Of a stretch of DNA of 64,000 nt, positions 1-64,000 are shown one piece after another. The stretch is from Lepisosteus oculatus (lineage: Eukaryota > Chordata > Actinopteri > Semionotiformes > Lepisosteidae), in the NCBI RefSeq assembly GCF_040954835.1, contig NC_090703.1, forward strand, positions 8,489,001 to 8,553,000. Reading direction: 5' to 3'. Every line of letters starts with the position of its first letter. Within the stretch, counting starts at the first letter, position 1. A program made the translations under genes and the position numbers. A model generated the notes under the pieces. It saw nothing but the letters and a program-made list of their open reading frames with translations, did not search any database and was not told where the DNA came from.

Positions 1-3000
1 TGGGGGCAGGGCACGTAGTCGGGGTTGTCGCCAGTGGGGGGGGGCGGGGGCAGGTCCTCCTGCACCTCGCTGGCCTGCCTGACGTTCCGGACGAAGTCCT
101 CGTGCTTCTGCCGCCAGGTGCTCCTCTTCGGCTGGGAGGGGAGCAAAGCGGGAGAGCGATGGGGAGACGCCCGGAATGAGCCACGTGTCCGCAGTACGCG
201 CATGCCTGTGGGCCAGGCCCGTCAGGCTGGCAGCAACTAATATAGAAGCTGGCACAATGGGAACTCATCCCAAAATAGTTTCAAACCATTTGTTTTGCAT
301 TTTTTAAATTGAATTAGAAATCACTGGAAACTTTTTTTTCCTTACAGATTTTTTTCGGTAAAAAAGCTCATTTACAACCTTGTTTTCTTTGGAGGCGGCA
401 GTGGTGGTGGTGATCAAATAAAGTCCCAACAGCTCTGAGACGTCAGAAGCTGTTGAGGCCTCTTCCAGCAGTCACTCAAGACAGGACTCGTACCCAGGGA
501 CTGGGGAAATTTTTCATGGAGTGTACGTCAATAAGGAGGCTAAGAAAACTGAACCATGTAATTTTGGATCCAATTTGGAACCTTTGTGGGAAATATCCTA
601 CAGAACCGTCAACATGGATTTAGGAAAGGTAGGTCTTGCCTAACCAACATGTTAGAGCAACAGCTGTAATGGAAACACAAGGTATACGATAATGGTGCCT
701 TTTGATATTTAGAAAGCTTTTAAATACGTTGCTCATGAAGGTTTCATTCTCAAAATGCCAGCAGTCGGCATTCAGGGAAAAGCAAGTGGACTGAGAATTG
801 GTTAATAGAAAATAATACCGATAAGGGGTGAGTCCTCAAACTGGGATGATCTAATTAAAGGAGTACCACAAGGTTCTGTGCCGTTCTTCCTCATTTATAG
901 CCATCAACTAGATACTGGTATAGTAGGTAAACTCAAGTTTGCAGATGATACCAAATTAGGAGCATCAGCAATCACTCTTAATAGCAAAAAATTAAATTAA
1001 AAAACATCTAGGTGAAATTCAAGACTGGACAAACCTCGGGCCGGTGGTGTTTAGCGTAGACTAGTGCAGGGTTTTGCATGACGGGCTGAAGGACCTGAAC
1101 CTTTTTAGTTGGGAACAGAGAAGACTACAGGGGGTCCTGATGCAAGTTAAATTCCTCATGGGCATTGACAGAATGGGCCCAGCAGAACTCTTCAGAGCAA
1201 ACGGTGAACCAGAGGACACAAGTGCAAGTCAAACGGAGAAGGAAGGCACCTCTTTACCCAACAGTTTGTGAGAGTATGGAACAAGCCACCCAACCACAAA
1301 ACCTGTTGTGGACACCAATAAAGAAACTGGTTCCCTTCAAGAAACTGGTTGAGATCCTTGGATCGATTAGTTATTGATTATCATATGAGCTAGAGAGGCC
1401 CAATGGCCTCCTCTCATTTCCTAGGTTTTCCTTGAGTTCTTATGTCAGGGGTTTTCAGCCTTTTCTGGTTGGGGGACACTTTTTCAATAAATCCCTTCTT
1501 GTAAGGAACCCAAATTTATGCATAAGCAACTGTTTGCCAAAATGGTGCTATTTGTTACTATGATTTAAAAGCCAAACCTGCTGGTGAACAGACCCACTGT
1601 GTAAGGTTTTACACACTACTAGACTGCCTGGGGAAAACCTCTGATTCCTGGAACCCCTTTGCCACACTCGGAGGATCTTTAAGGGCTGCTTTATGTTCTG
1701 GATTGGGTAACAATCATATTCACACATTCGTTTTATTTGTGGGAAGGAATTCTAAAGTCACTTCCTACCTCTGGCGTTGTACTTTTCTTCTTTAAGTTGA
1801 TGTATTGCTCCAGGTCGGTTCCCTTGGCTCTGTGCTTGGAAGAGTCAAACACCTTCCGGCGGGAATTCTGCATTTTCTCACAGACTCTACGGTGTTTCTC
1901 CAATCTTTCTGCTGCAAATGTCCTGTTGCAGAGCGTGCAGGGCAACAGCTGCGAGTTCCCTTCCTGATTGTACGTCGGTCTCTGCTCCGCCTGGGGTGCT
2001 TCTTCGACAGAGAGTGGAAAACGTCTTGGTGATAAGTCTCCGCTCCCCTGAGGCAGCCTTTCTTCAGCACAATTTCCATTGCTCATTTCATAGCTTGCTT
2101 GTGGAATGCGGCTGTCCAGAGGAATTGGTTCGGCATGCTTCCCTCGATTCCTGACGTGTGTTTCATATCTGTAGGGCACATCCTGTGACTGGCCGGCGTT
2201 AGAGGCCTTTTCATGTTTCTTGAAGTGTGATGGAGCAGAACTTGAGTGATTGAGCAGAGATTGAGTGTGAAGCTCTGTGTTATTTTCAATAAGAGGCAGG
2301 ACTTGAGTTTTTCTTCTTGCATCGACCGGTTGCTTGTCCTGAACTGAGTGTCTTGAGGAACTATAGGGCTCTGCAGGCACACCCCTGCCACTGGCACTGC
2401 CCAGGTGCCCTTTTGGAGCACCATCGTGCTGTCTCTCCTGAGCTCTCCTTTGCTGGGCCATTTTTCCTCTCTCCTCCCACTCCTCCTCTTCGTCAGAATC
2501 TTCCATCTCTATCTGAATCCTCCTCAGCTCTTCCTCGGTCCTTTTCAGTTTTGCCCTGAGCAGGAGCTCCTTCCTCCTTATCTCTTCCGCCAGGTTGGCC
2601 TCTACCTCTGCTAGTCTTCGTTGTTCCCCTTGCAGCCAGTGGAGACCACTTAAATTCACCCTGGAGGAGTTTTCATCTGGGGAGTGGGCCACATCTAGAG
2701 GGGATGTCTTATCCCTGGGGATTCGTGCTCTAGGGTGTCTCCTGTCCACTTGCAAATGACTCCCTTCTGGGTGATCTGCAGGCAGAGAAGGAGCCACTGG
2801 GATATTCCTCGGTGCTCCTATAGGCTTCACAGCCTCAACATCACCTGGACTGAAGATGTGATTGAGACTGAAGGCTTTCCTGTGGTACACAGGCTTCAGT
2901 GGGCAGGACCTATCCACCCCAGCTGTCTTCTTTCCAGGGGCAACGTGATGGAGATGGCCATTTCTGGGCAGATTCCCAGCAGATCTATGTTCCCTGTGCA

Positions 3001-3241
3001 GGCCAGTTCCACCCCTGTTGTTCGCCATGGTTTGCAATGCAGACTGCTGGTCGTGCTGGGAACCAATCCTGGCTTTCTGCAGCACGGCCTGCTGTTGCTG
3101 CCGGTACAGAGCGATCAGCTTCTTCTCCTTCTCCTCCCCAAGTTTCTGCTGGAAGTTGCTCTGCAGCAGCTGTAACTTGGACGGGTGCAGAGCTGGGTTC
3201 CGTCCACCGGGCCTCAGGGGTGGAAGTTTATCGGTTTGCAT
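1..3241 (-). CDS. ZC2HC1C: ZC2HC1C (FAM164C) zinc finger C2HC protein, 5' part, cut by window edge
   Basis: Coding exons read on the minus strand are 3241-1769 (491 codons, ending in phase 0 at donor GTAGGAAG) and 131-1, which runs off the left edge. The start ATG at 3241 begins MQTDKLPPLRP. The N-terminal half is low complexity and Gln-rich. It contains the family motif GVDR..PLKP..HRK and then a charged coiled coil with EEIRRK and RTEEELRRIQ at roughly residues 215-245. A C-X2-C-X11-H-X3-C zinc knuckle lies at about 435-454, followed by the conserved RKVFDSS and RAKGT.LEQY. The exon at 1-131 gives TWRQKHEDFVR and NPDYVPCP, the lead-in to the second zinc finger, whose remaining ligands lie outside the window. 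These motifs match the mammalian ZC2HC1C protein. Its molecular role is poorly known. The gene is divergent from ACYP1, as in mammals. The intron at 132-1768 is filled by old repeats. Confidence 0.93.
560..1446 (+). mobile_element. Decayed CR1-like LINE fragment (reverse transcriptase and 3' end)
   Basis: Reverse-transcriptase motifs can be read in shifting frames: HGFRKGRSCLTNMLEQ near 613, a KAF..V.HE..L.K...VGIQGK block near 710-780, GVPQGSV near 860, and LKFADDTKLG near 930-960, which holds the catalytic A-D-D. The 3' part (about 1380-1446) has the common end in which GGCCCAATGGCCTCCTCTC is followed by a short tail ending TTCTTATGT. Several frame changes and internal gaps show it is long dead. 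It lies in the ZC2HC1C intron, antisense to that gene. The clade (CR1/L3-like) is judged from motif wording only. Confidence 0.75.
1447..1690. repeat. Interspersed repeat fragment, possibly MITE-derived
   Basis: This follows directly on the LINE end with CAGGGGTTTTCAGCCTTTTC and includes a stretch about 'ccctt..aaggaaccc'. Near its right end is a run resembling the inverted motif (GGAACCCCTTTGCC). Fish genomes contain many non-autonomous elements that begin in this way. I cannot define its ends or superfamily. Confidence 0.3.
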
Positions 3242-5022
3242 CTTTTTACCGAGGAAGGGGGAGCTCGAGGTCTAAGATGTGGTACCATTTGCAGAGGAGA
3301 CAGGCAGGTTATTTTCTTCCAAGTGTCTGATTGGGAGTGAAATGTAATGATATTAATGTATACCTACAGTGAATACAGGAAAAGGCCTATTCTTGAAAAA
3401 ACCACATACACAAAAAAAAATTATATTACATATTAAACATTTTCTTCACCTCAAACAACAATACATGCATCATACTTTTAAGAAACTATAAAAATGAGGT
3501 AGCTGTCCTTCTGGCAGAAGAACCATTTGTGTTACAATGTAATTATCCTGTTTGCAGATTCTCCTAAAGACTATAAAACGACTAAATGTTGCACACTGAG
3601 TTTTAAGCTTAAAACGCAGGCTGGATGCAACGCAAGCATTATGCCCGTTATTTTCAACTGGAAATCTATATTCAGTTTTGATCATAAATCACCCCCGTGG
3701 CCAATGAAATTCGTTTGTATTTATTTCCCAGCATCCCCGAGTGAGACGTGACACTGGTCGTTCATTCAACATTTCTTCGGCTGCAGACGTGGAAGAGGAA
3801 AAAACAACATATATTTCTGGGCAAAACCTTATAAATAATTCAGAAGTCACTGTATATGACACATTATATATTTACTTACACGACAGTCCAAAAAAACGTG
3901 CTAGTTCATCATAATTTACTCACCAAAAAACTTTCTTTGGTTTTGTCGACAGATTTCTGCTCTAATCCTTCGTCAGAGCTCTGGGGAGTTTGTCACGATC
4001 TGGCGTCCTTTGAAAAGCATGAATAAACACTTGCGTGGCAGGGTTTTCTTTCTCTCCTTAACTTTTTGGGTTTGTTCACTGGTATCTTAAACCTGCAGTT
4101 AAAACTGTTATAGAAAGCCGACTTTAAACAGCGCTTTTTACAAAAAAAAAGTAGGAGAAAATCCCCCCTCGTATGGTTTTATGAAACTTTACAGTCTCCC
4201 CTTGAAATACAGTCACCAAGCCTGCAAAGGCACAGAGAGTGACGAGTTTTTCCCCGAGCTAAAGTGATGCCCTTCACAACATCACCCCCAGCGTCACAGT
4301 AGGCGAGCCCTTTGTCCTCGCAGGTCGGTCATCAGAGGGTATTCTCCGGTAAGAGTTTAACAATAGGGTTTGTTGGCATGCGTTGCCTGGAAACCGGGAG
4401 ACGCCACGGGGTTCCTTGGCATCGTAACATTCAGTTGTCAAGGGGCTCTGTTTGTGATTGGGCGCAGACAAACCACGTGGAAAGTCATCCGGAAGTTGTG
4501 AGATGCCCCGGATGTACCGGTCTGGATTAAGCCCTTCGTTTTGAAAGAGATGCGCTATACATACACACATTTGTCGTATGGGTGTTTTTAATACTGGTTA
4601 GTGATATTTTAATGTGTGTGCGTGATTTGTCTTTCGTGGTTGCTATTTATCGTAATGTGAGTATATGATGTTTCGTCTCCAATGTGCAGGGATAGCTCGG
4701 GCAAATCATGAGGCTATATCTAATGTTTAATTATGTTGGATAATAGATTGAGACATATGATGAATATGCTAGCGTTTAGTTGATCTGGGATGAAGACGAA
4801 GCTTCGGATATAATGCCCCTAATGAGCTCTGCCCCCTGATATTTAAGAGCGATATAGAATTCAAACATCCTTTTAGTTTTGAAAAAACAAGTTTGTTTTT
4901 TTTTTATTTCGAACGCAAAATGCAAAATAAAAGTTGATCTGGAAAGACTTCAGTCCACGCTGAAATATTTAAAATGTACTTCTACTGTTCCTGACGCTGT
5001 GTTTTTACATTATTTTGTCTAG
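3242..5022. promoter_or_regulatory. Shared divergent upstream region of ZC2HC1C (left) and ACYP1 (right)
   Basis: Nothing in this 1.8 kb reads as coding. It must hold the start sites and 5' non-coding exons of both divergent genes. The GC-richer part at about 4240-4530 is the best promoter candidate. An RFX X-box-like run, GTTGCCTGGAAAC, lies at about 4382-4394. No TATA box or start site is clear. A 3' splice site (TTTTGTCTAG) ending at 5022 shows that ACYP1 has at least one upstream non-coding exon in this interval. Confidence 0.4.
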
Positions 5023-5031
5023 GTCTCTGCC

Positions 5032-6296
5032 ATGTCCGGTAAAGAAGATCTGATTTCAGTGGATTATGAAATCTATGGCAGAGTGCAGGGTGTTTTTTTC
5101 CGAAAGTACACTCAGGTAGAGCCCTTTCCTTTATTTGTGTGTGTTTATTTATGACTAATACCAGCTTCTCAATTATAGAACATCTAGTTAAATTCGGCGA
5201 TCGGAAACTCGGATTTCATTCGCCCACCCAACACAGGAAAATGAAAATGAGGCTTGAGGCAGCACAGGCATGATTGTCCTGGGAATGTAAAGCCCTTTAA
5301 GGATGGGTGTGACGGTGGCAATGCAGTTAACAGTGCTGCCCCACACTTCCTGAGCCCTCGGCTTGCTTCCTGCCCAGTATGCCTGTGCCCGGTTTGCATG
5401 TTCTGCCCATTGCTGGGTTTTCACCCTGGGACTCCTGTTTCCCCCCACAGTACAGATTTATCTATCCTGTCCAGATTTTTTGGAGTATGGAAATCATCCT
5501 CCGAGTTTGTGTGTATACACATACCTCCTGCTCAGGACTGGCAGCTTGTCTAGGATGTATCTGGTCTTGACCTCATTGGCTGTTCTCCAGCCCTGTCTTG
5601 GATGAAGACATTGAAAATGCGTGGACAGCTATCATTCAGTTGTGCTTCCCTATGTGGCAGTACAGTATATACTTCCTATTGGGCACTCTTAGTGAGTTGC
5701 CATAGCAACCACAGAACAGCCGTCTGCTATAAATGTGCATGTGAGATTGCAATCTCTTTGTATGCATGCTATACATATATGTTGTGTTTTGCTGTTGCTT
5801 CTCGATGACTATCATTTAAATATTTTGTGGCACATGTGGGCATTGTGTAGTGTTTGTGCCGAGCTGAGAAATTAACAGTACCCAAGTCAAAGTACAGAAT
5901 GTGTACAGGATAGAACCACTCTCTTTCCCAGTTAATGAAGTAATCAGTCGCTGAGAATTAGGTATGGAACCTGGAGCTGGGTTCGACAGCCCTGGGTCTC
6001 CGTGCGCGCACAATCTCAGATCAGCCGGTCCGGTAGCAGGAGTGTGCTGTATTTCTGTGTGGCTGCCCTTCCCCCAGGCTGAGGGCAAGAGGCTGGGCTT
6101 GACAGGCTGGGTGCAGAACACCAGGGAAGGGACAGTGAGAGGCCAGCTCCAGGGACCCGGCAGCAGGGTGCGAGAGATGCAGGAGTGGCTGAGGAAGAAA
6201 GGCAGCCCCAAGTCCCAGATCGCCAAGGCGGAGTTCTCCAACGAGAAGAAAGTGGAGAGTCTGGATCACAAGGATTTCAGGATCGTCCGGCCCTAA
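5032..6296 (+). CDS. ACYP1: ACYP1 acylphosphatase 1 (common type)
   Basis: The two coding exons are 5032-5115 (28 codons, donor GTAGAG) and 6078-6296 (acceptor after a CCCCCAG tract). They encode 100 residues, against 99 in human ACYP1. The enzyme hydrolyses the carboxyl-phosphate bond of acylphosphates in the cytosol. The small alpha/beta fold shows DYEIYGRVQGVFFRKYTQ, which carries the phosphate-binding loop and the catalytic Arg (residue 24). GWVQN follows with the catalytic Asn (residue 42), then the family motifs GTVRGQLQG and GSPKS. The ATG has a typical CTGCCATG context and lies 9 bases after the splice acceptor ending at 5022, so an upstream non-coding exon is implied. The gene is divergent from ZC2HC1C and upstream of MLH3 on the same strand. 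The intron holds a SINE copy. Confidence 0.96.
5300..5452 (+). repeat. Decayed SINE-like interspersed repeat in the ACYP1 intron
   Basis: The run 'gtgacggtggcaatgcagtt' through 'ggtttgcatgttctgccca' to 'tgtttccccccac' follows the order of a repeat widespread in fishes: 'cacggtggtgcag', then 'gtttgcatgttctccccgtg', then 'ggtttcctcccac'. A second copy of the same family is at 16915-17112. The copy is well diverged. I cannot place it in a named SINE family. Confidence 0.6.
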
Positions 6297-6706
6297 CCTC
6301 CCAAATGTGATGTGTTTTTCTGTTTTCTTTTTTATTATTATTTAAAAAAAAGGCATAAACATCTTCCTAGAATCAAGATGTTTGGTCATTTGGTTTCAAG
6401 ATGTCACTGTGTTGGAATGCTTTTTTGTAAATGTACTGCAGATAACATCAGTGAAGGCTTAAACTGCTAAATACGCATACCGTCTCCAAATCTGAATCTT
6501 GTACATAAGTGCTTGAGGATGTTTTGAACATTCTACGTTCCCTCTGTGTGTTTATTAAATCCCTATTTATTTTGAAGAACCATTTGTGTACTGTTTAATT
6601 TTGTTAATATAGTTACTGAGAGGGCAGCTTAATGACGGTACTTTGTAAAAAATACGCTAGCCCTATGTTTATTTTTGAGATGTAATCATCAACTCAACAA
6701 TTGGTC

Positions 6707-6712
6707 AATAAA
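6707..6712 (+). terminator. ACYP1: Poly(A) signal AATAAA, ACYP1
   Basis: A canonical AATAAA lies 411 bases after the ACYP1 stop codon, followed by a T/G-containing run. A weaker ATTAAA-type site lies near 6554. Either could end the transcript. Confidence 0.6.
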
Positions 6713-7716
6713 ATATGCATCATTACAAAATTGAGTCTTTCGAGATATTTCTCAATACGTTTATGTCCGAAACGTCAAAAACTGTTCAAATATGTTATAT
6801 TATGAATTTTATTTTGGTAAGGTAAACCGTACATAAGAAATGGATACCGATAATTAAAAAAAAACCCTGAGACTCGAAATTTGTATTTCTTGCGGTAGGG
6901 GCAGCAAAGAGCTGAACACAAACGCTCGGGCCCGGATGCGGATGTGAAGACATACAAACAATACCACGCAGGATGGATTAGGATTGCTCTTGCTCTGTGA
7001 ATGTTAGAAATTAGAGTGAAATTAGAGATGGCCTGCATTTCACTGTCCACGAATGCTGCTTTTAATTCGCGCATCACCATAGTAACCGGAAGCCATGGAA
7101 ACGGACACTTTGGAAGGACATTCAGCTAGAAAAAAGTCAGTGTAAATTATTTTTTTAAATATGAAGAAGAACAAAGTTGAAATACGGTCTTGTCGATGTC
7201 ACGGCTGAATGTCGTTTCCCCTAAGATAATTATAGCACCGTTTTTCTTCCCCCTCTTTCAAAAGTAGAGTAGTAGTTTTGAATGGTTGGATAATAGGTTT
7301 TAGCGTGCGTTTTGTCCAGCACCGTAGTGCGTAGTTTTGTTTATCAAACTCGTCAGAATGTTATTTTTTAACTTTTTTTTTAAACCGTCATTGTTAAAAG
7401 AATAGTTCCCAACATGATAAGAGGGTTGAAGCTGTCAGTCTGCGATTGTTCCCGGCGGCAGCCGGGAATCTCAAATTATAGTAGATGGCGACAGTAGAAA
7501 CTGTTATGAAACGGCACCCTTGATGTAGAATGTAAAATTTATTAGACCGGGAGTTAAGTAAAATGTGTTGGAAGTATTTATTTGCAGAAAAGTCCCATTA
7601 GGACGGAGCTCCGAATTCCTCTTAAATGTGCAGAAATGTCTGACGGGCCTAGGAGCGCTTGCTGAGATAATTTTTACAGCAAAGAGGCGGTTTAGGTTTC
7701 CGATAGCGTCAGAACT
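6713..7716 (+). promoter_or_regulatory. Upstream region of MLH3
   Basis: No coding sequence is recognised between the ACYP1 poly(A) signal and the MLH3 ATG. An RFX X-box-like 14-mer, ATCACCATAGTAAC, at 7073-7086 departs from the GTNRCC-NN-RGYAAC consensus only at its first base. It sits in the GC-richer part (about 6890-7110) that is the likeliest MLH3 promoter. There is no clear TATA box. The MLH3 5' untranslated exon cannot be delimited. Confidence 0.35.
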
Positions 7717-10700
7717 ATGATTAGACGTTTGTCCGAGGACGTGCAGGCGAAGCTTCGCTCTGGGATAGCCATTTTCTCACTGACGCAGTGTGTGGAGGAG
7801 CTCCTGCTCAACAGCATCGACGCTGGGGCCAGCTGCGTGGCTGTGAGAGTGGACATTGAGGCGGGAAAAGTGCAGGTTCTGGACAATGGCTCTGGGATGG
7901 ACAGGCAAGACCTGGAGCAGGTGGGCAACAGGTACTTCACCAGCAAGTGCGGCTCTCTGGATGATCTGGAAGCCCTGCGGTTTTACGGATTCCGAGGGGA
8001 GGCACTGGCAAGCATAGCCGGCTTAGCCACCCTGCTGGAGGTCTCGTCAAGGACCCCAGAGTCCGTGAAGACCTTCGTGAAAGTGTTCAAGAACGGGAGG
8101 GGCTTAGATGTGTCCGAGGCAGCAACCACCCGGCCCGCAGCCGGCACGACGGTGGTGGCCTGCGACGTCTTCCACAATCTGCCCGTGAGGAGGAAAAGGC
8201 TCGACCCGGTTCTGGAATGCGAGCGGATCAGGCAGAGGATCGAAGCAGTCTCCCTCATGCACCCCTCCGTCTCCTTCTCTCTGAGAAATGACTCCACCGG
8301 ATGCACGGTGCTCCAGCTCTCCAAGTCGCGGGCCACGTACTATAGGTTCACCCAGATTCACGGACTGGGCAGAGCTCAGAAGCTTGGGGAGATCAGTCAT
8401 TGCCACAACCAGTTTGAAATGAGTGGCCACATAGGGCGTGAGGGTCACTACAACAACAGCATGCAGTTTCTCTACGTAAACAGCAGACTAGTCTTGAGAA
8501 CGCGGATTCATAAACTCCTAAATTTCTTACTAAAGAAGGTGAGAGTTGCCAGCAGGCAGAACAGCATCCCCGTTGTGTCCATCGCTGTGCACAGTCCAAA
8601 GCAGAGGGGTGGTTCAGAGCTCCATGGGGTTTATGTCATTAATATTAAGTGCCATTATTCAGAGTACGATGTGTGCATGGAGCCTGCAAAAACACTCATT
8701 GAGTTTCGGGACTGGGATGGTGTGTTGCTCTGCGTGGAAGAAGGAGTCAAAAAGTTCCTGGTGAAGGAGAACTTGGTGGCTGAGGTGTCTCCTGAGGACA
8801 TGAGTGAATTTGTCCATGAGAACACCTTCAATGACCCATCGGCCTGGGCCGACAGTACTGAAGGAGGGCCTGGCGCTGGCAGTCTTAAACCCGCTTCAAG
8901 CTGTACTAGGGACCCAGGTGAGGGGAAGACTCTGCAGTCTAAAGATGTGCACAGAGCATTGGCAGTGGATTTCAATCTGACAGGAAGTGTCTGGCAGGCA
9001 GGAGATGAAGATGACACAGCAGGTCAAGGTGAAACAGAAATTAGGAACCCCGAATCCACATGCCCCCCAGAAAGTGAAAAAACACTTGCTTCCCCTGACT
9101 CACACAAAGTCACCTCCTCAAGTTCAGAAAGCAAAGAAATCAAAATCACTGAAATGCTTGGCTCTGCATCAGTGACACCTAACACACCGACAGAAGCCAG
9201 AAGAGATGATGAATCTTTGACGGACGTTTCTGACAGGGACTTGAAGGAAGAGTGCAGTGGTGTAGCACAGCTGGGGCTTTCTGTCTCTCTGTGCTCCAAT
9301 AGCAAAAGAGCAAAACTCAGTGTAAATACAAAAACAGCAAAGGAACCTGAGAATCACTGCCTTAACTTGATAGACAATCGCAAAGAACCTGAGAAAAACA
9401 CAGAAAGTGTCATTTCCAGGGATGTGCCCCCTGAAATGCCTCCCAAATTCCAAGAAGAAACACCATTTGACAGAAGTAGCCTGGGACATAAAACAGAAAG
9501 AGCAAATGATTCTAGATCAGTGCAGTTTCAGCTGGGTTCAACAGGGTTCATAAGGCACGTGATACCTAAACTGCGTGCAAATGAAAATGAGAGTGAAGTC
9601 CAAGAGGGGCTGAGAAGATTCTGTCGACAAGGCCCAAGCAGTGACCAGGACATCCTCAGAGAGAAGCAGTGCAACAGTACACAACACAAATATTCATTTT
9701 TAGGAAAGGAGGCATCTCAAACCACAGCAAATGAGCCTTGCAAGTCTTTGCAACAACCTGACATTTACCACGAACATACGATTGCTACTTTTACAGTTAA
9801 GGTAAACTCTTCAGAAGCACCAAAGAGAAAGATATCTTTGCCGGAGTCTACAGACACTAGTGAAAGCAGCTGTGAGGGGCCTGAGTTCAGCATTGGCAGT
9901 GCTTCAGAAATCTCCAACATGACAGCACGGCCAAAGCTGTCCTTACCAGCAGACACTGGATCTTTAGACAGGTTCAGAAGGATCTATGGAAAGCAGCACC
10001 CCATAGAAAAAGATTTCCGGGCTCAAGATGCAAACAACAATCAAAATTCACCAGATGCCATCACATCTCGTATGAAGATCTGTGGGACTGCCAATGTTGA
10101 AAAACTATTTCCTTGCAGTACTGATGGCTGTGGAGCAAATGGCACTCATAGAATTTCACTTATGCAGCTTAATGATAGTCCTATTAGTCTTTTGGAGTTT
10201 ACTAAAATGAAACCAGTTTTAGCACACAGCAAACGAACACTTGCTACCAAGCTCTCACGGTTAAGAAACCAGCAGAAGGAGGACAAGGGCAAGGTGTTAC
10301 AGGAGCAACTGATGGAAGGCGCAGACACCAGTCGTATCAGTGACTTCGGACTAGACACAGAGTCACAGAAGAGCGGCAGTGAAGTCAAGCAGCCTTCCCA
10401 CTTTCACATTCCTTCCCCTGATGACATCAACCCAAATACGGAGACAACTGAGGTCAGAAAATGCAAAGAGACTCTGAGTTGTCCAGGTGATACAACTGTT
10501 GAATTAAACCCATTAAAGAAAGTCACTCTAGTAACTTCCAAAGAATCGTGTTCTTCTGTCACTATCAATGGAGATACCCTTTGTGAAGGTGGCCGCCCAG
10601 ACAAAGCCGTTACAGGCCACAGCGAAAACCAGCCTTCCTGTGAGGCTGTGGACAGCCCAGGGAAAGAAGTCTCGAGAGACGCCTATCGCTTTGCGGCAGA

Positions 10701-13700
10701 CACATCTCCAGGACGGATGCAGGAGAATGAAAGTCCAGGTTTGGCAGCAGGTTCTTCTGACTGGGTGGAGCATTTCGATGAGTGCGTGGGGAAGATGGTC
10801 TACATAAACCCAGTGACAGGACTCAGCAAGTATGAGGCTCCTCCAGCTGAAGCACCCCAGGCACTCTGTACCACAGACATCACAACCATGGCAGTGAACG
10901 TGGTCTCCAGCAAAGGTAAGTGGCCACAGTTGCAAAGTAACCAAGAGGTAGGGTTTTCCTCATTTAAAAACACAAACTTGTTTCAAATAGAACGTGTCGG
11001 GCTGTGTTTTGCCTTTTTATGGCCTGTAACATTGTGAATAGAAAGTAAAATAACTGTTCAAGTTCGTTTAGGAAGTATAAACAGGTTAAATATGAATAAA
11101 ATGCATTTGAAAAGGTGGCACATTAGTAAAGGGTATAAAGTATTAGGATGATGATGTGTGTACCTGGCAGTCTGTATTGAGTGTGTTTTCCCTGTAGGGT
11201 TTGAGTACAGGTGTTACCCCTTTCAGACAGAGGCCGTTCTGCCTTTCCTGCCTCGGCCCAAGGGAGAGAGAGTTAGCTCAGGGCGAGACGGCACAGGTGA
11301 GGAGTCACATACAGTACACTAGCCCAGGCTGAAAATGACCTGACGTTACTGCACTTGCTCCCTGCAGCTCAAGGTGGTCCTTGGTACCTGTGCTCCTTCA
11401 CGTTAATCATTTTTGATTCCAGATGATCCCAGCGCTGCCGAGTCAGTCTGGTCTCTGTTTTCCGAGTGGGAGAACCCGGTCTTTGTTCGGAAACCAGAGG
11501 TAAATTAGACAATAAGTAATTAATTATTAGCTTCTGGAATAAAATATATGTGTTTTCTAAAATCATTCAATTGGGCATGTATTTTATTGATTTTACATCT
11601 CTACTGGTCTTCTGAGCTTTATAGATAGACATAGTCTGATATTTGGTTTACCTACAGCATGGCTGCTACCAATGGTGTGACAAAGGTTAAAAACACTAAT
11701 CTGGTAGTTTGAGAGGATCTCAGTGCCCAGTGGTACAGTTTCTTAATGTAATGGCTCTCTGATAATTGTCTGGAAGGTTGGCCTGGATGTGAGCTGTGGG
11801 CAGGCTGAAGGGCTGGCTGTGAAGATCCACAGCATTCTCTACCCCTACCGCTTCACAAAGGAAATGATCCACTCTATGAAGGCAAGCATATCTTCCTCAT
11901 ATTGACACCTAGAATGAGTTGATGTATTACTATCCAGACACAGTGCGGCTCTGTTCAATGTTGCTGGTAATATATAAGACAAAAATAAATAGCAAATGAG
12001 ATCCAACTCTCAGGGGTTAATGTATCATACATTAACAGCCTAACAAGTAAGCCCGATCATGTAGTGACCAGGAAGACTGAACAGGAATTTGTGTTTCTGA
12101 TTACGTACCTTTTCTGCAGATTGTCCAGCAAGTGGATAAGAAGTTCCTGGCTTGCCTTATCAACACAAAAGACAAAGGGGATGGAGGAAGCACAGACTCT
12201 GCAGGTGAGCTGTTCTGTATTCTTTGCGTTCAGGTGAGAAGTGTGTACGTATCTTGAGAGCGGTGCAGCAGCACGTTTCTCTAGCCAAGAACTGAGTAAA
12301 TGTTCCCACAAACATAGGAAGTCCTGATAAACACACAAAGTGATTACTTTTTTTATATAAACCATATAGGACTCTCTTTGAACTCTAGAAGTGCCCCAAA
12401 CATTTGTATGAAGTCTGTTGCCTCTATGAACTTTCATTTCATGGATTTGGAAATAGTAAGTAATAATAGAGATTGAACCCATGAAAAGCCAACACAAATA
12501 TAAATTGCTTGTTTATGGGAGGGATGGGCTACAAATACATAATAACATTATTGCTACTGAGTCTAGGAATACCTTTAGTTTAATTTAATTCTGGTGTGAA
12601 TTCTGATTCACTGTAATTCAAATAAGCTTTTACAAACTTACAAGCTAGACTTTGTGAAATTTCAACATGGTTGTGGTATAATACTGTATGTTAAGTAAAG
12701 ATACAGAGTACGTATGTGTGTGAAAGCAGGACCCTGGTCTCCAGAAACTAACTTTGCGTGTGCGTTCTTCAGTAGAGGGTAATCTGCTTGTTTTGGTGGA
12801 CCAGCACGCAGCTCACGAGAGGATCCGTCTGGAGAACCTTGTTACAGGTAATGTCCTTTCACTGACACAGTTGCTCTGTTTGCACTGCAGCAGATTTATT
12901 TTGTATCATGTCAGGGATGCACAGTTTTGGACCTTGAAATCCATGGTCTGATCTTCACTCTGATTCACTGATTACAGAATCGTTTCTGTTAACTTGTCCC
13001 ATTTCCACGGTCTTAACTGCTGATACTTGAAAGCATGTGATAAACCTGCTGGATTGGGACCCTTCACGGCTGAAATTGTCAGCTCTGTGCTTGGATTGTC
13101 GGGAGAATTGCAGTATGTTATTGGATTTTCCTAAGAGAACTGTGGTTGTTTCAATTCTTATAAAAGTTCACTGTGGATTTAGCAAGGTTAACACAGATTA
13201 GGTCATACTGAAATCGTAGTAATCTCGCAGAGTAACATAGAGAGGTATAGGACAGCATGACATCATTGCAGCACTTTCATGAACTGCTCAACCATTTCAG
13301 GGCCATGCTGGCGCGGAGCCTATCCCAGGAAGTGTTGGGCCTAAGGCAGGATACACCCTTGATGGGACGCCAGTCCATCACAGGGCACAGCAGCATGACA
13401 CGCTATGTGCTTGGCATTACTATGATCAAACCATGCTAAACTGCAAAAATGTCTTGCAAATTCACTGAAGTAACTTCTCATGAGGGAGTACAGTGCATTC
13501 AGTGCAAACATTTGCAAAATTGCAGATTCCTACGAAGTTCACCCCGAGGCCCCGGGCCAGAGACGGCTGTGCTCCTCCAGAGTGTGTCCACCCCTGGAGA
13601 TTGACGTCACCGAGGAGGAGCTCCGGCTGCTGCGGTCAGTACCGGGCACAGGGCTCCAGCGGCCCTGGACCGCACCTCTAACCACCCAGGAACCACTTCT

Positions 13701-15967
13701 GGGCAGGAGAAGACACTACAGTTACTTCATTGCCAGTTCGAGAGGAAAAAGACAAAATTGCGTACAGAACTTTACAGCCACAAAACTCATAACTGTTTTC
13801 AGTCTCAATAGAATATTTAAACCATGTGTCAAAAAAGATCAGGGCATTCAAGCGACTTTTATAAAACTCGTGTGTGGCAAAACATGAGGTTGCACATCAT
13901 GTGATGTTGCAAAGGCAGACCTTGCTCACTTCGGAAACCTTGGGATTCTCCAGATCCTGTCAGCCTTTCCTGAGAGACCTTGGACTGGAGGTGACTTTTG
14001 TGGAAACGGGGGCCCCCAGGATTCTGGTGGGGAAAGTGCCGGTGTGCTTTTTAGAGAGAGAGGCCAACGAGCTGCGCCGGGGGAGGCAGACTGTCACCAG
14101 AGCCATTGTGGAGGTGAGGAAGGAGCCCCAGTAGCCTGACGAAGACAGAACTGAGGTGCCAGGAACCTTACCCGATTTTCTAATGCTCTTGCACACCTAT
14201 ACCTATATGTTCATTTCTCATTAGGTCAATTTCATAATGTTCAACATGAATTTAAATATCCATTACAGTGATTAATTATTGATCTTTTATTTTTACTGAG
14301 TTTATTTGAGTAGCTGATCAGGCTTTATTCCGGACATGTCCCTTTTTATTAAAAAATCTGATTTGAGGCTGCTTCATTCTGTCACCTTGAAATAACTTAG
14401 TCTAAGATGGCTAAATTGTGAAAGACTTTTTAATTTAAATCAGGATTTAATGGTCAATATACAGTCTGTTTTTCATGTAATTATTCCTGTTTCTTTCAGG
14501 AATATATAAGGGAACAGATAGAGGTAAGTTTTATGCTGTTTGTTACATTGATGATTATTATTGTGACTAAAAAAAGTGTTCAGAGAACAACTTTTGAAAA
14601 CACTGTCCTTTAGTATATCATAATTGTAGCTTAGCTGTATAAATTCTGTCTGTATTTCCGTAATTAAACACTAGGTGGCGATACTACATTATATAATACA
14701 TTTGTTTGACCACTACAGTATTTCTAATTTCACAGTTGTGTATTTTTGTCATAGCTGGTGCGCTCCACAGGCCGAGTGAGAGGAACACTGCCCCTGACAG
14801 TGTTGAAAGTTCTTGCTTCTCAGGCTTGCCACGGTGAGTCACGAAGCTGGGATTGAAACTAGGAACTGTACACAGAACACGCGTGCGCTTGTAGAGCGCT
14901 TACAGAAACTCATGATGGCAGGCTGGAGAGAAGTCTCGGAAGCTCTCTCAGAGCAGCGGATTGAATTTATCCACACGCCCTTCCAAAGTGTTGCCCAAGA
15001 CTAACCTGTCTGAGGTTTCTGGCGAGCTGACGTTACTTATGTTAAATTGACAGGAGCCATCAAATTCAACGACAGCCTGAGTAAGGAGGAATGCTGCAGC
15101 TTAGTGGAATCTCTCTCCACCTGCCAGCTGCCCTTTCAGTGTGCGCATGGCAGGCCCTCCATGTTGCCTCTGGCTGACCTGGACCACCTGGACACAGAGA
15201 TCCGGGTATGTATGTGCGCCAGCAGGACCCAACGCACAACACTAGGTTTTGGGAATCTCGGCATTTGCTCCCATTCGTAAAGTCACTCGGAAAGGGCTTT
15301 GGTCCCAGTGATTAATTACAATGTTTCTTTTTATTTAGTTCTATATTTCAGTTCAAATTGTTCAAGCACAAAGTGAATTCATTCTGTTGAACTGTGTGAC
15401 CCAAAATGAACTGAATCTTTATGACGCTCAGTCTCACCAAGTGTGATTTTTACCTTACATGCCGAAATCCAAGAATTAGGTATTTAGCTGATAAAATTCA
15501 AAATTCAAATTTCTGTACAAGTGAGTTTATTACAGTTTATTTTCTGTACAGAAGTAAAATTTCAGGCAGGCTTTAGAGTAAGGGTATCACATTTACACTT
15601 TATCACAGGATAAATCTAACTCTTAAACTATTAAGTATCATAGGTGGAGCAAGATACTTTCTACAAATAACCTAAGGGTAGTGGGCACTGTGACTAAGCA
15701 AAGGGTGTAATTATTAACGTGAAACTAATTTACAGTACAGGTTGGTTGCCACATTATCATTCTGTACTTTATTAATATACTCCTTCAATAAAAGCTTGTA
15801 ATGAAATAAAATTAAATCCCCTACCAAAATTTCTCCAGAACTTGAGAATTTAGAGCATTTTCATATCTTAAATTCATGTCTAATTTTATTTACAGGAGCC
15901 TCCAAAACCAAACCTACTGAAACTCCGAAAGATGTACCGTGCTTGGAAACTCTTTGGAAAGCAATAA
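7717..15967 (+). CDS. MLH3: MLH3 DNA mismatch repair / meiotic crossover endonuclease subunit
   Basis: The 12 coding exons are 7717-10915, 11198-11296, 11423-11499, 11777-11881, 12120-12204, 12773-12847, 13526-13634, 13954-14113, 14500-14523, 14755-14833, 15054-15205 and 15896-15967. All phases join, giving 1411 residues (human 1453). MLH3 pairs with MLH1 (MutL-gamma) to nick DNA in meiotic crossover and mismatch repair. The GHKL ATPase domain shows [12 protein letters not shown] (Glu28 and Asn32 in the ATP site), DNGSGM (56-61), RYFTSKC and GFRGEAL (91-97). A long, poorly conserved linker in exon 1 keeps a conserved patch, [14 protein letters not shown]. The C-terminal endonuclease has [12 protein letters not shown] from Asp1198, then [30 protein letters not shown] and [13 protein letters not shown] (metal-binding Cys/His). 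The protein ends in KLFGKQ, shorter than the human tail. Oddities are a GC-AG intron after 11881 and a 24-base micro-exon at 14500-14523. The start matches human MIKCLS and begins the conserved domain directly. Confidence 0.97.
11882..12119 (+). other. MLH3: Non-canonical GC-AG intron of MLH3
   Basis: The exon ends ATG AAG and the intron begins GCAAGC, with acceptor TTTTCTGCAG. AG|GCAAG is the usual consensus for the minor GC-AG class. The phase-0 join gives [12 protein letters not shown], in line with human SMQ-VLQQVDNKF. No GT donor nearby keeps the frame. Confidence 0.85.
13255..13402 (+). repeat. Interspersed fish repeat fragment in an MLH3 intron
   Basis: The run 'cggagcctatcccaggaagt', followed by 'gggacgccagtccatcacag', is a much-repeated fish module with wording like 'cctatcccagcaag..gggcgcaaggcagg..ggacgccagtccatc'. 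The same family appears again at 34838-34880. The parent element is not known to me. Confidence 0.6.
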
Positions 15968-16071
15968 GTTGGACTTACAGGGAAACAAACTGTAATCTTA
16001 AGTGATATTTGCACAGCTATTTATGCTAAGCCAGTTAAATATAAATTTGTAAGTATTTTAAACATATACTA

Positions 16072-16077
16072 TTTATT
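16072..16077 (-). terminator. EIF2B2: Poly(A) signal AATAAA, EIF2B2 (minus strand)
   Basis: TTTATT on the plus strand reads AATAAA on the minus strand, 184 bases beyond the EIF2B2 stop. It lies inside the MLH3 3' untranslated region. Confidence 0.5.
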
Positions 16078-16094
16078 AGATGTACAGTTTCTGT

Positions 16095-16100
16095 AATAAA
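16095..16100 (+). terminator. MLH3: Poly(A) signal AATAAA, MLH3
   Basis: AATAAA lies 128 bases after the MLH3 stop codon. Cleavage 10-30 bases further on would end the MLH3 transcript inside the EIF2B2 3' untranslated region. Confidence 0.6.
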
Positions 16101-16260
16101 TTTACAGTCTGCCACCACTTTCTATGGTTGTCCTCTTTGTAACAAAGCCGATGCCAAAACTTCTCCAGGTCAAACATCAGAGTCACATCTGAACTGATCT
16201 TATTCAAGACATGGATACAGAGTTACTGATTAAATATTTAATGTTAAATAATGTCAGACA

Positions 16261-20385
<4,125 letters not shown>

Positions 20386-21327
20386 CTTCTTCGCCCGCAG
20401 TTGCAACGAGAGGCGCTTGTTAACTTTCTAAGCACCAGGGGAAGTGGTAGGAACTATTCTCGTCAGACAACTGTCCACCGCACGGAATGAAATACAGGAG
20501 AACACTTCCAGGTCATGTCACTACCGGGTACCGGAAGTCACGACTGCTCTTCGTTAACCTCATATTTAGCATATCATCTGCCTGGCCCTAACAGCATTAA
20601 CTGACACAATAATGAAAATTATGTTCTTCTTGCTATTTTTTTACTTCTGTGTACTTTTCTCATTTTCTACAGAACATTTGAGCGCAGAGCAACCTATCTC
20701 AGAGCAGGCTAATGCAACCAAGTCGACAAGCATCTTGTTTTGCTTTACTCGTGCTCAGCACAGCAGAGGAACATGGTTATTTATGAAAACGCTTAGTTGT
20801 AAAACTTTGAAATAGAAAACTTTAGCAGTTTAATGAAAATTGCAGAAGATAACTGACATGTTCGTGACATCTCTTCAACAGATGTCACGAAATCAATGGC
20901 AGTTTCGTTAGATGCGATATCTAAAATGCATAGTGAGTCATATAGAAACACTTAGACTTGTTTAATCTTTTCGCCTATGATTAAAACGCAAAATCCACAT
21001 TACAAATTATATTTTCAATTATAATTATATTTCAGTCTATGCTCATTGTTATAGTATATAACACTTAAAAGGGCAAGATATATACCAGATATATTTGAAA
21101 GTTCTGCCATCTGAAATTCTTCTGCAGTGATAATAGATTCTGCATTATTTTTAAAGCTAGCTCTAGTGTACAGTAAGCTTATGAATTTACTCAGATCCAA
21201 CAGAAAAGCTAATGTTTCTAAATGTTATTTGTATAGAAATGGCAATCCATTTCTTGAAAGAAAATCCTTAAAAAGTATAAATCCATTTTCATGTAGAAAA
21301 AAACAAGGAAACAAAGTTTAAGATTTT
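20386..21327. other. EIF2B2 upstream region; no gene seen
   Basis: The GC-rich part around the first exon (20140-20560) is the likely EIF2B2 promoter, without a TATA box. From 20560 on the sequence is AT-rich and shows nothing I can support. Confidence 0.35.
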
Positions 21328-21333
21328 TTTATT
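21328..21333 (-). terminator. TMED10: Possible poly(A) signal AATAAA, TMED10 (minus strand)
   Basis: TTTATT at this place reads AATAAA on the minus strand. It implies a TMED10 3' untranslated region of about 1 kb (21330-22372), which is AT-rich and has no coding signal. Confidence 0.35.
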
Positions 21334-22372
21334 TAAAATGGTCAAATCAAATCAATCAATTATCCACAGTGAAAATATCCTTCACTGTTTAAAACAGAAT
21401 TACCCACAGGACCGATTCCCACAGCCACAGGGAGGAAAAGAAAACTCTGCCCAAGAAAGACAATTTACCCTTTATGGAGCAAAAGACCACAAGCCTATAA
21501 TAGCTGTAAGATGCATTTTCTGTCTCGCTATTATAATCTAGGACTTAAAAATTGGGTAGGGGTTATTCTAAATTAAGTTTTAGGCTTCATTTGCAAGAAT
21601 TATACAATTAAGCATAATGTACCTCCCAAGAACCCAAATAACTTATGCTGAATCATCTGACGTGTAAAGTATTTAAACCTATGTACAATTATTCTGAAAC
21701 AAGTAAAAACCCCGATGTGAAAATGTTCCCGAGAACGTCAGAGGGCTGAATTTTGTCAACAGTTCTAGCAACATTCAGCTTCCAAAATTTGTACTTAAAC
21801 TACAAAAGTGTTCTAGTTTGATTTGACTTTGGATCTCACTAATAAGAGTCTACAAATGTAAACTTCTAGGGAGGGGTCAATATATAGGGGGGAAAAGTAC
21901 TTTACACAAAAAAGGAATAGTACAGATAATGAGTCCAATTGCATAACAAATCCCTAATATGACCTTTTTGTATTCACAATAAATCCTGCAATTGACACTA
22001 GATTAAAACATTGATGGGAATTTTAATTTTGAAAGAAGATAACTTTGAAGAGAATTTCTTTTAAGAAATTCCTTATACCCAGGAGTCATTTTCTTTCAGT
22101 CATAGACATTTCTGAAAACAATATTTACAAAACAAAATGTATAAAACATCATGTCTGAAATGATGTTACTCTGTGACACTGACATGACAAGAGAGTGGAA
22201 AAAAAGCATTTCAGTGGTAAGTATAATCCTCTTCAGAATAACATTACACCAGCTGTTTGAGAATCCCTTCAATTATCTCCCCATACTAGATTATTGAATA
22301 CTCCAGCTCTTCTCCTGTTGAATCGACAAAGAGCCCATCCATTTGCCTGTTCCCAAATGAAGCAGAAAATTG

Positions 22373-25300
22373 TTACTCGATGAGCTTCTTTGCCTTGAAG
22401 AAGCGTCGCAAGTAGAAGACCTGCCATGTGGCCAGACCGATCAGGCAGCACATGGAAAAGATGCTGAAGTACAGAACCCGGGTGTTGGTGGACTCTGCAA
22501 AAAACGAACAGTACGTGCAATAAGATACAATCCTCCATTTCTGTGGCGTACAACGATGGTCTTTTCCTATTCGAAAACTGAACAATAAAACGTTTTGCGA
22601 TACACAGAAATCTGTTTCAGTGCAACAGAGGTACTAAAAACTTATCCTTTACCATTCGGGAAACATACAATACAGGCACAATGTGAAACTAAAGTAAAGG
22701 CCTATGGCACTTGGTGATCAAATGACTATGTTAGCTATTTACTTAACACGGGTGTAGTTAGCCTGAGCTATGCACAATATTTCTGCTTCTCGCATTATCC
22801 TGTCTGGAAGGATCACCTAGAATTAAAGATCAGGGACTATATTTACATTTTGGATTTCATGCTTTTATTTCTCAGGCGTCTGGATCCTTACCATTTGTAT
22901 CCCTCATCTCCTCCTCTCGTTTCTTCATGTACGCAAAGTCGTTCACGATGGACTCGGACAGGTCTTCCAGCCGACGAAGCTCCACCTCCAGCGGCTTCAG
23001 CTTCTCCACCTTGGCGATCTGAGGGCGGAGACAGAGGCACAGACTGTATTTGACAAACCCATTCCCTGTGCACCTCGCTTTCCAAACACCTGCTGCCAGG
23101 TTCAGACTGTCACAGGACAGACAATGCCTTTGTAGCGTTAAAAAAAAAAGAATCACTAAGTACGTTTTGAAACACAAAAAATGTCTGCTACATCTATGTT
23201 CAAGCTGAAAAAAATCCTTCCAGCAGATGTCAGTGTTTCTCACAAATATAAACGGACACGTTGCAGCTGTTAGCAGACACGCTTAACACAATTCGTCTGG
23301 TATGCAGACGCCAGTGCCCCCCCACACACATACAGCGAGCTGACAGGAAGGTTCGTTAGTCCTGCCACTACCTCAGTGCCAACTATTAACTTGGCCTGAA
23401 GAATGCTGCAGAAGAATTCTATACCTATCACTGCCAGGAACGAGGAGCGAGACGAACTGAATAACAGAAAGAGGCAGAAGGTGTTACTGGCCTGAAATTA
23501 GTCTCCCACCTTTCTCACTGACCACTAAGCGCCTCTTACCCATTAAAAAACACATCCCCACACATGCTGGGAGCTACCTAGAATCTCAAGGTGTTGCCTG
23601 TATAATAATTTATAACATGTTCAAATCTGAAGTCGCTGGTGTTTCTTCATGAATGCCAATAAACATAGCTCAAAAAGATTAGTTCTTTCTCCTTAAGTCT
23701 GGAGGTATTGCCTACAACGCCTCACAAAGCCTCTAAAGCACTGAGATGTATACATAAATGTGAAAAAAGTTTATATTACTTACATAAAAGTATAAGTATT
23801 TCCTAAAATGTAGAATGACCAATTGTTTTTGTCGTACCCACCCGATTTGGAACAGCCCTTCGCTGTTCAATGTTTTAAGGAAAGATGTGCGCCTCATATC
23901 AAAGGGCAAAATGGCGACCTCAGGGAAGGGTCACCTGGGAGGCCCCAGGGACATTCAGGTACAAAAAACCTGCCCTAAGCTCCACCTGGGAAATCCCAAT
24001 TACAATTGGCCAGTGACACAATACAGGCTTCTCATCTGACTCCCTTGATCACGTAACTCAGCCTTTAGTCACGCAGGAGGACCACTGAAATATTCCAACT
24101 ATTGAAGAAAGTATTAAACACAGTTAAGAAGTCCGTGCCTTCCATTTCGACTTGGTATGTAAACAATGAAGAGAACCAACAGCTGTGTTATCCTTTTTAC
24201 AGACCTTTTTCCTTGCCCATGTACAAGGAGAACACTTAAAAACAATTAAACCTAAAATTTAAACTTTGTCAAACAATGCACTGTCCAAAAAGAAAAAAAC
24301 TTTTAATAAACTCACAAAGCGTAAAGGACTTTAAACTATTTCGACACTGACGCAACTCTGGAAACAAAAGCACATCACTTTTTCTGTTAGGAGTATTTAA
24401 TATTGCTATGTAACCACTGCCCCTCATCACGCTGTTTTTACAGAGATTTCACTCTGAAATACTAATCCTTCAAAAAACACCTTGTTCCAATTACGTATGC
24501 CCTACTATTACATGTGTGATAGAGGAAAACAAACTGTACGATATTAAAATTAACTGTTAAAAACTGAAACTTCAGTCTCAAAAAAATGTTAAGAGACCAT
24601 AATTATACTAACGTTTGGAACACCTTCCAAAAAGCAGAAAAAAGTCTTCTAAAGCCTCAGACTTAATTGAAAAAATAGGCACTGAAGTGGTAAAAACCAT
24701 ACTGGTTGCTGGTCAAGCTACAGTTTATTTTCCATCACCAGGGAGGCTACATATCCTGCTTGCCACTGAAACGTATGATTCTGATTAGCACAGTCACAGC
24801 TGAAACCATTTAAGATCTTCTTGTGAACATAAAATAAGTGCGCGGAGGAGGAGGGCATCTTCTGTTCTGTAACAGCGCTGCAGAAGATTACAAGCACTTC
24901 TGAAGATTACGCTCACTCAGGTGAACTGGATGTCTGCCTTGAAAGCTACAGCAGAGCACTTTCGTTCCTAAAGTAAGTGTAAAATGGCATGTGCCCGTTT
25001 GCTCATGACTGCTGCACGGGAAGAACGCTAGCATAAATCCATGCCAGACCAAAGCAGAAAGATCAAAAGGCAACAGAATTAAGAGCAAGCAACCCTGGCA
25101 GTTCCCATACCCACCACTTCTGCGCTGGCCCTCCCTCTCTCATCACTTACCTCCTCGTAATTCTTAGCCTCCACGCCATGCTTCATGTCTAAATTGACCA
25201 GCTGGTCTGGGACCCGCCCAGTTCCTGGAACCAGAATGAAAAGATTTATTGTGAAGGCACCAAGCATTCCGGGAAATGACCACCCCCACTAAATCTAACC

Positions 25301-28300
25301 CCCACTCCGTATCCCACCCACTCTCTCCCAATCCCAGCCTCCAGCTCCCACTCCTGCTCATCCACTCCCATCCCCCGACCCTGCCTTCCGCAGCCCCACT
25401 CGACACAGCCAGGCCTGATCCCAGGAGAACAGCACACTTGGAAAACACCCTTTCAGCAAACACCCTCTCTAAATCTCCGAAGAGCCGAATATGCGACAAA
25501 GCAGATACAATTGGAAATAATAAAAGGTCAGATTTGCAATAGTAAAACTCACATCATTTTATGTATGCAAGTAAAACTTGAGTAAGTCAGGACTGATCTG
25601 ATGGATCGGAAGTCCTCCACATTTTTTTTTAAACTTCACTATGGTCTTTAATTTGAATTTCAAAACAGGAAAACTACATCTGGACAGGCAGACAGGGAAG
25701 GAAATAAAAAAGACACGCACAATGTCTTGTTTAAAAGCAATTCCAGCTATCTCATTTCTGAGTTTTGCACCCAACAGCCACACTGCTACACTGACCCTTA
25801 CATTTTTTCCAATTTCAAAATATTTATTTGCATAGATTTATTAATCTCTTGATTAACAATTGAGCAGCATGAACAACTTTCAGGGGCATCTTGGCCCCCC
25901 CCCCAAAAAAAAACTACAAAATGAAAAATGAGCCTGATCCACACGTACCCATGGGGAATTTACTCTCAAAACAAACTTCAAACATGTCGTAATCCTCTGT
26001 GGTGAAGGCAAACTTCCCTTTCGATGCATCTTCTTTCGAATACAAGATGTGGCCGGATGAGTCGGTGATCTGCACAGGAGAAAGGAAAGGGAACAGCACA
26101 TTGTTCGTGCATTGACGATGACTGCGTTTTCAGAAGACCTCAACAGAACTGAAAGTACTTTCTAAAGCGGCGTTTCTGCTTATGCATCAGTTTTCTACTT
26201 GCATAGAAACACAGAAAGTTACGCCACAGAAGTCACAGGTTTCGATGCTGTAAACTGCTACACTGACCGTATTTCATCCTCTTCTCCCTCGAAGTCTGCA
26301 GCCATTTTAACTTGTTTACAAAACCGACAGAAGACTGCAGGTACTTGCCAACAAAATTTCTGAATGGATCATAAGGATACAGCTCATCGCCCCCTCTATC
26401 AATTGCTGTCTATTTCACTCCAGATCCCATGGCTGTGATCCTCCTAGACTTGAAGGATGACAGTTTCTGCAAACGAGCTGAGAAGATCAAGTCTGACTGG
26501 CAATCATGGATAGCAAGTAGTAGACGCGATTCGCAGCACGTGCAAATCAATTTGAATTTGAACCCATACCCGTACACAGAAGAAGCCAAGAGCAATCAGC
26601 CACACCTGTCAGCAAAATTCAAGGCTCACCCCTGTGTAAAGGATATGGCCATTTAACATGCAAGTACAGAAAAGCGATAGTGAATTATTTTAAAGAAAAC
26701 CAAAAGGCAAACACGCATGTTTGATTTCCTTACACGTGAGGTAAGAGCACGGTCATTTATCAACCAAACTTTAAATTCACATCCAGCAAACATAATAAGC
26801 AACAGAACAAGACCTGAATGGGGTTTTTGCACTTTAAAAAAAAAACACAGTTATTGTAGACTCCACCTTTTTGTTGCATTTTTTTTTAATCTAAAGAAGA
26901 CGTGACCTGAGTGTTATATTGTTACAAATCCTTCAAACTCCTCATGCTCAGCTCTAAGGCTCTGCATGGCGTGGCACCTCAGTACCTGTCTGAGCTACTA
27001 TCGTCCTACTCCCCACCTTACAACCTTCACTCTTCTCAACACTAGGGGTGACAGGGCCTGTTCTGCCTCAAAGCTCTGGAACTCTCTGCCCAAGGATATC
27101 AGAGAGTCGCCTCCTCAACACCTTCAAATCCAGACCCAAAACCTTCTTCTTTAGAAGGGCTTTTATCTAACTGGTTCTGTTATATACCCCTTTGCTCCTA
27201 CCATATTCAGTACCCATCTGTTGTTTCCTCTCATTCTATCGTTTCATTGTATACATCTTGAGTATTTTTTGTTGTAAATCTGTCAAGTGCTTTGAGAATC
27301 CACCTTTAAAGGCACTATATAAAACAAAGCTGATTTATTCCAACATATGCTAATAAAGAACAAACTAAATGTGTCAATCAAACGTTTCTGCAACGTTGAT
27401 TTCACTTTTCACAAATGAAACTACTTCAGACGGCAGAGACAACTGTCAATGTGAGGATTAAGTTAAAATATTTTAAAAAGTAAAACAAGAAAAGTGCAAT
27501 CATCTTTCTATTTCTCTGCATCAAACAATATTCTTAACGCTTCTTGGGGGAGGATTTCTAACAATACCTTGAGGTGTATTCACATCCTTAAATTTAAGAT
27601 AGTATTTTTAATGATACATGGCGCTATTCATTACATTCCTGCAAACGTTTTTTTTTTCCCCACAGTGCAAAACATACCAGTCGATGTTGTAGTAAACCTT
27701 TCAAACACAGAATTTTAAAATTATTTCATCCAAATGTTTATACAAGGTAACTAAAGTTAATGGCATTCTCATCGTGGGTGGACAGATTAACCGTAGGAGG
27801 GTGAACCATTAATTTCAACCAGAAGTGCTGTCCGTACGTGGAACTCGTTTTAAGTGACGTGTAACTATCTGAATGAAAGGAACTCGCGTACCGAGACCAG
27901 ACGACCCAAACCCACACTGCAATTGCAAAATAAAATGTAACCATTTTCTTCCTTTTTTTTTGCATTTCACATCCTAAAACGTACAGTGCAATCGCGCTAC
28001 TCAAGTTTAAAAAAAAATCGGGACTATCTATAATAAACGTACGAGGCCTTGTCAGCCAGCACGACAGCTTAACTTTCAGCATTTTTACGATTTGTTTTTT
28101 TCATTTTGTTGAACACACAAGATACTGTTGAACGCAGACTTCCCCCCCAGACCGTTGTAAAAGATCATTTAACTGCCCAGGACTCCTCCGTTAAGCCACA
28201 GAGATACTTATCCCCCCCACCCAGGCCTGCACACACATCCTCGGTCTTTCCTGCATCTGCATTCGCCCAACTGGGCTCACCTTCAGGTTGGTTTTGGTGT

Positions 28301-28457
28301 TGGGCTGCTCCGTCACCTCGTATTCACCGGTGACCAACACGTCTTTGTGTATCTCTTCCCGCAAGCATTTTCGAGAATTTACTGGTAAATAGAAAGAGAT
28401 GGATAAAGCCGATCCAAAGAGGACCGGGAGAAACAGCAACGCCGAAACCCGAACCAT
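22373..28457 (-). CDS. TMED10: TMED10 p24 delta-1 cargo receptor
   Basis: The five exons read on the minus strand are 28457-28281, 26069-25949, 25224-25151, 23018-22892 and 22494-22373. Phases join to give 206 residues (human 219; the difference is mainly in the N-terminal signal region). This is a type I membrane protein cycling between ER and Golgi in COPI/COPII vesicles, a cargo receptor that helps GPI-anchored proteins leave the ER. A signal peptide covers about residues 1-19. The GOLD domain starts [12 protein letters not shown]; its paired cysteines are in SRKCLREE and FEVCFESK. A coiled coil runs through [20 protein letters not shown] membrane span follows ([18 protein letters not shown]), then the tail [11 protein letters not shown] with the FF and KK COPI signals. 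Compared with mammals there is a three-residue addition, FPM, at the exon 2/3 join ([11 protein letters not shown] against FESKGTGR). Intron 1 holds a LINE fragment. Confidence 0.97.
26935..27335 (+). mobile_element. L2-like LINE 3' fragment in TMED10 intron 1
   Basis: A plus-strand reading gives [20 protein letters not shown] and then [11 protein letters not shown]. This is the usual C-terminal end of L2-type LINE ORF2 proteins in fishes. The 3' tail 'tttaaaggcactatataaa' is also typical of the L2 group. It is a short, 5'-truncated and frame-broken copy, antisense to TMED10. Confidence 0.75.
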
Positions 28458-31400
28458 GGCTACTGAGAGCCGGATACCAAACCGAAAGGGCGAGTTAATG
28501 CAGCGTAATGCTAAACTTAATGGCTCAACTAACAGCAAAATGCACCAGCAACAGCGCCGACTTTGACTGGGAGGCGAAATGCATTTATTAACATAAATGT
28601 CTGGTATAACGTCTTAGTAGGATTGGTCGAACATTATTTAGACAGGGTGAAATGTCATCAGAGAATACGCGACAGTTTTACAAATTTCAGACACGATCTA
28701 TTTCGGCCCAGTGTGGCAAATTCACTTATTATCATCTAGATATGCCTCGAAATCATCATCTGCCATCAGACGTTTGCAAAAATAATTAAAGATACCGTGA
28801 CAGTTTTGCAATTTTATATTTTTGCAAATGTACAAATGATCGTGATTGTACAATCATGTACATTTTTTGCATGCGGAATACTTAGTGTTCGGTTGCAATT
28901 TGAGATGTGATTGTATATTCCTTATCACATTATATAATGTATCGTCATGTAAAATGTAAAATTGTGTCTTTGCTGTGTACTGGCCTTGAAGACACCTGTG
29001 CAGAATCGATTCCTTCTTTCTGTCTGAATTGCCTTGCAGATCATTTTTTTCTGATTGATGATGAATACTGTTTTTTTTTTGTTTTTTTTTTTATTAATAT
29101 TGATCTATGAAAATAGGTGGTTTGATTCCTAGTAACAGCAGAAGGGGTTTGTCATATTTCTAAGGTTTTTAAACAAGTGATCCAACACCCAGTCTATGTT
29201 TTGACCGGCAATAAGTGTAAAAAAAACTTCTTATTTAAATGAGAATTTTAAATCCTGTTTAATTAAGACAATTGTATTTTCAGAATTGGTATTTCAAAAA
29301 ACTAGATTAATACATACTTTATTGATCCCGTGAGAGAAATGGCAAAACTGGCTTGTGAAACAGATGATCAAAAAGATTACAGAATCCAACCAATTCAGAG
29401 GGAGCTCTCTGGATTATAACATCTGGCCCTGTAAGTACTCTGTAAATAATAGCTGAAGATCTTATTATTTTCATTTTTAAAGGAAAGCACAGTGGTATTC
29501 TGCTGCTATTTTATGGATTACCCAGTTACATCAAGTCTGATTTGTCCTGTTGCCAGGGATACCTCCCTCCTGAGATGCTTAAGAAACAAACCGATATGAA
29601 ATCCAAACACTCCCACAGATTAGTGTTGCTTAGTCCGTTGTTCCCCAGAGAAATCACTGCTCGAACCCCGCTTTGTGCTTTTCTCCATTGGTTCCGCAGT
29701 CACCCTGATTCTTGCAGACCATATTAACTAGTAAAATGACTTACTGCTCTCACCATACCAAAGCTCCCTTTTAATTGCGTATTAGAAAACATGGCCGAGG
29801 AATGACAGACTCTCCTGTTTTCTTGTTAACGGAAAAGGGTAACTGATCTGTTTCAGACACAGAGGATTATAAGACGCTGGCCACCTAATTGTTTTGTTAA
29901 TGGAGTTTTTTTGAGACAAATCATGACAAGATACTGCACATGTGAAATACAGTGTATCCTCACTTACATCTGTTTCATTATAGTCAGCTTTTAGCGTTGA
30001 GAACAAAGATAGTGTCCTGAAAGGTGCACCTGCATTAATCACTATCTAACGTCAGGGAAGGAAATGGTCAATATCCCGAGCACTGAGTGTCTCTGTGTGG
30101 AGATCTGTTGCTTCTCTGTTCAGAGGTGAGAAGGAACCTGCAGAATATTTTAAAGTTTGGTAACGTTCCCAGGCATCCAAAAGAGAAGTTAATTCCACCT
30201 CCCACTCAAGCTCACCTGAAAGGCCAGGATTTTTTTTTCCCCCCGACTTTTAATTTGTTTTCTCCAGGCAGACGTTGTCTGCTTCCTCCCTCAGGGCTTG
30301 AGTGCAGACGCAGGTCTGCGTCACCGTTCTAATTTTACTGCTGTTGATGCTGATGTTAAAAGAAGCTACTGGCACCTGCTATTTCTGCGGCTCCATCTCT
30401 CTCTGGGGCTGGCAGGTGGTATAAATAGAAAGAGTAATTTTACGCTGCATGATTTCACAGTCGGGAGCCAGAGTGGATTGTAGCACCAGAGTTCGGTGTG
30501 AAAGAATGGAATTACTATGATCAAATCACACTGTGCACACACTTAAAAAAAAATAGAATGCAATTTGGTCAGTCTTTCAAGCCCAGCCCTGATGGATGGT
30601 AAAACAGTATGCTGGGCCTGTGCTTTTTCATCCTTCCTAACAGAGCAGAGGGATTTGAACAGATAATGGCTTCAAGTGCTATTAAATGTCCAGTTGCCAG
30701 TTAAGAGGATTAACTATGTTTTGGTTAAAAACTAACGCATTTTAATGCTTTTGTGTTTTCCAATACACTTAGTTTTGTTAATGTGGTCTGTTTCACGGTC
30801 TGTTGTTTTTGCAGTACAGTTGGCTTCCTCATCACTGTCAGAGATCTGTACTTTTTCAAAACTTTTTTCAGTCATGTATACATAAAGGTAGTGATTGTCC
30901 CATTTTTCATTACCGGGCTCAGTTTGGAGCAATCGGGATGAAATGAGTGAAATACATGTTAAATTATTACAGCATTTATTTTCTTCCTTGAATTGAATGT
31001 TTCTGCTCTTGCTACATGACTAGTGGAAGCTGATAAATTGCTTCCTCTAGAATTTCAGACATGCAAAGATAAGAGATATTAGAGGACTTTAATTCATGGA
31101 AGACACACAGCCATCAAACAGAGGTATAGTATTTCTACAGTCATTGAAGGTCAGCAAGACCTCAGTAGTCAGGAAAACACTTCACAGGGTGTGTGTCTCA
31201 TTACTTGATTGTTTGATTACAACAGAGCCAAGTTAGATATTGCAACGTTCTGGATAAGGTTTACCGCCTGCTTCTACACAACTATCTCGCACATGTTACG
31301 CATTTCCTGTGTCGGAGTTCTGCTTACTGATTGAGAAAATTCACTGTAAATAGAGTCCAAGGGAGCACGCTGAATCAAAACTGAATCCTTTAAATGCCGG

Positions 31401-33104
31401 AGTAGTCAAGAGATTTGTCCTGTTCTTGCAAAAGTCTTATTTATTGCCCCTTTCTAAGTAAGGCGTGCCTTGAACTATATCGAATTGTACTTCAGCACAG
31501 ATTGATAAAACAGACAATGAAGTCATTATCCGGTGATGCAGCTAAAGAGGACACACTTTGTTGTTTATTGATACTAATCATGGAGTTCCCAAGTACTCCT
31601 GAGTATTATTAGAGACGTAGACTGAAATTCAGCGCTAAAAATGATGTTAATGTGAACTGTGCAGCTTACTACACAAAGATTAATATGTATGGGAGAGAAC
31701 TTGAAAATAAGATACTATATATTTATAAATAAATAGCCTGTCTAAGACAGAAACATAAAAACATTATCCATGCACTCAGTTTTTCCTCCACGACAGCAAA
31801 GAAGAATTACATCATGAGCAAAGTCATAAATGCACTTTAGCTTTATCAGTAACAGATATAAATACCTGAAGAAACAGACAGATGGCACATGTACACAGCT
31901 TAGGAAACATTTGTTTAACGTAACATAGGTAGTGACATCATACTGACCAACTGAGTCAATCTCTGCTTCTTTTATCACACAAAGAGTGAATGTTGTCTTA
32001 TGTGGCTTTCAACAAAACTCACAACCAGAACAACTGAAAGAATAAAAACAACAGCCTAATTCTTGTAGATTAAAATCTTTTACAAAATATTGTCTCATAT
32101 TGACAGGTTTATGACCCAAGAGTTGAGGTGTGATTGCATTCGTGTTATATTTTTATCAACTGGGAGGTAAGTCATGTTCTGCAATCAGCCACAGATGTCT
32201 GAGCCCAATACACTCTGTACAAGTAGGGCATGTCTAGTCTAGAACTAGCTGGAACCTGTACTGACAACTTGAGTGAGCTGTCTTCTGTGCATTAATTCAC
32301 TTTGTTCCGGTGAAGCAATATAAGCAATATGCAAGAAGATTCTGTTTAAAATATGTTCTGTGCTACACCTGAATTTCACAAGCAAAATATTTAGTCATGC
32401 CTTTTCCACCCTGCGCCACTACTTCCCTGTTTCGAAAAACACAGCTGAAGAAAGAAGCTTCATGCACTACAGTGTGTTTTTAAGAAGTTGGAATTTAATT
32501 GAGGGAATGTCTGATCACTAGAAAAAGGGAAACATCCAGTTTCCATGAATATAGCTGTGTCTCAGCTCAGATGTACCATCCTGAATACTAGAGAAGAGTA
32601 CTGAAAACATAAGAGCCTCACCCTACATTATAGTTTAGGTACAATAGCAATTGAAGCAGCTGCCTGGGCTCTTGTTTTTTATTCAAGGAGTTTTGAAATT
32701 TGTAAGACGACAAAAACAACAACAACAAAAAAAACATATTAAAAAACCACACAAAAAACAAAAACAAAAAAATACAGCCAGACCATAAACAAAAATAAGG
32801 GTCTCACTCTGCAACCTAGCCTAAAAAATAAAACATGTATTTGACCTACAGCACCATTGAAAACTCACTGCTCTACAGGGCTGATCATTATGAACATCTT
32901 TAAGACAACTTTGAATTCTAGCTTTTGATTTGCATAAGCAATATTGTCATTTTAAAGCAATGCAATTACATTTTAAATATTGCTACAGGAGCAATGTAAA
33001 GTAGGATCTGGATTCACTATAGTAAAGCATCATAATATTTGGGAGTATTAATCACAATAAAAACGAAAATACCATTCACTAACATTAAAGTAGTAATGCA
33101 AAGG
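28458..33104. other. Intergenic, AT-rich; TMED10 promoter at the left end, otherwise no gene
   Basis: The first 100-150 bases should contain the TMED10 promoter. Beyond a short LINE tail at 29308-29400, I find no coding exon, RNA gene or motif cluster in this 4.6 kb. A/T runs such as the CAACAACAAC tract near 32715 are simple repeats. Confidence 0.4.
29308..29400 (-). repeat. LINE 3'-tail remnant
   Basis: The run 'tactttattgatcccgtgag' followed by 'aaat' resembles the reverse complement of the 3' end of common fish LINEs ('tttattgatccc..gggaaatt'). Only about 90 bases can be assigned. Confidence 0.4.
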
Positions 33105-33260
33105 AACAAGTAATAGGTTTATTCCATGCTGAAAAGAGAAGAGAGAAGACACAACGTTTCACCCTTGTGGCCTTCTTCAGGCGTAAGAAGCCTTCTTCAA
33201 AGCCAGAACATTGTGTCTTCTCTCTTCTCTTTTCAGCATGGAGTAAACCTATTACTTGTT
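33105..33260. repeat. Palindromic repeat element, about 54-base arms
   Basis: The left arm (33105-33158) reads AACAAGTAATAGGTTTATTC and so on. It is the reverse complement of the right arm (33207-33260) with only a few mismatches. Both arms include GCTGAAAAGAGAAGAGAGAA. The 48-base centre holds two smaller CCTTCTTCA-type repeats. The downstream flank 'ctacgcacgctgacgcagct' may belong to the same element. Similar wording ('cttcttcaggc..', 'aacgttgtgtc') is frequent in fish repeats, so this is probably a transposon-derived hairpin, but I cannot name the family. Confidence 0.75.
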
Positions 33261-34030
33261 TCTTTGCAGACTACGCACGCTGACGCAGCTGCCCACTTAA
33301 AGTAGTAATATCAGCCAAAGACGTATACCAGCCCAATGTAATTGTTTTTTTAACTCCAGTACTACATGCATGGTAAAGGACAACACCCTTGCCAGTCAAT
33401 GTTGATATTCAATGTGTGTTAATGTTCCAAACTGGTGAGTGCGAGTTCAAATTGTCGCAGAGGTACAGTACCAGCGTTACAAGTAGAGGCTTAGGAACTG
33501 AAATACAGTAGTTTGGAGACAAGGTCCATGAGCCTTAATGGACCCTGATCATTGTAAACCTGCTCATTGTAAACACTTGAAAGAAACACATTTTTATCTT
33601 GTCATTCTGAATTTAACTGAAAATTAGAAATGTCAATTATGTCATCTGTAAGGAGCTTTTTACATCTGTGAAAATTTTTACCTAGCAGTCTAAACATCCT
33701 GTATTGCCTTTGTGAATGATGCAATATTGGAAAGTTACCAATATGATTTAGGAATGTTTGCCCATTAATAAGACTGAGTGCAGATAATGTTAACAGTTAA
33801 GCAATGCTGCTGTGTGTATGTTCTCTCTCATTGATTATTTTACACTTAGAACCCTTAATATGATAAATAAAATATGATTTAAAGAAATTGATTTCTCTTT
33901 TGTCAACATATCATATGTTTATAATATGTTGCTTTTGCTTAAGTCAGTTTTAAATACTGACAGTACACATCAGAAAATATGAAAATAATACAAAGGTGTA
34001 AACATCGATATTGACAAAGTTTCTAGATTA

Positions 34031-34074
34031 TATGTAATGTGTCACTTTCTGATATGTAATGTGTCACTTTCTGA
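34031..34074. repeat. Two exact 22-base tandem copies
   Basis: TATGTAATGTGTCACTTTCT followed by GA occurs twice without a gap (34031-34052 and 34053-34074), identical over all 22 bases, which suggests a recent duplication. Confidence 0.9.
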
Positions 34075-34837
34075 TATTACATCTACAACAAATGCAGCAG
34101 ATGCTGAAGTTAATACAGTGGTCTATCTGATGACCCATACTAGGCAGTAATAGAGGTTAGGAAGAAAAAAAACATAAACTCATTTACAAGCTCCTGTGAA
34201 CAGGTTGCTAATAGCTAATTAATTGATCTGAGAATGTCATCCGGCCATTTCTGGAAATAAGCTGTTTTAAGCAAATGTTTTCATCTTTTTCACACAAGGT
34301 GCAGTTCATTAAGTGTGTAAGCTTTGTTTTCATCTCCAGCAGCCTAACACACGTCTCAAAATAAGTGGATAACAGGCCATCTCATTGAGCACTCGAACAC
34401 ATCTTCTCTGGGCTTAAATACATGAAAGAGCTAGGAATAAATGTCACGGGGTAGTAAAAAAAATATTTTTAAATGAGAAAATACATTAGCAGGTGAGAAC
34501 ATTCAGATTTCGTGAATGAATAAGCATATATTATCTACACACAATGGACCAGAGGGTGATACTTTTCAGCCTGTCTCAGATATTCCAAACCAACGACCCA
34601 GTTAGGAAAACGGGTACACCATCCTGTAGGGGGCGCCCTCCTGCAGGTGGCAAATTTAACTAGGGATGTCAAATCCCTGTTTTTCTATCTAGGTTTTCTA
34701 GAGCTCTTTACAGCCCCAGCCATTGAAGTTATTAAACTTGACAGACTAAGCCAATAATGTTAGGTTGCCATATGAGAACATTAAAAAAATGACACTTCGT
34801 TGAAAGGGGAGTCATTAGAACAGATCAATTTTCGAAT

Positions 34838-34880
34838 CGCTTTACCCAGTACAGGGTCACAGGGGAGCCAGGGATTTGTA
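34838..34880. repeat. Fragment of the same fish repeat family as 13255-13402
   Basis: The run 'gctttacccagtacagggtc' then 'acaggggagccag' matches the part that normally precedes the 'agcctatccca' module in this family. Only this piece remains. Confidence 0.45.
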
Positions 34881-36324
34881 TCAATATCTATTGAACAGTG
34901 CTGTGTTTGTGAGATATAATTCGCCATTATGTATATATACAGTAGGTTGCATATATGTATGTAATATGTAACAATATATTACAGAGACATACAGGTACCT
35001 GTAAGTACCTCTTCTTGGTCTACATACAAGCACTCAGCTTCCCGTTCTTCTGTAAGATTTGCTCTTAGCCTTTCTGAATCTTGTTTAGAAACAGCAAAAT
35101 AAAGTATTAAATAAAGATCTCCTATAGAAACGCTACTGTGCGCAGGACGGGATCGGGTAAGCGGACAGTGAAATTAGCGCCGTGGTCGAGCCGGGGGTAG
35201 AGGCTGTGGAAAACCTGTACCTGTTTAGACAATTCAACGGGGCAGCAGACTGGACCGGTCCAGCACTATCATCAACACAGTCTCTCTCTCTCTCTGGGAT
35301 GGTCAGCTCTCTCTCTCTCTTAATCACCCGTGCGCTTAGCGTTCGAACAAGAGAAAAAGGAAGAATCGTCATTAATATCATTGAAAATTCCTCCCGGACG
35401 CAGAATTACGAACCAAAAAGGAGGACATGTCCGGGACAATACGGTATAATGGTGGGGCTGCGTTAGGTTGTGAAGAGCTCGCTGGGACTGAAAACCTGCA
35501 GACACACCGGCCCTCCAGCGACAAGCCTGGAAAACCGTCTGATTTCTTGGTTGTTGAAACATGCTGTTGACACTTCAGCAGAGTAGGAGTGTTTGGCAGT
35601 GAATTATCCTGGTGTCCTGGATAAACTCCAGTCCGAATTTGTAGAGTGTGACTTCCCTTCCCTCCGAATTCATGTGGTGTTTCCTGACTTCTGCACCTCA
35701 AGTTGAGATCGGGGGAGGAAAGTGCTCCCTCCTACACGCAAGATAGTGCATAATCCATGGTGATAACAAGTGCTATAATAAATGCAATTAGTTATTATAG
35801 AAATATGTATTTTGCTTATTAGACATAGTCTTTAATTTCGGTACTTTTTTTTCTAAATTTACTGAGCGCTAATTCGCTCAGTAAATAATTATAAATGCGC
35901 GGGGGCACACGTCATTCACCAGTAAGTTCAATTAACGTACTACACCGACTGCGCAACAAAACCCCGAATATTCACTTAGAATCCACAATGCGATAAATAA
36001 AATATGATCGAAAGGTTCTCAAAATACCCGCATCTAGTGCATTAGCTCTCCCTTGGTATGATAGAAACAACTCTTTAAGTTGTGCTCACAGCACAAAGCA
36101 TATTGCTTTAAGTTCCATAAATATCCACAGTGCCGATCTGTGGTTTCTGAGCGTTGAGTTAGGACAGTCAGCATCATGATTGTTTTGCATATATTTCATA
36201 TCATTTGCAGGCGTATCATTTCTGAAAAGAGCACATTAACATTAAAATGACAGCTGATGCTTACAACAAACCAGGGAAAGTGAGGCCGTGCATTTTAATT
36301 GTGGAAATATCATAATACCCAAAT

Positions 36325-37560
36325 GTAACTCTTTCATATTGTAGAGATCTGCTCCTCTCTGACATGGTGTTTTTCTGTAACCCTACCCCTTTACCCTCTG
36401 GCTCCCCCTTTCCCGCCTATAGAAGGACTGAGAGACCCTCTCTTCCCGCCTGGAATCTTTCAGGAGCAGCATCTCTGCTTTTCCTACCCCCCCCACATGA
36501 GAGTAGCACTCTCGCTGGAAACAGAAAGGGCAATAAAGCTTCCTCACGACCCCGAACACCAGCTTCCTTCCTTCCACTCGCTGCCCAAGCACACCCAACA
36601 TCACACTGGTGTCAGAGTGGGGTAACCTTCACCTGGCGTGGAACCCGGCACCGAAGAAAGGGTGGATTCATCCGTGGTGAGGAAGCACCTGGAGGAGACG
36701 GCAGATCTTCAATAGCAGGTATGGTGGAGCGCTCAAGGCTGTGCTCAGAGCTGTGTAGGAAAGAACCAGCCAAGGACCTGTCACCCAGCCAAGGTGAGCA
36801 TCCTGGGACTCTTCTCCTGTAGTTCCTCTGCTGGGTGCCGCAAGCGCCCCATTGACACCGGTGATGCCCACCCCATCGGGCACCAGCCCCACTGCCTGTG
36901 GGCACAGTGAAGACAGGCTGCCCAGAGGGCCCTAGAGGAGATACTGCACACAGGGATAATGAACCCTGGAGTATGATAATGAATAATGAATTGTCATGCT
37001 GCCCAAGAAGGACAGAACCTGGAGGTTCTGTGTTGACTACCAGCACCTGAATGCTGTAATGTAGAAAGACTCCTACCTCGTACACCAGAGGTCGTCCCTC
37101 GACCCGAAGAGCTGGTATTGGCACATGCAGCTGGCACCAGGCTCCCACTCCTAGGCAGCCTTCTCCACAGGGAATGGGCTGTGGCAGTTTAAGGTAATGC
37201 CCCAGCCCCCTTGGAGAGGCTGAGTGTCTGGGCATGCCAGAGATTCGGCCCATGCCCCTGCACCCCCACTGCAACAGACTCCAGGGACAGCTGGGCACAC
37301 AGCACAGCTTGGTCCTTGGTCCTTGGTCTCTGCACAGCACTCAGAAGACTGGGATCTGCAACTGCCCCTTCTGCTCCACACCTGCAGCTCAGTGGTCCAG
37401 TAGTCCAAACCCACCTCCCTTAAGCTCGGTTAGGAGCTCCAGCAGAGGGGGACGTCGTTAGCCCCTGGAACAAGGCCCCGCTGAGGAAGAGCTGGGCTAC
37501 ACCGCACAGCTAAGAGAGCGCATGGAGACAGTCAGCTGGTTCCCAGTGGGCAACATGTCA
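36325..37560 (+). mobile_element. Old Ty3/Gypsy-type LTR retrotransposon fossil, truncated
   Basis: A 5' LTR-like segment lies at about 36325-36606, with a poly(A)-type signal near its middle. It is followed at 36607 by TGGTGTCAGAGTGGGG, which sits where a primer-binding site would be. Further on, reverse-transcriptase wording of the Gypsy family can be seen (RFCVDYQHLNAV near 37015-37055). The element is clearly broken and much reduced: most of pol is absent and no matching 3' LTR is seen. Several breaks and large losses point to an old insertion. The ends are approximate. Confidence 0.6.
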
Positions 37561-39320
37561 GAACCAAGGGTGAGGAACTGCCCTTCAAGTAATCTTTGGG
37601 TTTCTTGAACCTTCAAAACTGTAATCTGCGATTCAATGTTCAGGATTCAGAGGCACTCGGTGTGGGTCCAACATAATTCAAACATAATGTTCACACATGA
37701 CTGACACGTAAGTCAAATAAAGTCTCATTTCTAAGGGCTGTTTTTATGCCTTATTGAGTCTTGAAGTGCTATACAAAAACATGTATAATAAAAAATAAAT
37801 ATCTGTTAAAATAAAACAAAAAGATACAAGAGGTGGTACCTAGAAAAAAAGTTACCTGTTGTTTTCAACCTGTCGTATGGTAGAAATTTAGATCCAGTGG
37901 AGTAAGGCTATATAAACCTTTTTAAGTTAAAAATATAATAATTTTAAATCCACTGTAAATTTTACAGATAACCACTGGAGTGATGGCAAAAGTCACAAGT
38001 GATCCTCCGTTATGTCCGTTATGTTTTAAATGCTGACCAGCAAAGCTTTTACAATAATCGATTCTAGAGAAAGAATATTCAAGCTTCTTAACATCAGACA
38101 CCAACAAACATGGACATGGTTCGAAACCAAAACCCAAATGAAAATGAGATTTTAATGGCAGAAACGCCAGAATCCGAGATTTAGGCTTTAAAATTGTTGA
38201 GAAAATTGTTTAAAATGTTGAGAAAATTAAATATATATACGACAAAAAAAAAACCACAACAACTTTCCAACCAAATAAATACATGGAATTAAATTTTCCG
38301 TGTTCTACCGAAGAAAAAGAAATGGGAGGAGCAGAGGTATATTACAATACTTAGAAACACTGCATGAAGTATAGCCTTCCTTCAAAGAGCTGCCGGTAAA
38401 AAGCGCGTTTCTTTCGGTAGGAAAGACTAGTTCTATAAACTTTTAAAGACGGTTGACACAACAGCATGGAAAGATCCACGAGTCGTCAATAGTGAGGATG
38501 AGATGTCATACCCAGCGTTCTGTATGCAAATATTTGCACAAGGCCCGCTTGTTCCATTGCATTGAGTCGCATTCAGAAGAGCTGTTACAGATCATTCGGC
38601 TCGTACTGTACATATATTTTCGGTTTCCATAATGATGGCGTGCCGATGGAATGCTCTTTTGAAATAACATATTTCTTTCCTTGTATAAACGTGCTATTGA
38701 AATTGCACATATATGTATTTTAAAATGTATAGCTTGTTTGCCATCCCTTTTATTTTCTTCTTGCTACTAAACATCCACCAAGAAGCTGCGCCCCGTTGCT
38801 GAAAATAGTATTCATCCTATCCCAATTCTGTAAAATCATAGAATATACAATCTGTTTGAACTTCTTTGATATGTGCTAGCTGGGGGGCATTTAAGGACAG
38901 AGGAACCCCTCATCATAACTTGAGCAGTATCAGCAAAACCTTTTGTTTTTTTAAATCGGTTTATTTCTTGTGTTGGGAAACATTTAAAACCTACTGCACT
39001 GTCAATGAAAATGCACTCACTTTTCATGACGATGACAGATTTGCTGGGGATATTTTGTCAGGACTTCACGAAATGTTTAATAGTTCTTTGGTCATACCAA
39101 CAAATACGGAGACTTACACATGGAAATAATTCATGCAACTTACTGAAAGGTTCATTTTAAAATAATGTAGTAAGAAGAATAACAATTCGCGCTTGCTATA
39201 AAAGATAGGTGATAACATCTCCGTTTCTCCACCCTTGCTATCGCGCCCGCGTGTTTCGCGCGAGACGTTGACCATCTTCTCACAGTTATATCCTGTAGCA
39301 ACTGATGAAAACACTTTTCT
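37561..39320. other. Intergenic, AT-rich, no gene recognised
   Basis: No exon, RNA gene or clear repeat is supported in this 1.7 kb. The GC content rises only near the right end, where the enhancer candidate begins. Confidence 0.3.
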
Positions 39321-39526
39321 AGTCACCATGGAAACGGCGCAACTGGTTGGCCAGACGCAACTGAGAGCCGTCCTTCCGTACTCTTGCGTCTCGAGTTTCC
39401 AGAATTTTCCAACACGGTAGAAGTTAACTGGTTTTCTCTATATTTGGGCACGGAAGTGAGACGTCATGGCGTTCGCATATCAGGGGTTGAGAAAAAATGG
39501 TAACACGCATTGACGTTTGTGCTCTG
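39321..39526 (-). promoter_or_regulatory. Candidate activity-responsive enhancer downstream of the minus-strand FOS (mirror copy of 52065-52272)
   Basis: Read on the minus strand (the FOS sense), five blocks occur in order. (1) 39526-39506: CAGAGCACAAACGTCAATGCG core, a CRE half-site. (2) 39464-39445: ACGTCTCACTTCCGTGCCCA, a CRE half and an Ets site, leading into CCAAATATAG, a CArG box with one mismatch. (3) 39404-39397: TTCTGGAA. (4) 39377-39363: GGAAGGACGGCTCTC. (5) 39335-39321: GTTTCCATGGTGACT, an RFX-like palindrome. The same blocks occur in the same order beyond the plus-strand FOS. The element lies 1.2 kb past the FOS stop and about 0.6 kb past its poly(A) signal. The region is locally CpG-rich. 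Enhancer function is inferred; CRE plus SRF/TCF sites are typical of FOS control. Confidence 0.6.
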
Positions 39527-40127
39527 ACGTTTTAGGACAGCCATAGAAACGGAACAGTAAACAGCAGTAGCTGTAGGGTATTCTGGAGAATGTAATGGAT
39601 GAATGATTAGGCTTTCTTGTCTATAAGGGTGTTGATAAGGTGAAGATTAGAGAAATGACCTTTATTTGTAAATCTATAATAGTTATTCAATTGCGGTCTT
39701 GAGATTTTTTTGTGTTTGAAAAGGATATCGATGGTACGACTCCTAGAGCAAAGTATGGCATTTGAGTCAGAGAGGCACAACAAACTTCTTTTATCCCCAA
39801 AACGTTTGTTTAGCGTGAAGAGATTGTCGTGTAAGGATGGGACGCATTTGGATTTTGCAACTTTTCAAAAAAAGCATCGACTCACGTGTGATGCACCTTC
39901 TACAAACAAACGCGTTTTTTTTTGTCTACTCGATTTTTAAGCTTCGTTTTGGAGAGAAACAAAAAAAAACGAGACCGCCATCGTAAAATAACCAGGAAAA
40001 ATATAAAAGCTATAGTCATTATCCCTCTCTCATTTTAGAATCCAAACCGTTTCATAACGTGCAAGTGTTACACTATGACCAGACATTAAAAACCCAGCGA
40101 AGACCAAAATAAAACACCGTTATAATC

Positions 40128-40133
40128 TTTATT
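40128..40133 (-). terminator. fos: Poly(A) signal AATAAA, minus-strand FOS
   Basis: TTTATT on the plus strand reads AATAAA on the minus strand, 573 bases past the stop. The 3' untranslated region between them is AT-rich and has AU-rich element cores. The clearest is TGTTTATTTATG at 40260-40249 (minus), as expected for an unstable immediate-early mRNA. Confidence 0.7.
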
Positions 40134-40705
40134 GTCTGTTACAAGAACCAAACAAGCTTGGATTGTTCATTTAGTTTGACGAACATTGTATAACTTCTAA
40201 AGTAGAAAAATAAAACTAAAATATAAATATCAGAAAAAAGTTAGTTTTCATAAATAAACAATAAAAACGTTTTCACAGAAAACTTTCAAACTCAGATTTT
40301 GACCACCCAGACCATGGTTTGTTTTGACAAAGCACAGCATTTATAAGTATCACAGACACAGAATAGTGTACAGTACATACTCCATAAACAAAACAAAAAG
40401 GTTACCAGTATTTATTGGGTTATCACTATTGCCATTAACACTTCAAAGTCAGCTGCACTAACACAACTTCAAATATCTAGCACCAAGAAGATTTAAAGTC
40501 TAAATTTGTAATACTACAAACAATTGACAGAATTGGTAGAATCTGTAATTCTTTTTTTTTTTTTTGCTACATACTTGGAAGAGGCAAGTATGGGTTTTTT
40601 TTTTTTACGCTTAAAGGATAAAAATAAAAGCCTTTTAGGTTTGTCCATGCCATAGCCCTAAGATGATTTAACCTGCATTAGACAAGAAAGTGCTCTGGAA
40701 GTCCA

Positions 40706-42842
<2,137 letters not shown>

Positions 42843-43046
42843 CGTGGTCGGAATCTAAAAGCAAGCCCGCTTTCAAGATTGCCGAGAAAACAGGAATGTT
42901 TGAAGAAATGTAAATGTTAAGGCTGTTCTTTCTTTAGAATGTTTCCGTGTTGGCTGTCGTCTCACGCCCCCTTAGTTTTCTGGTGCTCTCCGACGCGTTG
43001 CGACTCCCAGCTCGAAGTGTATGACAGCGGTAACAGCCAGCAGCTC

Positions 43047-43053
43047 TTTTATA
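43047..43053 (-). promoter_or_regulatory. fos: TATA box of the minus-strand FOS
   Basis: TATAAAA (minus strand) lies 205 bases upstream of the ATG, within GAACTATAAAAGAGCTG. It predicts a start near 43020 and a 5' untranslated region of about 175 bases. Confidence 0.8.
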
Positions 43054-43100
43054 GTTCGCTCGCGAAAAAAAAAAAACAGGGGATCCCCATACGTAATTAT

Positions 43101-43146
43101 CCTTATATGGAATGCATCCTGTCAGGGGGCGGGTCAGTTATGGGAA
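43101..43146 (-). promoter_or_regulatory. fos: SIE-TCF-CArG (serum response) module of the minus-strand FOS promoter
   Basis: Read on the minus strand: TTCCCATAA (43146-43138, STAT/SIE type), 19 bases from the end of its TTCCC to ACAGGATG (43122-43115, the TCF/Ets site), then CCATATAAGG (43110-43101, a perfect CArG box). Order and spacing match the mammalian c-fos promoter. The CArG box ends 48 bases upstream of the TATA box, closer than in mammals. A CCAAT box (minus strand, 43200-43195) lies further upstream. Confidence 0.88.
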
Positions 43147-43200
43147 TCATACCCTGCCTCAGAGACTGGGCTGCAGACTGATATGATTGGCTGAAACGGG

Positions 43201-46200
43201 GAAGGCGTAATAACTGCAAAATTAAATCGAAGGGGGGAAGATAGAGCAACTGCCCCTGAGAATATGCTCCAAAGCTGATCGCTATTAACAAAAGATATTT
43301 TTAAATACGTATACACAAGAGGCCTCGGTATATGAAAACAGGGGCACAGTTCAGAAATTACATAAGTACAGAATAAAACCCTACTCGTTATTTGAGGTAT
43401 GTTAAAACTGATATGCAGCTGATTCTTCAAGACAAAATTTAACATTGTTCTGCACCGTTTCTAACCGAAATAGACGTTTTTAAAACTAAAAGGTATCATA
43501 CACGTTGAAAAGACCCGCCACAGTTATTTCGTGTTCAAATATTTAGATTATATCAATATACAGTACAGTATACATTTTTGAATTAGATGTTTATTTGAAG
43601 GAACTGATTTTTTTTGTAAAGCGTGTGAAAGGTCTTCAGTAACCTAATTGTTAATATTATCCGTATGTTTTTTTTTTCACGTAAGAGTCATAAAGGAAAT
43701 GAATATCTTTCCATATGATCTTAAAAGCTCGTGTTTTATAAAAATGTTGACCACGGTAATTTGGTACTTTGGATAACAGTAAAACTGGAATTGCTTGGCT
43801 ATGATTCAGTAAAAAGAACCCCGCTTTTATCACGTTCAGCTCAGAAACTACACTTCCTTCTGCAGGCTGTGCATTCTGACTCGTCTCTTCACCGCGTTGT
43901 CTAGGAGTGAAGTCTCTGGGAAACAGGCCTGGAAGCCAATTCTTTCACCCGGCGGGTTTGTATATTTGCGAACCCATGTTTCATCATAGCATAGCACTCT
44001 GTTACAGCAGCTGACAAGAGTAAACCAGTTGAGTCTTCATGCAAAAGAGAAGCAGGTGTGCAGTCCTAAGGCTGTCCCTGTACCTAGGCAAGTGGGTGTG
44101 TCCGTCAGCTAAAAGCAAACCTGTTGCAAACCAGTCTAAACTTGCCGATGTCAGTCTTCCCCCCTTTGGTTATGTCTTTCTTTTGTTTTCGTGAGGTGTT
44201 TACGCAGAAATATTCTATCACTGCTTATGACGGAATCACAGTATAGGACATTTGACCTACATTAGCTGGAAGGCATGAGTTTCTTTCAACAGCTTGACAT
44301 TAGACACGGTTTTTGTATTTAGTATATAAAACCTGAAATTAGGAGCACTGTTTACATATGGAATGTGACAGTAGGTATCTCAGACTCAATTCATGGATGA
44401 CCTGCTGTCTTCTAGGTTTTCTTCCAATCTAACTTAAATAATTGGCGATTGTTTTCTTAGCCCCTCATACACAGTGTTTCTAAAGCGCTTTTACTGTTGA
44501 TTACTCAAAACATTCCCTTCGTTAAGGCAATATTGCCTATAAAACACGTTTGTTTAGAGGTATCACAAATATGCAGTTTAAAAAGGCAAGAAGTGGACCA
44601 GTTATGTAACCCAGAGCTCGAATGGATGAGCAGCAGAAGACAATAGACCGGAACTGTCAAATCTTTCGTACACGTCGACCCTCGATGTCTGGGCCTCAGA
44701 CTCCTGCGTTGCATTATAATCAACGACAGAAAGCGAGATAGTGTTGAGGTGTTTTTCTTATTCACTGTTTACGGGGTTTTGAATGAATTGAAGAGTGGAA
44801 TTCCTTCAAAACCGGGGAGAAATTTTAAACGTCCGTCTTCCATTCCACGACCAACTATTCGCATTTTTGTTTTAGCGTAAGCATCCTTTTCTTTTTTGTT
44901 TATTGTTTTATTTGGCCGTTATTTCAAGTCAAACAAGCGGCAGTGTTTTCTTTTATTTGTTGCCTGGGTTAAATCTGTCTTCTCAGCGGTTCCCAGGGGT
45001 GGTGTTTCATACTTGGATAGCGCTGCGCTTGGTATTGCCTCGTCTGTGTTTAGCCCAAACGCTGCGGGTTGCCACGGTAACGCCCCACCCCCTTCGCATC
45101 AATGACGTTTCAGTAACCAGGCTCTGCGACGGAACGTAAACAGCGTGAAGAGGCGCAAGAGCCGAAAGCATGAAGTACAGAACTAATATTTTTTTCCCCT
45201 TTTTCATTTTTTCCCCCCCCTAAAAACACGATAGTAAATAAACTCTACAGAATCGGGAGCCTTTGTCCGCCTTTGGAGATTGCTGTAGCACAGCGTTTTA
45301 CATACTTTTACGGCTTAATAAACTCAAGTGTTGCTCTGAACTTCCATATGGCACAGTTTCATTTCAGCTCGGGGTTCCTAATATGTAAGCAAAAAAAAAA
45401 GCCACTTCATGAGGATGGTTATCTGTTTTTCATTAGAATATTATTAATCATTCATGTTTCACAAACGTGCATAACCTGCAAAGAATAGAGAATCAGGAGG
45501 AAAAGCCCACAAAGAGCAGACGATGTTCCGAGGTGCTCATTCCTAAACTTCATTTTAGTTTTGTCAATATAGGAAAATGTAGATAAATGAGAGCTGAGAA
45601 ATAAAAAAATGATGCATGCACAATATTTTGGAATGATGGTTATTGTAAATGTCATTATGTCCCGCTATGATTCCTTACATCGAATAGGAAAAAATACATT
45701 AACATTTCCTTTCAGAATAACAATAAGAAGCTGCTTATTCTGAGTTACGTCCCACATGGAAATGTACAGTCTTTCGCAGCAGGACAACTGTTACCATGCT
45801 ATTATTATGAAGCAAAAGGAGGTCATTATAAAAACTGGATAATTATGCGCGTTACATACATCAAAGAATACGTACGTATATCTAAACAAGTATTTAAACA
45901 CACGCATCTTATTGGCCCGTGTACTTCATATGTCCCGTTCCCCAGGGTGCGTTTCCGGGATCCGCACAACATACGATCGTTTATCGCAACCTGTCGTCTA
46001 TAATCTTTATGGGACATAACAATCTATATCAATAAACGGGACACGTGTGCAGAGACGGGAGGCATTCCTCTCCAGCGCGAGCCGTCCCGTGCTGGAATTC
46101 CGTTCCCTGACCCGGAACGTCATTGCCGAGAAGTCCTCGAGCAAACATGATTATTTTCGCCTGTTCTGTAAACAAGAGGCAGATCCACCAAGAAAGCAGC

Positions 46201-46686
46201 AAACACACTGAAAATAACTTTCCTCTAACCCACGGCCGTCCCCTCCCACCCGTGATCAAGATAATGTGACACTAAAAATAACGTTGTCTGATGAGATTGT
46301 TTAAGAAATGTAAAGACATTTTTTTTAATTCGTATAATCCTTATGTAAAAGATCGATAACATTTTTTAAAAAAAGAAAATGTTGGTTGTCTATCTTAGAG
46401 CTCATTAAATATTTTGAAACTCTTGTGCCACTGTGTTTGACATCTTAGAAACCGGAGGGACGAACGATTAATACGTGCACTGTAGCATGAAACGACTACA
46501 AAAAAAGGCTTTCTCCGGCATTGTCTGGGGGCTCTTTGATATGACAGTGAAATCAATGGACTCATGTGATGATGGTTTCATACACAGGTCATACTGAATT
46601 AAATAACAGGGGTTGCAGTTTGCAGTCGAATGACCTTTGTACTACAAAAAGATCAAACACGTTCCTCTGACCGCTAGCTAATGCAA
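43201..46686. other. Intergenic space between the two head-to-head FOS genes
   Basis: No exon is recognised. At 45068-45081 there is a perfect RFX X-box, GTTGCCACGGTAAC, with a CRE-like TGACGTTT at about 45103-45110. A GC-richer block at 45900-46260 may be conserved non-coding DNA but has no motif I can name. The rest is AT-rich. Confidence 0.4.
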
Positions 46687-46731
46687 TTCCCGGCAACTCC
46701 AAGCCATGTGAACAGGATGTGCCATATATGG
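46687..46731 (+). promoter_or_regulatory. SIE-TCF-CArG (serum response) module upstream of the plus-strand FOS
   Basis: TTCCCGGCAA (46687-46696) is followed, 20 bases after its TTCCC, by ACAGGATG (46712-46719) and then CCATATATGG (46722-46731), a perfect CArG box. Order and spacing match human c-fos (SIE, then ACAGGATG, then CArG), in the plus-strand orientation. A CCAAT box (CTGATTGGCT, about 46749-46758) lies just downstream. The module is unusually far, 1.05 kb, from the TATA box at 47785. A nearer TATA-like run, TATTTATAG, lies at about 46965-46973. Confidence 0.85.
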
Positions 46732-47784
46732 TGCGGAGTGTCTGCCTTCTGATTGGCTGGGTGGTCAGCGCTATGTAAATTGCTGTGGCTCCATTCTTTG
46801 CACCCTGCTAGAGTTAATTGTGCCGGACGATTATCTCACGCATGAACTAAGATAATGGGACGGGAGGCATAAAGACAGTTGTTCCCAAAATCTGACTTCA
46901 AATGACCGTAATGAGGGGGTGTTTAAAAAAAAAAACACCATTCCCGCGGGGCGCCTCCGTAATGTATTTATAGAACATCCCATATTCGTTACCCAACATG
47001 CAATATTGGGGGAAAAATCATCGGAATTGTACTAATATCACCCAAATGTGTTAATGTAATAAAATGTAATGAATGCAAAAATAATCATTTATGTAAGTGC
47101 TCAGAAGCGCTTAAGAATAAAGGCTATAACATAAACTCAGACCATTTTAAATGACTACTGCAGGATCATGAAGACATTGAAATGTCAAGTGGCTAGACTA
47201 CGTTTTTCTCCTCTGTAACACCTGAGATATACCCACGCAGGGGTAAAGAGAGATAGATAAATGACATTTTTTTCTTTTTTCCCCCCACCGTTTTGATATT
47301 TCTCTTATTCGGGCGGTCAGTCATGACGTGCTTTGTAACTCAATGTCATTGATAAACGCCGAGTTTAACAGTTGCACAAGGTTCGATGATTTGTATGCGA
47401 CAATTTCGCATGCGCGTGTTTTTATTTAAAAAATTAACGTTCAACAGAAGAGATGCGAGAGATGGTTTATAACGTTTGTGTTATTGCCGTGCGTGGGTGT
47501 CATATCTGTAAATACAGTATTCTTAAGACTGACATGGCTCACGTGACAATCCCCAACACTATTCTTTTTCAAGAGGGGGAATCCCGCAATTATAAATTAC
47601 AGATAGTTTTGCCATTTAAGATGAAATGAAAACATACGTACTAGAATGTTTTGATCGATTGCACACTTTCCCTATGTATACATGTCCATCAGATAAGGGT
47701 TTGCTTTATCGGAGCTACCACACCCCCGGACTGTGAATGGTACAGTCTTACCGCACAGATTTCATTCATAAAATTCTGGCACAG
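46732..47784 (+). promoter_or_regulatory. Extended upstream region of the plus-strand FOS
   Basis: Motifs seen by eye are an E-box CACGTG (47540-47545), an NF-kB-type GGGGAATCCC (47576-47585) and a near-CArG CCATTTAAGA (47612-47621, one base off). A TGACGTG CRE-like site lies near 47324. None is proven. No coding exon is seen. Confidence 0.4.
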
Positions 47785-47791
47785 TATAAAA
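47785..47791 (+). promoter_or_regulatory. TATA box of the plus-strand FOS
   Basis: TATAAAA within CACAGTATAAAAGGAGGAGC, 179 bases before the last T of the run preceding the ATG at 47970. It predicts a start near 47815 and a 5' untranslated region of about 155 bases, like that of the other copy. Confidence 0.75.
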
Positions 47792-47969
47792 GGAGGAGCT
47801 AGCAAACTAATCCAGCAGTTACGGGGTTTGTAAACCGGCAGAAGGAATAGGAAGAATTATACGTGGACGGACTCTTCGCCGAATAGCAAAATCCACCTGA
47901 AGGAATTCTGGCTTACAGTTATTTTTTTTTTTTTGAAACGCCAGACGCTTGTTGCAATTGTGTACTGAC

Positions 47970-50315
47970 ATGTTTCCCAACTTTTCTGCCACCGACTACG
48001 ATTCTTCCTCTCGCTGCAGTACGGCTTCTCCCGGCGGGGAGACCCCAGCTTACTTCCAGCCGTCTCCCGCCGGCTCCTTCTCGAGCGCTTCGGCGTCTCC
48101 GATGAACAACCGACAGGTAAATACCAGCACTTCTTAAAATGACCTGCATAGCGTAAACATGTTCTGTACTGTACATGCAGCTGCCCAATTCGCACCTTGA
48201 GCAATGCAACACTGAGTTTTCAATGCTTCTTGCTTCCGTGGGGATTCATATGTATACCTTTTTATGCATATTTAAAGGACAAGACATGACATCGGTACGT
48301 AACATTTGAAGAATGGTATGCTTGCAGAAAAAAAACCCATTAAATATTCCCTTTATTGTTGAAATAGTTTATTTCACACACTGTATCAAGGGGTCGCGGT
48401 AATAAGAAAATAAGTATTTGAGAAAGGCACACACAAAACCAAAGTTTCAGTCTGCAGCTATGAATAATAAAAAAGAACAAGAGAATAGCTATTTTTACTC
48501 TTGTGATCTCGACAGGGAGAGTGTGCGTGTTTGTACAGCAGTTCATTGATGAAAAATCATTCAGGAGACTCCTCGGCTATCTTGCGTCATTACAGACGTC
48601 AGCAGCATTTATATTCCCCAATATTGAGAGGGAAAGAGGGCTAAATGCGGATTTAGTATTTATAAAATGCTATTCACAGAATGTAAAAGTAATTTTGCAT
48701 TAACATTAATGCCATAACGTCCAACATTTCAACGGTGATGGAAGATCAGACACGCACAACTATTCCACTTTGGTCTTAGTATTTTAAAGTTAAAATGCCC
48801 ATAGAGGGCTTCCTTGTAAAATGCAACCTTATTTATTTGCAGGAGTTTTGCACAGAAATGGATGCGTCTGCCTTTCCTTTTGTCCCTACTGTAACTGCAA
48901 TTTCAACGACCCCAGATCTCCAGTGGATGGTTCAACCAGCCGTGATTACATCCATTTCTCCTTCTCAGGCTAGGACTCACCCCTACAAAGCACGGAATTC
49001 TGTCCAGACTACTCCCAGATCCACTGGGAACAGAGGACAAACCAATGGCAGAAAAGGAAAATCTGAGCAGGTGATTGTCCTTTTTTATAGTTAAACATTA
49101 TAAATCATTTATTGTTTTCTAAAAAAAATCTGGATGTGCATATCTTATTTTAACAAAAAAAAAAGCCTGTTTGGTTTCCCATTAGTGCAGCATCTCAGTA
49201 CATGCGCTAAACAGCCTGGTATTGGCTGTATGCCTTGCTGAGGTACCCAATTTAAATTCAGGTCATGAAGAGTCTGCAACAATGCTCTATTTTTAGAAGC
49301 ACTGCAGCGAAAGACCGATTTGCTGCTCTCCTAAGAGAATGAATTGATAAGGGAAGGAAAGGATTAATAAGTGAATTTATAAAAGTTTTTGTTTTTAATT
49401 CATCATTTTGTATTTCCGTCAAACAGCTTTCCCCAGAAGAGGAAGAGAAAAAAAGGATCAGGAGGGAGAGGAATAAAATGGCTGCAGCAAAGTGCCGTAA
49501 CAGGAGGAGAGAACTCACGGACACCCTGCAAGCTGTAAGTACGGATTTATCACCTTCTAAAAGAAACTGGCATTTAAGATTCCTAAGATGTGCATGTGTA
49601 AAAGAGACCAAGCATGTTCACATTTTAATGTTTTATGTTTCCGTAGGAAACAGACAAACTGGAAGATGACAAGGCAGCTCTCCAAACCGAAATTGCCAAT
49701 CTTCTGAAAGAGAAGGAAAAGCTGGAGCTCATCCTTGCTGCACATAAACCAGTTTGCAAAATCTCAGAAGATCTAGACACTATCTTCCACGAGCCTATGG
49801 GCTCCCCTCAACTCGTCACAAATATGGAGACTTCCAAAGTCCAGGAAGAAAATGCGGGAGAAGCTTCCACACTGCAGGACCTGGAGATTCCCAGCCTTCC
49901 TAATGCAGTCATTTCAGGGAATTCGAACATCTTGCTGTGTTCCAGTGCTGAAGTAAATGTTTGCGATTTGGAGCCTTCTTTAGATCTAAAAGAAGAGCCC
50001 CTTGAAGATCTCCTTCCCGCCATGGAGAAAAACTCCACAGAGACTGCCAGATCTGTTCCAGACATAGACTTGACCAACTCCTTTGGAATAACAGACTGGG
50101 AAACCCTTTATAAATCAGTTTCAAATGACCTCGAGCCCCTCAGCACTCCTATAGTGACTTCCACCCCAACGTGTGCCAGTTACTTATCTGCTTTTGCATT
50201 TACCTACCCAGAGTTTGATTCTTTTGCTGACAGTGGAGAAAATCACAAAGGTGGAATAGGCAAGACTGATTCTGCATTAGATATTCTCAATTCTCCGACC
50301 CTTTTAGCCTTGTAA
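47970..50315 (+). CDS. FOS-like transcription factor, plus-strand paralogue of the head-to-head pair
   Basis: The four exons are 47970-48116, 48843-49070, 49427-49534 and 49647-50315. All junctions are phase 0 and give 383 residues, with the same exon plan as the neighbouring FOS. It begins [20 protein letters not shown] and has [20 protein letters not shown] in exon 2. The 36-residue exon 3 with the basic region differs from the other copy at only two residues. The five-leucine zipper is intact. The C-terminal half is more diverged but keeps [28 protein letters not shown] and the exact end SPTLLAL. It retains [12 protein letters not shown], resembling human LKTEPFDDFL, a psi-K-x-E sumoylation-type site that the other copy has changed. 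Splice sites and frame are all sound, so it is not a retrocopy or pseudogene. AP-1 partner and DNA target should be as for FOS. It is either an ancient or a lineage-specific inverted duplicate of FOS. I do not know an established symbol. Confidence 0.95.
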
Positions 50316-52064
50316 TGCATAGAGATTACTAATTGGACAACATAATGACCACTTTCTACTGGATCTGATATTGGCAATGATCTAGATCCAGTGGTTACAT
50401 CCATAAAATGTTTACTGTGATCAAACCAGTATTACTTCTTCCAGAAACACTATGTAGCTTAAAGCATGGGTAGTCATGTTAATGACTGAGATTTTAATTA
50501 TGGTCTGGTATTAATAGCATGCTGAGCAGTACCATTTATTTTAATGAATTGAAAATAGCATTATCTGTTTCCCTGGTGCTAGATTAAACAATGTATTGTG
50601 GAGCTATTGACAGTTTGAGTGCCGTTTTGTGTTTTAATAGCAATAGTATGTTACTGTCTAAAAATAACGTAGTTTAGATATATACGTGACGTACTGTACT
50701 GGCATACCTCAATCTCCATTGTTCTGCCTGTGATTGACATTGTTTTAAAGTGGTTTACTGTATTTAATTAGTTTTCCATGAAAACATCTACTGTGCTATT
50801 ATTTATCAAGATGTATTTTATGATATAGTTTATTTTTCTACCTTCAGAGTTTTGACTTGTTTGTCAAGTATAAAATCATAAGCATTGATTGCTTATTGAA
50901 ACAATATGTTCATTAAATATATTTGAATTGATGCCTTGTGCCTTGTGTTTTTTTAACACTCACTTACTTCAAAGAAAATCACTACTGTTGCCCTTTCATT
51001 GCCTTATACTTTCAACATAATTGTTCCTTTTCAAAACTATTCTTAAATGTCATAAAAACCAAGTACAACATGTATTGTACACCCATATCCAGGAGTATAT
51101 CCACTAAATCCACTAGCAAACATTTCAATATCATATTCACTGTGACTCCATTCTGAATGTATTGGATTGAAAGATAATGTTCCATTTGTAACTATAAAGC
51201 ATGCCCAGTTTCAAACCCTGCCTTTCAAAAAAATAATAAAGTTGAATACAGCTGCCACTCTCTAAGTGCAGGTGTACGGAATGTTAACAATGTGTCTGTT
51301 GTGCTAACATGACAGACATGCCCAGACATAGCTTTACTTAATAGCATAGCTGTCATAACATTGCATCATTTATTTCTTTTACATGTTATCTATAGTGGCA
51401 AAGGTCAGTTGTTGAGGTTTTATATTAGTGCATAATATAGGTATTTCTGTCTTATTTCCGTCTTGGGTATTTAGTTTTTAAAGAACATACTGGCTTCTCA
51501 CTGAAACAGTTGCACTTGCTTTAACTGTCGTACTCATGCATGACTGCAGTAAACACAGCAAACAGTTTACAAATCTGTGGATTAGATTTTTAAAAAGATC
51601 TTCTATGGACTTGACCACTAATCCTAAACTCTGACATTATACATAAGACTCTCAAACAAGACAATTAACATTCGAACAAACAGAATACCACTACTTTTAC
51701 ACTTCACATTTATACTCAGGGCGATTGTACTCTTGAGTGTTACAAAAGTAATGCAGCACAATCTCAAGAAGGGAAATTATCATAATATAAAATGTCTTGC
51801 ATTTTTCAGAAAAAAATCAATTGAATCCCGCTTTTATCTTTTCATATAGCAAGCGGTTCATTGTACACCTTCGTAATATGTACATACATTAGATACATGA
51901 ACTTTCCCAGAACATACACGTTCTCAGTGAAGCGCACAGACATTTAATATTTTCGTGAAGTATTTGTGGCTTTTGTTTAGTTTTTGTTTTCCACAACAAA
52001 ACCTACCCTTTTATCTCTAGATGTCGCGCAGCTTTGCTTGTTTAGTTTCCAAGCACGTAGCGTG
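50316..52064 (+). other. 3' untranslated region of the plus-strand FOS and following spacer
   Basis: It is AT-rich with several ATTTA cores (for example TATTATTTATC at about 50798-50808) that fit an unstable immediate-early mRNA. A poly(A) signal lies at 50912-50917 and a second AATAAA near 51235. From 51250 to 52064 nothing is recognised. Confidence 0.5.
50912..50917 (+). terminator. Poly(A) signal ATTAAA, plus-strand FOS
   Basis: ATTAAA is followed about 25 bases on by a G/T-rich run, TTGTGCCTTGTGTTTTTTT, a good downstream element. It would make a 3' untranslated region of about 620 bases, close to the 573 of the other copy. Confidence 0.65.
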
Positions 52065-52272
52065 CAGAGCATGACGTCACGGCGTATTTGCTGTCTTGGT
52101 GCGGCATGGCACGTAATTACGTCTTACTTCCGTGCCCATATTTGGAAAGTTCTTGGCTTCTTGTCGTGGGCTGCGCTGCGCGCTTCTGTTCCTGGATTGT
52201 TCTGGAATCCTGGGAAGGCCGATCCTCCGGGAAACTGAGCTCTTGAATAGCTGTTTTGTCTCCATGGAGACT
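52065..52272 (+). promoter_or_regulatory. Candidate activity-responsive enhancer downstream of the plus-strand FOS (mirror copy of 39321-39526)
   Basis: Five blocks in the FOS sense: (1) 52065-52084, CAGAGCATGACGTCACGGCG, containing the full CRE TGACGTCA (52072-52079). (2) 52119-52138, ACGTCTTACTTCCGTGCCCA, a CRE half and Ets site running into CCATATTTGG (52136-52145), a perfect CArG box. (3) 52200-52207, TTCTGGAA. (4) 52213-52227, GGAAGGCCGATCCTC. (5) 52258-52272, GTCTCCATGGAGACT, whose first 14 bases are a perfect palindrome. Block 2 differs from its counterpart near the other FOS at one of 20 bases. A STAT/SIE-type TTCCCGGAA follows at 52319-52327. CRE with SRF/TCF sites is the classic input set for immediate-early genes. 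The enhancer role is inferred. Confidence 0.65.
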
Positions 52273-52327
52273 CTCTGGATTGGAGTTCTCGTTTGCTGGC
52301 ATGTAGGGATGGGATGTTTTCCCGGAA

Positions 52328-54711
52328 ACAGTATAGGAAAGCTGGGATCGTTGTTCTTGTTTTACGGGAAGCAAATGATTTAAAAAGACTCTTAAAATGG
52401 AATCACAATATTTACCGGTCTCCAGCCGAGTTAAAAGTATCACAAATGTTTTAGTGAATAAAATAAATAAGCACAAAGTTTGCCTATAGAATGGAGTACA
52501 AGTAACTTTGAGTTTGCAGACCACGGCATCTTGCTAGTAGCTAATTTTAGAACTGTAATGTTTAAATAGCTGAATATCCTCAGTAAATGTTAGTTTTAAT
52601 TATTTCTTAAATTCCCTTGTGATTCATGTTTCTCTAGTGAGTAAAAGAATAACTGCATAGATACAGCGGAGGACATTGTATATACACACTGACTTTTAAT
52701 TTCTTAGTGAACAAAGAAACATGTTTGCGTTTTGTACGCTGTGGAGCCATGTATTAATGTGTGGTTATCACATTTTATAAACATAGCTAAACGTTTTCCC
52801 GGCTCACCTCTGAACTGGGAAGCCTTCGGTGTGGAGTTCGTTGTCTTGGTTCTTATGTGCGGGCAAAACACAAAGCTGGAACAAGTCTCCCTGGATAATG
52901 TAAACCCCATGTAGACTAGCACAAAGGGCTATAAACGTATAGTCCTGGCGAAGTGCGAGATACTGTAAGTGTACAGAACGGTACTCCAGTTTTCCGTTTC
53001 CCATATCATTCCAAACAGGAACGATATGTGCTGAGACAACTAGCGCTACCCAAGAGATCATAGAAGCTGAAAACATTCAAGTGGACTTGGATGTGCATAG
53101 TTGTGTATGTTACCGCCAGCAAAGGCATGTTCAAAAAATGAGACATCATAATGACAGATCATAACTGTACGCGATACAGTGGTCAGCAGGGCTCGTACCT
53201 TTAGTGATGTCTCATTTAATTGCCTCTGGCTTTAGGTTCTCAGATTTCTGTCAAAATTCTCATATTTCTTCAAACTAAGGGTAAATAATCAAGCTGAGGT
53301 AAAAATATAGAAGGTTCTGTTCCTGTGAAATATAAAACAGTAGGACCATCACAATTTATATTTTTAGAGTTAGCTAAAGGTTTCTAGGACTCCTGAATGT
53401 TGCATGGGTATGAACTGATTAATAAAACATACTTTTCATGAAAAGAAATATTAATACAAACATCATGAAAAATGCACTTAAATGAAAATATGGCACAATT
53501 ATTAAGCAAGAATGATATTTCTAATTTAAATTGAGGTTTGGAGGTTTGAGTTAATATTAAGGCCTAAACCTTAACAGAAATATGCATATTGTTATTTTAA
53601 AAATGTCCTCGCATAGAATATGCATAATTTTCTTAGAATGACTGAAAATGATACTAAATCTCAGCATTGGGGTTTTTGAAATTGTAGTCATCAATATTGA
53701 AGTAGGCTTTTGCTGGGGAGCACCTTTTGGAAAGTTTTCAACTCAAAGCTTGAACAAAAAAGCATTTTACAGCATTAACAATACACATAGTTAAATGTAC
53801 CGAAAGAAAAAAAAAACTTCCAGAAGATTTGATTCTGCAGAGTGCTCAAGCTGGGTTCAGTGCAGGAGAGCAGGGCAGTGGTGGAGCTTTGTGGGCACTT
53901 CAGAATAGCAGATGTGGGCAGTAAGTGAACTTCGAATCGAAAATATGTGTTCCAACCCATTTTTATGGGACATATACTATCACTGCAGCTGTCAGAATTT
54001 ACTGTTGAGTTGTAGATATCTATAAATACCCATTGCACTGAAAGAGCGGACTTCTGCTCAACTATTAATACACACTTTCAATTTATTATCTCATTACACA
54101 TGCATTTGTAACCTCACCAATTTCCACTTAGGGTGGAAAATTCTGAATCGTATTCATCATACTCTTTATCATTAAGTTATTTGTTTCTTTTTGCAGGAAA
54201 ATTTGATGTGCATTGTTTTTTTTTTTCCTGGATACTCTCCTTTTCCAGCATATGATCTCCTGGTCTCAGTGTCAAGCAGTGTCAATCCTACTTACAGTTT
54301 CCAAGGGATGATTGGAAGTCTTCTTAGAGATCCTAGATCCACTCGTTAGAACTTGAAACACACCACTGAACCCGAATAAAACTCGGCAGGCTGTACATTG
54401 CAGCTTCAGCATGGATCTTAAAAAATACAAAGGCTGTGGCAGTGGATGCTTCTCCACAATGGATGATGGTTAAGCACAGCTAATCTACATCATCTTGACT
54501 GTTTCTGATAAATTTGTACTGGTTTTCATTTGTCTTTGCCTGAGAGTGTGTACCACTACCTAGACACATGTTAAAGATGATCTCGTCGCTGCAAAGTGTT
54601 CTTCTACCATGCCTGCATCCCCGATGGGGCGGAATTGGCGCTCCTCGTCTCCGCCAGTTTCGAAAATCTCCTTCTAAATGGGGGAATGTGGATAAGGTGG
54701 CTGCTGATAAT
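52328..54711. other. Spacer, AT-rich, no gene recognised
   Basis: No coding exon, RNA gene or named repeat can be supported here. Confidence 0.3.
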
Positions 54712-54902
54712 TTAGTGCTGTGGTGCCGTCTGTTTGTTTTGAGGTTTCCCTGAGAGTGACCCGCTGAGCGGGCCGGATGACAGCCAGCTCTGCTGGTGGA
54801 ATGCGGGGAGGCAGCCAAGGGACGGAGGTGTCAGATCCCAGAGAGGCTCCCCCTCCCCAGGCTCAGGAACGTTTGCATAGATTACATCATTCCTCAGGTC
54901 AC
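54712..54902 (-). CDS. Possible terminal exon with an ITIM-like tyrosine motif (unrecognised gene)
   Basis: Minus strand: acceptor TTTTCCTGCAG, then an open 63-codon stretch beginning GDLRNDVIYANVPEPGEGEP and ending at a stop at 54712. VIYANV fits the (I/V)xYxx(V/L) cytoplasmic tyrosine motif of inhibitory immune receptors. A possible preceding mini-exon of 37 bases at 55295-55259 (acceptor ACAG, donor GTAAGG) would join in phase to read RPHATDRKQWLEG. Short cytoplasmic exons are usual in such receptors. No Ig domain or clear membrane exon is seen to the right, so this may be chance or a relic. Confidence 0.25.
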
Positions 54903-56002
54903 CTGCAGGAAAAGAACAAATTAAACAGAAGCCCCATGAACAACTAACATCTCCAGACACTACGTCAGGTCCTATCTTATGCCAGGAAGATTTACACTGT
55001 TCAGAACTTTACATACAGTATGTGCATGTACAGTAGAAGTGAGAATGTGCCTGTAGTATGCGTGTGTCAGGTAAGACTAATTGCTTGGTTAATTAATTTC
55101 AAATTTACGCACATCACAAGTTTTCCAGAGTTTCTCATTTATTCCTCATGCGGTGTATTAAACAGATGGCCAGGCTATGTCATAAGATCTGAGTGATGAT
55201 TGATGACTTCTTAATCAGAGAGGAAAAACACGAAGACAAGCTCCTGTGAGCGCCTTACCTTCCAGCCACTGTTTCCTGTCTGTAGCATGCGGTCTCTGTC
55301 ATTTTAAAACGCCTTCATACTCTTGATGAGTGCAGTCCTGGGCCTCTCTGGGGTTATTAAGACACAGGACTTCTCTTGTCAATGTTGGTGCTGAACTTTC
55401 TGGTTTTGCACTGGAAGGTGCTTTGTGGAGTTTTTCATTTCTGTTTAACGACTAAATGAAAAAGAAAGAAAAGAAGAATATTCTCACAAAATGTGATTAC
55501 AGAAACAGGTGGTATCAAAGGCTTGTGAGGTTTTAATTATCATTAAGCAACTACTATATGTCTGCAAAATCAATTTTTCAATGAATGCAGACAACTTTTC
55601 AGTTTTTCCATTAGTGGCAGATTCTTACCTATTCACCCACCTTCAGCAAGGCTAAGGTATAAATGGACACATGAACAGCGTCACACAATGACACTCTTTT
55701 TCTAGAGCCTGAGCTCTGCACTGTGCACTGAGCTAGATCTGTGGAATTTTATCATAATGATTTCTTGGATGCCACTGTTGAACCTGGTTTTCGTCATGTG
55801 TTTTTGACAACTTAATACTGGGAGTGTGCTTGTTTTTTTTCCCAATTTTTGTCTCTTTTTTCGTCTTTCCTGGCAGAGACGCAGTAAATCTAAGAACTAA
55901 TATTATTGTAAGGAAACAAAAAAGCAAACATCAATAAAACCCTTTATTTCAAGTCTTTCACAGTATATCATTTGCAGTACTGGTACTGGAATTTTGCTCA
56001 CT
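54903..56002. other. Spacer; no supported gene apart from the mini-exon candidate
   Basis: Apart from the 37-base exon candidate at 55259-55295, nothing recognisable is present. Confidence 0.25.
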
Positions 56003-56199
56003 CAGGGGTGTCCAGTCCTGTTTCTAGAGGAAATTGTTCCTAACGGTTTTCAAGGTCTCGTTACAGAAGGAGCACATGCAGAGCTGGGAGAAGCTGTTCA
56101 ACTGGACAGTTCAGACAGGAACTAGATGGTTTAGCTTGTTTGTTAAGTGGTGAGTTGGAATGAACACCTGACCCTCCAAGACCAGGATTAGACTCCCTG
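56003..56199. mobile_element. MITE-like element with imperfect terminal inverted repeats
   Basis: The left end CAGGGGTGTCCAGTCCTG and the right end, read in reverse, CAGGGAGTCTAATCCTGG are about 28-base imperfect inverted repeats around a 197-base unit. 'Caggggtgtccaatcctggt' is a wording I associate with very common fish non-autonomous elements. There is no clear target-site duplication, so the copy is old. Confidence 0.5.
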
Positions 56200-59100
56200 C
56201 AATTGGATATGGGTATGGATTTGATTTCTTCACTGGTAATGCGTCTATTTCCCAATGAAAACCTATCCTGTAACGTGTCAGTGTTTGAGCGATATCAGCA
56301 GCAGCAACAACAACAACAATATTAGGAAAACCCACAATCCAGCAAGTTTCATGAGTCACCTTTAAATTGTGAATTTCTCCAAGACATGAAACACTGAACT
56401 GGAGGATTTGTTCAATTGCACTGTTAAGAAAGAACTTGAATCCCATCCCTGACTTAACAGAACCAATCGACTCACTAAATTGATCAAAACCCAGGTGTTC
56501 CAAGTCTTCACAACGGTGAACTAAGATCTGGACCGTGGTTCTCCGGGACCATGGCTTCAAACCGTAGCCCAACCCAATCAGTGTCGGAAATTCAGCTTAC
56601 CACTAACTAAAAACGGCTGGCTATGCCAAATGATCACACTTTCCTTTTTTAATTCTCCCTATTTTTCCATGTCTAACTTTCCAGGACTCTTCCCTCAACC
56701 TGTGAATACATCCTCTTTCACAGGTGCGTTTCTCCTGTCTCTGTCACAGCTGACCGAGACTGCTGGGACACGTGTGTGGCTTTGAGTGGAGGGCAAAGTG
56801 AGGCCGGGCAGAGTTACAGGTGCAGTCGATGTCTCAGCGATACTGGACTGGGATTGGATGGCAGGTGTGTGTTTCCGTTTTTCTCCCCGCGTCACGTGTG
56901 CCGGGACAGGCCGAGGGACAGACAACGCAAAGGACAGCTTGGACAGAAAAGCCAATTGAATGCAACAGAAAAGACGGGACTAGAGGAATTTGGACAAACC
57001 GGAAAGGAGGAAATCACAGCGATGGCAGTCCCGTGGCACTCGTGTAGGTATTTTTAAGCTAAAGTGGAAGCCGTGGGAGGAAACTATTGTGTTAAAAATA
57101 CATTGCTAATAATGGTGTGTCTGAGGGCTGTGGGCAGACGGCCTGTGAGTCAATGCTGGGTGTTAAGACCTGTTCCAGGGGTATTTCCCTTCTCCTGAAC
57201 ATTCACAGTTCTAGCGCCTGTCCAGATCTGCAGACACCACTGTAAAATCCTGGGTTCGGTATAGTGTTTCAGGCGTTCATGTGAAGGACAACAGGGCTTT
57301 CACTGGCCGATTATCGAACTTTATTGATAAAAACAAAAACAGAACTAGCCGACCAAGCCAGAAGAAGAAGTAGAATAACGGACACAGCGTGAGCCTGCAT
57401 TCTCTCCTCAAACCGTCCACACCACGCTTTTCACTAGGTCTGAGAACAAACAAATTACCACACACAAAACACTGAACATGTTAACCTGAATATGTCTCAC
57501 ATTAGACCCACCGTGGAAAAAGAAACGTCCACGTTTCTAAGTAACATTCCTATAAGTAAATAAAAACACAACTAAACTTTCTAACAAGTAACAAATACTA
57601 GAACAAACGAGTATCAGGTGTAAGATCATTAAACAACATGAAACCACTGAAACGCTTTGTGTACATTTTTGTTCAACTTCGTTTTACACTACATTTCTGC
57701 CCACTGGAAAAGCACAAGCCTCTGTGGAAATCTGTTGAGCACCACCAGAACCCGTCTCTCATGATGGACTGAGGGAAAACTCCGGGGGTTGTGGGAGCGT
57801 GGGAGACGCTACCTGCCATGTTGTTGAAGCCCTGCCTTCTTTCGAGGGTTAGATGAGACGCTCAGGCCAATTCGATTCAAACACTGGCTGAAAGGCCTCC
57901 TCTGGTGTGCAGGCTTTTGTATTCATCTCCACTTCAACTACGGCTCCAGAGAACAGATTTGACTATTTGATTGAGAAGTTGTAGAGTCACAGTGAAAGTG
58001 TTCAATCAATAAAGATTTCTCAACACACTTAAAAGCCTTTGTCCCCCCCTCTACCAAAAGAATCAAATCAGTTTTATCAGAATCAGAAATGTTCACAGAA
58101 AATGCAAGAACATTCAATGAAAAAGTAGCTGGAACCAATGATACTACATTGATGCCTTGCATATCGACATTCTTACTGTTGTTCATCAAACTAATGAAAC
58201 TGGATTGAACCACTACAAAAATACGACTGGGTCCTAAAGCCTTTGGTGAAAATGGCCAAATGAATGCAAACAGTCACATGAAAAATAAAAAAAACATGTT
58301 CAGTAAAGATGCAGTAATAATTGAAATCTGAGATTTAGAGTAAGAACAATTCAGCACAGTGCTCATCTCACATTTGTCCTTATTGAAAGCTGTAGGTTAT
58401 TGAAATACATGCACCACACATGCAATCACAGCCTATTAGCCACAATAATGTGAACATTAATTCTGGCTTTTATCTTCCTCATATTGCAGAAAGATGTCAA
58501 CCCCGGCTTTGTTGAGTTGTGCACAGTGATGTATGCCTGAGACACTCTGCTTCTCATGTTCAAATGAGTCCAGTTAAAATAGACAAATCTCTCATCAGAA
58601 GGTTCCATGTTTCCTCAGTAGAAACAGCTCAAGTTTTGTTCTGGCTGCACTCAAAAGAGATAATTGGCTCTTTCCATTGTAATGTAAATAATCTGAGCAC
58701 ACAGCTGAAGGGTGTACTGTGCTTTGTGCTGATGATATTGAGATTAAATAGAGTACATTCATTTATATTAATTACATATTTTGCGCTTAGCTTCAAACAA
58801 CATTGTATATTTTCACAAAAACCTGATTCAAAGTGATGATTGTTTTTTAGTGAGTATTGTAGCCTTCCTTATACAATCACGTCTGGGTTTGCTCACACAT
58901 CATGTGAAGAACAATTCCTTGAGGCTGATGGATTAATCTGAAAAGTCTGAAAAATGAAAAATCCTTTACAAAAACAATGAAATTGAAAACATCCCCTGAC
59001 AGCTGAAGGGCTTGTGTAAGTGATTTTGATAAATCAATTTTTTTTCGAACAGTTGCACAACTTTTATAGATTGCTGTTCTGCTTTTTCTTTGGTTTCTTT

Positions 59101-60961
59101 CGTAAATCATTATCTATATTTAGATAAACTGACGCATCAATTCTCCCAGGAAGAGGACATAAATCACTGATGGCCCCAGTTTAGAATTTTTTTAGAGAAC
59201 AACTTATAGGTGTATTTTGGTGTGGATAATAAACCGCAGTTGTCTGAGTACTGTGGTGTGTCGCCCAGGCAGACACCACAACTGTCTGTGCCATTGAGAT
59301 GATGATGTGAATACAGGACATGTGTCTGGAAGATTAAGCAAAAGCTCTGCTGACTAACACTCTCACAATCAAAAAACGTTCCTTCAACTTGGCGATAACA
59401 AGGCTGTTACTTTAGACTGGACTTTTTCGCTAAATTAAATCCACATTTGTTAATGCTAGCTTGTGAATCATGCAAGCAGATTCATCAAAAAGTGCTTTGG
59501 TTGTAATTTTCTTCAGAGCAACAGTCTTTGCGTTTTTGCTACACAGTCACTGGTGCAGATGGTCCTAAGATGAGTCTACAGGTACAAAATTCTGAAGAGG
59601 AAATTGGTTCATGCAGGGAGCAAGAAAAAACTTATGCCCACGTTTGATTTGGAAAATTAGTAGAGTTCTGTGGTGGCAGCAGTCCAAGGTATGGCAGTAG
59701 AAGGTAGTTTGATAATCATTGTATACATGAGTTCTTTGTCTTTCCTTAGAAAGAGCCTCCATAGCCAGAGACAAGAAGGCTGGCTCTACTGCACAGAGTT
59801 TTAGGGTGGAAAGGGCTTTTGCATAGTCCAGGGGCATTCTCCAATATTTCAGCAGGCACCAGAGATTCAACCATTTCAGGCCACTGAACCGTTTCAGTGC
59901 TGAGGAAATACGCTCTTTGGTTTGTTACTGGAAAACAAATCAGATAAAAAATAACTCAACTTTGAGTGTTGGTTGAAGTCTGTCAGGGTATCTTAGAATT
60001 GTTTTTCATCACAAAGAGGTTCTTATTTTCTTCCAGAGTAAGTGCTTTTAAACCTAAAGCAGAACAAAAATGAGTTTAAATGTTACTGTTATGTCTGCCC
60101 TCCGTACAGACGAATTATTTTATTGTAACCTCGTGGAAAAGTCCTTCCTTTATATCCTTACTTTAATTTATGTGGAGGAAAATAAATACTGCAGTGATTG
60201 ATTGTCCAGCTCTCTCACGCTATCATTGAGAGAAGGTTCCTTCCATAAACTGCATCTTAGCAGACCTAAGTGATTTATACCTCGTGCTGGCCCATATAGT
60301 GCAGTCTTTGTACTTGCACTATATGGGCACGGCATCAGTAATAGGGCCTTTCTTATAATACCCAGTATTTCCCTTTCCAAAACACTCAGTGCCTTTCTTC
60401 AGTGCCTTAAACATGGCACTCTAATATCATATTATCTTACAAATGCTGCGTTAAAGGATAAAAGATTGTTATATAGTAATTGCATAAAACCTGGCTTCAT
60501 CCCTCTTAATATATAAAAATATCAATATTTCCACGGTCTTACATCTGCATCTATAAAGGAAACAACAGGGGCCTGTTTGTCCAGTTTCTCCCTTTTCGTG
60601 CAGTTTCTGTTAACATCCTCAAAAACCGTAATAATGAAACTCTTGAATGTAAATGATGATAATTGCACAGGAATATTATAGAAGTTTGATACTATCCCCT
60701 CTTTTGAGAAATAAAGGTCACAGTACTTATTTCTCTGGATGTGCCTTTTATACTGAATTGTAAAACCCCCTTTTTATCTCCTGCGGGTTGAAGCTGTGTC
60801 TCTTGCCCCTCAGTAGTTGATCGGGCTTGCTTCAGCTGTAGCTGCTGAATTTCAGTCCAGTCACCGTTAAAAGCACACACTGGAGACTCTGTGATGAGAG
60901 GGGAAAAAGGGACTTCCATTATAGTACTCAGCGAGAATTCAAATTGAAGAGAAACCTGGCA
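56200..60961. other. Intergenic, no gene recognised
   Basis: A GC-richer patch at 56700-57060 and a longer minus-strand open stretch at 56111-56572 do not resemble any family I know. A perfect 14-base hairpin stem lies at 60290-60328. The rest is AT-rich. Confidence 0.3.
60290..60328. repeat. Perfect 14-base inverted repeat (hairpin)
   Basis: GCCCATATAGTGCA (60290-60303) and TGCACTATATGGGC (60315-60328) are exact reverse complements around an 11-base loop. The stem could fold in RNA or extrude in DNA. Flanking bases add only partial pairing, so it is short for a microRNA precursor. Confidence 0.85.
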
Positions 60962-61940
60962 AGATTCACGATTCACGATTCACGATTCACGATTCAAGAT
61001 TTAAGATTTAAGATTTCTTTATTTGCCATATACAACAAGTGTATTGGAATGCTTACTCGTTCAGCTGTACCCAGTAACATTAGAGAAAAAAAATTAGGCA
61101 CAAATGACAAACAGACATGGAAAATAAGTTTAGACAATAGACATGATAATACAGCCAAGACAGGACATAGTGCCAACAGTGCAGTACCTTAAAGTGCAGG
61201 TGCTAATATGTGCAGGTGCCAATTTGAGCTATTTAAGATGCGGACTGTTTGGGGGAAGAAACTGTTTTTGCATCTATTTGTCAGTGTTCTGATACTGAGA
61301 TACCTCCTACCAGAACCCAGGGGTGAAAACAGATCGTGGCCAGGGTGAATTGGGTCCCGAAGTGTAGCTCGAGCCCGGTTGTGGCAGCGATCGAGATATA
61401 TCTGGTCGATGGAGGGTAGCTCGGTCCCAGTGATCTTCTGCGCGGACCTCACAACCCTCTGTATGGCTTTTCTCTCCTGTACTGTGGCTCCACCACACCA
61501 CACCGTAATACCACCGGTCAGGACACTCTCAATGGTATTACGGTAAAAATTGGTGAGTGTTGTCTTGCTCAACCCCCACTTCCTTAACTGTCTCAGGAAG
61601 TGAAGGCGCTGGTGGGCTTTAGTGAGGATGGCAGCAGTGTTCTCTGGCCAGCTCAGCCCCTCAGTGATCTGGAGACCGAGGAACCTGAAGGTGCTGACAG
61701 TTTCGACTGGAGCCCAGTGAATGATGATGGGAGTCCGACGTCCACAGCGCCTCCTGAAGTCCACTATAATCCCTTTTGTTTTGCCGATGTTACGTGTGGG
61801 GTTGCTGTTGTGGCATCACTCCACCAGCTCTGCTACCTCGCTCCTGTATGCGGTTTCATCATTGTTGCTGATAAGACCGTTTACTGTGGTGTCATCACAG
61901 GTGCGGTTGCTGTTAAATCTAGCCCACACAGTCATGTGTA
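60962..61940 (-). mobile_element. 5'-truncated LINE (CR1/L2/Rex-type) with 7-base tandem 3' tail
   Basis: On the minus strand a 191-codon open frame (61764-61189) encodes the C-terminal end of a LINE ORF2. It has VSTFRFLGLQITEGLSW, AHQRLHFLRQLRKWGL, FYRNTIESVLTGGITVW, a Q-R-V-V-R-S-A-Q run, and SGRRYLSIRTLTNRCKNSFF. A related but frame-broken stretch reaches about 61940. The 3' end is a tandem tail of gattcac and agattta units at 60964-61015, a usual feature of this group. The long open frame shows a fairly recent insertion. The exact clade is uncertain. Confidence 0.85.
60964..61015. repeat. 7-base tandem repeat at the LINE 3' end
   Basis: Units gattcac (about four copies) pass into agattta/agattt units (about three). 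This is the reverse complement of the LINE tail. Confidence 0.9.
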
Positions 61941-62204
61941 AATAGAGAATTCAGGGATTCCGGGATCGAAATGTTAGTTTATAATGAAGGTGCTGGGCTC
62001 CTTGAAAATTAAAACATAACCGTTTGGCTTCCAGCTGCTTCTTACTCGAGACTTTCTGCGTTCTCTGCGCCAGGGCAGCGTTTTCCGTGGAGTTATTTCT
62101 CACACACACACCCCCCAGCGACCACGACACAGGAGAGTGTGAAATCGCAAGCGAGCTCGTATCACACACGCAGAAGTTATGTTGTAGTGAGAACCTCGTG
62201 CACG

Positions 62205-62281
62205 ATGTCAGTTTCATCTGGGCAGAAAAGGAAGACCACAAACCGCTATCGCAGAGAAATAGACCTCGTTAGACGTTGTGC
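62205..62281 (+). CDS. Possible first coding exon of an unrecognised gene
   Basis: An ATG with A at -3 starts MSVSSGQKRKTTNRYRREID and runs 25 codons plus two bases to a strong donor, GTGAGTACT. The peptide is basic and nuclear-signal-like (QKRKTTNRYRR). The context is the GC-richest part of the right end. I do not recognise the protein and see no following exon before 64000, so the call rests on start context, donor and composition only. It does not match JDP2 or BATF, the neighbours of FOS in mammals. Confidence 0.3.
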
Positions 62282-62828
62282 GTGAGTACTTTAGTGTGTA
62301 GCTTCGGTGTCCCTGCTACATACAGGGTATTACTAATATGCTTGTCCTGTTGGGACAGCTGATGGCTTCACTAACAGCTTTATTTTGAACAACCACTTTC
62401 GTTTTGTGAGTTTCTCATTTTTGTCATAGGTCTGCAATACCAGTGGAGGATGCACGACGGCAAAATGGAAGATTTTTAGTTTTGTTTGATACCGGCGCTG
62501 CTTTGTTTTAGTATTGATTTAATTGCATCATGTTTAGTTTCTTTTTCGGTCCCGTGGTGACACGTTACGTACGTCAGGTGTGGTGCATTTATTTACAAGG
62601 GATTCCCGTGTGCCTCGCGTGGGTGGACTGCACGAGGTCTCTCCAGCTGGAAGCTGAAACAGTTGCCGTGTTGTTTGTTTTCTGGTCGCTAGGGGTGGAG
62701 CCACCCAGATTTTTTTCTCTCTTCTTCTCCCTCTCTTCTGCGTTGTACTGTATTTTTACATCCCTGCTTACGTATGGCGGAGGCTTAAGTCGGTTCCGCA
62801 TTCCCAAACCCTCCCAGATAGGGATCGG

Positions 62829-62931
62829 TATAAAAACGGGCTGATGCAACGCTTTCCACTCTTTAAAACCTACGTCCGACCTTCAGCTGACCTGAAAAAA
62901 GAACGTCTATCGGATTTAGGAGTAAAGTCAG
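62829..62931 (+). promoter_or_regulatory. Candidate TATA promoter and non-coding first exon
   Basis: TATAAAA at 62829-62835 (GATCGGTATAAAAACGGGC) predicts a start near 62860. About 70 bases on, TCAG|GTAAATAG at 62931 is a good donor. Together they suggest a short 5' non-coding exon of a plus-strand gene to the right, for example JDP2, which follows FOS in vertebrates. That assignment is inference. Confidence 0.3.
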
Positions 62932-64000
62932 GTAAATAGAAGAGATCTTTTTTTTTTTTGACAAAAAATATTATAATTGGACATCTATCAGTTAGAGTCA
63001 CGCACCGAGTTTGAATAAAGTTTGGCCACTTTTTTTAAAACAAGGTTTCGGACTGCAGTGCCTGGTGTATGAACAGAACAAGCGTCATGCCTATCTGGGT
63101 GTAGGATTGTCAGTTATATTATCTATTTTTTTTGTAAGCAATACTATTGTTTTGCATGCATTGTGTAGCTGGGTGCCCTTTCTTCGTCTGCACATTTTTT
63201 GCAATATGTTGCACAATATTGAGTACTCGGCACTTTCGCTTGCTTTTTTCCAGCAATAATAACTAGAGATTTGAGACAGAAAAGTAACTAATGAGAGTCA
63301 GATGAAACATGAAAATGCGTGTCGATCCGGTTTTTTTTTACGTAGACTTGTTTGCATTAGTGTGAGCTCTGTTGTTAGACCATTAAAGTTAACGGCGTTT
63401 AATTAGCTACAGAAGTTACACGACGTTACGTAAGACAGAGAACATTACTAATTGAACAACAACTTCCGCTTTGGAAGTTGTTTGGTGTAGTTTTTTAAAA
63501 ATGGGTTTTGTGAACGTTTATCCACAAATGGAGGAAAACGTTTTGCCCCTTCTAGAGCAGATGATGATTTGAGTTGAGCACATTTTCAAGTTAATTTGCC
63601 TTGAGATGAAATGTCACAAGTACTTCAAAGTTGTTACTGCTTCATCATTCTTTTTACACGTTCGGTTTTTGCAATTCTTTAGTTCTTAGAACTTATTACA
63701 AATTTGTCTTTACACAATGTGTCTTTTTCAAGTGAGGATTGTCTCTAAAAACAAATTGGAACTCCTCTAAAGCGAATAGAGTAGGGTAGGAAGCATGTTT
63801 AATAAGTGACTTAAAGACCACAGAAGTAAATCGTTTTTGCACTTGCAATAATAAGGAATTCAACTTAGCTGTTCGACTAATGTTTGTCAAAAAATGACAA
63901 TGTGCTACATGCCTGCTGAATCGCTGAAAGCTGTAACAGATGTGGTTGTGAAAAATAATGCACAGCAGGAACATGAGAATTCCGTGCAGGTATTAATTTG
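62932..64000. other. Right end, no gene recognised
   Basis: AT-rich, with short open stretches only. If a gene starts at 62205 or 62860, this is its first intron. Confidence 0.3.

Follow-up and report, generated by a model that had tools for sequence, protein, structure and literature searches.

Two FOS Genes and Their Neighbours

The analysed stretch of gar DNA (the window, 64,000 nucleotides) contains two FOS genes that lie head to head, each with four coding exons and an intact frame.

40706..42842, minus strand: FOS minus copy; coding sequence 42842-42705, 42114-41872, 41588-41481, 41368-40706; 383 amino acids
47970..50315, plus strand: FOS plus copy; coding sequence 47970-48116, 48843-49070, 49427-49534, 49647-50315; 383 amino acids

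A bZIP domain is present in both proteins, and the best solved-structure match of both was c-Fos, with scores of 107 and 102.7 bits against 91.5 and 87.5 bits for FosB, the bZIP chains compared differing slightly in length. The two proteins share 214 identical residues among 376 aligned. When set beside human FOS, the C-terminal residues of the minus copy look c-Fos-like and those of the plus copy look divergent. The dN between the copies was approximately 0.33-0.35 and the dS 1.6-2.2, and 37 of the 109 fourfold sites were equal. The silent sites are thus saturated, which makes the duplication an old one. Both proteins are under constraint.

A Pfam search was performed on 10 frames of the window, seven of which found a match and three of which were without one. 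The following neighbouring genes were recognised by Pfam.

1736-3271, minus strand: C2HC zinc-finger protein
7696-11034, plus strand: MutL-type protein
near 17.7-18.2 kb, minus strand: eIF2B-type exons
22.9-23.3 and 28.2-28.6 kb, minus strand: p24-family exons

The neighbours at 1736-28613 fit ZC2HC1C, MLH3, EIF2B2 and TMED10, which are the neighbours of FOS in human. Relative to the human order, the ZC2HC1C-MLH3-EIF2B2 block seems to be inverted, and the orientation of the plus FOS copy with respect to TMED10 is that of human. JDP2, expected near FOS from the same gene order, was sought in the window with a few bZIP-type words; there were six matches, five of them in the FOS genes and one, at 20292, not bZIP-like. 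A reverse-transcriptase-like open frame with a Pfam match to ALKBH8_N was observed at 61192-61815 (minus strand); from its translation, we take it to be probably a fragment of a fish-type LINE.

A Pair of Elements Downstream of FOS

One element lies downstream of each FOS gene, and both are in the same sense relative to their own gene. The original prediction had placed the two elements in this way, and their coordinates, sense and lengths all agreed with it.

39321..39526, minus strand: element A, approximately 1.2-1.4 kb downstream of the minus FOS stop codon; 206 bases
52065..52272, plus strand: element B, approximately 1.75-1.96 kb downstream of the plus FOS stop codon; 208 bases
39437..39472, minus strand: core of A, with the CRE half-site TGACGT, the Ets site ACTTCCG and the near-CArG CCAAATATAG at 39438-39447
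52111..52146, plus strand: core of B, with the CRE-like TTACGTC, the Ets site ACTTCCG and the perfect CArG CCATATTTGG at 52136-52145
39511..39516, plus strand: gene-side CRE half-site TGACGT of A; another at 39525-39530
52072..52079, plus strand: full palindromic CRE of B, TGACGTCA, the sole full CRE palindrome within 36-56 kb
39397..39404, minus strand: TTCTGGAA block of A; correspondence to B weak
52200..52207, plus strand: TTCTGGAA block of B
39372..39377, minus strand: GGAAGG block of A
52213..52218, plus strand: GGAAGG block of B
39326..39331, minus strand: CCATGG in GTTTCCATGGTGAC, palindrome of A
52258..52271, plus strand: GTCTCCATGGAGAC of B, a 14-base perfect palindrome centred on CCATGG

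A tblastx comparison returned six short matches, of 6-15 residues, the best of which covered 9 residues (E 0.008) and was interrupted by a stop. The conserved blocks are set apart by indels. Together these results indicate that the elements are non-coding. No Rfam family was detected in the window at the gathering threshold, and no tRNA. The possibility that A and B are coding sequence or an RNA gene was rejected on the tblastx, Rfam and tRNA results.

Element A holds 14 CpG dinucleotides (observed/expected 1.14) and element B holds 13 (0.92), against a ratio of 0.56 for the whole window. B sits in a CpG peak: the 400-base intervals starting at 51801 and 52001 hold 21 CpG apiece, those starting at 50201-51401 hold 0-4, and beyond the peak the count falls to 7-14, the pattern expected of DNA that has stayed unmethylated. 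A, unlike B, is located in a broadly CpG-rich stretch, so that CpG retention is less telling for this copy.

The Conserved Core

The 20-base cores start 1242 (A) and 1804 (B) bases after the stop codon. The longer core matches without gaps at 29 of 36 bases, including 19 of the 20 within ACGTCTYACTTCCGTGCCCA, and the 20-base pair ACGTCTCACTTCCGTGCCCA (A) and ACGTCTTACTTCCGTGCCCA (B) shows the single-base difference that had been predicted. The spacing of the CRE-like half, the Ets site and the CArG box is identical in the two elements, with ACTTCCG standing three bases before the CArG (B) or near-CArG (A), so that an Ets site is adjacent in both. Just two ACTTCCG sites occur within 36-56 kb, one per element, and three perfect CArG boxes, one of them in B. 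The motif labels given in the original prediction needed some revision. The near-CArG label holds for the minus copy, which departs from CC(A/T)6GG at one base, but the site in the plus copy fits the CArG consensus perfectly; conversely, the core CRE half is complete (TGACGT) in the minus copy but reads TTACGT in the plus copy.

The reverse complement of 39200-39600 was aligned with 51950-52400, the check proposed with the prediction, and scored 37; the best of 1000 dinucleotide shuffles reached 30, and of 960 other places drawn at random from the window, none reached 37. Gap-tolerant scoring of the same 400-base comparison gave 35, against a shuffle maximum of 32 (n = 1000), and no equal among 968 other places. 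When the search was widened to 3 kb by 3 kb, one of 200 shuffles equalled the core score.

A mirror blastn of 34000-45500, reversed, against 45501-58000 (11.5 by 12.5 kb) recovered the core at E 0.008 with the low-complexity filter. Five same-sense matches were obtained with this filter at E up to 0.5, comprising three coding matches, the core and one that was non-collinear (E 0.44). There were no opposite-sense matches at E up to 0.5, with or without the filter. The unfiltered search added a sixth match, a pair of 3'UTR stretches with E 6e-5, better than the core. These large-segment lists are not exhaustive, as they omit a pair of intron-1 elements that, searched by itself, scores slightly higher than the core (35.4 vs 34.0 bits). 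The notion of the core as the sole mirrored non-coding match was dropped, since the 3'UTR and intron-1 pairs score higher.

At a dS of 1.6-2.2, and with the fourfold sites equal at only 37 of 109, neutral sequence would be near random. Because the silent sites are saturated while the core keeps 29 of 36 bases, the likeness of the two cores is most likely due to selection and not to youth. A and B thus show the features of paralogous conserved non-coding elements, namely above-chance similarity, the same order and sense, and conservation beyond the neutral expectation.

The Outer Blocks

The ordered correspondence of five blocks between A and B is suggestive as judged from their sequence. With the core removed, the 200 bases on the gene side, which hold the CRE sites, were matched by local alignment in only 4 and 2 of 2000 shuffles under two scoring schemes (79 and 70 of 2000 by global alignment). 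The 200 bases on the far side, with the TTCTGGAA, GGAAGG and CCATGG blocks, gave 186 and 214 of 2000 by local and 32 and 31 of 2000 by global alignment; cut to 150 bases, the far side was equalled by 468 to 515 of 2000 shuffles, which is chance. Chains of exact words in the same order were reached in 14 (6-mers) and 55 (5-mers) of 1000 shuffles on the far side and in 71 (6-mers) and 122 (5-mers) of 1000 on the gene side, with word size and tolerance picked after the blocks were seen. An unconstrained MAFFT alignment pairs GGAAGG and CCATGG between A and B, but not TTCTGGAA. The predicted five-block collinearity is therefore real for the core and backed by local alignment on the gene side, while on the far side it is marginal. 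The TTCTGGAA block is HSF-type by its consensus, and the CCATGG palindromes of A and B resemble the consensus of the RFX X-box.

Mirrored Elements in Intron 1 and the 3'UTR

Two further mirrored non-coding pairs were identified, both of which the original prediction had missed.

42293..42339, minus strand: intron-1 conserved element of minus FOS, TCATTCAGGAGACTCC ... TGCGTCA
48557..48601, plus strand: intron-1 conserved element of plus FOS, TCATTCAGGAGACTCC ... TGCGTCA ... GACGTCA
40137..40295, minus strand: T-rich 3'UTR stretch of minus FOS, seen only without the low-complexity filter (E 6e-5)
50758..50903, plus strand: 3'UTR stretch of plus FOS, paired with that of the minus copy

The intron-1 elements are identical at 16 of 16 bases in TCATTCAGGAGACTCC, which is followed by TGCGTCA in both. 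The pair scored 38, a value reached in none of 200 shuffles of the introns, and the segment searched against the window gave E 8e-5. The copies differ in that GACGTCA is kept in the plus copy and reads GACATCA in the minus copy. Similarly, the 3'UTR pair scored 38, with none of 200 shuffles reaching it; this common T-rich stretch is possibly an mRNA-stability region.

Oligonucleotides from the mouse c-fos intron-1 CRE/TRE promoter are printed in the accessible part of PMC2888593, and those given there were compared with the window. For the trimmed 23-base TRE/CRE string, the plus site was the single best place in the window (18/23) and the minus site tied for second (16/23). For the full 29-base probe, the plus site (18/29) tied for first with an unrelated place and the minus site (17/29) tied with three; for the genotyping primer, the plus site (15/20) tied with one unrelated place and the minus site (14/20) with others. 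Singly these scores are weak, yet both intron-1 sites recur at the expected places, which points to the known promoter element as represented by these oligonucleotides. The mirrored copies thus seem, as far as the printed oligonucleotides allow the comparison, still to carry at least one FOS regulatory element that is already known, and such retention makes a second retained element, downstream, plausible. The intron-1 pair of the window resembles the oligonucleotides of the c-fos intron-1 CRE/TRE promoter (PMC2888593) and is a regulatory element retained by both copies. It is separate from A and B, neither of which was found to match the intron-1 segments.

The coding blocks, the intron-1 element, the 3'UTR stretch and the downstream core are all collinear in mirror orientation. 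Descent of the core from a common source through the inverted duplication of FOS is well supported by this arrangement. An inverted duplication carrying the downstream element had been predicted; mirror collinearity and the lack of wrong-strand matches bear it out for the core, but the accompanying claim, in which each of the five blocks is a conserved binding site, drew only partial support. The additional mirrored pairs strengthen the duplication reading and leave the odds of enhancer function unchanged.

Interpretation as Probable Duplicated Enhancers

FOS is the marker generally used for neuronal and serum stimulation, and most of the work on its enhancers was done in rodents. We consider it fairly probable that A and B both derive from a single cis-regulatory element downstream of an ancestral FOS gene, most probably an enhancer responsive to stimuli, that was copied along with the gene in the inverted duplication. 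Enhancer function of the two elements is likely in view of their motifs, CpG retention and position. Counting against it are the far-side blocks, which are barely above chance, the CArG of A, which is off consensus, and the core CRE half of B, which is degenerate.

How far the element extends is a separate matter. There is somewhat less than an even chance that homology is confined to the core of 20-36 bases, that the outer blocks are chance matches of short motifs and that the functional unit is no more than the CRE/Ets/CArG site. The far-side local alignments (186-491 of 2000 shuffles), the failure of MAFFT to pair TTCTGGAA and the in-order chains (14-122 of 1000 shuffles, with post hoc settings) speak for this shorter unit, but the 200-base flank on the gene side (4 and 2 of 2000 shuffles) and the 400-base gapped alignment, which beats 1000 of 1000 shuffles with the core included, speak for a longer one. 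As it concerns extent, this alternative is compatible with the duplicated-enhancer explanation. It seems to us unlikely that the elements instead act as a boundary, or as promoters from which non-coding or antisense transcripts start at the 3' end of each FOS gene, and hardly affect FOS itself. Such a role would suit the CpG ratios of 1.14 (A) and 0.92 (B) against 0.56 for the window, and CRE and Ets sites in CpG-rich sequence are typical of TATA-less promoters. However, serum-response elements typically have a CArG box next to an Ets site, both copies preserve the sense relative to their gene, and promoter activity would leave enhancer activity possible, as active enhancers make eRNA.

The likeness of A and B could also have a source other than common descent through the FOS duplication. 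Motif-rich regulatory DNA can converge, and the match is short (36 bases) and was equalled by one of 200 shuffles; two independent clusters of immediate-early sites, alike through convergence or chance, are nevertheless very improbable given the identical spacing of the CRE-like, Ets and CArG sites and their collinearity with the intron-1 pair, the 3'UTR and the exons. Insertion of a dispersed repeat or transposon on two occasions could find support in the LINE-type fragment at 61192-61815, but is the least probable account of all. The best non-self match of each element in the window was its partner (E 0.001), as the original prediction would have it, and for B the next match stood at E 0.19 and for A at 3.5, leaving no other match within 64 kb at E below 0.19; moreover, the two elements keep the same sense and a comparable place beside both genes.

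If A and B are duplicated enhancers, CREB/ATF would bind their CRE sites, and Ets TCF (Elk/Sap type) together with SRF would bind the ACTTCCG-TGC-CArG unit, which is full consensus in B and has one mismatch in A. The HSF- and RFX-type sites may act as helpers. Upon Ca2+/cAMP or ERK signalling, the bound factors would recruit CBP/p300, and this recruitment would boost immediate-early transcription from a promoter approximately 3.6-4.3 kb away (core to TATAAAAG). Since both its CRE and its CArG are full, B should respond more strongly to serum/Ca2+; in A the CREs are half-sites and the CArG is broken, so that this copy should be more dependent on CREB and Ets.

A locus with two ancient FOS copies acts as a natural replicate, in which the parts kept by both (the intron-1 CRE/TRE, the 3'UTR stretch and the downstream core) mark non-coding DNA that is hard to lose. 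The differences between the copies, an intact or broken CArG and CRE, predict measurable differences in inducibility.

Comparison with Known Fos Regulatory Elements

A and B share with the c-fos promoter SRE an Ets site beside a CArG box, and differ from it in lying downstream of the gene, in being combined with CRE sites and in the mismatched CArG of A. Their Ets site also has the opposite orientation to that of the SRE: on the gene strand it reads TTCC, where the SRE has GGAT.

For the mammalian (rodent) Fos gene, the accessible text of PMC3744447 reports five or more enhancers, spread from -40 to +15 kb around the TSS, a span so wide that distance does not single out A or B. CREB and SRF are reported in the same text as factors of neuronal Fos enhancers. 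Stimulus-responsive enhancers downstream of Fos are known in rat, where artificial activation of the downstream enhancer-3 raises Fos mRNA (PMC7515708, accessible part). In the same part of that report, and against a role of CREB, the RNA of enhancer-1 and enhancer-3 was not lowered by CREB inhibition. A and B resemble the activity-regulated rodent enhancers, as represented by rat enhancer-3 in the available text of PMC7515708, in being non-coding and downstream of FOS; they differ in lying within 2 kb of the stop codon, in being present in two copies and in being candidate elements known from sequence. They are a plausible new example of an already known kind of element, and not a new kind.

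Possible Relation to Fish fosab and fosaa

In the accessible text of PMC9456341, zebrafish fosab is described as closer to mammalian FOS and fosaa as more divergent. Two FOS paralogues occur in almost all fish and one in bichir, lungfish and coelacanth, and recombination errors or a large-scale or genome duplication are suggested as the source of the fish paralogues (PMC11808014, accessible text). The gar pair resembles zebrafish fosab/fosaa, as far as these two texts portray them (PMC9456341, PMC11808014), in comprising two c-Fos-type genes, one that seems nearer to mammalian FOS (minus copy) and one more divergent (plus copy); it differs in that the genes are here adjacent and head to head. 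We suggest only tentatively that the pair shows the arrangement in which fosab (minus) and fosaa (plus) originally stood, the two having been produced by an old local inverted duplication that included the intron-1 and downstream enhancers rather than by the teleost genome duplication, and that both downstream CRE-Ets-CArG enhancers have been kept since. If the minus copy is fosab and the plus copy fosaa, the two would be products of a local inverted duplication and not genome-duplication ohnologs. No description of a head-to-head FOS pair or of the downstream-enhancer sequence was found in the titles, abstract openings and open-access passages searched.

Upstream and Intergenic Sequence

A comparison of the 2.3 kb upstream of each FOS gene showed no similarity above chance, with 183 of 200 shuffles reaching the observed score, and hence much of the regulatory DNA has turned over. 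An SRE-like ACAGGATG with a CArG was found before each gene, at 43101-43122 (minus strand) and 46712-46731 (plus strand). The possibility that loss of its promoter SRE has left the plus copy dependent on the SRE downstream of the gene was rejected, given the SRE-like ACAGGATGTGCCATATATGG at 46712-46731. The latter site stands approximately 1.25 kb before the start codon and 1.05 kb before the TATAAAAG box (47785), which is far by comparison with the minus-copy site (43101-43122), approximately 50 bases from its own TATAAAAG. CpG-rich stretches, which are possible common enhancers, were noted at 44400-46550 between the two FOS genes.
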